Shown piece by piece: positions 1 through 64,000 of a stretch of DNA of 64,000 nucleotides; position 1 is the first letter of the stretch, and each line of letters starts with the position of its first letter. The translations under genes and the position numbers were made by a program. The notes beneath the pieces were generated by a model. That model was not told where the DNA came from. It saw nothing but the letters and a program-made list of their open reading frames with translations, and did no database searches. The stretch covers positions 186,001 through 250,000 of the forward strand of contig NZ_JAODIW010000005.1 of NCBI RefSeq assembly GCF_026586625.1. The letters run 5' to 3'. Origin of the DNA: Halobium salinum. Lineage in GTDB: Archaea > Halobacteriota > Halobacteria > Halobacteriales > Haloferacaceae.

Positions 1-53
1 ACCCCGAATCGAGTCGGATTAGGGTTTGAGCGTATTGATCAGTTCTCTCTCGT

Positions 54-490
54 TCAATATATCCAGCAGCATATGCGAAATCCTCGGACACGTCCGGAGA
101 GCGCGACGTACCGCTCGCCGTTCTCCTGGTTCTTCACCGGCGTTCCCTCATCACGCCGGTGCCTACCCTCGAGATACTGGTCCTCGGAGTGGTAGTCTTG
201 GATGCCGAGCACGTGTAATACACCAATCCACATCATCGTATGCTGGAGCAGGGCGACGATGACATGTTTGATAGACGCGTACTGGTAGTTCGTTAGGTAC
301 GCGCGGATGTCCGGAGCGGGGTCGGCTTCCAGCATCACGCTCCGCACGTGCTTCCGCGAGTCGACGGACGGCGGGAGAACCTTCGTACTTAAGTCCTGAT
401 ACACACCGTCGACGGACTCCAGCCAGAACGAATACGCAAAGCGTGTCCATCGGTGATTTCTCAGGCGGTGGTGCGAGGTCGCCGTCGTCT
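54..490 (-). pseudogene. Decayed tyrosine recombinase (integrase) fragment
   Basis: The minus-strand reading frame resembles the middle of haloarchaeal XerC-type integrases: a short stretch on the order of VMLEADPAPDIRAYL, then YASIKHVIVALLQHTMMWIG. In intact relatives the last part reads HTGMRIG, and its arginine is the first catalytic Arg; here that position is Trp. The reading frame before residue VYQDLST continues without a start codon and the C-terminal catalytic half (second Arg, His, Tyr) is missing. This is therefore a non-functional remnant, probably left by an earlier integration event at this edge of the region. The family call rests on recognised motifs, not a search. Confidence 0.55.
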
Positions 491-774
491 CGCCTCCAGA
501 TGCGGTTCAGTAGGTTAGGAGAGGGTCTACATCTCATCTGGTGGGAGCGTCAGTGAAAGACTCGCGGCACCGCTATAGAAGCTGACTCGCGTCGAGCCTG
601 GTCGGAAGAAAGGTCATTTCCTTCATCGTCAGTCGGGATGACTCAGCTCTCAGACAGGGACACATCAAACCTCGGTCGAATACGGTTGAGTGGGTCGACA
701 TCGAGTTCTTCGAGGGGCTCTCCGCGGCCGCCGTAACTCGACGGTCGACACTCCCCGAACAGCACGGAGCCGAG
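491..774. other. Gene-free stretch with a possible gene tail
   Basis: No complete gene is seen. On the minus strand a coding-like peptide ending at a stop at 643-645 reads EELDVDPLNRIRPRFDV near its end, which looks like the tail of a degraded gene. I cannot name the family. Confidence 0.25.
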
Positions 775-1734
775 CTACTCCGACGCCGCTTCTTCGATCT
801 GCTGTGTGGCCTCGACGACTTCCGCGTGGGCACGGCCGTTCGACGCGACGAGACCGCGGCTCCCGTAACACCAGTCGTTCCCTCGGAGGTCGGTGACGGT
901 CCCCCCAGCCCACTCGACGAGCGCGGCGCCCGCGATCGTATCCCAAGGGTTCAGATCGTCGAGGTTGGTTATCGCTGCCTCGATTTCGCCCGCGGCGACG
1001 GCGGCGAGGGCGAGTTGGGTCGACCCGTAGCGTCGGAGGTCGCTGAACCGTCTGACGACCTCACCCGTCGCGGTTGCGAACTGGTCCCGACTATCGAATC
1101 CCCACCAGTACGTCGGTGCGACCATGAACCCGGTCGGATCCGACCGGTCGCTGACCGAGACTGGTCTGTCGTTTCGCCGGACTCCGGTCGGATCGCCGGT
1201 GTAGATGTCGTCCCGTTCCGGAACGACAGTCGCGGCAGCAACCGCCTTCGCGCTATCTATCGCCGCTACGCTGGTACACCACAGGGCGTTGCCACGCGTA
1301 TAGTTGTACGAGCCGTCGATGGGGTCGACGGTGAACGCGAGTCCGTCACTGGGCACCTCTTTCGTCGCCTCACCCACCTTCTCCTCCCCGATGATGGGTG
1401 CATCCGGATACGCTCGGGTGAGGGTGTCGATCGCGGTTGCCTGAGCCGCTCGGTCGGCGTCGGTCACGACCGCCGCCTTCGAGTCCTCTTTGTACTCTAC
1501 GTCGAGTCCCGTTCGGAAGAGATTCTCCGCCGCAGCCCCGCCCGTGACGGCGGCCTGTTCGACGACCGGGGCGTAGGGGGAGGGCGCCGACGCCTTCGAG
1601 GACGCTTCCTCCGGCGACTCTCCGTCCCCCTCGGACTGTTCACCCTGTGCGGACGCCGAGGTAGCGATTCCGATGCTGGTGACTCCACCCGCGACTCCTT
1701 TCAGGTAATTTCGCCGATTGAATGAGTCGACCAT
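775..1734 (-). CDS. Tat-exported inositol monophosphatase-family protein
   Basis: A 319-residue protein of the inositol monophosphatase/FBPase superfamily, Mg-dependent phosphatases acting on inositol phosphates, fructose bisphosphate or PAP. Visible motifs are GEE at about 116-118, the metal-binding DPIDGS at 137-142 (the usual T is S) and NPWDTIAGA at 262-270, matching the WDxAAG motif. The oddity is the N-terminus: NRRNYLKG at 6-13, a hydrophobic stretch and an ASAQG-like cleavage region at 27-31, which is a twin-arginine signal, followed by an acidic Ser/Glu linker to about residue 50. Members of this family are normally cytoplasmic. The start at 1734 puts the twin arginines at residues 7-8, where a Tat signal needs them. 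The substrate is unknown. Confidence 0.85.
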   Translation of the reverse strand: MVDSFNRRNYLKGVAGGVTSIGIATSASAQGEQSEGDGESPEEASSKASAPSPYAPVVEQAAVTGGAAAENLFRTGLDVEYKEDSKAAVVTDADRAAQATAIDTLTRAYPDAPIIGEEKVGEATKEVPSDGLAFTVDPIDGSYNYTRGNALWCTSVAAIDSAKAVAAATVVPERDDIYTGDPTGVRRNDRPVSVSDRSDPTGFMVAPTYWWGFDSRDQFATATGEVVRRFSDLRRYGSTQLALAAVAAGEIEAAITNLDDLNPWDTIAGAALVEWAGGTVTDLRGNDWCYGSRGLVASNGRAHAEVVEATQQIEEAASE

Positions 1735-1977
1735 CCGTCGGCGTGATAGAGTATCACAGCCAATAAAAGCAAGTGATTATCCTCCGTCGTACCTGTCGAG
1801 TCGTGCAGAGGCGTCTCGACTGGCACGGACCAACAGTCGAGCGCGAAGCGGTTCGCGGGGAGTTGATCAACCGGCTCTCGCGGTCGTCCTTCCGGGACGG
1901 AAACGGGCGATTCTCGACGAATAGTCGGGTTCTCGTCCCCTGGAAATCGATACGTCGGAGGCGGTCGTGACACCTGC

Positions 1978-2170
1978 ATGGACGATTCCGCTCCCGACCA
2001 CCGGCCTCCCGAGGAGGCGTTCGCACTCCTCGGCAACGACTTACGTCTCCGCATCGTCCGGGCGCTCAGCGAAGCGGGCGAACCCCTCCCCGTCTCCGGC
2101 CTTCGGGAGCGGGTCGAAGAGCGGGATAGCGGTCGATTCAATTACGACCTGGTGAAACTCGACGGCTGGT
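1978..2170 (+). pseudogene. Truncated ArsR-type winged-helix regulator
   Basis: The first 60 residues match the helix-turn-helix part of a common haloarchaeal ArsR-like family: EEAFALLGNDLRLRIVRAL, then PVSGLRERVEERDSGRFNY. After about residue 65 the reading frame stops resembling the family and ends after only 92 residues at 2256, with no effector domain. It is most likely a broken gene. An intact short regulator is possible but less likely because the wing is interrupted. Confidence 0.5.
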
Positions 2171-2256
2171 TCGTCACTCGAGCGTACGGCCTCAATCACC
2201 ATATTCGTGCTGAAATTTTCATCTCCTGGATAGAGAGTCGAACCACATCTTTCTGA

Positions 2257-2630
2257 CCGGCCTGCGCCCAGTACTCGGTAGGGGAAATTCGAACAGCTGA
2301 CAACTACTTCTGAGTCGCAAACATGGACACACTCCGTCCCTAGCAGCTGAGTCAGTCCGACCGGTACTACAAGAAACACCCTCTCGTCGGCCCGGAATCG
2401 GCGTGAGTCTGCTCAGAGAGTGGTGCCGTCTTTGAACATCACCCCCCTAACATTCGGATTACGTTTGCCTACCGGACTGCCGAAGACAGAGGGAGAAAGA
2501 TTCGGCACCGTCTGTACCTTCTGTACCTGCTGAACCTTCCGAGTCGTCCGAACACTCAAAACGCGCAGAACACGTTCGGAACGACGACGGGGTGGCTCGG
2601 GAGCGGCCGAGAGACGTTCGAGAAGCGGTA
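2257..2630. other. Gene-free stretch
   Basis: No reading frame with haloarchaeal coding character, no RNA gene and no clear repeat is seen here, apart from a short tandem-like CTGTACCTTCTGTACCTGCTG motif around 2514-2533. Confidence 0.4.
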
Positions 2631-2924
2631 CTACTCCGAGTGGACGACGTACCCGCGTTCGCTCCGTTCGAGGCGCACGTAGGCGGGGAGCCGTTCGTCG
2701 TCGACCGGCGACAGTGCGAGGAGTTCGTCATCGGTCGTCCCGACCCACTCCCTCCCGGTCTCGGTGTCCCAGCAGCAGGGGGTCCAGTCGCCAGCCTCGA
2801 AGCGCGCCCAGATTTGACTCTCCGTAACGAACTCACCCGTCGACGACCGGTAGACGGTCTCTTCGATGTCCTGGGACACGTCCACATCTCCACGACCGAT
2901 TCTAAGTACCTGTTGTACCACCAT
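2631..2924 (-). CDS. Small hypothetical haloarchaeal protein
   Basis: A 97-residue acidic protein that I do not recognise. It has several tryptophans (around 39, 47, 52, 60) and no membrane segment or signal. A TATA-like TTTAAA at about 2936-2941 lies only 8 nt before the ATG at 2924, which is too close for transcription to begin upstream of it. The true start may be a GTG near 2885 or 2879, which would give a protein of about 82-84 residues beginning VDVSQDIEE or VSQDIEE. The next gene upstream is the zinc-ribbon gene on the same strand. Confidence 0.55.
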   Translation of the reverse strand: MVVQQVLRIGRGDVDVSQDIEETVYRSSTGEFVTESQIWARFEAGDWTPCCWDTETGREWVGTTDDELLALSPVDDERLPAYVRLERSERGYVVHSE

Positions 2925-3037
2925 CGAACGTGTTTAAATAGGTCGGAGAACCCGAAGGCGGGACGGATGGTGTCCCGGGGTTCGCACTCGCAGTCCCCGT
3001 CGGCGTTCGAGACCGCGAAGATAGCGGTTCGCGTCCG

Positions 3038-3562
3038 CTACGGGTCGCGTCTGACGCCGATGCCGCCGTCGTCGTCGTCTCGGTCGCGGTTGCCAGACGA
3101 CCGCTCCGCGGGGACCAACAGCCCGTCGCCGGTCAGTTCCCGCACGAGGTGGAGAACACACTGGGGGACGAGCCGGTCGTCCCAGTGGTCGGCGGTGGCG
3201 TGGACGCGGTGGTCACCGACTCGGACGTACCGGAGGATAGGCACCGGCCTGCGGTCCGCGCCGGCTTCCGGATAGGCGACGAAGTACTCGAACTGCCGGT
3301 CGGTGGCGTCGTGGACGGTGATTTTGAACAGTGGTGAGAGACGGGTGGTCTCGCCCTCGGTGCCCGCGGTCCGCGGTGTCACCGCCTGCGGCTCCCCGGC
3401 GAAGGTGACCACTCGTCCGTCGCAGCTCGGACAGCGTCCCGGGTGGCTCCCCGTACCGAGGTAGGTGTAGTCGTGCCCACACTCGTAACACCGGAGGTCC
3501 GACTCGAGGTCGGCGGTGGGGGTGTGGGATGCGTCGTTTCTGGTGCCCGGATCGAAGCTCAT
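3038..3562 (-). CDS. Zinc-ribbon protein, paralogue 1
   Basis: A 174-residue protein with an N-terminal zinc ribbon, C25-x2-C28 and C44-x2-C47 (CYEC ... CPSC), followed by a roughly 90-residue alpha/beta domain carrying FEYFVAYP and RYVRVGDHRV, and an acidic, Asp-rich C-terminal tail. It is clearly paralogous to the protein at 4928-5455: the ribbon, the YLGT-G-HPG loop, the FEY segment and the YVRVGDH segment all align. The function is unknown; zinc ribbons of this kind often mediate nucleic-acid or protein contacts. A GAGGT sequence just upstream of the ATG could serve as a ribosome binding site. Confidence 0.75.
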   Translation of the reverse strand: MSFDPGTRNDASHTPTADLESDLRCYECGHDYTYLGTGSHPGRCPSCDGRVVTFAGEPQAVTPRTAGTEGETTRLSPLFKITVHDATDRQFEYFVAYPEAGADRRPVPILRYVRVGDHRVHATADHWDDRLVPQCVLHLVRELTGDGLLVPAERSSGNRDRDDDDGGIGVRRDP

Positions 3563-3920
3563 AGAGATAACCTCTATTCACGGCGTCGCCCGGGCCCGTT
3601 GTAGCTTCGATGCCAACAGAGATTGGTTTGTCGGTAACCCCGACAGTCAGTCCATCACACACCTCTGACCGCCGATGCCGTAATCGGCCGTCTCGACCGG
3701 TGTGAAGGGAGTATCCGAATAGGTGACGGGCGGCGACGAGTTCGGGCGCGCGGACGGCGTACGGGAGCAAATATCGTGGATTCGAGCCGGTCGAGACCGG
3801 CGTCGGGCGCTCACGAGCGGCCGAGCACCATCGGCGGGAGTCGAGAGTGTCGACAGCGACGAGAATCGGCCGGCGGTACTGACCGAGGAGCTACCGCTCC
3901 GGTCCCGTCGGAGTCAGCGG
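3563..3920. other. Intergenic region between divergent genes
   Basis: No gene is seen. It separates the minus-strand zinc-ribbon gene from the plus-strand protease transcript and should hold both promoters. Confidence 0.4.
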
Positions 3921-3923
3921 GAC

Positions 3924-3930
3924 TTATACA
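3924..3930 (+). promoter_or_regulatory. TATA box for the leader ORF and CPBP protease
   Basis: TTATACA is centred 27-28 nt before the ATG at 3955, the spacing expected for a leaderless haloarchaeal transcript. Confidence 0.55.
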
Positions 3931-3954
3931 CGCGACGCCCGTACGACCGACCGA

Positions 3955-4005
3955 ATGCGCTCCATTCACTGTCACGTCTACGGTGGCGGGGGTGACGCGC
4001 CGTGA
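3955..4005 (+). CDS. Possible 16-residue leader peptide
   Basis: An ATG placed exactly where a leaderless transcript from the TATA box at 3924 would begin opens a 16-codon frame (MRSIHCHVYGGGGDAP). Its TGA stop overlaps the GTG start of the protease gene as GTGA. The short His-Cys-His segment and the four glycines are notable. It could be a leader peptide that couples translation of the protease to its own. It could also be chance, and the GTG at 4002 could be reached from another start. Confidence 0.35.
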   Translation: MRSIHCHVYGGGGDAP

Positions 4006-4808
4006 GTACGGCGAACCGCTCCGTCGCCGCCGCGGTCGCGACGCTCGTCAGCGGGACGGCGCTGGGAATCTTCGGGCTCGCCTTCGGGACCGTGCTCGCG
4101 CTGATCGCCCTCCTCGTGCTCGTCGCCGGCGGCATCGTCGAGTTCACTGCGACGGTCACGCTCGTCGTCGGCCTCCTAATGACACAGGGGGTCGGCTGCT
4201 TCTGTACGGCCATCGGTTACAGTCGGTACCGGCACCGACTCACCGGACTGCTCGAGCGCGTCGTCGGCGAGCGAAGCTGGCTCGCCACACGGCCGTTCCG
4301 GATTCCGGCACGCGTCCCGACGCTGAAGGACCTCGCCTACGTCGCCGGCGCCTACGTCCTGGCGTTCGGCGGCGTCACGGTGGTCGGGCTCCTCGTCTCC
4401 GCCACCGGCGTCGAGGCCGCGAACAACGCCGCCGCCGAGACCGGGATGCAGAACCCCGAACTCCTGCTCCTGCTGATTCCGGGTTCGATTCTCCTCATCG
4501 GCCCGGGAGAGGAGCTCCTGTTCCGGGGCGTCGTGCAGGGTCGGTTCCGCGAGCACTTCGGCCCCGCCGTCGCTATCGTCTCGGCGAGCCTCCTCTTTGC
4601 GGCCATCCACTTCACCGCGTTACAGGGTGCCGCCGGGGCGCGGCTGGTGACCATCGGCATCCTCGTGGTCCCCGCACTGGTGTTCGGCGTCGTCTACGAA
4701 CTCACCGACAACATCGTCGTCCCCGCGCTGGTCCACGGCCTGTACAACGCGACCCTCTTCGGCCTGCTGTACCTGAGCACGGTCGTCGCGCCGACGATGG
4801 GCGCCTGA
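4002..4808 (+). CDS. CPBP-family intramembrane metalloprotease
   Basis: A 268-residue multi-pass membrane protein of the CPBP (CAAX protease and bacteriocin-processing, Abi) family. Hydrophobic segments lie at about 8-45, 50-70, 110-135, 153-168, 188-207, 214-233 and 238-262. The signature glutamates E170-E171 and R175 are in GEELLFRG; further conserved residues are H203 (FAAIHF) and H245/N249 (VHGLYN). The family cleaves membrane-associated peptides, or in some members acts only as a scaffold. The start is GTG, fused by overlap to the small upstream frame. The two zinc-ribbon paralogues on either side suggest a conserved local unit. Confidence 0.88.
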   Translation: MSTANRSVAAAVATLVSGTALGIFGLAFGTVLALIALLVLVAGGIVEFTATVTLVVGLLMTQGVGCFCTAIGYSRYRHRLTGLLERVVGERSWLATRPFRIPARVPTLKDLAYVAGAYVLAFGGVTVVGLLVSATGVEAANNAAAETGMQNPELLLLLIPGSILLIGPGEELLFRGVVQGRFREHFGPAVAIVSASLLFAAIHFTALQGAAGARLVTIGILVVPALVFGVVYELTDNIVVPALVHGLYNATLFGLLYLSTVVAPTMGA

Positions 4809-4927
4809 CGGCGCGGGTCTCGGAGCGTGACGGGCGCTCGCCGGGGGTCACCTCGGGGTCGGCTGCGCACGTTTCGGTCGGTCGCCATACTTATATGCTG
4901 CATTGCGTATCCACAGGTGAACCCCAG

Positions 4928-5455
4928 ATGAGCAACCGTCCCACCGCTCCGGACTCCGAACACGGCACCGCGTCGGTGGCCGATGTCGCGCGTACGCTCC
5001 GCTGTTTCGCCTGCGAACGGGAGTACGCCTACCTCGGCACCGACGGCCACCCCGGTGTCTGTCCGTCCTGTGACAGCCGTGCGGTCTCTTTCAGCGGGGA
5101 GCCACGGGTTGTTTCGCCGGAGCGCGAACTCGTCGAGAAGTCCCACCTGCAGTTCTCGAACGTGCTCCGGGTAGTCGTCGTCGACGATACCGACCGGCGC
5201 TTCGAGTACCTCTTTGCACTCACGGGCGGCATCGGTCAGGACCCGCTCACGGCGACGGCGAAGTACGTCCGCGTCGGCGACCACGTAATCGAGCCGACCG
5301 CGGGCGGCCCATACGCCGAACTGTTCCCGAACGCCGTCGGTTCGGTCGTCCGCGAGATCACCGGGAGCCCGCTGTCCCTACCCGGTGACCGCGACTCCAC
5401 GGACACCGGCTCGGGGGACGTGGGACCGGACGGTGGACGCGACTCGCGGCGCTGA
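4928..5455 (+). CDS. Zinc-ribbon protein, paralogue 2
   Basis: A 175-residue paralogue of the protein at 3038-3562, with C26-x2-C29 and C45-x2-C48, then the same alpha/beta domain (RRFEYLFAL, KYVRVGDHVIEP) and a Gly/Asp-rich tail. The frame is open far upstream, but the ATG at 4928 is chosen because the zinc ribbon begins shortly after it. A TATA box (CTTATATG, about 4888-4895) and a purine-rich AGGTGA about 10 nt upstream also support it. The function is unknown. Confidence 0.75.
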   Translation: MSNRPTAPDSEHGTASVADVARTLRCFACEREYAYLGTDGHPGVCPSCDSRAVSFSGEPRVVSPERELVEKSHLQFSNVLRVVVVDDTDRRFEYLFALTGGIGQDPLTATAKYVRVGDHVIEPTAGGPYAELFPNAVGSVVREITGSPLSLPGDRDSTDTGSGDVGPDGGRDSRR

Positions 5456-6012
5456 GAGACACAGCGACCCCTGGAGGCTCCTCGGTCGACGGTGTGGCCC
5501 CGGGCCGATGGGTCGTCTCCGATTACTCAACCTGCCGCCGAACGGTCCACCTCGGGAGCGGTCGGCTCGGCTCGCGTGCTCGCTCTCCATCCCCCGGTTG
5601 TACCGCTTCATTCTTATGAAAATAGTTAGATTCGATATGGTCGCTTCAATCTCGGTGCTGAAGCTGTCGGACCGTGACGGAAGAGGCATGTGGATACGAC
5701 GGCTCTCGACTTTTCGAGTGTGATTTTCTCCTCGATTGACGCCTAAAGTGCTGCGGCGCGTACAGAGAATGCGCCAGCTATTATGATACTATCCAGTTAG
5801 ACGCTTCAGCGGGCGTTCGCCCTTCATTCTCGCTGCCAGCATACGAGCGTAGCTGTGCCCAGAATCCCTCTGAGTCGACCTGCGTGCCGTACTGAATGCG
5901 AGTTCTTCGACCGGATTACCCTCGTCCGGACGATGCCGGCCCCTCGATTAGACCAGCAACGTACCGGTCGTGCAGTCTAACGAATTCTGATTTTGCGCTA
6001 TCGTGGCGCCGG
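5456..6012. other. Intergenic, with a gene remnant on the minus strand
   Basis: No complete gene is visible in about 560 bases. On the minus strand from about 5905 to a stop at 5781-5783 the translation reads QVDSEGFWAQLRSYAGSENE, which looks like coding sequence, but an in-frame stop a few codons upstream cuts it off. I treat it as the tail of a decayed, unidentified gene. Confidence 0.3.
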
Positions 6013-6258
6013 TCACTCCACCTCCAGTTCGATGAGTTCGTCGCCCGCCTCGATTTCGGCTTCGTCGTCGACGAGAATCTTCGAAACCGTCCCGTCGGTC
6101 TCGGCCGTCACGTCGTAGAAGTTCTTCATCACCCCGACCAGACAGACGGTGTCGCCTGCGCTGACCGTGTCTCCCTCTTCGACGAGGGGGTCCGCTTCGG
6201 GGTCCGACCGCCGGTAGAACACCCCTGGCATCGGGGCTGTAATCGTTGTCTTGCTCAT
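6013..6258 (-). CDS. Biotin carboxyl carrier protein (BCCP)
   Basis: An 81-residue stand-alone biotinyl/lipoyl domain that carries biotin between a biotin carboxylase and a carboxyltransferase. The target lysine is K45 in VGVMKNFYDV, 37 residues from the C-terminus, the usual place; the Met-Lys core is kept, but the +1 residue is Asn instead of the canonical Met or Leu. The half-domain symmetry is visible: APMPGVF before it and TDGTVSKILV after it. It is transcribed on the same strand as the PxpB/PxpC pair but is separated from it by 175 bases, with a TATA-like GTATTTAT at about 6318-6325, so it may have its own promoter. Its partner is the biotin carboxylase at 8518. A biotin ligase must be supplied from elsewhere. 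Confidence 0.85.
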   Translation of the reverse strand: MSKTTITAPMPGVFYRRSDPEADPLVEEGDTVSAGDTVCLVGVMKNFYDVTAETDGTVSKILVDDEAEIEAGDELIELEVE

Positions 6259-6362
6259 AGTTGTTGGTTTTCTGTCGTGTGTCCGCTGTCGACTCGTCGT
6301 AACCGTACTCCGTGGGCGTATTTATGTATTCGTCAACTATTACCACAGCAGCAGTTGACGGG

Positions 6363-6377
6363 CGGTGCGTAGCACCG
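6363..6377 (-). terminator. Short hairpin after pxpC
   Basis: CGGTGC-GTA-GCACCG forms a perfect 6-bp stem with a 3-nt loop about 57 nt downstream of the PxpC stop. It may mark the end of that transcript. No long T-run follows, so this is tentative. Confidence 0.3.
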
Positions 6378-6433
6378 GGACCGGGGAGTATCGCCGCGGA
6401 GGGTGTCACCGAGGGAGTGCTCCCGACGGGCCC

Positions 6434-7411
6434 TCAGTCCACGTCGACCGAGAGGGACGTTGCCACCTTGTCCAGGGCCTCCCGTCGCTCGGCTCGAGCG
6501 TCGAGCGCCTCGTCGACGTCGACCGACTCGAAGAACACGGACTGGTGGGTGCGACGCTGGGCGAGCAGGCCACGGTCGGCGCTGATTACGGTGCCGACCG
6601 TCGCGTATCCGCCGCCGGTCACGGCGTCCTGCATCAGCACGATGGGCTGCTGGGGCACCTGGATGGAACCGACTGGGTAGCCGAGGTCGACGACGTTCGA
6701 CGGGTCGGGGCCGGCGCCGAACGGCTGTTCCCGGGACTCGAACTCCATATCCGGACCTTCGAGGCGGTACCCCACCCGGTCTGCGTCGGCGGCGACCGTC
6801 CACTCCGCGCTGCAGAGTTCCTCGCGGCTCTCGTCGGTGAGCCGGTAATCACACAACCCCAGGACGACGCGGACCGTGTCCTCGTCGTAGCTCGGTACGT
6901 GGTCGTCGTCGACGGCCCGGCCGACGAGGGCACCCCGGTCGTGGGTCGCCTCGCCGACGGCGAGTTCGTCGCCGGCTTCGAGGGTCCGGCCCTCGTGGCC
7001 GCCGATGCCCACGAGGGTGTACGTCGAGCGGCTCTCCATCACCGGTTCGGTGTCGATTCCGCCGGCGACGGCGAGGTAGGTCCGGGTGCCGTCGACGGCG
7101 AATTCGAGCGAGAGCTCCTGGCCGGCGTCGACAGCGATGGCCTCCCACATCGGCACCGATTCCCCGTCCAGTTCGCCGTCCATCGTCGCGCCGGCGAGGG
7201 CGATGACCCCGGGTTCGGTGAACCGGATATCGGCGCCCTGGTAGGTCATCTCCAGCGTCGCGGCCCCTTCGTCGTTCCCGACGAGGAAATTCGCGACCGC
7301 GTGGGCGTAGGGGTCCATCGCGCCGGAGGGTGGCATTCCGATGTGGTAGTGGCCGTGTCGACCGGTGTCCTGTACCGTCGTCGAGATGCCGCCCGCGAGG
7401 ATTTCGATCAT
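6434..7411 (-). CDS. pxpC: PxpC/KipA (AHS2) carboxyltransferase-type subunit
   Basis: A 325-residue protein of the AHS2/KipA family. Established roles for this family are subunit C of the prokaryotic 5-oxoprolinase PxpABC and half of the carboxyltransferase domain of urea carboxylase. The family's N-terminal signature TVQDTGRHGHYHIGMPPSGA is complete, as are LAGATMDGEL, RVGYRLEGP and the C-terminal VPQQPIVLMQDAVTGGGYAT. The ATG at 7411 overlaps the stop of pxpB by 4 nt, so the two are translationally coupled. In this context (BCCP and biotin carboxylase next door) the PxpB-PxpC pair may act as a carboxyltransferase rather than, or as well as, an oxoprolinase. The assignment to the family is firm; the reaction is inferred. 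Confidence 0.88.
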   Translation of the reverse strand: MIEILAGGISTTVQDTGRHGHYHIGMPPSGAMDPYAHAVANFLVGNDEGAATLEMTYQGADIRFTEPGVIALAGATMDGELDGESVPMWEAIAVDAGQELSLEFAVDGTRTYLAVAGGIDTEPVMESRSTYTLVGIGGHEGRTLEAGDELAVGEATHDRGALVGRAVDDDHVPSYDEDTVRVVLGLCDYRLTDESREELCSAEWTVAADADRVGYRLEGPDMEFESREQPFGAGPDPSNVVDLGYPVGSIQVPQQPIVLMQDAVTGGGYATVGTVISADRGLLAQRRTHQSVFFESVDVDEALDARAERREALDKVATSLSVDVD

Positions 7412-8313
7412 CCGTAGAGCACCTCCTTCAGCTCCTCGTTGTACCCGTGTGGGTCCGCGAAGAACTCCTCGGGGGAGAACTCCACCGTCGCCGTGTCGAA
7501 CTCGAAGCTCCCGTCCTCGACCGCTTCGCGGACGGAGTCGTACTCTTCGCGGTCGATGCGCCGGAAGTTGAGGATGTCGCCCGGGTTCGGGAACACCATC
7601 GACTCCTCGAAGTCGGCGAGTTCCTGGTCGACGTCGAGCACCTCGACGGGTGTTCGTCCGTACAGTTGGTAGCCGCCAGCCCCCTGTACGGGATAGACGG
7701 CAGTAAAGGCGCCACCGTAGCCGACCGCCCGGGAGGGTGTGTCGGTGCGCGGCTGGACGTACTTCGGGACCTCGATCTGCTCCTCGCGGGGGACCATCTG
7801 GAAACAAAACGGGAGACCGGGGACGAACCCGACCATCGTCACCATGTGGGGCGACCCCGTGTGGGCGTCGATGAAGTCGTCGACGCTGTCGAAGCCGTTC
7901 AGCTCGGCGGAGTACTCGAGGTCGGTCGCGTCGGGGTCCTGGTGGTTCTCCCGGAAGCGCATCAGCGTCTCGTGGGTCCACTCGTCCTGGTACAGCACGG
8001 GGAAATCGACGATACGCGTCTCCCACTCGTAGCTCGAGATGTCGGTGTCGGCGGCGACCGCCTTCACCTCGTCGACGAGTTCGTTCGGGCCGATCTCCTC
8101 CGGTTCGAACCGGAGCAAGTACGAGGCGTTCGCCGGACAGATTTCGGTGACCCCCGGCAAGTCGCGCTCGCGGAGCTGCTGGGTCACCGCCATCGCCCGG
8201 AAGTTGGCGTCGAAGCTCATCTCCTGGTCGAGCTCGACGAAGATGTGGTCGTCGCCACCGTGTTCGTACCGGGGCTCTGGGAGGTCCTTCGGTGTGATGC
8301 TGTTCGCTGCCAT
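7408..8313 (-). CDS. pxpB: PxpB/KipI (AHS1) subunit
   Basis: A 301-residue AHS1/KipI-family protein, partner of the downstream PxpC. Motifs are GFVPGLPFCFQMV, then VPKYVQPRTDTPSRAVGYGG and the family's GGYQLYGRTP near the end of the core; the last 60 residues are a charged extension. The ATG at 8313 (MAANSITPKD) is preferred over an upstream start because a TATA box at 8342-8349 puts the transcript start only a few nucleotides before it. This is the first gene of a pxpB-pxpC operon facing away from the biotin carboxylase gene across a 204-bp shared control region. Confidence 0.86.
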   Translation of the reverse strand: MAANSITPKDLPEPRYEHGGDDHIFVELDQEMSFDANFRAMAVTQQLRERDLPGVTEICPANASYLLRFEPEEIGPNELVDEVKAVAADTDISSYEWETRIVDFPVLYQDEWTHETLMRFRENHQDPDATDLEYSAELNGFDSVDDFIDAHTGSPHMVTMVGFVPGLPFCFQMVPREEQIEVPKYVQPRTDTPSRAVGYGGAFTAVYPVQGAGGYQLYGRTPVEVLDVDQELADFEESMVFPNPGDILNFRRIDREEYDSVREAVEDGSFEFDTATVEFSPEEFFADPHGYNEELKEVLYG

Positions 8314-8341
8314 CGTTCTTGTCCCTCGTTCACAGTAGACG

Positions 8342-8349
8342 TATGTATA
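8342..8349 (-). promoter_or_regulatory. TATA box for pxpB-pxpC
   Basis: On the minus strand TATACATA is centred about 32 nt before the pxpB ATG, giving an almost leaderless message. Confidence 0.5.
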
Positions 8350-8393
8350 GGTGCCGCTCACTCGAGTCGCTCCCGTCGCCCGGACTCGACGCC

Positions 8394-8408
8394 CGTGGAG
8401 GCTCCACG
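8394..8408. promoter_or_regulatory. Perfect 15-bp palindrome between divergent promoters
   Basis: CGTGGAG-G-CTCCACG is a perfect dyad near the middle of the 204-bp region shared by pxpB and the biotin carboxylase gene. Its location suits an operator for joint control of both directions. Confidence 0.4.
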
Positions 8409-8487
8409 TGGCGACGGGAACACGGACGCCGTCCGCGCCTCCCGTCGGCTCGAAACGTCGCCACGTCTACCGGTTTCGCCCCACGAA

Positions 8488-8495
8488 CTTATATG
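8488..8495 (+). promoter_or_regulatory. TATA box for biotin carboxylase
   Basis: CTTATATG is centred 26-27 nt before the ATG at 8518, so the transcript is predicted to be leaderless. Confidence 0.6.
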
Positions 8496-8517
8496 ATAGA
8501 GCGGGAAACGTCGGAGC

Positions 8518-9870
8518 ATGTTCGACAGCGTACTCGTCGTCAACCGCGGGGAGATAGCCGTCCGCGTCGTGCAGGCCTGCCACGAACTCGGCGTCGAAGC
8601 CGTCGCCGTCTACAGCGACACCGACGAGTCGGCGAAACACGTCCGCCGTGCCGACCGGGCGATGCACGTCGGCCCGTCGACGGCGTCGAAGAGCTACCTC
8701 GACCAGGATGCCATCTTCGAGGCCGCCCACGAGGCCGGCGTCGACGCCATCCACCCCGGGTACGGCTTCCTCGCGGAGAACGCCGGCTTCGCCCGCCGCG
8801 TCGAGGAGGAGGGGTTCGTCTGGGTCGGCCCCTCCGGCGACGCCATGGAGGCTCTCGGCGAGAAGACGAACGCCCGCCGGCTGATGGCCGAGGCCGACGT
8901 GCCCATCGTCCCCGGGACCGACGCAGTGACCGAACCCGAAGCCGTCGAGGCGTTCGCCGACGAACACGGCTACCCGGTCGCCATCAAGGCGGACGGCGGC
9001 GGCGGCGGGCGCGGCCTCGTCGTCGTCGAGGGCCCCGACGAGGTGGAGGAGGCGCTGACGAGCGCCATCCGGGAGGGCGAGGCGTACTTCGACAACCCCG
9101 CCGTCTACGTGGAGAAGTACCTCGAGAGCCCCCGCCACATCGAGGTACAGGTGCTCGCCGACGGCCACGGCAACGTCCGCCACCTCGGCGAGCGCGACTG
9201 TTCGATGCAGCGCCGCCAGCAGAAGCTCATCGAGGAGACGCCCTCGCCCTCACTCACCGACGCGGAGCGCGAGGAGGTGTGCGAGGCCGCACGTCGGGGG
9301 TTGGCCGAGGCCGGCTACGAGAGCGCGGGCACGGTCGAGTTCCTCTACGAGGACGGCGAGTTCTACTTCCTCGAGGTGAACACCCGTATCCAGGTCGAAC
9401 ACACCGTGACGGAGGCCGTGACCGGGGTCGACCTCGTGGCGTGGCAACTGCGCATCGCCGCCGGCGAGCCGCTCGACTTCCCGCAGTCCGCCGTCGACCC
9501 GGTCGGCGCGGCGATGGAGTTCCGCATCAATGCCGAGGACCCCGCCGAGGAGTTCCGGCCGATGCCGGGCACCCTCGCGAAGTACGCCCCGCCCCGGGGT
9601 ATCGGTGTCCGCGTCGACGACGGCGTCGACCAGGACGACTCGGTGTCGCCGTTCTACGACTCGATGTTCGCGAAGTTCGTCGTGGTCGCCCCCGACCGCG
9701 AGACGCTGGTCCGGCGCGCCCGCCGCGCGCTTCGCGAGGCCGATATCGAGGGCGTGCCGACGACCATCCCGTTCCACCTCGCCGTCCTACACGACGAGAC
9801 GTTCCTCGGGAACGAACACACGACGAAGTACGTCGACGAAGTGTTCGAGTTCGACGAAGAAGCGGTCTGA
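8518..9870 (+). CDS. Biotin carboxylase subunit (AccC-like)
   Basis: A 450-residue ATP-grasp biotin carboxylase, which uses ATP and bicarbonate to carboxylate biotin on BCCP. The length equals free-standing AccC. Visible are the N-terminal [10 protein letters not shown] (8-17), [11 protein letters not shown] (79-89), the glycine-rich ATP loop [11 protein letters not shown] (157-167), the metal/ATP segment [16 protein letters not shown] (285-300) with the usual EMN as EVN, and the C-terminal domain. There is no fused BCCP or carboxyltransferase, so it needs the separate BCCP at 6013. No acetyl-/propionyl-CoA carboxyltransferase gene is near; PxpB/PxpC take that place. The gene is convergent with pxpA, 15 nt apart. 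Confidence 0.92.
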
Positions 9871-9885
9871 GACGGACCGGGGCGC

Positions 9886-10647
9886 TCAGGCCAGCTCGTC
9901 CAGCCCGACGAGGTCGATGCTGTGTTCGTCGGCACGCTCGTGGATAGTCTCCAGCAGTTCGACCGCGTTCGGCCCGTCACCGTGGATACAGATGCTCTCT
10001 GCGGGTACGTCGATGACCTCGCCGTTCACCGCCTCCACCTCGCCCTCGGTGGCGATGGAGACGAAGCGGTCGGCGACGAGGTCGGGGTCCTTCGGTTCGA
10101 CCTGTTTCTCGACGATGAGGCTCCGGTCGGGGTTGTAGTCGAGGTCGACGTACCCCTCGAAGACGGCACGGAGGTCGTCGAACTCCTCGGCCACCTCGTA
10201 GATGTTCATGTCCGTCGCCAGGTAGACGAGTTCGGGGTCCACCTCGAGGACGGACTCCATGACGGCGCGGGCGTGGTCTGCGCTTTCGGAGAGCATCGAG
10301 TACATTGCGCCGTGGGGCTTGACGTGCTGGACCTCCAGGTCGTGACGGGCGGCGAACCCCATAAGCGCGCCCAACTGGTAGACGACGTAGTCCCGTACCT
10401 CCTCGGGCGTCGCGTCCATCGTCCGACGACCGAACCCCATCTTGTCCGGCAGTCCGGGGTGGATACCGACGCCGACGCCGTGCTCGGTCGCGAGTTCGAC
10501 CGTCTCGCGCATCACGTGGGGGTCGCCCGCGTGGAAACCGCCCGCGACGTTCGCGGAGGTGATGTACGGCATCACCTCGTCGTCGCGACCCATCTTCCAG
10601 TTGCCGAAGCTCTCGCCCATGTCGCAGTTGATGTCGATTTCGACCAT
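9886..10647 (-). CDS. pxpA: PxpA, LamB/YcsF-family 5-oxoprolinase subunit A
   Basis: A 253-residue LamB/YcsF-family protein, the metal-dependent hydrolytic subunit A of the PxpABC 5-oxoprolinase in bacteria. The family hallmarks are intact: INCDMGESFGNWKMG at 5-19, NVAGGFHAGDP, GIHPGLPDKMGFGRR, and HVKPHGAMYSML, which hold the conserved Asp/His/Lys residues. The start at 10647 lies 28 nt after a TATA box, so it is leaderless. It is the third piece of a PxpABC set although transcribed separately, and it shares a divergent promoter region with the class III aminotransferase gene. The natural ring substrate may be 5-oxoproline or another lactam or imide. Confidence 0.9.
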   Translation of the reverse strand: MVEIDINCDMGESFGNWKMGRDDEVMPYITSANVAGGFHAGDPHVMRETVELATEHGVGVGIHPGLPDKMGFGRRTMDATPEEVRDYVVYQLGALMGFAARHDLEVQHVKPHGAMYSMLSESADHARAVMESVLEVDPELVYLATDMNIYEVAEEFDDLRAVFEGYVDLDYNPDRSLIVEKQVEPKDPDLVADRFVSIATEGEVEAVNGEVIDVPAESICIHGDGPNAVELLETIHERADEHSIDLVGLDELA

Positions 10648-10671
10648 GCCACACACTCCCATCGAACCGGA

Positions 10672-10679
10672 GATATAGC
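10672..10679 (-). promoter_or_regulatory. TATA box for pxpA
   Basis: The minus-strand GCTATATC is centred 28 nt before the ATG at 10647. Confidence 0.55.
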
Positions 10680-10749
10680 TTGTGACCGAGGCCGTCCCGT
10701 CGCCGATTTCGCCGACGGCTCTCACGGCAACCACGATACGGTGTGCCAA

Positions 10750-10757
10750 ACTATATG
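10750..10757 (+). promoter_or_regulatory. TATA box for aminotransferase 1
   Basis: ACTATATG is centred 27-28 nt before the ATG at 10781. This selects that start over more upstream in-frame codons. Confidence 0.55.
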
Positions 10758-10780
10758 CCCCGGCTCCGCCGAGTAGTCTC

Positions 10781-12196
10781 ATGAGCGCGGGCCCACCCAT
10801 CGAAGAGCTACACATAGCCGACGCACCGCAGATGAAAACCGACGTCCCCGGGCCGCGGTCGACGGAACTCATCGACCGGCAGCAGGAACTCGACAGCGCC
10901 GCGGTCGCCTACCCGAAGCGGGTTCCCATCGCGCTCGACGAGGCACGAGGGGCGACCGTCCGCGACGTGGACGGCAACGTGTTCCTCGACTTCTTCGCCG
11001 GCATCGGCGTGTTGAACGTCGGGCACTCGAACCCCTACGTCGTCGAGGCCGTCAACGACCAGACGGAGAAGTTGGTCCACACCATCGACTTCCCGACCGA
11101 GGCGCGGCTGGACTTCATCGAGGCGATGGACGGCATCGCACCTGACGGGCTCAGCGGCGAGAGCAAGATGGTGTTCGGCGGCCCCAGCGGCAGCGACGCT
11201 ATCGAGGGCTCCATCAAGCTCGCGAAACACTACACCGGCCGCCACGGGATGCTCGCCTTCGAGGGGTCGTACCACGGTGGCACCGCCGGCGCGCTGAGCC
11301 TCACGGGCGGCCGCAAGTACAAGGCGGGCTACGAACCGCTCCTGCCCGACGTGGTCCACGCGCCGTACCCCTACCGCATCGAAGAGCGAGGGAGCGACGC
11401 CGACGCGACGGCCGTCTGTCCGGCAGCGGACTGCTGTGGCGACCTCTCCTGTGCCCGGGCGCTCGACCGCGTGCAGTCCGTTCTGGAGGACCCCTACGGC
11501 GGGAAGCAGACCCCCGCGGCCATCTGGGTCGAACCCATCCAGGGGGAGGGCGGCGTCGTCGTCCCGCCGAAGGGATTCCTGCGGGGGCTGCGCGACCTCG
11601 CCGACGACAACGACGTGATGCTCATCTTCGACGAGATTCAGTCCGGCTTCGGCCGCACCGGGGAATGGTTCGCCTCCGAGTGGGACGGCGTCACCCCCGA
11701 CGCGATGACGCTCGCGAAGGGTATCGGCGGCGCCGGCGTCCCGCTCGGTGCGATGCTGTACCACGAGAAGTTCGACACGTGGGGGCCCGGTGGCCACATC
11801 GGCACGTTCCGCGGCAACGTCCCGGCGATGCGCGGCGGCATCCGGGCCATCGAGTACATCCGGGAACACGACCTGCTCGCCCACGCCCGCGACCTCGGCG
11901 AGTACATCCGCGACCGTCTCCGCGAGGCCGCGGACGCCAACCCGGAACTCGTCGACGTTCGTGGCCGCGGCCTCTTCATCGGCGCCGAGTTCCGCGACGA
12001 GTCCGGGACGCCTCGCAAGAGCGCGGTGAAGGCGGTCCAGCAGTACTGCTACGAGCGCGGCGTGCTCGTCTGGTCCGCCGGTCGCCACGGCAACGTCCTC
12101 CGCCTGCTGCCGCCGCTCGTGATGACACACGCCCAGGCCGAAACCGGCCTCGACGTCGTCGTCGAGGCCATCGAGGCGCACGCGCCCGACGCGTGA
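10781..12196 (+). CDS. Class III PLP aminotransferase 1
   Basis: A 471-residue fold-type I aminotransferase (omega/gamma-amino group, e.g. beta-alanine, 4-aminobutyrate or diaminobutyrate). Visible are the cofactor phosphate loop GPSGSDA (134-140), the aromatic SYHGGTAG (163-170), IFDEIQSGFGRTGEW with D284, and the Schiff-base lysine K313 in TLAKGIGGAG. An unusual insert at 205-228 carries four cysteines (C213, C218, C219, C224) and could bind a metal or form disulfides. With PxpA divergent and the semialdehyde dehydrogenase convergent, it probably deaminates an omega-amino acid formed by ring opening. The exact amino donor cannot be told. Confidence 0.88.
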   Translation: MSAGPPIEELHIADAPQMKTDVPGPRSTELIDRQQELDSAAVAYPKRVPIALDEARGATVRDVDGNVFLDFFAGIGVLNVGHSNPYVVEAVNDQTEKLVHTIDFPTEARLDFIEAMDGIAPDGLSGESKMVFGGPSGSDAIEGSIKLAKHYTGRHGMLAFEGSYHGGTAGALSLTGGRKYKAGYEPLLPDVVHAPYPYRIEERGSDADATAVCPAADCCGDLSCARALDRVQSVLEDPYGGKQTPAAIWVEPIQGEGGVVVPPKGFLRGLRDLADDNDVMLIFDEIQSGFGRTGEWFASEWDGVTPDAMTLAKGIGGAGVPLGAMLYHEKFDTWGPGGHIGTFRGNVPAMRGGIRAIEYIREHDLLAHARDLGEYIRDRLREAADANPELVDVRGRGLFIGAEFRDESGTPRKSAVKAVQQYCYERGVLVWSAGRHGNVLRLLPPLVMTHAQAETGLDVVVEAIEAHAPDA

Positions 12197-12304
12197 GCGG
12201 TTCGTAGGAGTGACCCGAGTCGGTCCCTCTCGCCCGACCGACTCGCCGCCGGCTTCGACATCCGTGGACCTTCACAACGTTCCGACCACGCTAAACGCTC
12301 CTCG

Positions 12305-12324
12305 CGTTCAGTACAGGTTGAACG
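12305..12324. repeat. Inverted repeat between convergent genes
   Basis: CGTTCA and TGAACG are perfect 6-bp arms with an 8-nt spacer, in the 233-bp gap between aminotransferase 1 and the semialdehyde dehydrogenase. The arms share the GTTCA/TGAAC core of the palindrome at 13947. It could be a terminator element or a second binding site. Confidence 0.3.
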
Positions 12325-12429
12325 CTCAGAACAAATTGCGCCGGGCGGGAAGCCCGCATCCCGGGTCGGTGCGGAAGACCGGACCGACCGCCCGGAGCGC
12401 CCGCCGCGTAGACGTCCGCTACCCGCCGC

Positions 12430-13911
12430 TCACGCGTCCGGCCAGCGCTCGATGTAGATGGCCTTGTCCGTGTAGAAGTGGATCATGTCCTCGCCCTGGG
12501 CGTGCAGGTCACCGAAGAACGACTCCTTCTGTCCGCCGAAGTGGAAGAACGCCATCGGCGCGGCGGTGCCGGCGTTGACCGCGAGGTTCCCCGCCTCGGC
12601 CTCGTGTTTGAACCGGCGGGCCTCGCTGCCGCGCTCGGTGAAGAGGCTGGCGGCGTTGCCGAACTTGCTCGCGTTCAGCGTCTCGATGGCCTCGTCGAAG
12701 TCAGCTACCTTCGCGAGCCCGACGACGGGACCGAATATCTCCTCGCGGGCGATGACCATGTCGCCGGTCACGTCGCCGAAGACGGTCGGGCCGAGGAAGT
12801 TGCCGTCCTCGTACCCCTCGACCGTGATATCGCGGCCGTCCCGGAGCAGGGTGGCGCCCTCTTCTACGCCGGTCTGGATGAAGTTCAGCACGTGGTCCAC
12901 GTGGTCGGGCGTGATGAGCGCGCCCATGTCGGTGCCCTCGTCGAGGCCGTAGCCGACGGTGTAGTCGTCCGCGGCCTCGACCAGGAGGTCCGCGAACTCG
13001 TCGTACACGTCCTCGTGGACGAGGACCACGTCGTTAGCGAGACAGCGCTCGCCGGCGCAGGCACACGAGGAGGAGAGCGTCTTCTCGGCGGCGAACGCGA
13101 GGTCGGCGCTGTCGCTGACGATGACGTGGTTCTTCGCGCCGCCCTGGGCCTGCACGCGTTTGCCCGCCGCCGCGGCGGACTCGTACACGTGCCTCGCGAC
13201 GGGGGTGCTGCCGACGAACGAGATGCCGGCGACGCCCTCGTGTTCGATGAGGGTGTTCACCGTGTCGGCGCCGCCGTTGACCAGCGAGACGACGCCGTCG
13301 GGGAACCCTGCCTCGTCGACGAGTTCGAACAGCTGTTGGGCCACGAGCGGGTCGCGCTCGCTCGGCTTCAGGACGAAGGAGTTGCCCGTCGCCACGCAGT
13401 AGGGGAGGAACCAGAGGGGAATCATTCCCGGGAAGTTGAACGGCGTGATGGCCACGAACGTCCCGAGCGGGCGACGCACCGCGCTCTCGTCGATGTCGGG
13501 GGCGGCGTTGGCGAGGTTCCCCGCCTGCATCATCGTCGGGATGCCACAGGCGACCTCGACGTTCTCGATGCCCCGCCGCAGTTCGCCCTTCGCCTCCGCG
13601 AACGTCTTGCCGTGTTCCCGCGAGAGGGTCCGAGCCAGGTCGTCCTGGTGTTCCTCGAGGAGGGTCTTGAATCGGAACAGGGGTTGAATACGGGCCTCGA
13701 CCGCTTCCGAGCGCCACGACTCGAAGGCCGTGTTCGCGGCCGCGACAACCTCGTCCACGTCGGCCTCGGTGCTGAAGGGAACGTGCGCGAGGGTTTCGCC
13801 CGTCCCCGGGTCGACCACGTCCTGTCCCTCGCTCCCGGTGACCTCGCGCCATTCCCCGTCGACGTAGTTCCGCACGCTCCCGTCGTCGGTCAGCGACTCC
13901 GTGCTAGCCAT
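12430..13911 (-). CDS. mmsA: CoA-acylating (methyl)malonate-semialdehyde dehydrogenase
   Basis: A 493-residue aldehyde dehydrogenase of the MmsA type. It oxidises malonate semialdehyde to acetyl-CoA or methylmalonate semialdehyde to propionyl-CoA with NAD and CoA. Family marks are NYVDGEW at the N-terminus, ITPFNFPGMIPLWFLP (155-170), KPSERDP, SFVGSTPVARHVY, and the catalytic cysteine C290 in CAGERCLAND. The MmsA type lacks the general-base Glu of ordinary dehydrogenases, in keeping with thioester release to CoA. The ATG at 13911 follows a TATA box by 27 nt. In pyrimidine catabolism this enzyme follows beta-alanine or 3-aminoisobutyrate transamination, which fits the two flanking aminotransferases. 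Confidence 0.9.
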   Translation of the reverse strand: MASTESLTDDGSVRNYVDGEWREVTGSEGQDVVDPGTGETLAHVPFSTEADVDEVVAAANTAFESWRSEAVEARIQPLFRFKTLLEEHQDDLARTLSREHGKTFAEAKGELRRGIENVEVACGIPTMMQAGNLANAAPDIDESAVRRPLGTFVAITPFNFPGMIPLWFLPYCVATGNSFVLKPSERDPLVAQQLFELVDEAGFPDGVVSLVNGGADTVNTLIEHEGVAGISFVGSTPVARHVYESAAAAGKRVQAQGGAKNHVIVSDSADLAFAAEKTLSSSCACAGERCLANDVVLVHEDVYDEFADLLVEAADDYTVGYGLDEGTDMGALITPDHVDHVLNFIQTGVEEGATLLRDGRDITVEGYEDGNFLGPTVFGDVTGDMVIAREEIFGPVVGLAKVADFDEAIETLNASKFGNAASLFTERGSEARRFKHEAEAGNLAVNAGTAAPMAFFHFGGQKESFFGDLHAQGEDMIHFYTDKAIYIERWPDA

Positions 13912-13934
13912 GGACGACCCACTACAGCACGCGG

Positions 13935-13940
13935 CATAAG
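13935..13940 (-). promoter_or_regulatory. TATA box for mmsA
   Basis: On the minus strand the element reads GAACACTTATG, centred 26-27 nt before the start. It resembles the GAACACTTTTGT promoters at 17691 and 34221. Confidence 0.5.
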
Positions 13941-13946
13941 TGTTCG

Positions 13947-13961
13947 CTGAACAGCGTTCAG
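13947..13961. promoter_or_regulatory. Palindrome abutting the mmsA promoter
   Basis: CTGAAC-AGC-GTTCAG is a perfect dyad immediately upstream of the mmsA BRE/TATA element, in the region shared with the divergent aminotransferase 2. It is a candidate operator, possibly for the Lrp-type regulator at 15438. Confidence 0.4.
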
Positions 13962-14080
13962 GGTGTCGGGAAGAAAACCGGAAAACGTCCGAATTTGGTC
14001 CTCTGGGGCAGTATTCTGTCCCTTAGCCACCACGTGTGACCAAAGATTAATCACCCCGTCCGTGGAAGTCGTGGTATCCG

Positions 14081-15430
14081 ATGACAAGCGACGAGTGTGC
14101 GACCGACGGCGGAACCGACGGACTGAACGAGGTGGAGGCGATGGACAAGGAGTACGTGTTCGGCACGTGGTCCTACCAGAAGGAGGTCTCCCCGACGGAG
14201 ATGGTCGACAGCGAGGGGGTGTACTTCACCGACGCGCGCGGCGAACGTCGGCTCGACTTCTCCGGTCAACTGATGTGCGCGAACCTCGGCTACTCGGCGG
14301 ACCGCGTGGCCGACGCGATGGCCGAGCAGGCCCGTCGCGGGCCGTACTTCGCGCCTTCGATGACGACGGAGAACCGCGCCCGGCTCGGGAAGCATCTCGC
14401 CGACATCACGCCGGGAGAGCTCTCGAAGACGTTCTTCTCCACGTCGGGGACCGAGGCGGTCGAGGCCGCCATCAAGATCGCCCGTCTCTACACGGGCAAG
14501 CACAAGATCGTCTCGCGCTACCGCTCGTACCACGGCGCGACCTACGGCTCCATCAGCGTCACCGGCGACCCGCGGCGACTGATGGCCGAACCGGGCATTC
14601 CCGGCACTATCAAGGCTCCCGACCCGTACGCGTACGGCTCGACGCTCGACCCGATGGAGAGTCTGGAGTACATCGGCGAGATGCTCATGCTCGAGGGCGA
14701 CACCGTCGCGGCCGTCCTCGTCGAACCGGTCGTCGGCTCGAACGGCATCCTCGTCCCGCCGAAGGAGTACCTCCCGCGGCTGAAGGAGATCGCCCACGAC
14801 CACGGGGCGCTGCTCATCGCCGACGAGGTGATGGCGGGCTTCGGTCGGACGGGCGAGTGGTTCGGCTGTGACGTGTTCGACGTGGCACCCGACATCATGA
14901 CGATGGCGAAGGGGCTGACCGGGGCGTACGCGCCGCTCGGCGCGACGGTCGTCACCGGCGAAATCGCGGCCCACTTCGAGGAGAACATGTTCTGTCACGG
15001 CCACACCTACGCGGGCCACCCGGTCGCCGTCGCCGCCGGCCGCGCCGCCGTCGAGACGTACATCGAGGACGACCTCATCGACCACGCGCGCTCGGTCGGG
15101 GACTACCTCGGCGACCGACTCGACGAACTCGCCGAGGACCACCCGAGCGTCGGCGAGACCCGCGGCGTGGGGCTGTTCCGCGGCGTCGAACTGACGAAGC
15201 GCTCCGACAGGCGGGAGCCGTTCGGCCACCGCAAGGACAAGATATCGACCGGGAAGACGGTCGTCGACGAGGTGTCCGGAGAGGCGTGGGACGACGGCGT
15301 CTACCTCGCCAACATGATCAACACGCTCATCATCGCGCCGCCGCTGGTCATCTCCGAGGACGAAATCGACGAGGCCGTCGCGGTGCTCGACGACGCGCTC
15401 CGCCACTCCGACCGGGCGATGGAGGCCTGA
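14081..15430 (+). CDS. Class III PLP aminotransferase 2 (beta-alanine/taurine:pyruvate-like)
   Basis: A 449-residue class III aminotransferase distinct from the one at 10781. It begins EYVFGTWSYQKEVSP, a feature of the taurine- and beta-alanine:pyruvate transaminase branch. Motifs are TSGTEAVEAAIK (121-132), SYHGATYGSISVTG (149-162), ADEVMAGFGRTGEW with D248, and the lysine K277 in TMAKGLTGAYAPLG. It is divergent from mmsA and 8 nt upstream of the Lrp-type gene, probably one transcript with it. Expected product with beta-alanine is malonate semialdehyde, the substrate of the neighbouring dehydrogenase; with taurine it would be sulfoacetaldehyde, for which no downstream enzyme is present here. 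Confidence 0.88.
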   Translation: MTSDECATDGGTDGLNEVEAMDKEYVFGTWSYQKEVSPTEMVDSEGVYFTDARGERRLDFSGQLMCANLGYSADRVADAMAEQARRGPYFAPSMTTENRARLGKHLADITPGELSKTFFSTSGTEAVEAAIKIARLYTGKHKIVSRYRSYHGATYGSISVTGDPRRLMAEPGIPGTIKAPDPYAYGSTLDPMESLEYIGEMLMLEGDTVAAVLVEPVVGSNGILVPPKEYLPRLKEIAHDHGALLIADEVMAGFGRTGEWFGCDVFDVAPDIMTMAKGLTGAYAPLGATVVTGEIAAHFEENMFCHGHTYAGHPVAVAAGRAAVETYIEDDLIDHARSVGDYLGDRLDELAEDHPSVGETRGVGLFRGVELTKRSDRREPFGHRKDKISTGKTVVDEVSGEAWDDGVYLANMINTLIIAPPLVISEDEIDEAVAVLDDALRHSDRAMEA

Positions 15431-15437
15431 GTCGGCG

Positions 15438-16004
15438 ATGGAGCGCGGGAACGGCTCGGGTGGTGCCGGTCGAGTCCCCGACTCGCGCGTCGACACCGAG
15501 ACGGACGCCGCCGACTACGACCTCGACGAGACGGACCTCGCGCTGCTCGAGCGCATCGAGCGGGACTTCGACGTGAGCCTCCAGCAGTTGGCCGACGAGG
15601 TGGGCGTCTCGAAGTCGGCGGTCCACTACCGGCTGAAGAACCTAGAGGCGGCCGGCGTCGTCCGCGGTCGGGTCGCCGACCTCGACCCGGCGGCGTTCGG
15701 CCTCGACACGGTCGTCGTCACAGAGGTCACCGTCGCGCACGAGGCCGGATACGCGGAGGACATCGGTGAACAGCTCGCGGCGCTTCCGGGCGTCGAGCAG
15801 GCGTACTACACGATGGGCGACGTGGACTTCCTGCTCGTCTCCCGACTGCGCACCCGGGAGGGGACGAACGAGCTCATCGACAGCGTCGTCGCCATCGACG
15901 GCGTGAACGAGACGGCCTCGCGGTTCGTGATGAAGGAGCTCTCGACGGGCGGGAAGCTGCTCGGGAACCTCTCGCCGGAGCGGCGGGCGGCCCTGCTCGA
16001 ATAG
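15438..16004 (+). CDS. Lrp/AsnC-family transcription regulator
   Basis: A 188-residue regulator with an N-terminal acidic extension, a winged helix at about 35-85 (LLERIERDFDVSLQQLADEV, VSKSAVHYRLKNLEAAGVV) and a C-terminal RAM/AsnC ligand-binding fold (VVTEVTVAHEAGYA, GVEQAYYTMGDVDFLLVSRL). Family members form dimers or octamers and usually sense amino acids. It follows aminotransferase 2 by 8 nt, so it may sense the amino acid processed there and act on the mmsA/aminotransferase 2 control region. Confidence 0.88.
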   Translation: MERGNGSGGAGRVPDSRVDTETDAADYDLDETDLALLERIERDFDVSLQQLADEVGVSKSAVHYRLKNLEAAGVVRGRVADLDPAAFGLDTVVVTEVTVAHEAGYAEDIGEQLAALPGVEQAYYTMGDVDFLLVSRLRTREGTNELIDSVVAIDGVNETASRFVMKELSTGGKLLGNLSPERRAALLE

Positions 16005-16118
16005 GGCCGCGGGGTAGAGTTATCTGTATCCGCGTAGAGGCTGGGGTATGAGCGTCCGGGCAGACGGTGAGGAGCCGCGGCGACGTATCGGGCAGGACCG
16101 CTTCACGGGAGTGCGACC

Positions 16119-17636
16119 GTGAGTTCCGTCGACGACTCGAGCAGGGACGACGACCGAGAGACGGTGCGCGCGCAGGCGGACCGACTGGGGCTCTCGGTCG
16201 GCGACGACCTGCTCGGTGAGCTCGCTACGGTCGTACGCCAGGCGGCCGAAGGGGACGCGAACCCCTCCGAGAAGGGCGACGGGGCGGTCGACGTACCCGA
16301 AGCCCCGGGCGAGTGGATGTGCCACGCGGGCCACCGCGCCGAGGACTCCGAAAACGCGCTGCTCGCGGTGTACGACGAGTCCCGGACACGGACCGACGTG
16401 GGGCCCCTCGCGGGCGTCACCGTCGCGGTGAAGGACAACATCGCGGTGCGCGGTCTCGAGATGACCTGCGGCTCCGCCGCGTACTCCGTCGTCCCCTCCT
16501 TCGACGCGACGGTCGTCTCCCGCCTGCTCGACGCGGGCGCGACCATCGTCGGCAAGGCCAACATGGAGCCGCTGGCGATGGGACCGACCGGCGAGTTCAG
16601 CGACTTCGGGCACGTGACGAACCCCCTCGACTCCGAGCGGGTGGCGGGTGGCTCCTCGAGCGGGAGCGGCGCGGCCGTCGCGGCCGGCACCGTCGACCTC
16701 GCACTCGGCTCCGACACCGGCGGGAGTGTCCGCATCCCCGCGGCCTGCTGTGGTGTCGTCGGGGTCAAGCCCACCCACCGACTGGTCCCCCGGTACGGGT
16801 TCGTCGACTTCGCACCCTCCCTCGACACCGTCGGCCCGCTCGCACGCGACGTTTCGACGGCTGCCACCGCCCTCGAAGCCATCGCCGGTCCCGACCACCG
16901 CGACCCGACCTCGGTCGACTGCACCGCCTCGTCGGGGACCCCTCTCGACGGCGTCACCGAGGAACTCGCCGACCCCGACGACGCCGCGGGGCTTACCGTG
17001 GCGGTCCCGGAGTCCCCCCTCGGACGGGCCGACGACCGGGTCGCCGCGGCGGTCGAGGGCGCGGTCGACCGTCTCGGGGACCTCGGGGTCGCCACCGACC
17101 GGGTCACCCTCGACTTCGACGGCCTCGACGACGCCTATCTGAACGTCGGCGCGGCCGAGTTCTCTTGGCTACTCGCCGGGAGCGGCGTCGTCAGGGGACA
17201 GGGCTCGGGCTACAACGAGGAGCTCCTGGCGGCGTTCCGCAGCGCTCGACAGAACGGCCTCGGCGACCACGTCGCCCGACGGGTACTGCCTGCGGCCGTC
17301 CTCGACGCCGAAACGGACGGCGAGGCGTACGCCGCCGGTCGCCGTCGGGCCGTCGCGTTCGCCGAATCGCTCGCCGCCGTCTTCGAGTCGGCGGACGCGC
17401 TCGTGCTCCCGACGCTCGGCGTCCTCCCGCCCCGGGTCGGAGAGACGACGACCCGCGAGGACCTCCTCCCCCTCGTCGCGAACACGGCGCCCTGCAACCT
17501 CGTCGGCGTCCCCGCCGTGACGGTGCCGGTCGCGACCGTCGACGGCCTCCCGGTGAGCGCACAGGCCGTCGCCCCGCGCTTCGCGGACGCCACGGCGCTC
17601 CGCGTGGCGGGCGCTCTCGAGCGGGTCGCCGAGTGA
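16119..17636 (+). CDS. Amidase-signature family amidase
   Basis: A 505-residue amidase-signature enzyme that hydrolyses a carboxamide or carbamoyl C-N bond. The Ser-cisSer-Lys triad is visible: K105 in TVAVKDNIAV, the cis-Ser region GGSSSGSGAA (177-186) and the nucleophile S203 in GSDTGGSVRIP. It lacks the extra C-terminal domain of AtzF-type allophanate hydrolases and the partners of GatCAB. The start is GTG. Given the biotin module upstream and the ring hydrolase 88 bp downstream, an allophanate-like or ureido acid substrate is plausible, but a general amidase role is equally compatible. Confidence 0.88.
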   Translation: MSSVDDSSRDDDRETVRAQADRLGLSVGDDLLGELATVVRQAAEGDANPSEKGDGAVDVPEAPGEWMCHAGHRAEDSENALLAVYDESRTRTDVGPLAGVTVAVKDNIAVRGLEMTCGSAAYSVVPSFDATVVSRLLDAGATIVGKANMEPLAMGPTGEFSDFGHVTNPLDSERVAGGSSSGSGAAVAAGTVDLALGSDTGGSVRIPAACCGVVGVKPTHRLVPRYGFVDFAPSLDTVGPLARDVSTAATALEAIAGPDHRDPTSVDCTASSGTPLDGVTEELADPDDAAGLTVAVPESPLGRADDRVAAAVEGAVDRLGDLGVATDRVTLDFDGLDDAYLNVGAAEFSWLLAGSGVVRGQGSGYNEELLAAFRSARQNGLGDHVARRVLPAAVLDAETDGEAYAAGRRRAVAFAESLAAVFESADALVLPTLGVLPPRVGETTTREDLLPLVANTAPCNLVGVPAVTVPVATVDGLPVSAQAVAPRFADATALRVAGALERVAE

Positions 17637-17690
17637 GATACTCGGGGAACGGCTCGCGGCCGACGGTCGCGACGGTCCCGTGGTCCGTGT

Positions 17691-17702
17691 GAACACTTTT
17701 GT
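17691..17702 (+). promoter_or_regulatory. GAACACTTTTGT promoter element (copy 1)
   Basis: A BRE/TATA-like element centred 27-28 nt before the ATG at 17725. The same 12 bases at the same spacing precede the SDR gene at 34255. Confidence 0.5.
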
Positions 17703-17724
17703 ACTGGCACGGGGTGGCACAGGT

Positions 17725-19104
17725 ATGGCGGTAGACCTGCGAATCAGCGGCGGGACAGTCGTGACGGCGACGGACAGCTTCGAGGCGGACGTGGCGGTCG
17801 ACGACGGGCGAATCGTCGCCGTCGGCGACGCCGGGTCGGTTCCGGACGCCGAGGAGACGGTCGACGCGTCCGGCTTGCTCGTGATGCCGGGGATGATAGA
17901 TCCCCACGTCCACATCGAGGACCACTTCTCGGTCGACACCTACGAGACGGGCACCGGCGCCGCCGCCCTCGGCGGCATCACCACCTACATCGACTTCGCC
18001 TGGCAGGCGTGGGTCGGCGAGCTGAGCCAGTACGAGGAGGAGGGCACCCTCCTCGAGGGTATCGAGGAGAAGCGGGAGAAAGGGGAGCGGGCCGTCGTCG
18101 ACTACAGCGTCCACGGCGCCATCACCCGCGAGGACCCCGACGTACTGGAGGAACTCGCCGACGTAGTCGACGCCGGCGTCACCTCCTTCAAGATGTTCAC
18201 GGCCTACGAAATCGGTCTCGGCAACGGGTTCATGAACCGCGTGCTCGAGCGCATCGCCGACCTCGACGCCGTCGGCGTCTTCCACACGGAGGACCCCTCC
18301 GTCTGTGACGAACTCACCGACCAGTTCAAACGGGAGGGAAAGGGCGACCCCGAGTGGTACCCGCAGTCCCGCCCGGACTACGCCGAAGCGATGGCCGCCG
18401 AGGACGCCGTCAGGATGGCACGGGAGGCCGGCGCGAAGTACTACGGTATCCACACCAGCTGTCGGAAGTCCGCCGACGTGCTCGAGTCGTTCCGGGAGGA
18501 CGGCTCGAAGGTGCGCGCCGAGACCTGCACCCACTACCTCGCGCTCGACGACTCGATATACGGCGAGGTGGGGAACCAGGCGATGATCGCCCCACCCATC
18601 CGCAAACCCGACGACAACGAGGCCATGTTCGAACACCTCCGGCGGGGGAGCCTCGACGTGGTGTCGACCGACCACTGCGGCTACATGCTCGAGGGCAAGC
18701 AGGTGGACAACTGGTGGGAGAGCACCTTCGGCGCGAACTCCCTGCAGGTGAGTCTCCCGGTCGTCCACGACGAGGCCGTCAACAAGCGCGGCTTCTCCTA
18801 TCCGTGGCTCGTCCGGGTCATGAGCACGAACGTGGCACAGACGTTCGGCCTGCCCGGGAAGGGGACCCTCGACCCCGGTACGGACGCCGACATCGTCCTC
18901 TTCGACCCCGGAGAGACGTACACTATCACGGCCGCGGACAACGCCTCCGCCGCCGACTTCTCCATCTACGAGGGCCGGGAGGTCACCGGTCGAGTCAAGC
19001 GGACGTTCGTCCGCGGGGAACTCGTCGCCGACGACGGCGACGTGGTCGGCGAGCCGGGTCACGGACAGTTCGTCGAGCGCGACCTGCCGGACTGGGAGGT
19101 CTAA
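17725..19104 (+). CDS. Dihydropyrimidinase/hydantoinase/allantoinase-like amidohydrolase
   Basis: A 459-residue cyclic amidohydrolase of the urease-related superfamily. It shows the metal motif DPHVH (60-63), the carboxylatable lysine K156 in TSFKMF, H187 in FHTED, a histidine in GIHTSC, and the catalytic aspartate in STDHC. The small beta-sandwich is formed by both ends (RISGGTVV; RVKRTFVRGELV). These proteins open dihydrouracil, hydantoin or allantoin rings to N-carbamoyl acids. Substrate class cannot be separated by eye; the nearby aminotransferases and mmsA favour dihydropyrimidines. It is followed after 97 bp by the chaperonin-like gene on the same strand. Confidence 0.88.
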   Translation: MAVDLRISGGTVVTATDSFEADVAVDDGRIVAVGDAGSVPDAEETVDASGLLVMPGMIDPHVHIEDHFSVDTYETGTGAAALGGITTYIDFAWQAWVGELSQYEEEGTLLEGIEEKREKGERAVVDYSVHGAITREDPDVLEELADVVDAGVTSFKMFTAYEIGLGNGFMNRVLERIADLDAVGVFHTEDPSVCDELTDQFKREGKGDPEWYPQSRPDYAEAMAAEDAVRMAREAGAKYYGIHTSCRKSADVLESFREDGSKVRAETCTHYLALDDSIYGEVGNQAMIAPPIRKPDDNEAMFEHLRRGSLDVVSTDHCGYMLEGKQVDNWWESTFGANSLQVSLPVVHDEAVNKRGFSYPWLVRVMSTNVAQTFGLPGKGTLDPGTDADIVLFDPGETYTITAADNASAADFSIYEGREVTGRVKRTFVRGELVADDGDVVGEPGHGQFVERDLPDWEV

Positions 19105-19201
19105 AGGCGGGGTCGACGGGCGCATCGTTCACCCACAGCCGTCGTGTGTCACGTGAACACGGGGACAACGTTTTCTCCCTTCACGGTATGAGTCCGGGTA
19201 G

Positions 19202-20959
19202 ATGAGTGCCCAACGAGAGGCGAGTGGGGAACCGGAACCGCAGCCGCAGTTCCCCCACGCCAACATCGTCGCGGTCCGAGCGATGGCCGACGTACTGGAG
19301 TCGACGCTCGGTCCCGTCTCCCACGACAAACTGGTCGTCCACCGGCTCGAAAGCCGGACCGAGACCGGGAACCCGGGCGTCCCCGCAACCGACGAGTACA
19401 CCGTCACGGGCGACGGCGCGACGCTCCTCGAGGAACTCCCCGTCCAGCACCCCGTCGCGCCGATCGTCCGGCGCATCCTCGGCCCCGAGCGGCCCGGCGA
19501 CACCGACGTCGAGGGCGAGGATATCCCCGACGGCGTGACGAGCGCCGTCGTCCTCTGTGCGAACCTCCTCGACGAGGCCGAGTCGCTGCTGGCGGACGGC
19601 GTCCACTCCCACGACGTGCGAGGGGGGTACGCCCTCGCACTCGACGCCGCACTCGCGGCGCTCGACGGGGAGAGCCGCGCCATCGACTCGTTCGCCGCCG
19701 ACGCGAGAATCGAGCGCGCCCTCGCTCGGACCGCGATGACCGGCAACGACGTCGGAGGACTGGCCGACCGCTGGGCTACCCTCGCCGTCGAGGCGGTCGA
19801 CGCCGTCGGCCGGCCGACCGCGGCGACGTTCGCGGTGCGGGCCCTCGGCGCCGGGTCGCTCGCGGACTCCCACCTCGTTCGCGGCGCCGCCCTCGACCGC
19901 AACGGCCGGGCGAACCGCGAGATGCCGAAGCGCGTCGAGGACGCCACCGTGCTCCTGCTGGACGGACACACCACGGGGGGCCTGCAGGACCCCGAGTGGG
20001 ACGAGGACGCGACGCTTTCGGTCACCGCCCCCGGGGACATCGACGGGGTGCGAGACCTCTACGCCGCGAAGCGCGAGGAGGTGGTCGAACACTACGTCGA
20101 CCTCGGCGTCGACGTGGTCGTCACTCGGCTGGGAATCAACGCGGGGTACCAGCGCCTGCTCGCCGACGCCGGTATCCTCGGCGTGCGCGGGGTGAGCCCC
20201 CTCGAGATGAAGCAGGTCGCGCTCGCGACGGGGGCGAGTCTCGTCCACAACCCCGCGGACGTGGAGGCGTCCGACCTCGGTCACGCCGGAGTCGTCGAGG
20301 AGCGACGTATCGACCCGCGCCGCGGTCGGCGGGCGAGCCGCCGGATGACGGTGTTCGACGACTGCCCCGACCCCCGGTCGGTGACGGCCGTCCTCCACGG
20401 CGTCACCGGACAGGTCGCCGAGCAGGCCTCGACCGAGGTCCGCAAGGCGGCCGCGGCGGTCGCGACCGCCCGCGGCGTGGGTGCGTCCCGCCCCGGCGTG
20501 GTTCCGGGCGCCGGTGCCACCGAACTCCGGCTCGCGGCCGCAGTTCGCGAGTCGGCGACGGGCGTCGACTCGAAGGCACAACTCGCTGCGCTCGCGTTCG
20601 CCGACGCGCTCGAGAGCGTCGTGGCGTCACTCGTGCGAAACAGCGGCGGCGACCCGCTCGACGTCGTCGCCGACCTCAGGGCAGCCGACCACGCGGGCGA
20701 GGGGCCCGCGGGCTACCTGCTCCCCGGGCGGATCGTCGGCGACCCCGTTGCGGCCGGGGTCGTCGGTCCGGCCGCCTACACTCGGCGGGCGCTCGTCGCC
20801 GCCGTCGAGGTCGCAGACCTCCTCCTCCGCGTCGACGACGCTATCGACGCCACCTTCACCGAGGAGCCGGCGGGCCCGGACGACGTCATCTACGACGAAC
20901 GCGCCGAGAACCACATGGACCACCTGGAGAAGAACCCGGGGACGCGCTGGGACCGGTAG
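19202..20959 (+). CDS. Divergent thermosome/CCT-family chaperonin paralogue
   Basis: A 585-residue group II chaperonin-like protein. Aligning features are NIVAVRAMADVLESTLGP (21-38), the nucleotide loop TVTGDGATLLEELPVQHP (67-84), the equatorial signature as EDIPDGVTSAVVL (107-119; the canonical GDGTT keeps only its Asp and one Thr), SPLEMKQVALATGA, DLGHAGVVEERRI, MTVFDDCPDPRSVT and GVVPGAGATELRLA (canonical GGGAVE). It lacks the Gly/Met-rich tail of normal thermosome subunits. The weakened ATPase motifs suggest slow or absent ATP turnover, or a non-classical role. It stands between two hydrolase genes of the catabolic region, far from any housekeeping setting. Family membership is clear; function is open. 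Confidence 0.82.
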   Translation: MSAQREASGEPEPQPQFPHANIVAVRAMADVLESTLGPVSHDKLVVHRLESRTETGNPGVPATDEYTVTGDGATLLEELPVQHPVAPIVRRILGPERPGDTDVEGEDIPDGVTSAVVLCANLLDEAESLLADGVHSHDVRGGYALALDAALAALDGESRAIDSFAADARIERALARTAMTGNDVGGLADRWATLAVEAVDAVGRPTAATFAVRALGAGSLADSHLVRGAALDRNGRANREMPKRVEDATVLLLDGHTTGGLQDPEWDEDATLSVTAPGDIDGVRDLYAAKREEVVEHYVDLGVDVVVTRLGINAGYQRLLADAGILGVRGVSPLEMKQVALATGASLVHNPADVEASDLGHAGVVEERRIDPRRGRRASRRMTVFDDCPDPRSVTAVLHGVTGQVAEQASTEVRKAAAAVATARGVGASRPGVVPGAGATELRLAAAVRESATGVDSKAQLAALAFADALESVVASLVRNSGGDPLDVVADLRAADHAGEGPAGYLLPGRIVGDPVAAGVVGPAAYTRRALVAAVEVADLLLRVDDAIDATFTEEPAGPDDVIYDERAENHMDHLEKNPGTRWDR

Positions 20960-21079
20960 GTCCTCAGAACGGTCCAGTGACCGGGGTGGGATAGCAGGAA
21001 AACCGACAGAGGGCGCCCACGAGGTCGCCGCCTGTTAACGAACCTTTATGAGGTATCGCGTGGACCCACAACTCGAGTC

Positions 21080-21919
21080 ATGGCAAAAGCTACCGTCTGT
21101 CTGACGTACGACTTCGACGCCGTATCGACCTGGCTGTGGTCCTACGACTCGTGGGACGAACCGACCCGACACTCCCGTGGGGTGTTCGGGGCGGAAGTGG
21201 GCGCACCGCGCCTCCTCGACCTCCACGACAAGTACGACGTGCCGGCGACCTGGTTCATCCCGGGCCACACCATCGACAGTTTCCCGGAGATCAGCGGGGA
21301 AGTGTGGGACCGTGGGTACGATATCCAGCACCACGGCTGGAGCCACACCGGTCCGGCCACCTTCGAGTCAGAGGAGGACGAACGCGCCGACGTCGAGCGC
21401 GCCCTCGACTGTATCGTCGACCTCACCGGCCGGAAGCCTACGGGCTACCGTTCGCCGGCGTGGGACTTCTCCGCGCACACCCTCGACATCCTGGAGGACA
21501 TCGGCATCGAGTGGGACTCGAGCAAGATGGCCTCGGACTTCCACCCGCACTGGGCCTACGGCGGGTGGAGCGCCCCGGAGGACGACGCGTACGACCGCGG
21601 TGAACCGACCGACATCGTCGAACTTCCCGTCTCCTGGCAGCGCGACGACTGGCCGGCCTTCACGTTCACGTGGGCACGCCCGCACCGGATGGGGTACGTC
21701 AGCGAGGACTCCATCTTCCAGCGCTGGTACGACCAGTTCGACTGGATGTACGAGAACGTCGACGGCGGCACGTTCATCCTCACGATGCACCCGCAGGTCA
21801 TCGGGCAGGCCCACCGGCTCATGCGGCTGGAAGCGCTCATCCAGCACATGCAGACGAAGCCGGACGTCGAGTTCAAGCTGATGGACGAGGTGGCGAGCGA
21901 CTTCCGCGAGAACAACTGA
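21080..21919 (+). CDS. Polysaccharide-deacetylase-fold hydrolase (PuuE/PgdA-like)
   Basis: A 279-residue NodB-fold hydrolase. The metal site is visible as TYDFDA (9-14) and the His pair region IQHHGWSHTGP (75-85); RSPAWDFS follows. The overall pattern, including the long C-terminal part with EDSIFQRWYDQFDWMYE and FILTMHPQVIGQ, is that of the PuuE-type allantoinase and HpPgdA subgroup rather than chitin deacetylases. PuuE is a metal-free allantoinase and some close relatives act on cyclic imides. Its place between chaperonin-like and PrpD-like genes in a ring-hydrolase cluster suggests an amide or imide substrate. There is no signal peptide, so it acts in the cytoplasm. Confidence 0.82.
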   Translation: MAKATVCLTYDFDAVSTWLWSYDSWDEPTRHSRGVFGAEVGAPRLLDLHDKYDVPATWFIPGHTIDSFPEISGEVWDRGYDIQHHGWSHTGPATFESEEDERADVERALDCIVDLTGRKPTGYRSPAWDFSAHTLDILEDIGIEWDSSKMASDFHPHWAYGGWSAPEDDAYDRGEPTDIVELPVSWQRDDWPAFTFTWARPHRMGYVSEDSIFQRWYDQFDWMYENVDGGTFILTMHPQVIGQAHRLMRLEALIQHMQTKPDVEFKLMDEVASDFRENN

Positions 21920-21988
21920 GCCGGCACCGACGACCGATTTTTCGAGCGTCCGCTTCGCCCGAGCGACGCGTCGGCCCGAGCGTTCCTC

Positions 21989-23344
21989 TCAGAGCGACCC
22001 GAGCAGGTCGCGCACGCCGTCCTGCTCCCGCAGCGACCGGAACCGGTCGAACGCCGTCGCGGCGGTCGGCTCCGGCACCGCGCGGGTCGCGCAGTCGACG
22101 AACTTCTCGCGCAGCGCCCGCTCGCTCATCGGGTTCTCGGGGGTGCCCGGCGGGCGTTCCATCGTCCCCTCGTAGGTCTCTTCGCCGGCCACAATGCGGA
22201 CCCGGGTGTGGTTCGACTTGTACGGGAGCGACTCGTCGACGTCGAAGCCCGCGCGCTCTCTGACGCGCTCTACCTCCGAGTCAGAGAGCGCCTCGTCCTC
22301 GAAGGCGGCGAGCCCGACCCGGTCGCGGGCGACGCCGCAGGCCAGCGCGTACTCCATCGAGAACTTCGCCTCCAACCCGGTCGCCGGGTCGGGGTAGACG
22401 AGCGCGTCCCCGGCGCCCCGTGAGACGGTGGCCTCAACCCGGTCGACCGCCTCGGGGTCGACCCCGTTGCGCTCGACGAGGTCCGCCGCGACCGCGAGGC
22501 TCGTGTGCGCGAAGTAACAGCAGGGGTACTTCTTGACCGAGATTCCGGTCTCGACCAGCCGCCACGGCGCTCCGGGCGGGTCGGCCTCCCGCTCGTCGCC
22601 GTCGGCGTACCGGTCCCAGAACCCCCGCTCGCCGCTCACGACCGCGTCGCCGGCGGTGACCCCCTCGGCGGCGAGCAGCGCCGCCGTCACGCCCGAGCGT
22701 CCGGCGAGCCCGGCGTGGACCGGCTTCGTCATCGACCCGAAGTTGCGCTTGAGGCCCGCGGGCGTCGACGCCGCGACGTTGAGCGCGCGTTCGGTCGCCT
22801 CGGCGTCGAGGTCCAGCAGCGAGGCCGCGGCCGCCGCGGCGCCGAAGACGCCGAACGTCGCCGTCGGGTGCCACCCCTGCTCGTAGTGGGTGGGGCTGAT
22901 CGGCTCCGCGAGGTAACACTCCGCCTCGAAGCCGGCGGCGAAGGCGGTCACGAGGGCCGGACCCGAAGCGCCGACGTGCTCCCCGACCGCGAGGGCGGGG
23001 GCGACGAGCGTGACGCTCGGGTGGCCGTCCATCGCCCACGAGAGGTCGTCGTAGTCGAGCGCGTGCCCGGCCGTCCCGTTCGCAAAGGCGGCCTCCGCGA
23101 CGGACGCGCTCCCCTCGACGCCGAGGAGGGAGACCCCGTCGCTCCCCGCACTCGTCGCCCTTACGACGCGGTTCGCGCGGTCACCTGCACCTTCGACGGC
23201 CCCCGCGAGCGTCACGCCGACGGTGTCGACGAACGCCCGCTCTATCGTGTTGACCGCGCCCGTCGGCACGTCCTCGAACGTCAGGTCGGCGACGAACGAC
23301 GCGAGCGTCCGCTCCGGCGCCGCCGCTTCTCTCGGCTCGGGCAT
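21989..23344 (-). CDS. MmgE/PrpD-family protein
   Basis: A 451-residue MmgE/PrpD protein. Known members dehydrate 2-methylcitrate, decarboxylate cis-aconitate or isomerise related unsaturated acids. Matching segments are NGTAGHALDYDDLSWAMDGH (about 90-109), the GWHPTATFGVFGAAAAA block, KPVHAGLAGRSGV and the KKYPCCYFAHTSL block. It follows hyuB by 86 bases on the same strand, probably in the same operon (hyuA-hyuB-prpD). Methylcitrate synthase and lyase are absent nearby, so a role in the methylcitrate cycle is unlikely; a dicarboxylic acid released from a ring is a better guess. Confidence 0.85.
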   Translation of the reverse strand: MPEPREAAAPERTLASFVADLTFEDVPTGAVNTIERAFVDTVGVTLAGAVEGAGDRANRVVRATSAGSDGVSLLGVEGSASVAEAAFANGTAGHALDYDDLSWAMDGHPSVTLVAPALAVGEHVGASGPALVTAFAAGFEAECYLAEPISPTHYEQGWHPTATFGVFGAAAAAASLLDLDAEATERALNVAASTPAGLKRNFGSMTKPVHAGLAGRSGVTAALLAAEGVTAGDAVVSGERGFWDRYADGDEREADPPGAPWRLVETGISVKKYPCCYFAHTSLAVAADLVERNGVDPEAVDRVEATVSRGAGDALVYPDPATGLEAKFSMEYALACGVARDRVGLAAFEDEALSDSEVERVRERAGFDVDESLPYKSNHTRVRIVAGEETYEGTMERPPGTPENPMSERALREKFVDCATRAVPEPTAATAFDRFRSLREQDGVRDLLGSL

Positions 23345-23430
23345 ACGTTCGGTCGTTCGAGAGAACAGCGCTAAAGCGTTGCGTCGGTCGTACCCCCTGC
23401 CGTCAGCGACGAGGCCGCTCGGGGTCGGCC

Positions 23431-25239
23431 TCAGTCCCCGCGCAGCGTCGCCGTCGCCGCCTCGTCCATCTCGCCGTCCTCGATGACGACGCCGTAGGAC
23501 TCCCTCGCCGCCTCGGCGGAGACGAGGCCGTCGAGGTAGTCCTCGTACACCTGCTCCGCCGGCCGGTCGTGTGGGTCGCCGTAGCCGCCGCCGCTGGCAG
23601 TCTTGATGAGCACGCGGTCCTCGGCGCCGAACTTGTACCCCGACTCCTTCGAGTTGAGGTCGACGGTCTCCCCGTCGGCGGTGATGTGCTTCAGGTCGCC
23701 GTGGGTCCCCTCCTCGCCGCCGAACAGGCCGTGGGGCCGGTAGGTGTTCCCGTCGCCCTCCATCGTCATCACGGCGTCCGTGAGGAACCGGGACTCGCGG
23801 ACGATGCCGTGGCCGCCGCGGTGTCTCCCGGCGCCGTGACCGTCCTCGCGGAGGTGGTAGCGCTCGACGCGCATCGGATGGGAGAGTTCGATGTCCTCGA
23901 CGGGCCGGTTCTTGGTGTTGTGGACGAGCGCGTCCACGGCGTCGAGACCGTCGGCCTCGGGACGCCCGCCGTAGGAGCCCTCGTTCACCTCGAGGTACAC
24001 CCAGTACTCGCCCCTGTCGTCGGTGCCGCCGTAGCTGACGAAGTACACCTGCCCGCAGGTGCCGGCGCACACCCGGTCGGGGAGCACGTCGGCGAGCGCC
24101 TCGATGATGAGGTCGCTCATCTTGTCCACTTGGTTGATGCGGGCGAATGCCGAGGTGGGCGGCGTCGGGTTGAACATACAGCCCGGTCGGGCCTTCGGGT
24201 GGACCGGCGCGAACGTTCCGGAGTTCTGTGGCAGGTAGTCGTCGCGCACCGCCGTGTCCATCAGGATGGAGCGGATGGTGAAGTAGATACAGACGTCAGT
24301 CGAGCCGTGGAACGGGATGTTGTACCCGGTCGGCGTCTGGTCGGCCGACTCGCTCATGTCGACGGTGATGTCGCTACCCTCGACGGTGACCTCCGCCGCG
24401 ATTTTCAGGCGCTGGCCCCGGTTGCGGCCGTCGTCGTCGAGGTAGTCCTCGGCGTAGTACGTCCCGTCCGGAATCTGCTCGATTTCGGCGCGAAGCAGCG
24501 CCTCGGCGTAGTCCATCAGCGCCTCCCCGGCCTGCTGGATGCGCTCGAGACCGTACTTGTCGACGAGCGCGAGGTAGCGCTCCTCGCCGACGTGACAGGA
24601 GGAGATCTGCGCCTGCAGGTCGCCGATGACCTCTCGTGGGGTACGGACGTTGTCCTCGATGAAGTTCCAGATTTCGTCGACGCGCTCGCCGCCGTCGTAC
24701 ACCTTCGTCGACCGGAACAGGCTCCCCTCGGCGTACATGTCCTCCAGGTCGATGGCCAGCCCGGGCGTCGCCGAGCCGATGTCGAGGTGGTGGGCCGTGT
24801 TCGCCGCCCACGCGATGTGCTCGCCCTCGTAGAATATCGGGACCGCGACCGCGATGTCGGGGGAGTGACTCGCCCCGTAGTGCGGGTGGTTGTGGATGAA
24901 CACGTCACCCTCCTGAATCGCGTCCTCCCGGCTGACCCCGCGCTCCTCGAAGGTGTCGTACATCCCCTGCAGGTAGCCGATGAGCGAGCCGACGTGCATC
25001 GGCGTGGAGTCGCTCTCACAGAGTTCGCGGCAGTCGGTGGTGAAGATGCCCGCGCCCATGTCCTCGCTCTCCCGGATGATGGAGGAGTACGAGGAGCGGA
25101 TGAGCTTGTACCCCATTTCCTGGGCGATGGTGTCCAGTTCGCCGCCGATGACCTGCATGGTCACCGGGTCGATGTCCCGGTCCGCCACGGCCGCCGCGGC
25201 GCTCGCGCTGCTCGTCTCCTCCTGGCTGTCTCGTGTCAT
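23431..25239 (-). CDS. hyuB: HyuB-type hydantoinase/oxoprolinase beta subunit (copy 1)
   Basis: A 602-residue HyuB (hydantoinase B/oxoprolinase C-terminal half) protein, partner of HyuA. Together these form ATP-dependent N-methylhydantoinase or oxoprolinase-type ring-opening enzymes. It begins DIDPVTMQVIGGELDTIAQE after a 20-residue Ser/Ala leader and holds GDVFIHNHPHYGASHSPDI, HHLDIGSATPG, GHGAGRHRGGHGIVRESRF, and the glycine-rich end TASGGGYGDP. The frame is open further upstream, but the ATG at 25239 overlaps the hyuA stop (TGATG), giving coupled translation. Substrate is not predictable from sequence; PrpD downstream sets it apart from copy 2. Confidence 0.92.
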   Translation of the reverse strand: MTRDSQEETSSASAAAAVADRDIDPVTMQVIGGELDTIAQEMGYKLIRSSYSSIIRESEDMGAGIFTTDCRELCESDSTPMHVGSLIGYLQGMYDTFEERGVSREDAIQEGDVFIHNHPHYGASHSPDIAVAVPIFYEGEHIAWAANTAHHLDIGSATPGLAIDLEDMYAEGSLFRSTKVYDGGERVDEIWNFIEDNVRTPREVIGDLQAQISSCHVGEERYLALVDKYGLERIQQAGEALMDYAEALLRAEIEQIPDGTYYAEDYLDDDGRNRGQRLKIAAEVTVEGSDITVDMSESADQTPTGYNIPFHGSTDVCIYFTIRSILMDTAVRDDYLPQNSGTFAPVHPKARPGCMFNPTPPTSAFARINQVDKMSDLIIEALADVLPDRVCAGTCGQVYFVSYGGTDDRGEYWVYLEVNEGSYGGRPEADGLDAVDALVHNTKNRPVEDIELSHPMRVERYHLREDGHGAGRHRGGHGIVRESRFLTDAVMTMEGDGNTYRPHGLFGGEEGTHGDLKHITADGETVDLNSKESGYKFGAEDRVLIKTASGGGYGDPHDRPAEQVYEDYLDGLVSAEAARESYGVVIEDGEMDEAATATLRGD

Positions 25240-27332
25240 CAGTCGTCCCTCCGGAGTTCGACCGCACCGTTTCCGAGCACCGTCGCCGTCCACCCCGGGT
25301 TGACGACGACCGTACTGTCGAGTTCGTCGACGATGGCCGGCCCCTCGACGACGTTGCCGTACTGCAGCTTCTCGCGGTCGTATCGCGGCACCGTCCGCTC
25401 CTCGGGCGCCGCGCTCGTGCCGAACAACACCGCCGACTCGGTCGTCCTCGCGGCCGATGGGTCGTCGCCGCCCTCCTCGAGAACCGGCGGGTCGTACGAC
25501 TGGATGTCGCCGACGGCCGTCACCCGCAGGTTGAGCAACTCGACCGGGTCGTTCTCGAAGAAGTGGCCGTACTCGGCCTCGTGTTTCTCCTCGAAGCGCT
25601 CGCGGGTCCGGGCGTGCCAGTCCCCGTCGGTGCCGTCGAAGTCGACGTTCAGTTCGTACCCTTGGCCCTCGTAGAGGCAATCGATGGACGTCCGGAACGA
25701 CCACTTCGACTCGTCCACGTCGTCGCGGGCGAGTTGCGCTCGCCCCTTCGCCTCCAGCCGGTCGAACGTCTCGTCGATGTACTCGCCCGCGACCGATTCG
25801 AGGCGTTTGCTCACCGTCTGTTGGTAGTCATACTTGACGTTCCCCGTCAGAAGGCCCCGCGCCGAGGCGATACCGGGGGACGGCGGAATCAGCACGGTGC
25901 CGACGTCCAACTGTTCGGCGATGCCGGCGGCGTGCATCGGGCCGGCGCCGCCGAAGGCGACGATGGTGTACTCGCGCGGGTCGTACCCTCGCTGGACCGT
26001 CTGCTCGCGGATGGCGCGGTACATGTTCATGTTCGCGACCTCCAACGTGGCGAGCGCGGCGTGGTCCGGGGTCTCGAAGCGCGCCTGGTCGACTCGGTCA
26101 CAGAGCTGTGTCTGGATGGCCTCCCGCGCGGCGTCGGCGTCGAGGTCGAGTGCGCCCCCGAGGAACGCGCCCGGGTCGATGCGCCCGAGCGTCACCTGCG
26201 CGTCGGTCGTCGTCGGCTGGTCGTTGCCGCGGCCGTAGCAGACCGGTCCCGGCTCCGCGCCGGCGCTCTTCGGGCCGACGTTGAACCCCATCGCACGGTC
26301 GAACCAGGCGATGGAGCCGCCGCCGGCGCCGATGGTCTCGATGTCGAGCATCGGGACGATGGCGGGGTACCCCCCGACCGTGCTGTCCCGCGGGTCGCGT
26401 TCGAGGACGCGACCCGGGACGACGGAGATGTCCGCGCTCGTCCCGCCCATGTCGAGCATGATGAGGTTCGGCTTCCCGGCCTGTCGGCCCTCGAACTCGG
26501 CGGAGAGGACCCCGGCCGCCGGTCCGGAGACCAGCGTCGTCACCGGGCGTTCGGCGACGGTGTCGACGCTCGACATCCCGCCGTTGGACTGCATGATGAG
26601 CACCTCCGCGTCGAACCCCTCGTCCGCGAGGCGGTCCTCCAGTCGGTTCAGGTACGTCGACATCACGGGCTCGAGGCGAGCGTTGATGGCGGCCGTCGTG
26701 AACCGCTCGAACTCGCGGAACTGCGACACCACCTCGTGTGACGTCGACACCGACACGTCCGGGAACTCGGCCTCGATGATTTCGCGCGTACGGGCCTCGT
26801 GGTCCGGATTCAGGTAGGAGTGAAGGTAACAGACGGCGACCGACTCGACCCCGTCGTCGACCAACTCCCGTATCGCCTCGCGTACCTCGTCCTCGTCGAG
26901 TGGGGCAACCACCTCGCCCGGCGGCTGGATTCGCTCGGTCACCTCCTTTCGGTGGCGGCGTTCGACGATGGGGTTCTCCTGCCACGGGATGGTCTGTTGG
27001 AGCGAGAAGCTGTGGGGCTTGCGGTGGCGCCCGATGTGGAGGATGTCGCGGAACCCGCGCGTCGTGAGCATCCCCGTCTTCGCACCCTCGTGTTCGATGA
27101 GCGCGTTCGTCGCCACGGTCGTCCCGTGGAACACCTGGTCGACCTCGCCGGGGTCGAGTTCGGCGAGTTTCGTCACCTCCACGATGCCCGACACCGTCGA
27201 CTCCGACGGGTCGGCCGTCGACGGCGTCTTGTAGATGTACTCCTCCTCGTCCGTGACCAGCGTCACGTCGGTGTTCGTCCCGCCGACGTCGACGCCGATT
27301 CGGACACCGGCGGTAATGCTACTGCTGCCCAT
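25239..27332 (-). CDS. hyuA: HyuA-type hydantoinase/oxoprolinase alpha subunit (copy 1)
   Basis: A 697-residue HyuA protein, the ATP-binding ASKHA-fold subunit that phosphorylates or activates the ring amide. Motifs include the phosphate loop RIGVDVGGTNTDVTL near the N-terminus, FHGTTVATNALIEHEGAKTG, LMIMQSNGG-type segment VLIMQSNGGMSSV, LDMGGTSADISV and IGAGGGSIAWFD. The ATG at 27332 is preferred to a GTG 21 nt upstream because it gives the usual short N-terminus. It is the first gene of the hyuA-hyuB-prpD operon; in the second pair of this window the order is reversed. Confidence 0.93.
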   Translation of the reverse strand: MGSSSITAGVRIGVDVGGTNTDVTLVTDEEEYIYKTPSTADPSESTVSGIVEVTKLAELDPGEVDQVFHGTTVATNALIEHEGAKTGMLTTRGFRDILHIGRHRKPHSFSLQQTIPWQENPIVERRHRKEVTERIQPPGEVVAPLDEDEVREAIRELVDDGVESVAVCYLHSYLNPDHEARTREIIEAEFPDVSVSTSHEVVSQFREFERFTTAAINARLEPVMSTYLNRLEDRLADEGFDAEVLIMQSNGGMSSVDTVAERPVTTLVSGPAAGVLSAEFEGRQAGKPNLIMLDMGGTSADISVVPGRVLERDPRDSTVGGYPAIVPMLDIETIGAGGGSIAWFDRAMGFNVGPKSAGAEPGPVCYGRGNDQPTTTDAQVTLGRIDPGAFLGGALDLDADAAREAIQTQLCDRVDQARFETPDHAALATLEVANMNMYRAIREQTVQRGYDPREYTIVAFGGAGPMHAAGIAEQLDVGTVLIPPSPGIASARGLLTGNVKYDYQQTVSKRLESVAGEYIDETFDRLEAKGRAQLARDDVDESKWSFRTSIDCLYEGQGYELNVDFDGTDGDWHARTRERFEEKHEAEYGHFFENDPVELLNLRVTAVGDIQSYDPPVLEEGGDDPSAARTTESAVLFGTSAAPEERTVPRYDREKLQYGNVVEGPAIVDELDSTVVVNPGWTATVLGNGAVELRRDD

Positions 27333-27483
27333 ATCTATGCGTACACATCCCACACGTCGGCTTAGTCGTTTCCCTCAGGGCCAATCGCCGGTCGTGGCCC
27401 TCCACCGCGGTCGAAGCCCGACGTTTCGGCGCGCTCGGCGGGAGAGTTATGTACCCGTTCGGTGTCACGGACGGTGAGACGCG

Positions 27484-28014
27484 ATGAGTGACACGGATGC
27501 GGATACGAGCACGAACTCGGGGACCGACACGACCATCGTCGAACTGACCAACGAGGCGGGATGGCTGGCGGCCTACCCGGTGCTGTCGGAACTCCGGCCG
27601 GTCGACGAAGCGACGTACCTCGAGTACCTTCGCGCGATGACGGCGGAGGGGTACCGACTGTTCGGCCTCGTCGAGGGCGGCGGAGCGGCAACCGGGAGTG
27701 AGAGCTTCGCCGTCGACGACTCCGGCGCCGTCCCGCCTCCGGAGGCGTTCGTCGCGGTCGCGGGCGTCCGCATCTCGACGACGCTGTACCACGGGAAGCA
27801 CGCCTGGGTGTACGACCTCGTCACGCGGCCGGAGCGGCGCTCGGAGGGCCACGGGGAACGTCTCCTCTCCTTCGTCGAGGCGTGGGCGACGGCGCGCGAC
27901 TGTGCGGTGGTCGAACTCGCCTCGGGGCTGTGGCGGGAGGACGCCCACCGCTTCTACGAGGGCCACGTCGACTACGAGCGGTACTGCTATACGTTCAAGA
28001 AGGACCTTTCGTAG
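27484..28014 (+). CDS. GNAT-family N-acetyltransferase
   Basis: A 176-residue protein with a GNAT acetyltransferase core: the acetyl-CoA-binding segment AWVYDLVTRPERRSEGHGER (about 112-131) replaces the canonical RGxGxG loop with RSEGHGER, and the C-terminal FYEGHVDYERYCYTFKK is typical of GNATs acting on small molecules. It is divergent from hyuA. The acceptor is unknown; an amine or amino acid from the pathway is possible. Confidence 0.78.
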   Translation: MSDTDADTSTNSGTDTTIVELTNEAGWLAAYPVLSELRPVDEATYLEYLRAMTAEGYRLFGLVEGGGAATGSESFAVDDSGAVPPPEAFVAVAGVRISTTLYHGKHAWVYDLVTRPERRSEGHGERLLSFVEAWATARDCAVVELASGLWREDAHRFYEGHVDYERYCYTFKKDLS

Positions 28015-28096
28015 GGCTTGCCCGCCGGGTGCGAACCCACATCGACACCGCCTAGCACACAGACTTATGAGGTGGTTCCGCCAATTCGACCCGCAG

Positions 28097-28531
28097 ATGT
28101 TCGACCACATCCTCATCGCGGTCGGCGAGGAGCGCATGGACGTCGCGACCATCGCCGAGTACGCCGTGGCTGTCGCCGAGAAGTTCGACGCCGACGTAAC
28201 GCTGTTTCGAGCCTACCCGAAAGGGGAGTTCGACCGTCGACTCGCGGAGTTCGAGTACGACGCCGCCGACCCGACCGACATGGCGAAGCGAAACTCGGTC
28301 GTGCGTGAGGCTGCACACATCGTGCGGGCGGCCGGACTTGACCTCTCCATCGTCGGTGCCGTCGGCGACCCGGCGACGACCGTCGTCGAGTACGTCGACT
28401 CCCACAGTGTCGACCACGTCTTCATCGGCGGTCGGAAGCGCTCGCCCACCGGGAAGGCCATCATGGGAAGCACGAGCCAGGACATCATCCTCCGGCTCTC
28501 GGTCCCGTGTACGGTGATGCAGCTCGGGTGA
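28097..28531 (+). CDS. UspA-domain protein
   Basis: A 144-residue single universal stress protein domain: FDHILIAVGEERMDVATIAEYAV at the N-terminus (written here in part), and the ATP-binding-type end HVFIGGRKRSPTGKAIMGS followed by VPCTVM. The ATG at 28097 is chosen because a TATA-like ACTTATGA lies at 28063-28070; the earlier ATG at 28067 falls inside that box. Such proteins are common beside haloarchaeal transporters; role unknown. Confidence 0.82.
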   Translation: MFDHILIAVGEERMDVATIAEYAVAVAEKFDADVTLFRAYPKGEFDRRLAEFEYDAADPTDMAKRNSVVREAAHIVRAAGLDLSIVGAVGDPATTVVEYVDSHSVDHVFIGGRKRSPTGKAIMGSTSQDIILRLSVPCTVMQLG

Positions 28532-28659
28532 CGGCGGCCCGGTCCTGGCTCCGTGGGTCGCTCACTCCCGTCGACCGTCCCGACGGAGGGGTTCTCCCCG
28601 TCTCGGTCGTGTGGTGTGGTATCCAAAAACATTAAAGCGGCCGTTGGTGATGACCTACC

Positions 28660-29808
28660 ATGGGTACGGTAAGCAGAGCGGATACTGCGATCTCCGTCAC
28701 GTCTCTCGAGAAATCGTTCTCGAACGAACAGGTGCTCAGGGGCGTCGACTTCGACGTCGCCCCTTCGGAGTTCTGTGTCGTGGTGGGACCGAGCGGCAGC
28801 GGGAAATCGACGCTGCTGAAGTGTATCGCGGGTCTCGTCCCGTTCGACGCCGGGAGCATCCACCTCGACGGTCGAGCCGTCGACGAGGTGGACGTCGAGG
28901 ACCGCGAACTGGGGTACGTGTTCCAGGACTTCGAGGAGCGGCTGTTCCCGCACATGAGCGTCGCGGAGAACGTCGCCTTCGGACTGCGCCAGCGCGAGAA
29001 CCCCCCTTCGGCGAGCGAGGTCGACGCGCGAATCGACGAGATGCTCGACCTCCTCTCCATCCCCGAGACCCGGGACAACACCCCGTCGGAGCTGAGTGGG
29101 GGCCAGCAACAGCGGGTCGAACTCGCCCGTCAGCTCATCAGGGAGTGTGACGTGATGCTCCTCGACGACCCGCTGGCCGACCTCGACTACAAGCTCCAGA
29201 AACGCATGGAGTTGGAGATGCGCCGTATCCACGACGACCTAGGGAGCACGTTCGTCTACGTCACGCACAACCAGGACCAGGCGCTGAAGCTGGCGGACAA
29301 GCTGGTGGTCGTCAACCAGGGGATGATCGAACAGATCGGCACGCCCGAGGAGGTGTACGCCGAGCCGGAGACCGCGTTCGTCGGGCGCTTCATCGGCGAC
29401 ACGAACCCGCTGCTGGGCGACGTGGTCCGAACCGAGGGATCGAACGTCGTCGTCGACACCCCCGTCGGCGAGATTCACGCGGCTCCCCGGGAGAACACCC
29501 CCGAGGTCGGCACGGAGGTCATCGTCCTGGTTCGGCCAGAGGACCTCACACTCGGTGCGGACGCCACGGGCTGTGACAACCGCTTCTCGGTCTCCGTGGA
29601 GGACCGCACGTACACCGGTGAACTGACGGAGTTCACCGTCTCGCTCGGCGACGACGTTGAGGAGTTCCAGGTCGTCCGTGACGGGAACGTCCCCCGGGAG
29701 GCGGTCGGGAAGCGAACGACCATCGGCTGGGACGCCGACGAGGGCGTTGCCTACGACACGCTCAGCGTCGTCGACACCGTGACCGTCGAGGACCTCATGG
29801 AGGTGTGA
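28660..29808 (+). CDS. ABC importer ATPase 1 (PotA/MalK type), degenerate catalytic Glu
   Basis: A 382-residue importer ATPase with a C-terminal TOBE domain. Walker A is GPSGSGKST (43-51), the Q-loop is in YVFQDF, the signature is intact LSGGQ (145-149), and the switch His is in YVTHNQDQ. In Walker B the catalytic Glu of the usual LLDEP is Asp: LLDDPL with D170. The leaderless start at 28660 follows a TATA box (CATTAAAG) by 27 nt. The next gene, 2 nt downstream, is a second ATPase with a changed signature motif, so the two probably form a heterodimer serving the permeases at 35081 and 39997 and the binding protein at 38536. Confidence 0.92.
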   Translation: MGTVSRADTAISVTSLEKSFSNEQVLRGVDFDVAPSEFCVVVGPSGSGKSTLLKCIAGLVPFDAGSIHLDGRAVDEVDVEDRELGYVFQDFEERLFPHMSVAENVAFGLRQRENPPSASEVDARIDEMLDLLSIPETRDNTPSELSGGQQQRVELARQLIRECDVMLLDDPLADLDYKLQKRMELEMRRIHDDLGSTFVYVTHNQDQALKLADKLVVVNQGMIEQIGTPEEVYAEPETAFVGRFIGDTNPLLGDVVRTEGSNVVVDTPVGEIHAAPRENTPEVGTEVIVLVRPEDLTLGADATGCDNRFSVSVEDRTYTGELTEFTVSLGDDVEEFQVVRDGNVPREAVGKRTTIGWDADEGVAYDTLSVVDTVTVEDLMEV

Positions 29809-29810
29809 CG

Positions 29811-31052
29811 ATGGCGAAATCTGCACGCGGCGGCGACCCCGGGGGCGACAGCCACGCAGGCGGCGCGAACGAGGGACGCGACGACGTCCTCCGAGTGGAG
29901 GGGCTGACGAAAATCTACCCCGACGGGACGCTCGCGGTCGACGATATCGACTTCAGCATCCGCCGAGGTGACTTCTGTGTCATCATCGGCCCCTCCGGCT
30001 GTGGGAAGTCGACCACCCTACACTCCCTGGTCGGGAAAATCGCCCCGACGGAGGGGGCAGTTGTCCTCGACGACGAGGACATCACGGGTACCCCCACCTA
30101 CCAGCGCGACATCGGGCTCGTCTTCCAGGACTTCCAGCTCTTTCCCCACCTCAGCGTGGAGGAGAACATCACCTACGGGCTCGAACGGACGAATGTTCCC
30201 GTCGACGTGGTCGACGAACGGCTCGAGAACGTCCTCGAGATGATGCAGCTCCACGAACTGCGCGGCCGGTCGCCGAAGGCGCTCTCGGCGGGACAGAAAC
30301 AGCGCGTCGCGCTCGCCCGCAGCCTCGTCCTCGAACCCAAACTCCTGCTGCTCGACGAGCCGCTCGGCGACATGGACTACAAGCTCCAGAAGCGCATGGA
30401 GCGCGAGCTACTGCGCATCCACCGCGAACTGGACACGACGTTCGTCTACGTCACCCACGACCAGACGCAGGCGATGCGGCTGGCCGACCAGATCGTCGTG
30501 ATGAACGGCGGGAAGGTCGAACACTCCGGGCCGGTCGACGAGGTGTACGACCGCCCGCGGACGGCGTTCACCGCCGCCTTCGTCGGCGACTCCAACCTCT
30601 TCGACGGCGAACTCGTCGCCGTCGCCGACGACGGGGAGACCGCGACGGTCCGTGCCGACCTCGGCGAGTTCACGGCGAGTACGGCCAACCTCGACTCGGA
30701 TCCGGAGGCGCTCGTCGGCGAGCGCGTCCTCTTTGCCGTCCGCCCGCAGCATCTCGAACTCGTCGGCGAGGCCGGTGGAGCCGGCGACGGGCGCGAGAAC
30801 GGCGGCGTCTCGAACGTCGTCGACTGCGCCGTCGAGGACGTCATCTACCAGTCGGGGAAGGGGACGCAGGTCATCCTCTCGGCGGAGACCGAAGCGGGCG
30901 GGACCGAGGAACTCCAACTGCACTCCGAGGAGAAACTCGTCGTCGACGCCGAGCGCGTACAGGTCGGCTGGACGCCCGAGCACACCCTCCTCTTCGAGCG
31001 CCCGAGCGTCCTCCCGGACATCGACCTCCGGGCGGACATCCTCGGGAAGTAG
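29811..31052 (+). CDS. ABC importer ATPase 2 (PotA/MalK type), altered signature motif
   Basis: A 413-residue importer ATPase with an acidic N-terminal extension of about 24 residues and a C-terminal TOBE region. Walker A is GPSGCGKST (60-68), Walker B has the normal LLDEPL, and the switch His is in YVTHDQTQ. The signature is LSAGQ (158-162, A160 in place of the second position Gly) instead of LSGGQ. It overlaps no gene; its ATG is 2 nt after the stop of ATPase 1. Together the two changes fall in the same predicted nucleotide site of a heterodimer (see findings). Confidence 0.92.
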   Translation: MAKSARGGDPGGDSHAGGANEGRDDVLRVEGLTKIYPDGTLAVDDIDFSIRRGDFCVIIGPSGCGKSTTLHSLVGKIAPTEGAVVLDDEDITGTPTYQRDIGLVFQDFQLFPHLSVEENITYGLERTNVPVDVVDERLENVLEMMQLHELRGRSPKALSAGQKQRVALARSLVLEPKLLLLDEPLGDMDYKLQKRMERELLRIHRELDTTFVYVTHDQTQAMRLADQIVVMNGGKVEHSGPVDEVYDRPRTAFTAAFVGDSNLFDGELVAVADDGETATVRADLGEFTASTANLDSDPEALVGERVLFAVRPQHLELVGEAGGAGDGRENGGVSNVVDCAVEDVIYQSGKGTQVILSAETEAGGTEELQLHSEEKLVVDAERVQVGWTPEHTLLFERPSVLPDIDLRADILGK

Positions 31053-31112
31053 TCCGTCTCGTCGGCCTATTCTCCTCTCTCGAATTCGAGTGCGTGTTCA
31101 TCACACGCAAAG

Positions 31113-31120
31113 ACTTATCG
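31113..31120 (+). promoter_or_regulatory. TATA box for the carbamoylase operon
   Basis: ACTTATCG is centred 26-27 nt before the ATG at 31143. Confidence 0.5.
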
Positions 31121-31142
31121 CCACCTTTCTCGATGCTGTGGT

Positions 31143-32402
31143 ATGCCACTCCGCCTCGACAGGGAGCGGTTCGTTGCAACGATGGAAGAACAAGCCCGCA
31201 TCGGGGCGACCGAGGCGGGTGGGCTTCACCGGCTCGCGCTATCGGACGAGGACAAGGAGGTACGGGACTGGTTCACCGAGCGGATGGAGGACGCCGGCCT
31301 CGCCGTCCGCGTCGACGAATTCGGCAACATGTTCGGGCGACGGGAGGGGACGAACCCGGACGCGAACCCCGTCCTCGTCGGGTCGCACCTCGACTCCCAG
31401 CCGTACGGCGGCATCTACGACGGTCAGTTGGGCGTCATCGCCGCGCTGGAATTCGTCCGGTCGCTGAACGACGCCGGCGTGGAGACCACCCACCCGATAG
31501 AGATAGTCAACTGGACGAACGAGGAGGGGTCGCGCTTCCAGCCGGCGATGCAGGGGAGCGGGGTGTGGGCCGGCGCCCAGGACATCGAGACGGAGTACGC
31601 GAAGACCGACGAGGACGGCGTCTCCTTCGTCTCCGAACTGGAGCGAATCGGCTACCGCGGCGACGACCCCGCCGAACCGCGCGAGGAGTACGAGGCGTAC
31701 CTCGAACTCCACATCGAGCAGGGGCCGTACCTCGAGGAGAACGGGAAGGAGGTCGGCGTCGTCACCGGCATCGTCGGATTCACCTGGGGCGGGCTGACGT
31801 TCCACGGCGAGGCCGACCACTCCGGGCCGACGCCAATGCACTACCGATCGGACGCGCTGGTCGCCGCCGCCGACGTCATCACCGCTGTGCGCCGAATCCC
31901 GGGGACGCTCGGCGAGCGAACGGTCGGGACGGTGGGGTACGCGAAGGTCCACCCGAACTCCATCAACATCATCCCCGACGAGGTGACCATCACGTGGGGC
32001 TTCCGTGACCCGGACGACGAAATCATCCAGGAGGCGTACGAGCGCGTCCTCGCGGAGGCCGAACACGCCGCCGACCGCGAGGGTGTCGACTGGGAGCACG
32101 AGGAGCGCATGCGTGCCCCGAGCGTCACCTTCGCGGACACCTGCGTCGACGCGGTCCAGACGGCCGCCGACGACCTCGGCCTCGACAGCATGCGTATCTT
32201 CTCGGGCGCCGGCCACGACGCGACCCACCTTCACAGCGTCTGTGACACGGGGATGGTGTTCGCGGTGAGCGAGAACGGGAAGAGCCACAACGAGTCCGAG
32301 TACACCTCGTGGGACGACTGCTACGCGGCGGCGTCGACGCTCGCGGAGGCCGCGGTCAACCTCGCGGGTCGGGGTGACGAGCCCGAGGAGGCGGCGCGAT
32401 GA
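31143..32402 (+). CDS. M20-family N-carbamoyl amino acid hydrolase (HyuC/beta-ureidopropionase/allantoate type)
   Basis: A 419-residue Zn amidohydrolase of the AmaB/HyuC/beta-ureidopropionase group. It removes the carbamoyl group from N-carbamoyl amino acids, N-carbamoyl-beta-alanine or allantoate. Metal ligands are visible: H82 in GSHLDSQPYGG, D93 in YDGQLGV, E127-E128 in NWTNEEGSRFQPA, and the histidines in LHIEQGP and near the end in GKSHNESEYTS. The dimerisation lid GEADHSGPTPM is present. It completes a ring hydrolase plus carbamoylase pair. Its stop overlaps the monooxygenase start by 4 nt (ATGA). Confidence 0.9.
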   Translation: MPLRLDRERFVATMEEQARIGATEAGGLHRLALSDEDKEVRDWFTERMEDAGLAVRVDEFGNMFGRREGTNPDANPVLVGSHLDSQPYGGIYDGQLGVIAALEFVRSLNDAGVETTHPIEIVNWTNEEGSRFQPAMQGSGVWAGAQDIETEYAKTDEDGVSFVSELERIGYRGDDPAEPREEYEAYLELHIEQGPYLEENGKEVGVVTGIVGFTWGGLTFHGEADHSGPTPMHYRSDALVAAADVITAVRRIPGTLGERTVGTVGYAKVHPNSINIIPDEVTITWGFRDPDDEIIQEAYERVLAEAEHAADREGVDWEHEERMRAPSVTFADTCVDAVQTAADDLGLDSMRIFSGAGHDATHLHSVCDTGMVFAVSENGKSHNESEYTSWDDCYAAASTLAEAAVNLAGRGDEPEEAAR

Positions 32403-33436
32403 GCGACCCGACCTTCGACCGCCTCGGCATCTGGAACTGGGAGCGTCCGGACATCCGCGACGAGATTCGCTACGCACAGTACGCCGAGGAGAAGGGGTTC
32501 GACACCGTCTGGCAGGGCGAGTCGAGGCTGGTGCGCGACGCGATGACGGTGATGGGGGCGTACACGCAGGTCACCGACCGCATCAAGTTCGCGCCCGGCG
32601 TGACGAACTGCTACACCCGAAACGTCGCGCTGATGGCCCAGACGTTCTCGACGCTGCACGAACTCTCGGGCGGCCGGGCGATGCTCGGCATCGGCGCGTG
32701 GTGGGACCCGCTCGCGAGCAAGGTGGGAATCGACCGGCAGAACCCCCTCCGCTACATGTGGGAGTACTGTACCGTGCTCCGGCGCCTGCTCGACCTCGAG
32801 AACGTCACCTACGACGGGCAGTTCATCCGGGTCGAGGACATCGAACTCGACCTCGTGCGGGCGAACGCCGACCCGCGAACGGTGCCCATCTACATCGGCG
32901 CGACCGGGCTGACGATGAACAAGATGTCCGGCGAACTCGTCGCGGAGGGGGTAGTCGACGGGGTGTACATGAACTACCTCATCCCGCCCGAACACAACGA
33001 GAAGGCGATGGCGAAACTAAAAAAGGGCGTCGAGAAGCGTGGCGGGAGTATCGAGGACGTGGACCGCCCACAGCTCGTCGCCGTGTCGATGGACGAGGAC
33101 CGGGACGTGGCCATCGAGAACGCCCGCGGACTCGTCACCCAGTACATCGGCCAACAGCCGCACATCACGAAGGCGTCGGGTATCGACCCGGACGTCGGTG
33201 AGCAGATCGGCGAGGAACTCGGCGGCTGGCCCGCCGACGCCGAGGACATCGAGCGCGCGAGCCGCCTCGTCCCCGACGACGTGGTGACGAACGTGGTCGC
33301 CGCGGGCACGCCGGAGGACTGCGTACAGAAGGTCGCCGACTACTGCGATTCGGGCTGTACCGAGCCGTCGCTGTACTCGCTCGGGCCGAACGTCGAGGAG
33401 GTCATCGACACGTTCGCCGAGTTCAAGGCGGAGTGA
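32399..33436 (+). CDS. Luciferase-like (LLM-class) flavin/F420-dependent oxidoreductase
   Basis: A 345-residue TIM-barrel protein of the bacterial-luciferase-like superfamily, closest in look to the F420-dependent Mer-type branch: FDTVWQGESRLVRDAMTVMG, KFAPGVTNCYTRN, RAMLGIGAWWDP and VPIYIGATGLTM. Such proteins use F420 or reduced FMN. It is translationally coupled to the carbamoylase and followed by a convergent isochorismatase-family gene. RutA, the pyrimidine monooxygenase, belongs to the same superfamily, but I see no feature proving that reaction here. Confidence 0.85.
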   Translation: MSDPTFDRLGIWNWERPDIRDEIRYAQYAEEKGFDTVWQGESRLVRDAMTVMGAYTQVTDRIKFAPGVTNCYTRNVALMAQTFSTLHELSGGRAMLGIGAWWDPLASKVGIDRQNPLRYMWEYCTVLRRLLDLENVTYDGQFIRVEDIELDLVRANADPRTVPIYIGATGLTMNKMSGELVAEGVVDGVYMNYLIPPEHNEKAMAKLKKGVEKRGGSIEDVDRPQLVAVSMDEDRDVAIENARGLVTQYIGQQPHITKASGIDPDVGEQIGEELGGWPADAEDIERASRLVPDDVVTNVVAAGTPEDCVQKVADYCDSGCTEPSLYSLGPNVEEVIDTFAEFKAE

Positions 33437-33451
33437 CGCGCGGACTCCTTT

Positions 33452-34123
33452 TCATCCCACCGTCTCGAGATACTCCACCACCTCACCGACCGGCCGCACG
33501 TCGGCGTACTTCGCGTTCATGTCGAAGAGGTTCGCCTCGTGTGGTTCGACCGCACGGTCGCCGACGGCGCCCTCGGGGACGACCGCCCGGTAGCCGGCCG
33601 CACAGGCGTCGACGACCGAGGCCCGGACACAGCCACTCGTAGTGCAGCCAGCGACGACGACGGTGTCGACGCCCCACGCGACGAGCGTCGACCCCAGTTC
33701 CGTCTCGTGGAAGGCGCTCGCCTGGCGCTTGTTCAGGGTGTGGTCCCCTTCCTCGACGGCGAGGCGAGCGTCCAACTCGACCCACTCCGAACCCGCCGTG
33801 AGCGTGTCGAGTCGGGGTATCTTCTCGCCCCAGACGCCGAAGTCGGCGCCGTCGGGGTGGGTACTGACGATGCGCGTCAGGACGACCGGCACGTCGCTCC
33901 CGTGAGCCGCGTCGAGCAGGCGGTTCGTGCGCTCGACCACGCCCGAGAGGTCGCCGCCGAGCGGGTTCGTCGCGTCGGTGAACCCCCGCTGGAGGTCGAC
34001 GACGAGGAGGGCCGGCCGGTCGCCGTAGCCGACTCGCTCGTCCATACCGGCCCGCTCGTACACGGCCGACTTCGTCGCCCCGTCGGTCCCGTTGCCGTCG
34101 CCGTCGGTGTCACTGTCGGTCAT
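33452..34123 (-). CDS. Isochorismatase-family amidase (N-carbamoylsarcosine amidase-like)
   Basis: A 223-residue cysteine hydrolase. The triad is visible as D43 in VVDLQRGFTD, K132 in LNKRQASAF and C165 in CTTSGCVRAS. This subgroup (N-carbamoylsarcosine amidase, nicotinamidase, ureidoacrylate hydrolase RutB) releases ammonia from carbamoyl or amide groups. About 30 acidic N-terminal residues precede the core. In creatinine breakdown N-methylhydantoin is opened by ATP-dependent HyuAB and the product cleaved by exactly this type of enzyme, so it may pair with one of the HyuAB sets. Confidence 0.87.
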   Translation of the reverse strand: MTDSDTDGDGNGTDGATKSAVYERAGMDERVGYGDRPALLVVDLQRGFTDATNPLGGDLSGVVERTNRLLDAAHGSDVPVVLTRIVSTHPDGADFGVWGEKIPRLDTLTAGSEWVELDARLAVEEGDHTLNKRQASAFHETELGSTLVAWGVDTVVVAGCTTSGCVRASVVDACAAGYRAVVPEGAVGDRAVEPHEANLFDMNAKYADVRPVGEVVEYLETVG

Positions 34124-34220
34124 CCCTCGACCGTTCGGCGCGTTGTGTGATAGCTTTGGTCGCTATCGCCGTCCCGGAGTGGTGGCGGCGAAGTGCGCGT
34201 TGACCGACCCGGTCCGAACT

Positions 34221-34232
34221 GAACACTTTTGT
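34221..34232 (+). promoter_or_regulatory. GAACACTTTTGT promoter element (copy 2)
   Basis: Identical to the element at 17691-17702 and at the same distance (27-28 nt to the centre) from the ATG at 34255. Confidence 0.5.
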
Positions 34233-34254
34233 TCGAGGCGTGGGTTCGACTACC

Positions 34255-35010
34255 ATGGCTCGACTCGACGGCAACACGGCGATAGTGACGGGTGCGACGA
34301 GCGGTATCGGTCGCGGTATCGCGCTGGGCCTCGCGGAGGCGGGGGCGACGGTCGCGGTCAACTACCCGCCGTTCGACGGGGAGAGCGACCGTGCCGCTGC
34401 GGTCGTGAACGATATCGAAGCCGGCGGGGGCGAGGCCGTCGCTCTCGAGGGGGACGTGAGCGACCCCGAGAGTGTCGAGGCGATGGCCGAGGCGTTCACC
34501 GCCGAACTCGGTGTGCCGGACGTCGTGGTCAACAACGCCGGTATCGTCACGCAGTCGCCGCTCGCCGAGATGTCCGTCGAGATGTGGGACGACGTCGTGG
34601 ACGTGGACCTTCGCGGGGTCTTTCTCGTCACTCGGGCGTTCCTCCCCGGGATGCTGGAGTCCGGTGGAGGTTCCGTCGTCAACGTCGCCTCGCAGTTGGG
34701 CATCAAGGGTGCCGAGGAACTGGTCCACTACTCCGCGGCGAAGGGCGGGGTCATCGCGTTCACTCGAGCGCTCGCGCGGGAGGTCTCTCCCGACGTTCGC
34801 GTGAACGCCATCGCGCCCGGTCCAGTCGAGACAGAACTACTCGGTGACCTCTCCGAGGAGTGGCGCGCGGCCAAGGAAGCGGAACTCCCGATGGGTCGGC
34901 TGGGCGAAGTCTCGGACGTGGTGCCGACGGCGGTGTTCCTGGCGAGCGACGACGGCGCCTACTACACCGGTCAGACGCTCAGTCCCGACGGCGGCGACGC
35001 GATGCACTAA
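34255..35010 (+). CDS. Short-chain dehydrogenase/reductase 1
   Basis: A 251-residue classical SDR. Visible are the Rossmann motif VTGATSGIGRGIA (11-23), NNAGIV, the catalytic Ser region NVASQLG, and YSAAKGG carrying the YxxxK pair. The C-terminus GQTLSPDGGDAMH is typical of FabG-like enzymes. The NAD(P)-linked alcohol or ketone substrate is unknown. It stands alone between the divergent isochorismatase-like gene and the ABC permease gene. Confidence 0.87.
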   Translation: MARLDGNTAIVTGATSGIGRGIALGLAEAGATVAVNYPPFDGESDRAAAVVNDIEAGGGEAVALEGDVSDPESVEAMAEAFTAELGVPDVVVNNAGIVTQSPLAEMSVEMWDDVVDVDLRGVFLVTRAFLPGMLESGGGSVVNVASQLGIKGAEELVHYSAAKGGVIAFTRALAREVSPDVRVNAIAPGPVETELLGDLSEEWRAAKEAELPMGRLGEVSDVVPTAVFLASDDGAYYTGQTLSPDGGDAMH

Positions 35011-35080
35011 CGACGGCCCTCTCGGTCCTTGCTACCGCACCCCGTGGTTTTATGAGGGTGTGCGGGTATCTCGGTGGTAG

Positions 35081-35929
35081 ATGGCAACGAAGACCGCGCG
35101 TACCGGCGAGGTTTCCGACAGTTCGGGGGTGGCTTCGCTCTTCGAACGTATCGACATGAAGCATCTGCTGCTGGTGTACACCGCGCTCATCGCCGCGTAC
35201 ATCTACCTGCCCATCCTCTCGGTCATCGGCTTCTCGTTCAACTCCGGCGGGCTGACGTTCCCGTTCGTCGAGTTCACGACCCAGTGGTACTCGGCGCTGC
35301 TGGCGAACGACGCGATGATGTCGGCGGTGTACCGCTCGCTCCAGCTCGCGGTCGTCGTGATGCTCATCACGACCGTGCTGGGTACGGCTGCCGCGCTCGC
35401 GTACCGGTACGAGTTTTGGGGGCAGCGTGGGCTGCTGTTCCTGCTCATCCTCGGCATCATCACGCCGGGCATCACCTACGGTGTCGGCGCCACGCTGTTC
35501 CTCAACGAACTGCTCGGGTTGAGCAAGGGGCTCTGGCTCGCGGTGCCCGTCCACGTTGTCTGGACGCTCCCCTTCGCCGTCATCGTCCTGCTCGCCGGGT
35601 TCCCGCCGAACCTCGCCGAGAACGAGGAGGCCGCCCGCGTGATGGGGGCGAACAAGCTCACCGTCTTCAGACAGATAATCCTGCCCCAAATCGCGCCGAC
35701 GGTGCTGGGCGCGGCGGTGTTCGCGTTCACCCTCTCCTACAACGAGGCGACGCGCAGTCTCCTCCTGCTCGGCAACAACAACACGATGCCCCTCGAAGTG
35801 TTCTCCATCGCCTCCGCGACCCGGGCCACGCCAGTGCTGTTCGCGCTCGGTAGCGTCACCACGGTCGCCTCCACGCTCCTGTTGGGGCTGGCCGGCTTCC
35901 TCGTGTTCTACGGCTCGCGCGGTCGCTGA
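35081..35929 (+). CDS. ABC importer permease (PotC-like)
   Basis: A 282-residue permease with about six membrane segments (27-50, 85-108, 113-135, 143-170, 200-230 and 247-278 roughly). The cytoplasmic coupling loop EEAARVMGANKLTVFRQIIL is a standard EAA motif for contact with the ATPase. It resembles PotC and other type I importer permeases for polyamines, sulfate or iron. It is the second permease of the importer whose other parts are at 28660, 29811, 38536 and 39997. Confidence 0.9.
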   Translation: MATKTARTGEVSDSSGVASLFERIDMKHLLLVYTALIAAYIYLPILSVIGFSFNSGGLTFPFVEFTTQWYSALLANDAMMSAVYRSLQLAVVVMLITTVLGTAAALAYRYEFWGQRGLLFLLILGIITPGITYGVGATLFLNELLGLSKGLWLAVPVHVVWTLPFAVIVLLAGFPPNLAENEEAARVMGANKLTVFRQIILPQIAPTVLGAAVFAFTLSYNEATRSLLLLGNNNTMPLEVFSIASATRATPVLFALGSVTTVASTLLLGLAGFLVFYGSRGR

Positions 35930-36070
35930 ACGGTCGTCGGTCGAATCGACACCCGGTCCGTTCTCCCGTGTCCCGCCGCTTCGTACGCTGTGCGTGGAAC
36001 TGCGTCGGGCTCGTCGGCCCCGATTTCTGACGAACAGGTAAAGAGGAAGAAGGCGACTTCGCCGTCGGCG

Positions 36071-36505
36071 CTACTCCCCGTCCGAGCCCTCGACGATACG
36101 AGCGCGGACCCCCTGCATCCCGTCTCTGAGCGTCAGTTCCTCCAACTCCCGAAGTTCTTCGGCCGACGCTTCCAGGGTCGCGACGTGGTTCCCCGCCAGC
36201 TCTCCGGCAGGGCTCTTGAAGCAGGTCGGGCCACAGGCGAGTAGTATCTCCTGTTCGTTCCGGTAGCCGGGGTAGAGCAGCACGTCCCCGCGGGAGGGGT
36301 AGACGGTGTGGTTCTCCCGAGGGACCCCATCGAGGTCGGCCTCGTCGATGTTCACCCAGACGGCGTGGCCGCTCCAACGGACGTGCATCAACTCGGAGTC
36401 GAGGGGGAGGAACTCGCGAAGCGCCGCTACCGACTCCGGCGCCTCGTCTTCGAGCAGGTCGCCGGCGAAGGTGTCGTCGCCGACGGTGAGCTCCAGCCGG
36501 CTCAT
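36071..36505 (-). CDS. DUF3830-family protein (cyclophilin-like fold)
   Basis: A 144-residue protein resembling the DUF3830 family: HVRWSGHAVWVNID (about 41-54), ENHTVYPSRGDVLLYPG, and EILLACGPTCFKSPAGELAG with two cysteines. This small beta-barrel family is known for a cyclophilin-like fold but has no proven activity; it occurs in bacterial and archaeal clusters with amidohydrolases. Its ATG overlaps the stop of the SDR gene upstream (ATGA), so the two are co-translated. Confidence 0.7.
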   Translation of the reverse strand: MSRLELTVGDDTFAGDLLEDEAPESVAALREFLPLDSELMHVRWSGHAVWVNIDEADLDGVPRENHTVYPSRGDVLLYPGYRNEQEILLACGPTCFKSPAGELAGNHVATLEASAEELRELEELTLRDGMQGVRARIVEGSDGE

Positions 36506-37269
36506 TGTGCCGTCCACCCCCCGTCGACGGAGAGCACGTGCCCCGTCACGAAGTCGCTCTCGTCGCTCGCGAGGAACAGCGCGGCGTCGGCCACGTCCTC
36601 CGGCTGCCCGAAGCGCGGCCAGGGGGTCCGGCGCTGCCAGTCCTCGAGAAGGTCCTCGTCGGTCTCGCGCCACTCGGCGTTCTGGGCCGTCTCGACGATG
36701 CCCGGCGCGAGCGCGTTGACGTTCACCTCCCGGTCGGCGTAGTCGAGCGCCATCTGCCGGGTGAGGTTCGACACCGCTCCCTTCGAGGCGCAGTACGCCC
36801 CGCTCTGCCCGCCGCCGACCAGACCGTAGATGGACGAGAGGTTGATTACTTTCCCGTTTTCGCTCTCTTCGAGGTGAGGGAGCGCCGCCTTACAGCAGTG
36901 AAAGAGCCCCCGGAGGTTCACGTCCATGATGGCGTCCCACGCCTCGGTCGGTGTCTCGTCGACGGGGTACTGATAGTAGATGCCGGCGTTGTTCACGAGA
37001 ACGTCGAGGCCGCCGAACTCGGAGACGGCGGTCTCGACCATCGCCTCGATGTCCCTCTCGTCGGTCACGTCCGTCTCGACGTACGTGTACTCGGCGTCGA
37101 CTTCGTCCAGTTTCTCGACCACCGACCGTTCGCTCTCCAGTTTCGGTTCCCTCCGAACGTCGGCGAGGACGACGCTCGCCCCCTCCCGACCGAAGGTCGT
37201 CGCGATGGCGTTCCCGATGCCGGAACTCGCTCCGGTGACGACGGCCACGCGGTCCGCTAGTCGTGCCAT
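36502..37269 (-). CDS. Short-chain dehydrogenase/reductase 2
   Basis: A 255-residue classical SDR, different from the one at 34255: VTGASSGIGNAIA (11-23), NNAGIYYQYP, INLSSIYG with the catalytic Ser, YCASKGA with the YxxxK pair, and GHVLSVDGGWTAQ at the end. It forms an operon with the DUF3830 gene. The substrate is not known. Confidence 0.87.
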   Translation of the reverse strand: MARLADRVAVVTGASSGIGNAIATTFGREGASVVLADVRREPKLESERSVVEKLDEVDAEYTYVETDVTDERDIEAMVETAVSEFGGLDVLVNNAGIYYQYPVDETPTEAWDAIMDVNLRGLFHCCKAALPHLEESENGKVINLSSIYGLVGGGQSGAYCASKGAVSNLTRQMALDYADREVNVNALAPGIVETAQNAEWRETDEDLLEDWQRRTPWPRFGQPEDVADAALFLASDESDFVTGHVLSVDGGWTAQ

Positions 37270-37359
37270 ACACACTCTACCGAGGTGGGCGACATGTAGC
37301 TATCGACGGGGTCGACCGGAGGGGTTGAGCGACCGATTGCAGAGGGGGTCGACACCCGC

Positions 37360-38355
37360 TCACCAGTCGTCGAAGAACCGGCTCACGTCCTCGGCCTCGT
37401 CGGCGACCGCGAGAGCCAGGAGAAGTCTGATTCGCGCCTTGTGTGCCGGGAGGTCGTCGCCGGGGAGCGCACCGTGACTCGCGAGCGTCGCGCCACCGCC
37501 GCCGGTCCCGTACTGTGGGGCGACCCGTCCGGCGAGACAGCGCGAGGTGACGACCACGGGGACGCCGGCGTCGACGGCGTCGGCCACGGCGTCCCCGAGC
37601 GCGGCGGTGACGTTGCCGAGCCCGGTACCTTCGACGACGAGACCGTCGACCCCCGCGTCGAGCGCGCGGCGGACCTGTCGTCCGTCGACGCCTGCGCCGG
37701 TCTTGACCATCTCTACGTCGAGTGTGGCGGTCGTTTCGAACCCCTCGCCGTCGATGGGGAGGGCTGCGGTGTGGCTCCCGGGCGGACGGGTGAACCGGAC
37801 GCCGTTGCCGTCGACGTGTGCGACGGGCCCTGCGTCGGGCGAGGCGAACGTTTCCAGTCGGCTGGTGTGGGTCTTCGTCACGTCGCGGGCGGCGTGCAGC
37901 GTCTCGTTGAACGCGAGATACACTCCACCTTCGCCCGCGAGGCGCTCGTGGGCGGCAGCGCGTACGGCGGCGAGGAGGTTCGCGGGCCCGTCGGGGCTCA
38001 CCTGGTCGGGTCGACGCTGGGCACCGGTGAACACGACGGGCACCGGAAGGTCGAGCAGGAGGTCGAGTGCGTACGCCGACTCCTCCATCGTGTCCGTACC
38101 GTGTGTGACCACCACGCCGTCGGCGCCCGCGTCCGCCGCGTCGAGCGCGGCGTCGTGAAGCGTCCCGAGCGTCTCGAAGTCCATGTCGAAGCTCGGGCGT
38201 TGGGCGACCTGCTCGACCGTCAGTGACGCGTACTCCTCGATTTCGGGGACGGCGGCGACCAGTTCCTCGCCGCCCATCTTCGGCGTCGCACCGGCCTCGC
38301 TCTCCGTGCTCGCGATGGTCCCGCCCGTACTCAGTACCGTCACCTGTGTGTCCAT
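37360..38355 (-). CDS. L-asparaginase/glutaminase-type amidohydrolase
   Basis: A 331-residue protein of the bacterial-type asparaginase family. Both Thr motifs are visible: VLSTGGTIAS (8-17) and VVTHGTDTMEESA in the middle of the N-terminal domain. FTGAQRRPDQVSPDGPANL and the C-terminal VPVVVTSRC follow. It hydrolyses a side-chain amide to acid plus ammonia. There is no signal peptide, so a cytoplasmic enzyme. The ATG at 38355 gives the normal N-terminus; an upstream in-frame start at 38427 would add 24 residues. Its place opposite the solute-binding gene suggests that it works on an amide intermediate here rather than on asparagine alone. Confidence 0.88.
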   Translation of the reverse strand: MDTQVTVLSTGGTIASTESEAGATPKMGGEELVAAVPEIEEYASLTVEQVAQRPSFDMDFETLGTLHDAALDAADAGADGVVVTHGTDTMEESAYALDLLLDLPVPVVFTGAQRRPDQVSPDGPANLLAAVRAAAHERLAGEGGVYLAFNETLHAARDVTKTHTSRLETFASPDAGPVAHVDGNGVRFTRPPGSHTAALPIDGEGFETTATLDVEMVKTGAGVDGRQVRRALDAGVDGLVVEGTGLGNVTAALGDAVADAVDAGVPVVVTSRCLAGRVAPQYGTGGGGATLASHGALPGDDLPAHKARIRLLLALAVADEAEDVSRFFDDW

Positions 38356-38504
38356 CTCGTCTCGGAGGTGGACCAAGTACGGGTTAGCTGTTTCGCCGAA
38401 ATGGGGTAAGACCCCGCTCGTAGGCATCGGTTCGTCCCGAAGGCATCGGACTATCTCGAAGAACGTGTATTATTCGGGGTCTCAGCCATTGACCCCATGT
38501 AGTA

Positions 38505-38512
38505 ACTATAAG
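38505..38512 (+). promoter_or_regulatory. TATA box for the solute-binding protein gene
   Basis: ACTATAAG is centred 27-28 nt before the ATG at 38536; leaderless. Confidence 0.55.
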
Positions 38513-38535
38513 TAGTATCAGCGTCAGCATCTCTC

Positions 38536-39948
38536 ATGGGTAACGGTATCAGTAGGCGCAACTTCATGGCGAGTACCGGTGCAGCCGCTGGCGCGGCTGG
38601 GCTCGCCGGATGTACCGGTGGAAACGGCGGCGATGGAAACGGGAGCGGTGGCGGTGGCGGTAATGGGAGCGACGGTGGCGGCGGTGGCGGCGGCGGCACC
38701 TCCGACGGCTCCCGCCCGATGAAGTGGATGGGGCCGGCGTGGGCCGTCCGCGACGGCCAGAAGGAGAAGTTCACCGAGATGACCGGCATCCAGATGGAGA
38801 CGACGAACGCCGACATCCCTACCACACAACAGAAACTGCTGAGCGGCGACCGGGAGACGTTCGACGCGTTCTCCATCGACACCTCCGGCTCCGGGGCGAT
38901 GACGAAGGACAACGACGCCAGCCTCCCGGTGCCGAAGGACGCACTCGACAAGTGGGACGAGAGCAAAATCACGGAGCTGTTCACGAACCCCGGAGAACGC
39001 GTCGACTACCTGGGTGCACAGACCGACACCATCCTCTCCGAACTGTGGGCCGACGAGGACCGGACCCAACTCCGGTTCCCCCCGCACGTGTACAACTTCG
39101 ACGCCATCGGGCTCAACCCGAAGATGGTCGACGAGAGCTCCGTCTCGAAGTGGAGCGCGCTGTTCGACGAGCAGTACAAGGGGCGGGTGGCGATGGGCGC
39201 CGTCTCGGCCATCACCATCCCCGAGGCGCTAATGCATCTGATGGACAACGACATGATGGACGGGTCGGTCGGCGACCTGAACGACCCGTCGGAGGACCAA
39301 CTCGACACGGCGGTCGACTTCCTCATCAAGCAGAAGCAGGGCGGCCAGTTCCGCTCGACCTGGGTCGCGTACGGTAACTCGGTCAACCTGATGTCCAGCG
39401 AGGAGGCGGTCATCGGCGACATCTGGCAGCCGGCCTGCCTCGACGTCCGCCGCGCCGGAACGCCCTGCACTTACGCGACGATGAGCGACGGGGTCCAGGG
39501 GTACCGCTACTGGTTCGGCGGAATCGCCCCGGTCGCCCCCGGCGCAGAGAGCCGCGGCAACGTCGACGAGGTGCACACGCTCATCAACGACGTTCACTAC
39601 GGCGCGTGGTTCCCCGGCTACATCCAGGGTTGGGGCTACTCCGTCCCGCACTACCCGAACAAGGAGCTCGTCCGCGACGGGTCCGACGACTCCGGTGAGG
39701 GCATGGGGCCGGAGTACTACGACTGGGCGTACGAAGGGAAGGCGACGTACCAGGCGGTCGACGACCCCGGCCTGTTCGACCCCCAGCAGTACGAGTGGTC
39801 GATGGAGGAGGGCAGCCCCGCTTCCGACGGCCAGAAACGCAACAGCGGCCCGGTCGAGGACCGCATCGACCGCATCGGCTTCTTCCAGAAGTGGCCCTCG
39901 AACGCCGACTACATGCTCGAGCGCTGGAAGGAGTTCACGAGCGCGTAA
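38536..39948 (+). CDS. ABC importer substrate-binding lipoprotein (PotD/PBP2-like)
   Basis: A 470-residue Tat-exported lipoprotein. SRRNFMAS (6-13) is the twin-arginine motif and LAGC with C26 is the lipobox; a Gly/Ser/Asn-rich linker runs to about residue 57. The mature part (from KWMGPAWAVRDGQK) is a type II periplasmic binding fold of the polyamine/spermidine group, including a hinge region with WQPACLDVRRAGTP and aromatic patches. The ligand is not evident. It is followed after 48 bp by a permease gene and supplies the importer with the ATPases at 28660 and 29811. Confidence 0.9.
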   Translation: MGNGISRRNFMASTGAAAGAAGLAGCTGGNGGDGNGSGGGGGNGSDGGGGGGGGTSDGSRPMKWMGPAWAVRDGQKEKFTEMTGIQMETTNADIPTTQQKLLSGDRETFDAFSIDTSGSGAMTKDNDASLPVPKDALDKWDESKITELFTNPGERVDYLGAQTDTILSELWADEDRTQLRFPPHVYNFDAIGLNPKMVDESSVSKWSALFDEQYKGRVAMGAVSAITIPEALMHLMDNDMMDGSVGDLNDPSEDQLDTAVDFLIKQKQGGQFRSTWVAYGNSVNLMSSEEAVIGDIWQPACLDVRRAGTPCTYATMSDGVQGYRYWFGGIAPVAPGAESRGNVDEVHTLINDVHYGAWFPGYIQGWGYSVPHYPNKELVRDGSDDSGEGMGPEYYDWAYEGKATYQAVDDPGLFDPQQYEWSMEEGSPASDGQKRNSGPVEDRIDRIGFFQKWPSNADYMLERWKEFTSA

Positions 39949-39996
39949 CTCCGGGAACCGGCTTTTTACCAACAGATGCCTGATAGTCACAGTCAC

Positions 39997-40914
39997 ATGG
40001 CGAGTCAAGAGACGAACGACGGTACGGTACAGCAGGGCGGAGCGCCGCTCGCGGAGCGGGTCAAACGCGCGAGCTTCGGCGAGGTCCAGGCGCTGGTCGG
40101 TCCGACGGTCGCCTGGTTCGCGCTGTTCCTCATTGCGCCGCTGCTGGTCATCCTCTACTACAGCTTCCTGACCTACACGAGCTTCAGCGTCGAACACACG
40201 CTCACGCTCTCGGCGTGGGAGTCGGTGTTCGAGCCGACCATCTACGACGTGTTCCTGCGGTCGCTGGTCATCGGCGTCGCGGTCACCGCCGTGACGCTGC
40301 TGTTCGGCTACCCCCTCGCGTACTACCTGCGGTTCTACACCAGCCAGAACGGCGGCATCCTGCTGCTGCTGTTTCTGGTCATCCCGTTCTGGACCTCGGC
40401 GGTCGTCCGGACCATCGGCTGGTACCCCATCCTCGGGCGCACCGGGGTGGTGAACAAGCTGCTGGTGTCGTGGGGGCTGGTGGAGGCGCCGCTCGGGTGG
40501 CTCCTGTTCTCGCCGTTCTCCCAGATCGTGGGCTATCTCGCGGCGTACGTGGTGTTCATGGCCGCGCCCATCTACATCTCGCTGTCGCAGATCGACGAGG
40601 ACTTGCTCGACGCCTCGGAGACGCTCCGGGGCAACCCCGTGGAGACGTTCCGCTACGTGACGCTCCCGCTGTCGATGCCCGGCGTCGTCATCGGCGTCAT
40701 CTTCGTGTTCGTCCTCTCCATCGGGGACTTCACCGTCCCGCAGTTCCTCAGCGGCGGTGAAGGGACCATCACGACGCTCATCTACCTCTCGGTGAACAAC
40801 GGACTCAACTACCCCGACGCGGCCGCGCTCTCCATCGCGCTGCTCGTCGTCATCTTCGCCATCGTCTACGTGTTGACGCGCTTCGTCGACATCAGCCAAA
40901 TCGCGAAGAGTTAG
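39997..40914 (+). CDS. ABC importer permease (PotB-like)
   Basis: A 305-residue permease with a cytoplasmic N-terminal tail of about 35 residues and about six membrane segments. The EAA-type loop is DLLDASETLRGNPVETFRYV. An in-frame ATG exists at 39976, but the promoter-like CTTTTTAC at 39962-39969 lies 10 nt before that codon, whereas it is about 31 nt before 39997, so the later start is preferred. Confidence 0.9.
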   Translation: MASQETNDGTVQQGGAPLAERVKRASFGEVQALVGPTVAWFALFLIAPLLVILYYSFLTYTSFSVEHTLTLSAWESVFEPTIYDVFLRSLVIGVAVTAVTLLFGYPLAYYLRFYTSQNGGILLLLFLVIPFWTSAVVRTIGWYPILGRTGVVNKLLVSWGLVEAPLGWLLFSPFSQIVGYLAAYVVFMAAPIYISLSQIDEDLLDASETLRGNPVETFRYVTLPLSMPGVVIGVIFVFVLSIGDFTVPQFLSGGEGTITTLIYLSVNNGLNYPDAAALSIALLVVIFAIVYVLTRFVDISQIAKS

Positions 40915-41155
40915 AGCCGAACTGCGATGCGGCCTTTTTCGACGTGCTCCACGTCCCAGTGCCGACGGCGGCTGTGACGGCCGGGTATCGGCTGGCTCGA
41001 CGTCGGAGATGGCGGAACGGCCACCTTCCGAGCCGTCTCATGTCGCGTGCATCGACTCGGTCAGCTCCGACCGTGACGAGCGCGAGGACCACGACGACGG
41101 TGGCAGGAGCCGCTACCGAGCCGATGGTGCCAAAAAACAGCGACCGCGAATCGGA

Positions 41156-43213
41156 CTACCTCGTCAGTTCGTACACGCCCGAGTCGTCGAGGCGGGCGCT
41201 CCAGCCGGGATTGACGACGATGGTCGTCGTATCCTCCTCGACGACTGCGGGCCCCTCAACGTCGACGTCGACCGGGATGGCGCTCCCGTCGTACACCGGC
41301 GTCTCGACGAAGCCGTCGGTCTCCTCGAAGTAGGCCTCGCGAGTCGCCACCCGCGCCGTCTCGGCGTCGTCGCCGGTCGGCAGCCCACCCGAGATATCCG
41401 GCGGGTCCACTCGACCGATGGCGACGCTCTCGACGTTGATCAGGTCGACCCCCGTCTCGGGTTCAGCGTAGGTGTACAGTTCCTCGTGGCGCTCGTCGAA
41501 CGCCTCGCGGAGTTCGGAGAGCCACTCGTCGGTTATCTCCGTCGCCGGCCGCGTCACCTCACACTCCTTGATCTGGTTGCGGTAGCGCATCTCGAAGACG
41601 CGCTGGAGACTGATATCCGCCTCGTCGATGCCCTCGGCGCGGAGCTGCCCGACCCCTTCCGCTTCCAGCTCGGCGAAGCGGGCCTCGAGGTCCGCGGGGT
41701 CGATGGCCTCGACCGGCGAGGGGTAGGAGGCCAGGCGGTTGTGCTTGTAGTTCGAGACGACCTCGCCGTACGCACACAACACGCTCGAGGTCTTCGGGAC
41801 GAGCACGCGGCCGATGCCCAGTTCGTCGGCGAGGCCGGTCGCGTGGGCGGGACCGGCGCCGCCGCCGACCACCATCGCGAAGTCACGGGGGTCGTGGCCC
41901 TTCTCGATGCTCACCTGCCGGATACCGTCGACCATGTTCTTGTTGACGATTTCGAGGATGCCGGCGGCGGCCGACTCGACGTCGAGCTGGGAGTCGGCGG
42001 CGACGTGTCCCTCGATGGCTCGCCGAGAGGCGTCCGCGTCTATCTTCATGCGTCCGCCCAGTAGCTCCTCCTGGTTGAGGTAGCCGAGGACGACGAGCGC
42101 GTCCGTCGTCGTCGGCTTGGTCCCGCCGCGGTCGTAGCAGGCGGGGCCGGGGTCCGCGCCCGCACTCTCGGGGCCGACGGTGAGCACACCCCGGTCGAGC
42201 GACGCCACGGAGCCGCCACCGGCGCCGATGGTCTCGACCTGGAGCATGGGGAGCCCCATCCGGTAGCGCATCAGGTCGAAGTCCTTCCGTATCTCGGTGG
42301 AGCCGTCCTTCGTGAGGCTCACGTCGAAGCTCGTCCCGCCCATGTCCACCGTGATGACGTCCTCGGAGCCGAACTTCGCGCCGAGGTGGCGACCCGCCGC
42401 CGGGCCGCCCGCGGGGCCGGAGTTGATGGCGTACGCCGGGCGCTCCCGGAGCCCCTCGCTGCTCGTGATGCCGCCGTTGGCCTGGATGTAGCGGGTCTGA
42501 CCCTCGAACCCGTTCTCCTGTAAGTACCCCTCGACGCGCTCGACGTATCGGTCGAGGGTCGGCTTCACGTACGCGTTGACGACCGTCGTGCTCGTCCGGG
42601 TGTACTCGCGCACTTGGGGCAGGACGTCGACCGAGAACGACGTGTGGACGCCCGGAAGCTCCTCGGCGAGTATCTCGCGGACGCGCTCCTCGTGACTCGG
42701 ATTCTCGAAGGACCAGACGAGCGAGACGGCGACGGCGTCGACGTCGGCCTCGCGGAGACGCTCGACGGCGTCGTACACGTCCGCCTCGTCCAGCGGAGCG
42801 TGCTCGCTCCCGTCCGAGAGTACGCGCCCGCCGACCGGCACCCGGAGGTGGCGAGGCACGAGCATCTCCGCCATCGGGTAGGTCATGTCGTAGCGGTGGC
42901 CGTCCTCCTTGTGGCCCAGCCTGATTTCGAGGGAGTCCTCGTGGCCCTCGGTGCAGAGTAACCCGACCTTCGCGCCGGTGTGTTCGATGAGCGCGTTCGT
43001 CGCCACCGTCGTCCCGTGGATGACGATGTCGATGTCGGCGAGCAGTCCCGGTACGTCCGTGTCGAGGTCGTCTGCGACGAGCGCCAGTCCGTCCTTCACG
43101 GCCTGCGCCGGGTCGTCCGGCGTCGATGGTGTCTTGTACACCGATACGTCGCCGTCGCCGGCCAGCACGAAGTCGGTGAACGTGCCACCGCTGTCGATGC
43201 CGAGGCGGTACAT
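41156..43213 (-). CDS. hyuA: HyuA-type hydantoinase/oxoprolinase alpha subunit (copy 2)
   Basis: A 685-residue HyuA protein with LGIDSGGTFTDFVLAGDG at the N-terminus, HGTTVATNALIEHTGAKVG, YIQANGGITSSEG, VDMGGTSFDVSL and IGAGGGSVASLD. It follows hyuB, with a 1-nt TGATG overlap, the reverse of the order in copy 1. Sequence differs strongly from copy 1 (TFTDF versus TNTDV; YIQANGG versus IMQSNGG), so the two pairs are old paralogues or separate acquisitions with likely different substrates. Confidence 0.93.
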   Translation of the reverse strand: MYRLGIDSGGTFTDFVLAGDGDVSVYKTPSTPDDPAQAVKDGLALVADDLDTDVPGLLADIDIVIHGTTVATNALIEHTGAKVGLLCTEGHEDSLEIRLGHKEDGHRYDMTYPMAEMLVPRHLRVPVGGRVLSDGSEHAPLDEADVYDAVERLREADVDAVAVSLVWSFENPSHEERVREILAEELPGVHTSFSVDVLPQVREYTRTSTTVVNAYVKPTLDRYVERVEGYLQENGFEGQTRYIQANGGITSSEGLRERPAYAINSGPAGGPAAGRHLGAKFGSEDVITVDMGGTSFDVSLTKDGSTEIRKDFDLMRYRMGLPMLQVETIGAGGGSVASLDRGVLTVGPESAGADPGPACYDRGGTKPTTTDALVVLGYLNQEELLGGRMKIDADASRRAIEGHVAADSQLDVESAAAGILEIVNKNMVDGIRQVSIEKGHDPRDFAMVVGGGAGPAHATGLADELGIGRVLVPKTSSVLCAYGEVVSNYKHNRLASYPSPVEAIDPADLEARFAELEAEGVGQLRAEGIDEADISLQRVFEMRYRNQIKECEVTRPATEITDEWLSELREAFDERHEELYTYAEPETGVDLINVESVAIGRVDPPDISGGLPTGDDAETARVATREAYFEETDGFVETPVYDGSAIPVDVDVEGPAVVEEDTTTIVVNPGWSARLDDSGVYELTR

Positions 43214-45003
43214 CAGCGCTCACCTCCCGGAACCGGGCCACTCTCCTCCGGGCTCTCGTTCCCCCGGCCCGCTCGCAGTCGTTCGGTCTCCGCCTCGTCG
43301 ACGCTCCCGTCTTCCCGCACGGCGACCCCGTACTCCTCTCTTGCGCCCTCGTGCGTGACGATGCCCTGTTTCACGTCCTCGGCGACGGCCTCGACGGGCC
43401 GGGTCGTTGGGTCACCGACGCCCCCGCCACCGGGGTTGTAGTTCCGCGCGCGCTCGCCGGGGGCGACGGTGAGGATGGCGTTCTCGCGGTACTCCTCGAC
43501 CTCGCCGTCCTCGCCTTCGTGTTCGACGCGGCCGAGTTTGGGTTCGCGCAGGGTATTGTAGGCGCCGAGTGCGTTCGGCGTCTCCGTCTTCCGGGCCTCA
43601 CCCCACATGATGACCTGCATCTCGTGGTCGCGCGGTTCGACCTCCCAGATGGTGCCACACCCGCCGCGCTGTCTACCTGCCCCGCCGCTGTCCGGGCGCA
43701 GTGAGTAGCGGTGGAGGACGATGGGGTACATGTGCTCCATAATCTCCACGTCCCCGCTGGAGAGGGCACCGAAACAGCAGAGCGGGCCACGGGAGTGCCA
43801 GCCGTCCATGTCGTGGGCGGCGCCGGCCCCGCTGATGATGGAGGCGAGGACCATCGTCGTGTAGGGGGTCCCGCGCTCGGGGTTCTCCCCCGCGATGTTC
43901 ACGCCGCTCGTGTGTCCCCACGAGGCCACGGCGCGTTCGGGAACCGCCTCTTCGAGCGCCGTCCGTACGGCGTCGGTGATGGTCTCGCTGGGCGTCGTCG
44001 TACAGTTGACGTGCGGGGCCGGCGTCTCGGCGTTCGTCACGGTTCCCGGCTCACCGACGTCGACGGAGATGGGTCGATAGAGCCCCTCGTTGTACGGCGG
44101 GTCGAGTTGGAGAAGCATCATGAACCCGAGGTACACCCCGCTGACGGAGTTGGCCTCGTAGGAGTTGATGTAGTACGGCACCTGTTCGGGCGACTCGAGT
44201 TCGACGCTCGCCTCGTCACCGTCGACGGTGACTCGGGCCGTAATCTCGATTTCGCCGAGTCCGTGGCCCGAATCTTCGAGCGGGACCGTCCCCTCGTAGG
44301 TGCCGTCGGGGATGGTCTCCAACTCCTCGCGCATCGCCGACTCCGCGCGGTCGAGCAGGCGGTCGAAGCAGGCGTCGACGGTCTCGCCGCCGTAGCGGTC
44401 GACCAGTCGCTGGAGGTGGCGCTCGCCGATGTTTACCGCGCCGTACTGGGCGTTGAGGTCGCCCTTCCAGTCCTCTTCAGAGCGCACGTTGGCGAGCAGG
44501 AGGTCCCGGACGTCCTCGCGGACCTCCCCGCCCTCCCAGAGTTTGACGGGCGGAATCCTGAGTCCCTCCGCGTATATCTCGGTCGCTTCCGGGTTGTAGC
44601 CGCTCGGGACGGGCCCGCCGATGTCGGTGACGTGACCCTTCGAGACGGTCCAGTAGCGCAACTCGCCGTCCACGAAGACGGGTTTGTACATACAGCAGTC
44701 GAGGATGTGGCTCCCGCTGTGGGCGGGGTCGTTGTGGTACATCACGTCGCCCTCGGCAACGTCGCCCTCGAAGCGTTCGATGACGGCCTTCGTCGCCGGC
44801 ATCAGGCTCCCGAGGTGGATGGGGATGTCCTGGCCCTGAATGAGCATCTGGCCCTCGGCGTCGAACAGGGCGTTCGAGTAGTCGCGGGCGATGTTGAGCA
44901 CGCTCGACCGAGCGGTGTGCATCATCGTCGTCGTCATCTCCCGCTGGGCCGTCTCCAGGGAGCCCTGGACGACCGAGAGGGTGATGGGGTCTATCTCCGG
45001 CAT
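43213..45003 (-). CDS. hyuB: HyuB-type hydantoinase/oxoprolinase beta subunit (copy 2)
   Basis: A 596-residue HyuB protein: EIDPITLSVVQGSLETAQRE at the start, QGQDIPIHLGSLMPATKA, MYHNDPAHSGSHILD, the C-terminal DSGGAGRQRGGCGTIWEVEP and NYNPGGGGVGDP. The ATG at 45003 is used; a GTG directly before it is possible. It is 100 nt downstream of the hydantoin racemase gene on the same strand, giving a racemase-hyuB-hyuA transcript. Confidence 0.92.
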   Translation of the reverse strand: MPEIDPITLSVVQGSLETAQREMTTTMMHTARSSVLNIARDYSNALFDAEGQMLIQGQDIPIHLGSLMPATKAVIERFEGDVAEGDVMYHNDPAHSGSHILDCCMYKPVFVDGELRYWTVSKGHVTDIGGPVPSGYNPEATEIYAEGLRIPPVKLWEGGEVREDVRDLLLANVRSEEDWKGDLNAQYGAVNIGERHLQRLVDRYGGETVDACFDRLLDRAESAMREELETIPDGTYEGTVPLEDSGHGLGEIEITARVTVDGDEASVELESPEQVPYYINSYEANSVSGVYLGFMMLLQLDPPYNEGLYRPISVDVGEPGTVTNAETPAPHVNCTTTPSETITDAVRTALEEAVPERAVASWGHTSGVNIAGENPERGTPYTTMVLASIISGAGAAHDMDGWHSRGPLCCFGALSSGDVEIMEHMYPIVLHRYSLRPDSGGAGRQRGGCGTIWEVEPRDHEMQVIMWGEARKTETPNALGAYNTLREPKLGRVEHEGEDGEVEEYRENAILTVAPGERARNYNPGGGGVGDPTTRPVEAVAEDVKQGIVTHEGAREEYGVAVREDGSVDEAETERLRAGRGNESPEESGPVPGGER

Positions 45004-45103
45004 CACAGTTACTCACACGCACGGCGTCTTAGCTGTAGCGGAGAGTCGGGCACCTCGGTCGGACCCGTCGGTCGGTTCGCCGGTCCCGCACCTCGTGATA
45101 CGC

Positions 45104-45865
45104 CTACTCGGTGAACTCGAACAGCGACGGGTACCCGCTCATCTCCTTCGACTCCGGGCGCTTGTGGGTCATCACTTTGCTCGTCGACTTCCCGAGGCTG
45201 ACGAGCGACTCCGCGAGGACGGCGCCCGCACCGACGCTGTCGACGACGGGCACCGGTAACTCGGCCTCCAGCGCCTTGTCCAGCCCACCCATCCCGGCAC
45301 AGCCGAGACAGATGGCTTCGGCGCCGTCCTCCTCGACTGCAAGACGACTCACCTCCAGTAGCCCCTCGACGGTGGCCTCGCGGGCCTCCTCGGTCTCGAT
45401 GACGGTGAGGTCGGTACACCTGACGGAGGCGCACTTCGATTCGAGGCCGGTCTTCACCACGGCGGCCTCGATGAAGTCCTTCGCCCGCGGGAGGATGGTC
45501 GCGACCGAGAAGCGCGCGCCGAGCATGTTGGCGACGTACATCGACGCCTCGGCGATGCCGACGACCGGCTTCTCCGTGACCTCCCGGCACGCCTCGATTC
45601 CGGGGTCGCCCCAGCAGGCGACGACGTACGCGTCGAACGCGTCGTCGCCCTCCTTCGCTTCCACCCCCTTCTCCTCTCTCAGAATCTCCTCCAGCAGCCC
45701 CGGCACCGCGAGGTAGTCGTCGTAGTACGACTCGATGCTCGCCGGGCCGCGCTCGGGCGACACGGCGACTACTTCGGTGGAGTCGGCGGTGTAGCGGTCC
45801 GCGACGCGACCGATGTTGTCGGTCATGGCCTGCGTCGTGTTGGGGTTGATGACTTTGATGCGCAT
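45104..45865 (-). CDS. hyuE: Asp/Glu/hydantoin racemase
   Basis: A 253-residue protein of the Asp/Glu/hydantoin racemase superfamily. The phosphate/carboxylate-binding INPNTTQAM (6-14) and both catalytic cysteines are visible: C84 in VVACWGDPG and C189 in CLGCAGMGG. The CxGDPG ... LGCAGM pattern favours a hydantoin racemase over glutamate racemase or maleate isomerase. It would interconvert D- and L-5-substituted hydantoins so the HyuAB downstream can use both. Confidence 0.87.
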   Translation of the reverse strand: MRIKVINPNTTQAMTDNIGRVADRYTADSTEVVAVSPERGPASIESYYDDYLAVPGLLEEILREEKGVEAKEGDDAFDAYVVACWGDPGIEACREVTEKPVVGIAEASMYVANMLGARFSVATILPRAKDFIEAAVVKTGLESKCASVRCTDLTVIETEEAREATVEGLLEVSRLAVEEDGAEAICLGCAGMGGLDKALEAELPVPVVDSVGAGAVLAESLVSLGKSTSKVMTHKRPESKEMSGYPSLFEFTE

Positions 45866-45873
45866 GGGTTCGA

Positions 45874-45916
45874 ACTGGTTACGACCACGCCGCGAATCGT
45901 GTGGTCTGCTACCAGT
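45874..45916. promoter_or_regulatory. Extended imperfect dyad upstream of the racemase gene
   Basis: ACTGGT at 45874-45879 and GACCAC at 45883-45888 are mirrored by GTGGTC at 45901-45906 and ACCAGT at 45911-45916. The dyad starts 8 nt upstream of the racemase ATG and covers its promoter position; no good TATA box is visible there. It may be an operator or the end hairpin of the MaoC gene. Confidence 0.35.
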
Positions 45917-45963
45917 CTACGCCGGGTCGGTAAATGCCTACCGTCGGTTCCGGGGGCCGGCGC

Positions 45964-46524
45964 TCAGTTCAGGTCCTCGGGCTGGGTGCCGATTCCCTCG
46001 GGCCACCCCGTCGGCTTCGCCGGCGAAGGCTGTGCGTGCTCACGTTTGAGCACCATCGGCGTCCGCTCGAGCGAGAGGACGAGGTCGTCGTCCTGGTTGA
46101 ACGCGCGGAGTTCGGTGGTGACGATGCCGACGTGTTCCCGGGAGGAGCTCTCGCGCTTCGCCAGCACCTCGCTCTCGGCGAACAGCGTGTCGCCGTGGTA
46201 GACGGGGCCGTGGTGTCGTATCTCGTCGTAACCGAGGTTCGCCGTCGCGTTCGCGGAGACGTCGATGACGCTCATCCCGACGGCGAGGGCGATGACGAAC
46301 GTCCCGTCGACGAGGCGCTCGCCGAACTCCGTCTCGGCGGCGTACGCCTCGTTGAAGTGCATCGGGTTGAGGTTCATCGAGACGTTCGTGAACCACACGT
46401 TGTCCGTCTCGGTCACCGTTCTGCCGTACGGGTGCTTGTAGATATCACCGACGGTGAAGTCCTCGTAGTACCGGCCCTCCCACCCGCCGACGAGTCGTCG
46501 CTCGTGCGTGTCGTCTGTTGTCAT
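45964..46524 (-). CDS. MaoC-family hydratase/dehydratase
   Basis: A 186-residue single hot-dog domain of the MaoC type (enoyl-CoA or mesaconyl-CoA hydratase). The hydratase motif appears as SMNLNPMHFNEAYA (Asn/Asp and His catalytic pair), with HHGPVYHGDTLFAESEVL after it. The ATG at 46524 gives the compact protein; the open frame extends further upstream without homology. It is on the same strand as, and 109 nt downstream of, the CoA-transferase gene and probably acts on a CoA thioester in the same pathway. Confidence 0.83.
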   Translation of the reverse strand: MTTDDTHERRLVGGWEGRYYEDFTVGDIYKHPYGRTVTETDNVWFTNVSMNLNPMHFNEAYAAETEFGERLVDGTFVIALAVGMSVIDVSANATANLGYDEIRHHGPVYHGDTLFAESEVLAKRESSSREHVGIVTTELRAFNQDDDLVLSLERTPMVLKREHAQPSPAKPTGWPEGIGTQPEDLN

Positions 46525-46633
46525 GGCTCGATTCGTACCCACGACGTACTGATATCTGAAGGTTTGCCTCCGGGTAGGTTCGCCGGTCGGACCAGCGTTA
46601 GCGTTCGTGCTGGCTCGGACAGTAGCCGCAGGG

Positions 46634-48148
46634 TCATCGTGTGTACCACGCTGCCGCCTCTTCGAGGTCGTGAGGGATGTGCCCGCCGCCCTCGTTCGCC
46701 CGGTCGAGATACGCCTCCAGCGGCCCGCGGTAGTCCGGATGGGCACACTGTTCGACGAGTTCCCTCGCCCGCTCGCGCGGGGCCAGTCCCCGGAGGTCGG
46801 CGACGCCCTGCTCGGTGACCACCACGTCGAGGTCGTGTTCGGTGTGGTCGACGTGCGGAACCATCGGGACGACCCGCGATATCGCCCCGTCCCTCGCCGT
46901 CGACCCGAGCGCGAGAACGCCGAGCGCGCTGTGGCGGCTGAAGTCGCCGCTGCCGCCGATGCCGTTGGCGACGTGGGTCCCCGAGAGGTGCGTCGAGTTC
47001 GCGTTGCCGTACACGTCGACCTCGAGCGCGCTGTTCACCGCGAGGACGCCGAAGCGGTCGATGAGCGCCGGGCTGTTGGACACGTCCGCGTTCCGCACCA
47101 CGACCTGTTCCGCGTACCGTTCGATGTCCCCGAACAGCCGCTCCTGGCCCTCGGCGGAGAGCGCGAGCGACGCCGCGCTGGCACTGTCGAGGACACCGTC
47201 GTCGAGCATGTCGAGCAGGCCGTCCTGGATGACCTCGCCGAAGTACGCCACGTCGCGGTCGCCGAACGCCACGTCCGCGAAGGAGGACATCAACGCGTTG
47301 CCGAGGCTCCCGACGCCGAACTGCAGGTTCACCGCGTCGGCGAAGACGGGGTTCCGGTCGAGTTCCCCGGCGAGGAAGCCGGCGAGGTTCTCCGCGATGC
47401 CGTCGTCCACCGCCGTCGGCGTGCGGAACTCGTAGGGGCTGTCCGGACGGTCGGTTTCGACGACCGCCTCGAGCTTGTCGGGGTCGAACGGGACCCGGGG
47501 CGAGCCGATGCGTCCACCCGGGGTCGACAGCGGGATGGTCCCCCTGTTCGGCGGCAACGCCCGGTTGTACACGTCGTGTAGCGCTTCGAGTTCGACGGGC
47601 TGTGTCCGGTTCAGCTCGACCACGATTCGGTCGGCGGCCTGGACGTAAGACGGAGTGTGACCGACCGAAGTCGTCGGCACCAACCAGCCCGCACCGACGG
47701 CGACGGCTTCGACGACGGCGACGGTCTCGCCCCGCGTTCCGTCACCGTTTCCACTTCCGACCCCGTCCTCCGTGTTCTCCCTGTTTCGACCGCCGAGGTA
47801 TCCGAGCGCGACTTCGTCGCCCAGCCGGGAGATGTGCCGGTCGTGGAAGGCGACCGACCCGTCGTTGACGGCATCGCGGGCGCTCGCGGTGGCCTGGTAC
47901 GGGTACCGTCGAGCGACGGCGCCCGCCTCGACCAGCGTGGTGTCTATCTCGTCGCCGACGCTGCCCCCGCTGACGACGGTGAGCGAGAACTCCCGGTCGC
48001 TCGCCGCCAACGCGAGCGGCAGGGCCTTCGGGTACCCCGCCCGGCCGAACCCGCTCGTCAGCAGCGTGTCCTCGGTGCCGATACCCGCCGCAGCCGTCTC
48101 CGCGTCGACGACGGGGAGGTCGCCTCCGAGCCGTGTCTCGGTCGCCAT
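46634..48148 (-). CDS. Acetyl-CoA hydrolase/CoA-transferase family protein
   Basis: A 504-residue family I CoA-transferase resembling succinyl-CoA:acetate CoA-transferases. Aligning segments are DTLLTSGFGRAGYPKALP, SLGNALMSSF, YGNANSTHLSGTHVANGIGG and VPMVPHVDHTEHDLDVVVTE, followed by GVADLRGLAPRERA. The active-site Glu of the family is expected in the FAYFGEVIQ-like segment (here VAYFGEVIQDGLLD). An insertion rich in Gly/Asp around residues 130-150 is unusual. The ATG at 48148 is chosen over one 12 nt upstream. It may activate the acid released by ring degradation. Confidence 0.85.
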   Translation of the reverse strand: MATETRLGGDLPVVDAETAAAGIGTEDTLLTSGFGRAGYPKALPLALAASDREFSLTVVSGGSVGDEIDTTLVEAGAVARRYPYQATASARDAVNDGSVAFHDRHISRLGDEVALGYLGGRNRENTEDGVGSGNGDGTRGETVAVVEAVAVGAGWLVPTTSVGHTPSYVQAADRIVVELNRTQPVELEALHDVYNRALPPNRGTIPLSTPGGRIGSPRVPFDPDKLEAVVETDRPDSPYEFRTPTAVDDGIAENLAGFLAGELDRNPVFADAVNLQFGVGSLGNALMSSFADVAFGDRDVAYFGEVIQDGLLDMLDDGVLDSASAASLALSAEGQERLFGDIERYAEQVVVRNADVSNSPALIDRFGVLAVNSALEVDVYGNANSTHLSGTHVANGIGGSGDFSRHSALGVLALGSTARDGAISRVVPMVPHVDHTEHDLDVVVTEQGVADLRGLAPRERARELVEQCAHPDYRGPLEAYLDRANEGGGHIPHDLEEAAAWYTR

Positions 48149-48379
48149 CTCACCACCCACTCGTCGGGGGAAGTCGTCGCCGACGGCCCGTGTCGACGTG
48201 TCGCCGGTGCTCGATGTCCGCCCCGCTGTCTGCCCTCATAGAGTGAGAAACTGACGACCGACCGTGTTAAATGTTCCCGTGACTCGCGTCGTCGACGGGG
48301 GAGCGCGGCCGCTCGAGGCACGGTCGACGACACGTCGCAGGGCGTGTCCGTCGAGTTCCGGCGTGCCCGCGTCCGGCGG

Positions 48380-49573
48380 TCAGTACGACCGCGGCAGGTC
48401 GAACACCGTCTCGCCCAGGTAGCTGAGGACCAGTTCCTGGGTGATGGGGACGAGTCGAGTGAGTCGGGCCTCGCGGAAGTACCGCTCCACGTCGTACTCG
48501 CGGGCGACGCCGAACCCGCCGTGGGTCTGGACCGCGGCGTCGGCGGCCATGTACGCCGCCTCCGAGGCGAGGTACTTCGCGGTGTTCGCTCGCACCCCGA
48601 CTTCCTTCTGGGAGAGGTCGGCTGCCACGGCGGCGGCGTCGTACGTGACGCGCTTTGCGGCGTGAACGTGTGCGTAGGCTCGGGCGATGGGGTGCTGTAT
48701 CGCCTGGTTCTGCCCGACTGCGCGGCCGAACACCTCGCGAGTCCCGGCGTAGTCGGCCGCGCGCTCGAGCGCCACCTCGCCGAGGCCGACGCACTCCGCG
48801 GCGATGACGAGGCGCTCCTCGTTCAGCCCGTCGAGGACGTGGTAGAACCCCTCGTCCTCGGTGCCGATGAGGTTCTCGGCGGGGATTCGGAGGTCGTCGT
48901 AGGTGACGCGGAACGACGTGACGACGTTGCTCACGGTCTTGTCGATCGCTTCGACCTCGATGCTCCCCTCCTCGCGGCCCCGTTCGATGTCGACGAGGAA
49001 CAGCGAGACCCCCTGCGTCTTCTTCTCGACTGCTTCGCGCGGCGTGGTGCGGGCGACGAGAACGAGGTAGTCGCTGACGTCCAGTCGGGAGGTCCACACC
49101 TTCTCCCCGTTGACCACGTACTCGTCGCCGTCACGAACTGCTTCGGTCGTGATGGCGGTCGACTCCGAGCCTGCGCCCGGTTCGGTGAGGCTGAAACACT
49201 GGATCCAGGCGTCGCCCGCGGCGACCGCCGGGAGCAGTTCCGATTTCATCTCCTCGCTCCCGTAGTTCACCAGCGGTGCCGAGTTGTAGATGGCGGCGTG
49301 GACGGCCTGTGCGCCGCTGAACCCTGCGCCCGACCGAGCCACCGCCTCCATCATCGCGACGGCTTCCGGCGTGCCCAGCCCCTTTCCCCCGTACTCCTCG
49401 GGAAGGAGAACGCCGAGCCATCCCGCCCGGCCGAGTGTGTCGACGAACTCGTGCGGATAGGTCCCCTCCCTGTCCAAATCGCGCCAGTACGCCCGGTCGA
49501 ACGGCTCACACAGCTCCAGGACCTCGGCCTGGACTGCGGACTGCTCGCTGCTCATACCCGCTTCTGGAGCCAT
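48380..49573 (-). CDS. Acyl-CoA dehydrogenase
   Basis: A 397-residue FAD-dependent acyl-CoA dehydrogenase. Visible motifs are CFSLTEPGAGSEST (FAD-contact loop), VNGEKVWTSRLDVSDYLVLVA, the helical C-terminal domain with QAIQHPIARAYA, and the QTHGGFGVAREYDVERYFREAR terminus (quoted in part). The base expected between helices appears as the Glu in the GGFG region or nearby, not firmly located. The ATG at 49573 is 27 nt after a minus-strand TATA box (CTTATTAC, 49596-49603) and is therefore preferred to the ATG at 49555. Confidence 0.87.
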   Translation of the reverse strand: MAPEAGMSSEQSAVQAEVLELCEPFDRAYWRDLDREGTYPHEFVDTLGRAGWLGVLLPEEYGGKGLGTPEAVAMMEAVARSGAGFSGAQAVHAAIYNSAPLVNYGSEEMKSELLPAVAAGDAWIQCFSLTEPGAGSESTAITTEAVRDGDEYVVNGEKVWTSRLDVSDYLVLVARTTPREAVEKKTQGVSLFLVDIERGREEGSIEVEAIDKTVSNVVTSFRVTYDDLRIPAENLIGTEDEGFYHVLDGLNEERLVIAAECVGLGEVALERAADYAGTREVFGRAVGQNQAIQHPIARAYAHVHAAKRVTYDAAAVAADLSQKEVGVRANTAKYLASEAAYMAADAAVQTHGGFGVAREYDVERYFREARLTRLVPITQELVLSYLGETVFDLPRSY

Positions 49574-49595
49574 CGGCGGAGAGATGTGACCGTCC

Positions 49596-49603
49596 GTAAT
49601 AAG
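49596..49603 (-). promoter_or_regulatory. TATA box for acyl-CoA dehydrogenase
   Basis: The minus-strand CTTATTAC is centred 26-27 nt before the ATG at 49573. Confidence 0.5.
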
Positions 49604-49928
49604 GGTGTGTGTCGTGGTAGCGTTCGAGCGTTCTCCCACAGGGTCGGCATTCGGTTCGGCAGGAGTGGATTCGGAGAGAACGGCGTGTAGAGGGTCCGAG
49701 GATGCCATTCAGCTTCGAATCGAGCCGTTCGCTCTCCGAGTGTGCCGAAGGTCTGATAGCCAGTATTCGGCCTCTATGGGACCTGAAGTCCGGGAATAAC
49801 GCGATTCCAGGTCCTGTTCGGAAATGGTGGAACATGCGTTACCCAACGAAATCCGGTCTCCGAACGTCGAATACGGCCTCAACAGGGCGAATTTATTTAT
49901 ACGCTCAACGGCGATGGGAGGGTAGAAC
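49604..49928. other. Divergent intergenic region
   Basis: No gene is seen. A TATA-like TTTATTTATA at 49892-49901 about 32 nt before the IclR-type start is the only clear signal. Confidence 0.4.
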
Positions 49929-50705
49929 ATGGCGCACAGCTCCTCGTCGGACACGACGAACATCAGGTCGGTCGAGACGGCGTTCGCCGTCGTCGAACTC
50001 TTACGTGAGGAGGAGATCACCGGCGTCGGCGAGGTCGCCACGGCGCTCGACCTCGCGCGCAGTACCGCTCACAACTATCTCACCACGCTGCGGAACCTCG
50101 GCTACGTCGTCCACGAGGACGGGGTCTACCGACTCAGTTGGCGCTTCCTCGAACTCGGCGAACAGATACGAGATACGAGAGCCGACTACCGGCTCCTCGG
50201 CGATTACGTCACGAATCTCGCCGACCGGTTCGAGGAGCGAGCACAGTTCATCGTCGAGGAGAACGGGGAGGGCGTCTACCTCTACCGCGAGACGGGGAAC
50301 CGCGCGGTGTGGACCGACTCCGGCGTCGGAAAGCGCATCTGTCTCCACTCGACCGCGGCAGGGAAGGCTATCCTGGCGTTTCTCCCCGAGTCTCGCGTCG
50401 AGGAAATCGTCCGGCGACAGGGGTTGGAGCAGGTGACGGCTCACACCATCTCCGACGAACGTGCTCTCATCGAGGAGCTCCGTCGGATTCGGGAACGCGG
50501 CTTCGCGTTCAACCGGGAGGAGAACCTGGAGCGACTCAACGCGGTCGGCGTCCCCGTACGGAGCGCAGACGGCGGCGTCCTCGGTGCACTGAGCGTCTCC
50601 GGACCCTCCCACCGCCTGAAGGGCAACCGTCTGGAGAAGGAAGTCCCGGAGTACATGCTGGGATTGGCAAACGAAATCGAACTGAACCTCGCGTACCCGT
50701 CCTGA
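49929..50705 (+). CDS. IclR-family transcription regulator
   Basis: A 258-residue IclR regulator. The N-terminal winged helix spans about 10-75 (SVETAFAVVELLREEEITGV, LARSTAHNYLTTLRNLGYVV) and the C-terminal effector domain about 85-255 (GKRICLHSTAAGKAILAFL, GFAFNREENLERLNAVGVPV, GALSVSGPSHRL). IclR proteins usually sense small acids and control nearby catabolic genes. It is divergent from the acyl-CoA dehydrogenase gene, the likely target. Confidence 0.92.
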   Translation: MAHSSSSDTTNIRSVETAFAVVELLREEEITGVGEVATALDLARSTAHNYLTTLRNLGYVVHEDGVYRLSWRFLELGEQIRDTRADYRLLGDYVTNLADRFEERAQFIVEENGEGVYLYRETGNRAVWTDSGVGKRICLHSTAAGKAILAFLPESRVEEIVRRQGLEQVTAHTISDERALIEELRRIRERGFAFNREENLERLNAVGVPVRSADGGVLGALSVSGPSHRLKGNRLEKEVPEYMLGLANEIELNLAYPS

Positions 50706-51330
50706 CCCGGGTCCGCGTGTCCTCGAACGCAGTTTCCGGAACGTGACTCCTCCCGAAGCATTCGGCAGAGGCGAACCCCCGCGTCGGCAGGCAGTCTTCG
50801 ATGAACGAGGCACCCTCCGACCCACGGCGCTCATCGACCGTCGATTCGGCTGAGGTCGAACCGAGAGGACGATAGAATAACAGATATAGTGTTGTGATAC
50901 GAAAGCTCGCGTCGCTCGCGGGATCCGCCACAGGCGGGTGAGGCGGGTGCAAATATTCGATGTTATTAATTGAATACACCGCGACTTGGAGTGGCCGCAT
51001 AGCTGACTTCAGTGACAGATAAGTTAGTAGTTCTCTGGAGTCTTCGTACCTATACGGCACTTTTAGACCAGTGCCGTGCCGAAGAGCACAATAAGTAACT
51101 TCGATACATTAGATTCTGCGCCCTACATATTTATATCTCACAGTAATTTTAGGTTCGTAGTGTATTTGCGCAGTATGCGCTCGCGATTTCATCATATATC
51201 GGTGTTTTCTGTCCGGGCTCGATTCAAAACGATGAATCCGAGTGCAATCTCTTATGCGCTAGTGACCGGTAGTGCGTGCGTCGAACTCGTCGTCGACGGT
51301 CCGTCCGTTCTACCGCCGACGAGCGCCGAG
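50706..51330. other. Gene-free region with an AT-rich core
   Basis: About 625 bases with no credible gene. The stretch 50880-51250 is clearly more AT-rich than its surroundings and includes a short GC-rich repeat-like patch (GCTCGCGTCGCTCGCGGG near 50905). It could be a remnant of inserted DNA. Confidence 0.35.
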
Positions 51331-52557
51331 TCAGATAGCACCCACGTCGCGAAGCCGGCCGAGATCCCGTTCTTCGTACCCGTACGCCCGCAGGACTTCC
51401 TCGGTGTGTTCGCCCAGAAGCGGCGGATGGCGGTCGATACCGGCCCGTGACCGCGAGAAGTGCATCGGACTGCCCGGCATCTCGACCTCGCCGGCGGTCG
51501 GATGGTCGACGGACTGGTGCATCCCACGAGCGTGCACTTGCGGATGGTCGAACACGTCGGCCATGTCGTTGACCGGACTGACCGGCACGTCGTGCTCGCG
51601 GAGCCGTGAGACCGCCTCGTCGGTGGTGCGCTCGGCGAAGAACGGCTCGAGTGCGGCGTCCAGCGCCTCCCGGTGCTCGACGCGGTCTGCGTTGGTAGCG
51701 AAGCGCTCGTCATCGGCGAGGTCGGACTTGTCGACGGCGGCACAGAACCGCGGCCAGATGTGCTCGGAGGCACAGGCGACGACCGCGTACCCGTCCCGCG
51801 TCTCGAACGCCTGATACGGGGCGATGGTCGGATGGCGCGACCCCATCCGCCCCGGCGTGTCACCCGTCGCGAAGTAGTTGGAGGCCATGTACGAGGTCCA
51901 CGCTACCTGTCCGTCGAGGAGGCTCACGTCCACCTTCTGGCCCGACCCGTCGCCGAGTTCCCGCTCCAGGAGCGCCGCGAGGATCGCTTGCGTCGCGTAC
52001 ATCCCCGCACCGATGTCGGCGACCGCGACGCCGACCCGGACGGGCGGGCCGTTCTCCTCGCCGGTGATACTCATCAGGCCGCCCTCCGCCTGCATCATCA
52101 CGTCGTAGGCGGGGCGGTCGCGGTGGGGCCCCCACTCGCCGTATCCCGAGAGCGAGCAGTAGACCAGTCCCGGGTTCGACTCCCGGAGGCCCCCGTAACC
52201 GAGACCCCACTCCGCCATCGTCCCGACGCGGAAGTTCTCGACGAGGACGTCGGCCTCGCTCGCGAGGTCGCGAAAGACCTCACGGCCCGCCTCGGTGGCG
52301 AGGTTCAGTGTCACCGAGCGTTTGTTGCGGTTGACGCTCAGGTAGTACGCGCTCTCCTCGCTGTCGCCGTACGTCGGCGGGTGCCAGCCGCGCGTCTGGT
52401 CGCCGCCGTCCGGCCGTTCGACCTTGATCACGTCCGCCCCGAGGTCGCCGAGTTGCATCGTACAGAACGGGCCGACGAGGACACGCGAGGCGTCGAGCAC
52501 CGTGAGGCCATCGAGCGGCCCTGTCTCACTCGTCGGGTGTTCCGCTTCGCCAGTCAT
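51331..52557 (-). CDS. Family III CoA-transferase (CaiB/BaiF type)
   Basis: A 408-residue CaiB/BaiF-family CoA-transferase, which moves CoA between acids such as succinate and mesaconate, itaconate, oxalate or aromatic acids. Matching segments are LDGLTVLDASRVLVGPFCTM, LGDLGADVIKVE, SVNRNKRSVTLNL, VLVENFRVGTM, and the nucleophile region RPAYDVMMQAEGGLMS with the expected aspartate. The C-terminal domain includes ADVFDHPQVHARGM. With MaoC and the other CoA genes it probably forms part of carbon-skeleton processing. The exact acid is unknown. Confidence 0.9.
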   Translation of the reverse strand: MTGEAEHPTSETGPLDGLTVLDASRVLVGPFCTMQLGDLGADVIKVERPDGGDQTRGWHPPTYGDSEESAYYLSVNRNKRSVTLNLATEAGREVFRDLASEADVLVENFRVGTMAEWGLGYGGLRESNPGLVYCSLSGYGEWGPHRDRPAYDVMMQAEGGLMSITGEENGPPVRVGVAVADIGAGMYATQAILAALLERELGDGSGQKVDVSLLDGQVAWTSYMASNYFATGDTPGRMGSRHPTIAPYQAFETRDGYAVVACASEHIWPRFCAAVDKSDLADDERFATNADRVEHREALDAALEPFFAERTTDEAVSRLREHDVPVSPVNDMADVFDHPQVHARGMHQSVDHPTAGEVEMPGSPMHFSRSRAGIDRHPPLLGEHTEEVLRAYGYEERDLGRLRDVGAI

Positions 52558-52643
52558 ACGCTGCGTACAGACGGGAGGGGGTTAGTTCTTGTCGCGTCGG
52601 TCGACGTCGTGTTTAGTTAAGCGACTCACCGAGCAGAGACGGG

Positions 52644-52878
52644 CAACAACCGGCCGAACAGCCGGTGTTGGGAGGGACTTCGGAAGGGGCCGTGCTCGCG
52701 GCGAAGGCCGGCGTTCACGAGAGCTTCGCTCTCGTGAGCCCACGAGAAGTGCCGTCGGCACTCTCGGGACGACGTAAGCACCGCAGGCGAGCGAACCCAG
52801 TGAGCGAGCCGAGGAGCGCAGCGAGATTCCCGTGAGCGTTGCGAACGGGAAGCAGCGAGACGAGTGAAACGAGTCTCG
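52644..52878. repeat. Cluster of perfect hairpins
   Basis: Within 235 bases: an imperfect stem-loop 52644-52670; TCACGAGAGC-TTC-GCTCTCGTGA (52715-52737, 10-bp perfect stem); AGTGCC-GTC-GGCACT (52748-52762); TTCCCGT/ACGGGAA arms (52827-52851); CGAGAC/GTCTCG arms (52856-52878). The two tightest share a TTC or GTC triloop. Confidence 0.55.
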
Positions 52879-53229
52879 CCAGCCGCCCGAGTCGCGAGTG
52901 CGGGGGCTTCCGTGAACTACCGACACAGCACTTCTACCGATTCAACCCCTCTCAACTACACATCGCCTCGGTCGAACCACCCACTTCGGGTCGTGGTCGT
53001 TCGGCGGACGGGACCGGAGGTCGTTCGATAACCCGTCGAGCCGGCGTGGTCACGAACCCACCTGAGCCCGGTCTCACAGGCGTCACGGGAGTCGAACCCA
53101 CGTGAGCCGTCGGAGTTGCAGGGCGGTTCACGGCTTCGACCGAAGAGCAGTAACCGGAACACGTGCGCGAACGAGTGGCTCGTGAGAATCCCTACTGCGG
53201 TTCCCTGGAACGACACGCGGACCGGGAAG

Positions 53230-53248
53230 TTGAGACCGGTTGTCTCAA
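53230..53248 (-). terminator. Hairpin downstream of ccdA
   Basis: TTGAGAC-CGGTT-GTCTCAA is a perfect 7-bp stem, 5-nt loop, about 90 nt beyond the ccdA stop. It is placed to end the minus-strand operon. It also marks the GC change. Confidence 0.35.
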
Positions 53249-53338
53249 TGCATATAGTATGAGTTATACCCTGAAGAACTATAGTTAAATCAATCGAGTA
53301 GAAGGCGTGTCAGCTATTCATTGGTAAATATTTTCAAA

Positions 53339-54004
53339 TCAATACACGATAGCTGATAGATAGAGTTGACCGATCCCAGCGACGATCATCACAACGCCGG
53401 CGAGCCGCTTGAGCCATCCGATATGAGCCATTACGCGATTTGCGTTACTGATGATACCGACTCCAGTTGCAACGGTTGTTGCAGCCATTAGCACAGCGAC
53501 GACACCGGCATAAACTCCTAATACGAGCGTCGCTGCTTCGGTCGAGAGGGTGATAGCCCGGGCTACGACTGCGAGGAAAACGGGGGCGACACATCCGGCA
53601 CCTGCTAATGCGTATCCCGCGCCAAAAAGACCGAAGCCGAGAACGCTTGATCGGCGCTTTGGAAGTGATAACGATAGTGACGGAGCGCGGTCAAATGCGA
53701 CAAGAAACCCGAAGACGATGAGCAATCCACCAACCAACGTCTCGAAAATGGTGATATCTGAGAGTGCCTCGTGGCCGATCCACGCTATTGCCCCGCCTAG
53801 CAATGCAAACGTCGCAAGTACGCCCGACGCGGCAGCCACGCCTCGAATTCCCGCGCCCGTGATAGAGGCGCTTTCGGTGTCAGTAGAGTTCACGTAGAAG
53901 CCAACGTAGCCCGGTAGGAGGGGGTACGCACACGGTGAAAAGAACGTTGCTACACCCGCTGTGAGCGCGAACGAGACATTTGTCACAAGTGTCTCGCTGA
54001 TCAT
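53339..54004 (-). CDS. ccdA: CcdA-family thiol-disulfide membrane transporter
   Basis: A 221-residue six-segment membrane protein of the CcdA/DsbD family that passes electrons from cytoplasmic thioredoxin to extracytoplasmic thiol proteins. The two redox cysteines are visible: C25 in FFSPCAYPLLPGY and C138 in AGAGCVAPVF, in pseudo-symmetric segments 1 and 4. Its start overlaps the stop of the TlpA-like gene by 4 nt, so the two are co-translated. Confidence 0.9.
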   Translation of the reverse strand: MISETLVTNVSFALTAGVATFFSPCAYPLLPGYVGFYVNSTDTESASITGAGIRGVAAASGVLATFALLGGAIAWIGHEALSDITIFETLVGGLLIVFGFLVAFDRAPSLSLSLPKRRSSVLGFGLFGAGYALAGAGCVAPVFLAVVARAITLSTEAATLVLGVYAGVVAVLMAATTVATGVGIISNANRVMAHIGWLKRLAGVVMIVAGIGQLYLSAIVY

Positions 54005-54549
54005 GCATTGAGAGCGGTTTGGATACCCGCGACGATCTCGTCGGTAGTGTGAATGCCGGACTCAGACCACTGAATCCGGCCAGTCGAATCGAGCGCCACA
54101 GCAGTCGGATAGGCCCCCACACTGAGCTTCGCTGCAAGTTCAGCAGTTATATCGGCAGCGACCAACCAATCACCGTCGTTTTTACGCCACCATTCAACGA
54201 CTGTTTCCTCACTCACCGAGCCACCAACGTCTTCGGTTGTTACCGAGACGAATAGTACCTCATCTCCAATTCGGTCCTCGGCCTCGCTGAGCGCTGGCAT
54301 CTGCTCAACACAGGGTGCACACCAAGTCCCGAAGAAGTCGACGAATGTAGCTTGATTATCGGGGGGAATCGTTACCTCACCATCACGGCTTCCTGGCGCT
54401 TCAATCGTGTCGAGTGTCGTCGGCTCAACTTGCTCCGGTGTCTCACCCCCGTTGCTGAAGGCGTCGGGAATTGTACCGGTTGCAACGAATCCAGCGCTAC
54501 CAATTGCCCCGACACTAGCGAGTCCAGCAAGGAGGTCCCGACGCTTCAT
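54001..54549 (-). CDS. TlpA/ResA-like thioredoxin-fold protein, Tat-type signal
   Basis: A 182-residue exported thiol-disulfide protein. KRRDLLAG (2-9) plus a hydrophobic stretch to about 30 form a Tat-type signal or membrane anchor. The redox motif is WCAPC (C77, C80) in VDFFGTWCAPCVEQMP, and the cis-Pro is in VGAYPTAVAL. It would take electrons from CcdA and reduce cuproprotein or cytochrome thiols. It overlaps both neighbours by 4 nt. Confidence 0.88.
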   Translation of the reverse strand: MKRRDLLAGLASVGAIGSAGFVATGTIPDAFSNGGETPEQVEPTTLDTIEAPGSRDGEVTIPPDNQATFVDFFGTWCAPCVEQMPALSEAEDRIGDEVLFVSVTTEDVGGSVSEETVVEWWRKNDGDWLVAADITAELAAKLSVGAYPTAVALDSTGRIQWSESGIHTTDEIVAGIQTALNA

Positions 54550-55232
54550 GCTTCGACTACCTTCTTGAAGTCGTTCTCAACTGTCTCGACGTCTACTGTC
54601 GCACCGTTCGGATACGCTCGCTCGACGATTCCACGCTCGTTAGCGAGGAGAATCAATCCATAGTGGGGAAACACATACTCGAGATTTTCGACTTTTTCAG
54701 CAGGTGCTTTTTCGATAGCGAGTCCAAAATGCTCATCTAATAGTTCCTGCCCCGATTCGTAGCTGTCCGGCCGGAGGAAATGCCAGTTTCCCGCATCTAA
54801 ATCAACGCCCTGTTGGTCGGCATACTCGCGAAGGACGTCGGCCGTGTCGCGCTCGGGATCGAAGGTGAGCGCAAGGAAGGCAGCGTCGTTACTGTACCCT
54901 TCTTGAGCAGCAACCTCCTGTGCTCGCCGTAGTCGGAGGATGAGTGCGGGACAAACGCCGTCCGGACAATTTGTGTAGAACGATGTCCAGAGGATGGTTC
55001 GTTCTCCCTCAAAATCAGCCGTTGAGATATCTTCACCTGTAATCGGGTCTGGGACGGTGAACTCGGGCATCTTGTCACCATAGCTCGGATGAGCAGCTGC
55101 ACTTCGATCCTGTTCCGGCGGGCCAAGTACTGTTCCCTCGGCGCTAGGTTCATTAAGTATGCCAAGACAACCAGCGACACTTGCAGCAGTCCCAGCTGCG
55201 GCGACCGACTGCAAATACGTTCGTCGATTCAT
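54546..55232 (-). CDS. SCO1/SenC-family copper chaperone-like lipoprotein
   Basis: A 228-residue thioredoxin-fold protein of the SCO1/SenC type, used in Cu(A) assembly or thiol redox near oxidases. NRRTYLQS and the lipobox VAGC (C22) indicate Tat export and lipid anchoring. The copper cysteines lie in YTNCPDGVCPAL (C89, C94): the spacing is Cx4C, one longer than the standard Cx3C. The third ligand His is in VFPHYGLIL. It is first in an overlapping tlpA-ccdA operon. Confidence 0.87.
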   Translation of the reverse strand: MNRRTYLQSVAAAGTAASVAGCLGILNEPSAEGTVLGPPEQDRSAAAHPSYGDKMPEFTVPDPITGEDISTADFEGERTILWTSFYTNCPDGVCPALILRLRRAQEVAAQEGYSNDAAFLALTFDPERDTADVLREYADQQGVDLDAGNWHFLRPDSYESGQELLDEHFGLAIEKAPAEKVENLEYVFPHYGLILLANERGIVERAYPNGATVDVETVENDFKKVVEA

Positions 55233-55306
55233 ACTCCGGGCTTGCCACCATCCGAGTAAGTATTGTATGGCGGTTTGCACCGCCAGCAAAGAAGGTATGT
55301 CTGTGT

Positions 55307-55567
55307 TTACCGTTCGCAGGACGAAAAAGAGGGCCACAGGTGGATGGCAACACCGACAATTCCGGCTGCTATTGCTGAGACAAGGATCCGAATTATGCCG
55401 CCACCGAATGCCGCTGTGGCCCCTCCAGCAACGGTGGCTCCGGCTGCACCTGTCGCTGCTGGTGCCGCAAAGAGACAGCAGAGACTTACGGCACCGCCAA
55501 GCCCAATAAGGGGCCATCTGTTCTTCGAGTTCGTGTCTTCAACTTCACTTTTTGCAGTATTTGTCAT
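55307..55567 (-). CDS. Small membrane protein with a Cys-Cys pair
   Basis: An 86-residue protein with two membrane segments (about 18-52 and 56-78). The first begins GGAVSLCCLFAAPA, a vicinal Cys pair in a setting recalling MerT/MerF-type metal carriers. A further Cys lies near the C-terminus (SSCER). It is upstream of the SCO1-like gene by 74 bp and 13 nt after the next membrane gene. Likely a metal or thiol role; not certain. Confidence 0.6.
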   Translation of the reverse strand: MTNTAKSEVEDTNSKNRWPLIGLGGAVSLCCLFAAPAATGAAGATVAGGATAAFGGGIIRILVSAIAAGIVGVAIHLWPSFSSCER

Positions 55568-55580
55568 TATGTGCGTTTGA

Positions 55581-56021
55581 CTAATGAGTTTGGTTTCCTC
55601 GCTCCTCAATACCACAGGTGTCACATGAACTCTGTGAACGGCTGTAGAGAAGTCCTGCAAAGAACACGACGCTTACAATACCTAAGAGGGGTCGTAATGG
55701 GTCGAGATACGTCATTAGTGCGGAACTGCTAAACAAGGCGAGCAGAAACGCATTGCAGATTGGACAGCCGAATGCCAGAAAGCCCACCACAGTTCCTGCA
55801 GTAGCTGTCTTCTCGTCATTGTGCTCGTTGTTCGTTCGCTGAAGGGTGTATATCCCCAAAAAGGCCGCAGTAGTGATGAGGAAGAGATAATCTAGGGGCG
55901 TTCGTGGTACCTGCCGAATGTAGAGGGGATTCGGAATCAAGCCTGTGACAATCCCAAAGAGTACGAAAGCACCGATACTGATGACCACTGCTTTCAGGTA
56001 GCGTCTTGATTTCGATCGCAT
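55581..56021 (-). CDS. Membrane protein with CPxC and CxxC motifs
   Basis: A 146-residue protein with about four membrane segments and two cysteine pairs: GCPICNAF inside or beside a membrane helix (about 92-99) and SCDTCGIE in the C-terminal tail. The ATG at 56021 (MRSKSRRYLK) is preferred; the longer open frame upstream lacks membrane-protein character. As the probable first gene of the CcdA/SCO group it suggests thiol exchange or metal delivery across the membrane. I do not recognise the family by name. Confidence 0.6.
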   Translation of the reverse strand: MRSKSRRYLKAVVISIGAFVLFGIVTGLIPNPLYIRQVPRTPLDYLFLITTAAFLGIYTLQRTNNEHNDEKTATAGTVVGFLAFGCPICNAFLLALFSSSALMTYLDPLRPLLGIVSVVFFAGLLYSRSQSSCDTCGIEERGNQTH

Positions 56022-56188
56022 TCCTGTCCAATGTTTTGATCCCCAGTAAATAAAGCAGGCTGGCAGTTTGCTCATTCGTAGAAAAGCTGATTTGATTTCG
56101 TGGGGCCCCGTTTTGTTGTTCGTAGCGACGATGCGTTTTATGTGACCAAACCGCCGCTTCTTTGCAGGTGAACTTGTAATATGGGTAT

Positions 56189-56548
56189 ATGACGACAAGG
56201 GAAAACAGCCAGTCTACGGCTCTCTTTGAGCTTTTCGCAGACGACTACTCTCGAGAGATCTTACTATCTGCTGATGAAGCCCCCAGAACGGCGAAAGAGC
56301 TTAGTCAGCAATGTGATGCGTCGTTGGCGACAATTTACCGTCGTATCTCCACCCTACAGGAACACGGTCTCATCAGAGTCCATTCAACGATCGGTTCCGG
56401 TGGCGAACACAAACAACTGTTCGAGACGACAATTGAAACGCTCCATGTCGCCATTTCCGACGGTGAGCTCGAATTGTCAGTTGAGACACGGGACGAACTT
56501 GCCGACAACTTCACCACGCTCTGGAACAATTTTCGCGAGAATATATGA
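56189..56548 (+). CDS. ArsR-like winged-helix regulator
   Basis: A 119-residue DNA-binding protein: FADDYSREILLSADEAPRTA, then LSQQCDASLATIYRRISTLQ, and a wing HSTIGSGGEHKQLFETTI. It is divergent from the cysteine-rich membrane genes and overlaps the next small membrane gene by 4 nt, a pairing common in haloarchaea. It may regulate the thiol/copper operon. Confidence 0.8.
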   Translation: MTTRENSQSTALFELFADDYSREILLSADEAPRTAKELSQQCDASLATIYRRISTLQEHGLIRVHSTIGSGGEHKQLFETTIETLHVAISDGELELSVETRDELADNFTTLWNNFRENI

Positions 56549-56832
56549 TTAGCATCCCGATTATAGTAGTAAAGCTGATAACGCTTTCGCTGAGTCTCTC
56601 TATTGCGTATCTTGCATTCTACGCGTATCGACGGAGTGAAAGCAATCCAATGTTCTACGTTTCGATCGGATTCGTCTTAATCGGAATCGGCGCGATTTGT
56701 GAAGGGCTCATTCTCAATACGTTCAACACGTCGCTATTTTCAGCCGCTCTTATTCAAGCGGTACTCGTCTCTGTTGGGATGTTGCTGATTTTGCGATCTA
56801 TTATGGCTGATTCTGAACAACAGAACATCTAG
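56545..56832 (+). CDS. Small three-helix membrane protein (DUF7521-like)
   Basis: A 95-residue protein with three hydrophobic segments (about 5-27, 37-58, 65-86), lacking charged residues except loops. It is translationally coupled to the winged-helix gene, and may sense the membrane or signal to that regulator. No enzyme motif is seen. Confidence 0.6.
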   Translation: MISIPIIVVKLITLSLSLSIAYLAFYAYRRSESNPMFYVSIGFVLIGIGAICEGLILNTFNTSLFSAALIQAVLVSVGMLLILRSIMADSEQQNI

Positions 56833-56927
56833 CAGAACGCCCCCAGTGTCGAGACAATTCTGTGAGAACGGGATGTGCGTTGAGCATTTAGACGAGTACT
56901 TGACTGTGTCGTGATCAGCCTCTCGTC

Positions 56928-58610
56928 GTGGCCCCCACCCGTGAGTCTCGCCGCACTGTCTTCCGCCAGATCGTCCACCGATCCTACGTTGACTGGCCTG
57001 CATATGAGTCCACTCCGCTGTTTGATCGCACGTCTCTCCCCGCGCTGGAATCAGATGTTCGCGTCGTCGCGGAAGCGTGGTTCAACCAAGACAAACATGA
57101 GGACGTTGAACCATTCGTCCACGCACTACCGCTCGCATACGTCCGATTCGAGGCCCACGACCGTTACGCAGGTTCAACGAGCTATGAAATGGAGACGCTG
57201 TTTCGCCTGTTCCTGCTGAAGGAACTCTATGGCTGGGACCACGAAACTGCCCTCGTTGAGTATCTCATCCAACACCTCGATCTCTGCGAACAGACAGGTC
57301 TGGAGTCGGTACCGAACCAGTCGACACTCTGGCGTAGCTGGCACCACCGCTTCAGTGCTGATCTCCGAAACACGGTCGAGACAGCAGCGCGAGCGATTCT
57401 TATCAAAGCCCAGAACGCTGGCATTACGGTCCCGTGTGAGTCTGAACGACAGAGCCGCAGACACAGTGATGGGAGTGCGGAATCGGACCCTGGCGATCAG
57501 ACCGTATTAGAGCAAGCTGAGACAGTCACTGAGCAGGTGAGTCGAGTTGCGTTCCCTGCGTTCTCACTGCACCGTGGCGAGGGCTGTGAGATCCACGAGA
57601 ACGCTTACTGGGATCTCCAGACATATCTGGGTCTCCGTGAAAACCTCGCCGTCAACGAGGGTGCACGGAGCTTCAGTTATGAGTCCAATAGGAACCGGAC
57701 ACCACTCGGCCACGCCCACCGCGAGCATGTCCGTGATCTCTCAATTGAGCAGATTCGAGAGATGCACCGACAGGCTGTGAGTAGACTTCTGGACCGGGCA
57801 GCAGACACAGAGGAGTTCTTTCGAGGTGGTATCGTCGCCATCGACATCACCGAGTCCGACCCGTTCACCGGTGATCGCGCCGGGCACAAAGACGAGATTA
57901 TCGGGACGAAGGAGAAAACCGACGAGTACGCCTACCAGTGGGCGACGGTCCAGCTGGTTGGGAGTGCTGTTCCGATAGTCCTCGATACGCGCCCAGTTCG
58001 GAAAGGCGACACGCGGAAGCAAATCGTCGAGGACCTCTTGGACTCGGCAGAGGCGGCTGTTCATGTCGACAATGTGCTGATGGACCGCGAGTTCGACAGC
58101 CAGCACATCCTGGAGATGATCAGCCAACGCGGCCTCTCCTACGTCGTCCCGAAGCAGATGCATACCAGTGAGAAAGCGCAGGCGAAACGGCTCCTCAAAC
58201 AGGGAAAGGACCGCTACGAGACCGATCGGAAGTTACATCTCGGCGATAATGAGTGGCACTCGACGACACTGATCTACCGACGCAAAGAGAACTCCGAACA
58301 CACCGATCACCGGCAGTACCCGGTCTTCATGATGAACCGAGGCAACGGTCTGCTCACAAAGTACGGGTACCGATGGGAAATTGAGAGCGGGTACAAGTCG
58401 ATCAAGTACGACTTCTTAGCGAAAACGTCCTCGAAAGACTACCGCGTTCGGCTGTTCTACTTCGTGTTCGCAGTACTGTTGCACAATATCTGGCGGCTCG
58501 CCGATTTCCTCCTGAAGGCCGGTGTCGACGCTGAGATGGACTATGCACCGGTTCTGACGGCTGGTGAGTGTGTCGAGTTGGTTTGTTCAGCACTAATCCC
58601 ATCCGATTAG
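56928..58610 (+). CDS. IS4-type DDE transposase
   Basis: A 560-residue DDE transposase. Candidate catalytic acids are D in VAIDITESDPF (mid-protein), D in VLMDREFDSQHI, and E in the block YGYRWEIESGYKSIK, which fits the Y-(2)-R-(3)-E-(6)-K signature of IS4-type transposases exactly. The N-terminal 150 residues carry a helix-rich part (SYEMETLFRLFLLKELYGW). The start is GTG. I found no clear terminal inverted repeats in the 95 bp before or 100 bp after, so the element's borders are not set. It may be a domesticated or decayed element. Confidence 0.85.
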   Translation: MAPTRESRRTVFRQIVHRSYVDWPAYESTPLFDRTSLPALESDVRVVAEAWFNQDKHEDVEPFVHALPLAYVRFEAHDRYAGSTSYEMETLFRLFLLKELYGWDHETALVEYLIQHLDLCEQTGLESVPNQSTLWRSWHHRFSADLRNTVETAARAILIKAQNAGITVPCESERQSRRHSDGSAESDPGDQTVLEQAETVTEQVSRVAFPAFSLHRGEGCEIHENAYWDLQTYLGLRENLAVNEGARSFSYESNRNRTPLGHAHREHVRDLSIEQIREMHRQAVSRLLDRAADTEEFFRGGIVAIDITESDPFTGDRAGHKDEIIGTKEKTDEYAYQWATVQLVGSAVPIVLDTRPVRKGDTRKQIVEDLLDSAEAAVHVDNVLMDREFDSQHILEMISQRGLSYVVPKQMHTSEKAQAKRLLKQGKDRYETDRKLHLGDNEWHSTTLIYRRKENSEHTDHRQYPVFMMNRGNGLLTKYGYRWEIESGYKSIKYDFLAKTSSKDYRVRLFYFVFAVLLHNIWRLADFLLKAGVDAEMDYAPVLTAGECVELVCSALIPSD

Positions 58611-58652
58611 CTCAGTACGCCAACTCGGCTTGCTCTTGGTGAGTGGAAACGC

Positions 58653-58668
58653 TCTTTCGAGAGAAAGA
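58653..58668 (+). terminator. Hairpin after the transposase gene
   Basis: TCTTTC-GAGA-GAAAGA, a perfect 6-bp stem with a 4-nt loop, 43 nt beyond the transposase stop. Confidence 0.35.
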
Positions 58669-58763
58669 ATTTCGTGCCGGTTCCCTTCATCTGTAGAATT
58701 TCGATGCTTATCGACTCTGTATTCTCATCAAATAAGCTGATTTGAGTCACTATCAGCTCAAAG

Positions 58764-59249
58764 AGTACCGAAAATTGGCTATCCTCCGAAACTGTGACCA
58801 TCGGTATCTTCTCCAAAGACTATCGCGAAGACCGTGATTGGTATCATTAGGTTGAGGAAACCCTGATCGATATTGAGCGCACGACATCCGAGATACAGGC
58901 TGAAAACAGACACAACCGAGAGGCACTGAGCGGACATTCTCTCCAGCTAATGGATTTGACGGGTGAGACACCACCCTACAAACACCCGACCAGACGCAAA
59001 CTGAAACCCCTGCAAGAGAAGGTTGAAAGCCTCTCGCGTATTGACAGCCATGGCCCCCCGATTCAGGACTATGATGACGATCAAGAGCCAGACGATCATG
59101 GTGATATAAACTGCATGGGGTATATCTCTGAGGAAGCTGCTGAAATAGAAACAATTGCTCAGGAAGTCAATGATGAGCTCTCATACGGGATTCTCTCTAT
59201 GGTCCCCAGGTTCTTCTACTACAATTTGATCCCCTCTACGCTTCGTTGA
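58764..59249 (+). pseudogene. Broken hypothetical gene with an internal stop
   Basis: The plus frame reads like a charged helical protein (VEETLIDIERTTSEIQAENR; KLKPLQEKVESLSRIDS) but has no upstream start of its own and is broken by a TAG at 58848-58850, just after KDYREDRDWYH. The part after the stop could be restarted at an ATG at 58950 to give a 99-residue protein. The family is unknown. Confidence 0.4.
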
Positions 59250-59379
59250 TGAAGCTCTGGAGGAGGACCACCAGAGGGGGATGGTAATATTAACCAACAC
59301 CGCAATCGGAGAGTGTTGGTTAATCACAGGGAAGTAAGCGGTCTAGTCTTTCTCAGCAACAAAAGAACACCCGTTTCCG

Positions 59380-59571
59380 TCAGTCGTCAGCAGGAGCGTC
59401 GGCGTCGGAATCGGTCTTTTCAGTACTGCTACGGTCACGGACCCGGTAGTCCTCAGGGCTCCCACCGAAGTCCTCTGCTAGCGCTTCATAGACATCCTCG
59501 CGCTGTTCGTCCATCTCCTCACGCAGCGCAGCGAACTCCTCGTCCGTCATCGGTTCTTGATTCCGTTCCAT
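59380..59571 (-). CDS. Small acidic helical protein
   Basis: A 63-residue, strongly charged protein with a helical core (MTDEEFAALREEMDEQREDV) and an Asp-rich tail. Codon use and acidity fit a real haloarchaeal gene. Such proteins are frequent on plasmids; function unknown. Confidence 0.55.
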   Translation of the reverse strand: MERNQEPMTDEEFAALREEMDEQREDVYEALAEDFGGSPEDYRVRDRSSTEKTDSDADAPADD

Positions 59572-59640
59572 GTCTCGAATCCTTTGGCATGTTGCATTCT
59601 ACTAAAACAGAGACATTTCACGAGACCGTTCGCAGTCGTA

Positions 59641-59985
59641 TTATGTGACAGCGCTTGTCCCGTGATTACGATCATATAGTTGAGCATATCGCAGCCAGTT
59701 CTGCTCGAGGAAATCGTCTGCTTCATAGACGGAGTCTACCTCGATAGTGAAGTCCTTCTTTGTAGGGTCCGATCGATAATACTGATCGAGGTGAATCTCC
59801 CCTCTATCGTGTTCACTGTTGTCGATTTTTGCAATTTCTATCCGAATGCCGTCTTTTTGTTCAAAGAACAGTACCACCGCGAACGAGTCAACATCGTTCA
59901 AACTTGGATCCGCCCGAACCCCTATCTGGTACGGCCGATGCCGAAACACGCCCACCTCGTAGGTATACGCGAATTCGCTTTGCAT
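59641..59985 (-). CDS. DUF7718/TumE-like putative toxin
   Basis: A 114-residue protein: GVRADPSLNDVDSFAVVLFF, IRIEIAKIDNSEHDRGEIHL, then a YR and the C-terminal FLEQNWLRYAQLYDRNHG. This resembles a small haloarchaeal family (DUF7718, TumE-like in plan) that is often found next to HVO_A0114-type DNA-binding proteins. One such protein lies divergently at 60204, so the two may be a toxin-antitoxin-like pair. The family name is from memory and needs a search. Confidence 0.5.
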   Translation of the reverse strand: MQSEFAYTYEVGVFRHRPYQIGVRADPSLNDVDSFAVVLFFEQKDGIRIEIAKIDNSEHDRGEIHLDQYYRSDPTKKDFTIEVDSVYEADDFLEQNWLRYAQLYDRNHGTSAVT

Positions 59986-60167
59986 AGATAGACTCGGAGT
60001 GAATCTGGCAGACAGCGTCTACTGTTGTGATGAGAGCACAACGATAAAAATCTGTGGAGGTAGCTGTCCACAGGCAAGCGTGCTCGGTTTGCGTGCCTTA
60101 TTCCTACGACTCACGCCGTAGGCAAGCAGTAGTGACGGGTAGTATTCCTGAGAGGAAAGCTTAAGAA

Positions 60168-60186
60168 GTTGTGCTACCACCACAAC
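60168..60186. promoter_or_regulatory. Inverted repeat at the regulator's transcript start
   Basis: GTTGTG-7 nt-CACAAC lies between a TATA-like AGCTTAAG (60158-60165) and the ATG at 60204, over the predicted transcription start. It suits autoregulation by the encoded DNA-binding protein. Confidence 0.4.
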
Positions 60187-60203
60187 TAGTGGAGAGAACT
60201 GCC

Positions 60204-60566
60204 ATGCCACGTGCAACGTGGGGGGCACCCAGTGATGAATCCCCCAATGGAGAGAGCCGATCTGAGCGCCGGAAAATGCTCGCCCGTACTCTCGCTCAAG
60301 GTGGAGTTACTGGAGTCCACGTCATCAGCTACGAAAGTGCCCAAGAAGTTCTGACTGAGAAGCGGCGCGAACTCGTTGAGACACTCGCAGATGAAGAGGT
60401 CGAATCGCTTCAAGGTCTCGCTGATTTCGTTGGCCGAGACAAGTCTCAAGTCAGTCGTGATCTCGGGCTCCTAGCCGAACATGGGATTATCGGGTTCGAA
60501 AAGGATGGGAACAAGAAACGTCCATATCTCCAGCACGACCACATCGTTGTTGAACCGATTCTGTAG
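60204..60566 (+). CDS. HVO_A0114-family putative DNA-binding protein
   Basis: A 120-residue winged-helix protein. After a 25-residue leader come YESAQEVLTEKRRELVETL, EEVESLQGLADFVGRDKSQV and RDLGLLAEHGIIGFEKDGNK, ending HDHIVVEPIL, which is the HVO_A0114 pattern. The ATG at 60204 is used because an ATG-like start at 60171 would lie only 10 nt after the TATA box. It probably controls the divergent gene at 59641 and itself. Confidence 0.72.
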   Translation: MPRATWGAPSDESPNGESRSERRKMLARTLAQGGVTGVHVISYESAQEVLTEKRRELVETLADEEVESLQGLADFVGRDKSQVSRDLGLLAEHGIIGFEKDGNKKRPYLQHDHIVVEPIL

Positions 60567-60694
60567 GATTTTTAGACGTACCTGAGCCGCCAGGTTGACT
60601 GCTGGTCAGGATTATGTAATGAACTACCTGTCTTACCCAGCCGCTGTGCAGGTTCCTTGAGGGCGAAATCTTCCCCCGACTCTAGTAATACAAG

Positions 60695-61033
60695 CTACGC
60701 GTCGCTGTCGGACTCGCTCTCTAGATCCTCAAGGCTGACAGCATCCTCTTGAGAGGCAGCATCGGCTTGCTTTTCGGCAGTTGGGGACAGACGTGGTGCA
60801 ACTAATGACCACCAGCCGACGGCGTTGGCTCCGGCTGACTTGCTCTTAACCAAGCCCTCCTTTTCCATTCGCCTGAGTCGTTTGCTCACGGCCTGCCGAG
60901 TGACGCCGAATTCCTCGGCGATTTCTGGGGCGGTGAGAAAGGCGTCATCCGTCTTATCAAACAACTTCAAGAAGTCCTGATCGGAGACCTTCTCACTAAA
61001 CCGCCCGGAGTCGTCACGTGTTCTGTCGCTCAT
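60695..61033 (-). CDS. Winged-helix/MarR-like DNA-binding protein
   Basis: A 112-residue protein with a helix-turn-helix at about 30-70 (FLTAPEIAEEFGVTRQAVSK, RLRRMEKEGLVKSK) and an acidic Ser/Asp/Glu-rich tail. It is divergent from the SWIM gene; a strong palindrome lies between them. Confidence 0.75.
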   Translation of the reverse strand: MSDRTRDDSGRFSEKVSDQDFLKLFDKTDDAFLTAPEIAEEFGVTRQAVSKRLRRMEKEGLVKSKSAGANAVGWWSLVAPRLSPTAEKQADAASQEDAVSLEDLESESDSDA

Positions 61034-61095
61034 AGAGTAGTATAGTTTCTGCAGCCATAAACCATTTTCTTCGTGACAACTGGATTAACCCTTAA

Positions 61096-61121
61096 TACCA
61101 TACACCACGTGGTAACTGGTA
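61096..61121. promoter_or_regulatory. 26-bp symmetric operator candidate
   Basis: A perfect 10-bp palindrome ACCACGTGGT (61104-61113) is flanked by symmetric TACCA (61096-61100) and TGGTA (61117-61121). It is in the 119-bp region between the divergent DNA-binding and SWIM genes and overlaps a TATA-like stretch (CTTAATACC). Confidence 0.5.
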
Positions 61122-61152
61122 GAGACAGACCAGTCCCTCGGGGCGTGTAGAA

Positions 61153-61740
61153 ATGCCCGAGTGCGCCAACACTCGGACTGAGCTGTCTGTGGAGCAAACA
61201 GCCATGAGCATTTACGAAGCCGACGCTGTTGAAAGTATTGACCTCGAACCACGCGATGTCCGTGCCCTCACCGAGTGCCAATCAGTTCTCGAGGACATGG
61301 GCCGAGTGAAGAACGCGGACGATTTGTACCTCGTTGTCTCTCAGTCCGGGAACGAGTACCTCGTCGACGCCCGTAGCGGGGCGTGTGAGTGTCCAGATTC
61401 AATTCACCGGAGTCCCGAGGGTGGCTGCAAGCACTACCGGCGTGTAATGTTCGCCACCGGTGCTCGGTCCGTTCCTGCCTGGGTCGAAACGACCGCGATC
61501 GACGCTCATCTCGGTGAACACGTCAGTTCTAGCCCGCGCGTTGCGGTGACGGACGGTGGTGTGTTTGCTGGGTTCGGTAGCAAGGCCGACATGGGGACTC
61601 AAACGAGTAGTGACAAGACCATAGAGCGTCCTGACGACTGTGACTGCATTCCGGATGCATCGCTGCCGTGCTTCGCGTGTTGGATGTCTGGGTTTGAAAC
61701 GGCGAACCCCGACGGAGAGCCCGTCAACGTCGACGATTAA
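61153..61740 (+). CDS. SWIM zinc-finger protein
   Basis: A 195-residue protein with a SWIM domain: CECPDSIHRSPEGGCKHY (Cys-x-Cys ... Cys-x-His, about 77-94), preceded by DLYLVVSQSGNEYLVDARSG. A second Cys group, CDCIPDASLPCFACW, lies near the C-terminus (about 164-178). SWIM proteins bind DNA or partner proteins and are common on haloarchaeal plasmids. A shorter start at 61204 (MSIYEAD) is possible. The gene's stop directly touches the chimeric frame that follows. Confidence 0.75.
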   Translation: MPECANTRTELSVEQTAMSIYEADAVESIDLEPRDVRALTECQSVLEDMGRVKNADDLYLVVSQSGNEYLVDARSGACECPDSIHRSPEGGCKHYRRVMFATGARSVPAWVETTAIDAHLGEHVSSSPRVAVTDGGVFAGFGSKADMGTQTSSDKTIERPDDCDCIPDASLPCFACWMSGFETANPDGEPVNVDD

Positions 61741-62556
61741 GTTCCTGACCTCCACCAAGAGGAGGGTGCGCGGGGCCGTCACGAGACCAGCTTGACGATG
61801 CGGATGTTGTTCAACGTCGTGTACGAGTGGGCGAAGGAGACCGACAAGCGCGTCGTATTCGTCATCGATGAAGCGCATTACTTGATGAACGACGCCGCGT
61901 CGTTGGGCTTTCTCGAGACGGCTGTCCGACTCGTCGACAAATCCGTTCTGTACGACCTGCACCAGACACGTGGCATCACGATGATCCTGATAGCGAACCG
62001 GGAACAGGACCTGTTCTCGAACATCGACACCCGGATTGCGAGTCGTCTTCGCGCCCGGACGCGGATTCAGTTCGACTACTACCGGGACGACGAACTCATG
62101 TCCATTCTCAACGACCGTGCTCGGTGGGGACTCCGCGAAGAAGCAGTTGGTCGGGAGCAGATTAAGCGGATAGCTCGGGCGTCCGGCGGGGACGCACGGG
62201 TTGCTATCGGAATCCTTCGGACAGCGGCACAGCGGGCGACTGACCGTGGAGATGTTTCGATTACGGACGCGGTGATTCGTGAGTCGGTTCCGGAAGCAGA
62301 AGCGGAAATCCGTCAGAAGAACATTGAGCAGTTGACCGAGGACCAGCGCCTCATCTACGAGATTCTGTCGGAGCACGACGAGCTCGCGTCCGGGGACCTG
62401 TACGAACTGTATGAGGCGCGGGCGTCGGACCCGAAGACGAAGCGGATGGTGCGAAACTACCTCCAGAAGATGGCGCACTACAATCTGGTTGTCGCAGACG
62501 GGGAAGCGAGAGGGCGAACGTACCGGGTGGTTAGTCCGGCAGCTTCGGCGTCATAA
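61741..62556 (+). pseudogene. Chimera: VirB4/TraC-like fragment fused to the Orc1/Cdc6 C-terminal half
   Basis: The first part (61741 to about 61930), DLHQEEGARG, LFNVVYEWAKETDKRVVFVI, DEAHYLMNDAASLGFLETAV, is the Walker B region of a conjugation-type VirB4/TraC ATPase. From about 61930 (LVDKSVLYDLHQTRGITMIL) to the end it is Orc1/Cdc6: IANREQDLF, sensor region IASRLRARTRIQF, and the winged helix (LTEDQRLIYEILSEHDELAS; MVRNYLQKMAHYNLVVADGE). It lacks Walker A of either parent. There is no ATG at the fusion's beginning; translation could start at TTG 61792 or ATG 61798. The frame is open throughout, so a DNA-binding Orc1-like stub could still be made. Confidence 0.8.
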
Positions 62557-62585
62557 TACCGATTTTCATATGTGTATCTCCGGGG

Positions 62586-63182
62586 CTACGGGAGGGATTT
62601 GGCGGCGTTCTGGAGTTCTTCTTCGTCGCGCCATTCCAGGCACCGGCCACCCGTCAGCAACATCTTGGTATGAGAGGCGGCCATTCCGTTGTCGAACCGT
62701 TCGCGTTCCACATCCTCATCTCTGTACCGTCGCTTCAGAACCCAGACCTTCTCCCGGTACGACGGTGCGAACAGTAACCCGAGTTCCCACACGTATCCTC
62801 CGTCAAAGTCCTCCAGTACGGCGACGATGTCCGTTGCGCGTCCGCACAGGATGTCGAACACCCGGGTCCACAACTTGATGTCCTCGCGTGTCAACCCGAA
62901 ATCCTCCAGCCGAGTTGCGACTGCATCCTCCCGTTCGCCAAGGAGATTACATACCGTCATTCGCCGTGTTGCAGCTCCGGTTTCACCACCGGCACCGACG
63001 ATTAGGTAGCGGCGGTCGTGGCCCTTGATGCGACGCATCTCCTCGCCGTTCACCACGTCTTTGACGCGCTGGTGTTCGGTCGGCGTGAGACTGATGTCCG
63101 TTATCCCGTCAAGTATCTCGGACTCTGTTGGGATGTCGTCCCTAGCCTCCTCTGTTTCCGATGCCGTTTCGTCTTCGTCCAT
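62586..63182 (-). CDS. Hypothetical haloarchaeal protein (DUF7509-like)
   Basis: A 198-residue protein: RRYLIVGAGGETGAATRRMT, EDFGLTREDIKLWTRVFDIL, then DIVAVLEDFDGGYVWELGLL and REKVWVLKRRY. The alternation of strands and helices, and the Glu in WELGLLF, recall nucleoside 2-deoxyribosyltransferase or TIR-like folds, but I do not claim an enzyme. It is of a type seen on haloarchaeal plasmids. The family number is recalled, not searched. Confidence 0.55.
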   Translation of the reverse strand: MDEDETASETEEARDDIPTESEILDGITDISLTPTEHQRVKDVVNGEEMRRIKGHDRRYLIVGAGGETGAATRRMTVCNLLGEREDAVATRLEDFGLTREDIKLWTRVFDILCGRATDIVAVLEDFDGGYVWELGLLFAPSYREKVWVLKRRYRDEDVERERFDNGMAASHTKMLLTGGRCLEWRDEEELQNAAKSLP

Positions 63183-63281
63183 TAACCAGTCGTACTATCG
63201 TTTAACGCATGAACCCTTGATTCGATGCCCAATTAGTTGCGGTAGTAGTTGCGCTTTAACCTCAGTTGAGTGCGAGTGTTT

Positions 63282-63743
63282 ATGGTGATGGGAGCGAAAG
63301 AGGAAGGCATGAGACCGCAAGCGGAAGTGGGTAAGGACGGTCGCGGGGCGGATAGTGAGGAGTCTGATTTCGATACGTGGCGTGCGCTCCAACGAGTTGT
63401 CGACAAGAAGCGTGCGGACATTCTCGCTGACATCGTGGGGCATCCGAAAGGAGCACCAACCGTTGAGGAACTGGACTACATGAACCCCCCGCTGAGCGAG
63501 GATTCAATTCGCCGCCACCTGAAGACGTTGGAAAATGTCGGCGTGGTTCGGGTCCGTGAGTTCGAGACGGGGAATCGTGTCCGAGGGTATCCGTACCAGT
63601 TCTTCGAGCTCACTTCGGAGGCGCGGGAGTTGTTCGATCAGAACGGGTTGTTCCCGAAGGAGGCATGGAGGCGTCAGTACGATGCTGTCGAGAAGACCGG
63701 TCGGATCGAAGACGTCGAGTCCATGCCTCGACCGGACCACTAA
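63282..63743 (+). CDS. Winged-helix transcription regulator
   Basis: A 153-residue regulator of a type frequent on haloarchaeal elements: WRALQRVVDKKRADILADIV, GHPKGAPTVEELDYMNPPLS, EDSIRRHLKTLENVGVVRVR, and FELTSEARELFDQNGLFPKE. A TATA-like CTTTAACC at 63254-63261 lies about 25 nt before the ATG at 63282. It is divergent from the hypothetical gene at 62586. Confidence 0.8.
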   Translation: MVMGAKEEGMRPQAEVGKDGRGADSEESDFDTWRALQRVVDKKRADILADIVGHPKGAPTVEELDYMNPPLSEDSIRRHLKTLENVGVVRVREFETGNRVRGYPYQFFELTSEARELFDQNGLFPKEAWRRQYDAVEKTGRIEDVESMPRPDH

Positions 63744-63928
63744 ACCCCCCAGGATTCTGCTTGTTCGACCCCGGTGGCTAACTATCGGTATGAGGTTTGA
63801 CCGGGGCCGTGTTCGGCGAGCGACTGCGTTTTTGTTTCTCGACGTGATCTGTGAGGCTTCGCAGGTCAGCCCGGAATCATCGGATTGAAGCAAGCGGTCA
63901 TGAAAGCTATTCACACACAGCCACGCCG

Positions 63929-64000
63929 ATGAGTGAACCAGACCAGTCGCCAACGGTAGACCGCCTGACGAATCTCCTTGACGAGGGAGACTCCGAGAAG
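63929..64000 (+). CDS. Partial gene cut by the window end
   Basis: An ATG opens a frame that runs to the window end and reads MSEPDQSPTVDRLTNLLDEG and a few further residues. The acidic composition fits a haloarchaeal protein. It is too short to name. Confidence 0.4.
   Translation, partial: MSEPDQSPTVDRLTNLLDEGDSEK

Follow-up and report, generated by a model that had tools for sequence, protein, structure and literature searches.

Archaeal chaperonins are usually regarded as general folding machines. In the window, the whole 64,000-nucleotide stretch of Halobium salinum DNA analyzed here, a gene of this superfamily lies within a catabolic island, which raises the question of the partner that it serves there. 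The original prediction had described a group II chaperonin with the motifs PDGVT and GAGATE and without a Gly/Met tail, flanked by a dihydropyrimidinase-like and a deacetylase-like gene; all of these features were recovered in a 585-amino-acid ORF with an ATG start, named CPN3 in the following, and in its two neighbors (Table 1). The enzymes encoded around CPN3 comprise 5-oxoprolinase-type subunits, a biotin carboxylase, two class III aminotransferases, a methylmalonate-semialdehyde-type dehydrogenase, and an amidase, together with the hydantoinase, the deacetylase, MmgE/PrpD, HyuA/HyuB, a carbamoylase-type M20 hydrolase, a luciferase-like monooxygenase, and an isochorismatase. A five-gene ABC importer is encoded in the same surroundings. 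By its predicted functions, this gene set suggests the uptake and breakdown of a cyclic amide. A second HyuA-like gene is located just past an importer permease gene (window positions 41159-43207, minus strand), and its product is 39% identical to HyuA (25239-27353). Twenty islands containing CPN3, each approximately 46-64 kb in length, were compared.

Table 1. Coordinates of CPN3, its sequence features, and associated genes (window positions unless a locus is given)
Feature	Position	Strand	Evidence and occurrence
Hydantoinase/dihydropyrimidinase-like amidohydrolase, variable companion	17680..19104	+	TIGR02033, 351/393 bits; orthologue in 9/20 islands
CPN3, divergent group II chaperonin, 585 aa	19202..20959	+	Pfam Cpn60_TCP1, 315 bits; orthologues in 19/391 class genomes; AlphaFold2 model and PDB fold match
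Stem-loop insertion, ~14 residues (approximate limits), unconserved	19340..19390	+	Alignments; conservation 0.43; pLDDT < 50 at residues 44-70
D71 codon (Mm-Cpn D60), kept	19412..19414	+	D in 20/20 CPN3 and 39/39 canonical
8-residue insertion ahead of the nucleotide loop (within ERPGDTDVEG; approximate limits)	19490..19513	+	Alignment; in all CPN3
PDGVT loop (canonical GDGTT)	19526..19540	+	Asp (D91) kept in 20/20; T93 to V/I in 20/20
N182 codon at the nucleotide-sensing Lys (Mm-Cpn K161)	19745..19747	+	Asn in 20/20
R414-K415 codons at residue 385 and catalytic D386	20441..20446	+	R in 20/20; K in 17 and Q in 3 of 20; D in 39/39 canonical
Conserved family-specific C-terminal tail (IYDxxAExH...TRWD), replaces Gly/Met tail	20858..20956	+	Alignment
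Polysaccharide deacetylase/PuuE-like, variable companion	21080..21919	+	PF01522; 13/20 islands
HyuB and HyuA, hydantoinase/oxoprolinase-type pair, frequent companion	23431..27353	-	HyuA in 17/20, HyuB in 11/20 islands; HyuA PF01968 and PF05378
Importer ATPase, PotA1-like	28660..29808	+	19/20 islands; NCBIfam PotA-type, under equivalog cut-off
Importer ATPase, PotA2-like	29805..31052	+	Orthologue in 19/20 islands
Importer permease PermB	35081..35929	+	PF00528; 20/20 islands at >= 45%
Importer solute-binding protein (SBP), Tat-type lipoprotein (RRNF...GC)	38536..39948	+	Same 19/391 genomes and same 8 plasmid records as CPN3
Importer permease PermC	39976..40914	+	PF00528; 19/20 islands at >= 45%, 20/20 at >= 40%
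CPN1/CPN2 convergent pair, contig C10	L007:7472-9325 and 9378-10994	+ and -	Adjoins sugar ABC importer

Family assignment and distribution of CPN3

CPN3 matched the Pfam family Cpn60_TCP1 over its full length (residues 29-550, 315.4 bits, E-value 8.5e-94, gathering score 34.3). The scores remained below the NCBIfam equivalog cut-offs for the thermosome subunits alpha (301.7 against 450 bits) and beta (281.2 against 400 bits), and the GroEL models yielded 37-55 bits, far under their cut-offs, which sets CPN3 apart from the group I (GroEL-like) chaperonins. Six TCP1 genes are present in the genome, three canonical and three divergent (CPN1, CPN2, and CPN3); the divergent ones are all located on the 428-kb contig that includes the window. 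The structure prediction proposed together with the original prediction was carried out: an AlphaFold2 model based on a 22-row alignment reached a mean pLDDT of 79 and a pTM of 0.77, with low confidence in the stem-loop insertion (residues 44-70), a second insertion (residues 97-106), and most of the tail. The PDB structures closest to this model were group II chaperonins (TM-scores of 0.65-0.76 by query length). The modeled protein has the equatorial, intermediate, and apical fold with a built-in lid, the segment of which could be aligned, and both the apical domain and the lid helix are present in the sequence as well.

Two phylogenetic trees were calculated, a quick one from 99 proteins and a more careful one, under a mixture model, from 29; neither contained eukaryotic CCTs. 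In both, CPN1, CPN2, and CPN3 each formed a fully supported clade and the canonical subunits a clade of their own; the mixture-model tree supported the CPN3 clade with 100/100 and the canonical clade without CPN3 with 96/89. A housekeeping thermosome paralogue is rejected by this placement. CPN2 grouped with CPN3 (support 87 and 92/90), which may be due to long-branch attraction, and the 17 rows of the three divergent families were joined with a support of 88/75.

Orthologues of CPN3 (E <= 1e-75) were detected in 19 of 391 sampled genomes of the class, which belong to nine genera, and in one more genome of the family (G192). Among the carriers are Halobellus limi, Natronorubrum bangense, Haloarcula litorea, and species of Halarchaeum and Haladaptatus. 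A scan of genome contigs with the CPN3 protein alone gave a match only in Halarchaeum nitratireducens, and the CPN3-bearing replicons in a plasmid collection were 115-621 kb in size. Between related CPN3 pairs, dN/dS was 0.10-0.25, and the gene is thus under purifying selection. These values, the orthologues, and the fold match of the model exclude a chance ORF. CPN3 belongs to the group II chaperonin superfamily but is distinct from the canonical thermosome subunits, since the catalytic residues (see below), the equivalog scores, and the clade membership all keep it out of the canonical class.

Linkage of CPN3 to an ABC importer

The constant companion of CPN3 is the ABC importer and not the hydantoinase. 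The original prediction had sought the partner among the large hydrolases and had called for a look at conservation beside hydantoinases; however, the hydantoinase orthologue was found in only 9 and the deacetylase in 13 of the 20 islands, whereas the importer was present in all of them. On a plasmid of Haloarcula litorea, CPN3 (44%) is encoded together with all five importer genes (55%-65%), and none of the island's hydrolases was found in the 26 kb examined around them. The hydantoinase was consequently rejected as a constant partner. Neither of the two refuting outcomes named in the original prediction was observed: CPN3 did not fall among the housekeeping thermosomes, and no placement at random loci was found in related genomes. 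The proposal of a divergent and dedicated paralogue is thus supported.

The orthologue of the SBP was identified in 19 of the 20 islands at a level of at least 45% and in all 20 at a level of at least 40%. Using a threshold of E <= 1e-100 for the SBP, the sets of haloarchaeal genomes with SBP and with CPN3 were identical (19 of 391). An independent collection of 72,556 plasmids gave the same picture: both were found in the same eight haloarchaeal records, and the next SBP match, from rhizobia, shared approximately 30% identity. By chance alone, such identical genome sets would arise with a probability of about 1e-32, a figure that takes no account of shared ancestry and therefore overstates the significance. 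CPN3 strictly co-occurs with this importer subfamily in the sampled genomes. While the co-occurrence can reflect transfer of the island as one unit, a joint transfer of unrelated neighbors is an insufficient account because of the spread over nine genera and the case of Haloarcula litorea.

The immediate neighbor of CPN3 is a permease gene in 13 of the 20 islands; in nine of these, CPN3 is located between the genes of PermB and PermC, in the orientation opposite to both. In islands of the type found in the window, CPN3 is approximately 8-20 kb away from the importer genes. The evolutionary distances of CPN3 correlated with those of the importer genes with r values of 0.53-0.73, compared with 0.88-0.96 for the importer genes among one another, and CPN3 diverged about 1.25-1.7 times faster than these genes. 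No importer component was singled out in this mirror-tree comparison, in which PermB performed best (r 0.73).

All 22 SBPs examined carry a lipoprotein-type twin-arginine signal (RR motif). Because a Tat substrate should fold before export, the SBP would be a natural client of CPN3. A homologous island on a plasmid of Rhizobium sp. WL3 contains the importer, 5-oxoprolinase-type subunits, a biotin carboxylase, short-chain dehydrogenases, a polysaccharide deacetylase, and an amidase. Its SBP has a similar Tat-type signal, and no chaperonin was found in the 19 kb examined. The idea that Tat export is a sufficient reason for a linked chaperonin is weakened by this homologue, and for the same reason a role for the permeases or in the assembly of the complex is equally plausible.

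Active site and family-specific segments

Residues were numbered according to Mm-Cpn by alignment to PDB 5w74, which is a D386A variant. The counts refer to 20 aligned rows of CPN3, two of which represent the same Halarchaeum protein, and to 39 canonical haloarchaeal rows. D60, D91, D386, and K161 were each found in 39 of the 39 canonical sequences. The altered nucleotide motifs emphasized in the original prediction are both real, but they are not the telling changes: the Asp of PDGVT is the metal-binding D91, which is kept in all 20 rows, and the GAG of GAGATE occurs in only four of them. Judged by the alignment, the changes that are consistent across the family are instead those at D386 (K/Q), residue 385 (R), K161 (N), and T93 (V/I). 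Three further CPN3 members encoded on plasmids show the same active-site residues. K161 is the gamma-phosphate sensor of Mm-Cpn. As read from these substitutions, CPN3 has lost the activator of the hydrolytic water, while the other two active-site Asps (D60 and D91) remain. The D386A variant of Mm-Cpn binds ATP and is incapable of hydrolyzing it (PMC5019054). CPN3 should correspondingly bind ATP without hydrolysis, and with the hydrolysis residue gone, a passive role without ATP cycling gains in likelihood.

A Gly/Met-rich C-terminal tail was present in none of the 20 CPN3 rows compared with 36 of the 39 canonical ones; both CPN3 and CPN1 have a conserved tail of their own instead. With the canonical thermosomes (Mm-Cpn, the T. 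acidophilum thermosome, and haloarchaeal Cct), CPN3 thus shares the three-domain fold with lid helix, the Cpn60_TCP1 family, and D60 and D91, and it differs from them at D386 (K/Q), K161 (N), and T93 (V/I), in the absent Gly/Met tail, in two insertions and a conserved new tail, in its separate clade, and in the strict importer linkage.

Possible roles of CPN3

We favor, with confidence evenly balanced against doubt, the reading that CPN3 is an accessory pseudo-ATPase group II subunit for the biogenesis or assembly of one ABC importer, which feeds a catabolic island for nitrogen heterocycles or hydantoin-type compounds; the chaperone role and the client are what we infer from the linkage. This importer consists of the SBP, two permeases, and two ATPases. 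CPN3 would bind ATP without turnover and might act as a holding or assembly platform for an importer component, either on its own or as part of canonical thermosome rings. The likeliest client would be the Tat-exported SBP or a permease. In favor of this reading are, besides the linkage, the active site, and the low dN/dS, the equally strict coupling of the CPN1/CPN2 pair to a sugar importer and the dedicated bacterial GroEL-like proteins (see below). Against it count the lower distance correlations of CPN3, its separation from the importer genes in islands of the window's type, the rhizobial island with a Tat-type SBP and no adjacent chaperonin, and the possible transfer of the island as one unit.

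The main rival to this reading would be a CPN3 that is a passive subunit or adapter in canonical Cct rings and redirects ordinary thermosomes to the client of the island, with no need for hydrolysis of its own. The cap-like subunit of normal thermosomes raised in the original prediction may describe CPN3. The loss of hydrolysis and sensing residues alongside the retained D60 and D91 would suit such a subunit, as would the three canonical subunits encoded in the same genome and the segment LLLRVDDAIDA, an equatorial helix and strand near the C-terminus that is conserved in CPN3. A precedent is provided by the vertebrate proteins BBS6, BBS10, and BBS12, divergent relatives of group II chaperonins, some with degenerate hydrolysis motifs, that work with CCT on one client complex (PMC5534436). 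CPN3 resembles them as a divergent group II protein with a degenerate ATP-hydrolysis motif; however, the BBS proteins are eukaryotic and derived from CCT8, whereas CPN3 is archaeal, has its own set of losses, and has a client that is only proposed. The stem-loop expected to touch the neighboring subunit contains the variable insertion of approximately 14 residues, which argues against mixed rings, and we regard this alternative as unlikely, if worth serious attention.

A folding or assembly factor for the catabolic enzymes (the hydantoinase or HyuA/HyuB) appears less probable still. The position of CPN3 between the hydantoinase and deacetylase genes in 6 of the 20 islands and the frequency of HyuA (Table 1) are in line with this role, and so is the bacterial MmoG type. 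MmoG and its mycobacterial relative MimG (PMC7994243) as well as a GroEL-like protein linked to gbu (PMC10653785) are dedicated to catabolic systems and needed for their function, which shows that such a module may rely on a chaperonin reserved for it. Like them, CPN3 is a chaperonin paralogue encoded and strictly co-inherited with one functional module, but those proteins belong to group I and serve enzymes, whereas CPN3 belongs to group II, is probably non-hydrolyzing, and is tied to a transporter. The patchy occurrence of the hydantoinase and the enzyme-free locus of Haloarcula litorea speak against an enzyme factor.

It is quite improbable that CPN3 is no longer a chaperone and has become a structural or regulatory part of transport, such as an ATP-sensing scaffold or a static cage: the retained nucleotide-binding residues, the lost hydrolysis residues, and the conserved family-specific tail could be explained in this way, but the apical domain and lid helix are still there, and no membrane or ligand-binding feature was found in CPN3. 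Hardly any credence can be given to a decaying paralogue hitchhiking with the island, which would explain the faster divergence and one frameshifted orthologue, because the low dN/dS and the open frames of every other orthologue examined reject a pseudogene. The frameshifted orthologue (genome G026, locus L039, G026:C1:2023000-2042999) lies in an island in which the aminotransferase, hydantoinase, PotA1, M20, and PermC genes are also split, so that assembly indels are the likelier cause.

If the importer reading is true, a chaperonin-client pair would be defined in a tractable domain of life, with a prokaryotic counterpart of the BBS proteins and a natural test of what an ATP-binding, non-cycling chaperonin can do. 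The open-access literature that was searched yielded no description of thermosome paralogues linked to importers.

CPN1, CPN2, and other accessory chaperonins

The genes of CPN1 and CPN2 are arranged tail-to-tail in a sugar-transport island approximately 110 kb from CPN3, and the two share an identical set of 19 genomes among the 391. As a rule, the pair is convergent and adjoins genes in the order SBP-Perm1-Perm2-ATPase. Among 60 relatives, the sugar SBP was found in the same six that carry the full CPN1/CPN2 pair, and in the plasmid collection it shared the same six records with them. CPN2 has lost D60 (S in 20/20) and D386 (19/20); in CPN1, D60 and D91 are kept in 18/18 and D386 in 17/18, counts that leave out row L138, which is actually a CPN2 sequence. 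As with CPN3, the proteins are divergent members of group II strictly tied to one SBP, and CPN2 likewise is devoid of the catalytic Asp. In contrast to CPN3, there are two subunits encoded as a convergent pair, the catalytic residues of CPN1 are intact, the importer is unrelated, and the clades are separate.

Two unrelated importers are each accompanied by their own chaperonin family. Our confidence falls just short of even for the wider proposal that divergent group II chaperonins were repeatedly enlisted by haloarchaea and became obligate components of single ABC importer modules, involving at least two unrelated importers, in each of whose chaperonin families one subunit has lost the ATP-hydrolysis residue. 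If true, these would be archaeal chaperonins with one assigned client system, and a chaperonin would serve transporter biogenesis.

A further group of accessory chaperonins adjoins the formamidase gene fmdA in six haloarchaea, among them Natronomonas pharaonis PL131 and Haloarcula marismortui pNG700 (loci L095:8687-10372, L098:9136-10647, L223:7953-9599, L224:7932-9548, L232:3923-5620, and L233:3923-5626). Most of these proteins share a C-terminal motif similar to GYPWAxGH. On a plasmid of Halorussus vallis (NZ_CP100002.1, L231:3920-5539), a near-canonical thermosome gene is located inside a co-directional run of ABC permease and ATPase genes.
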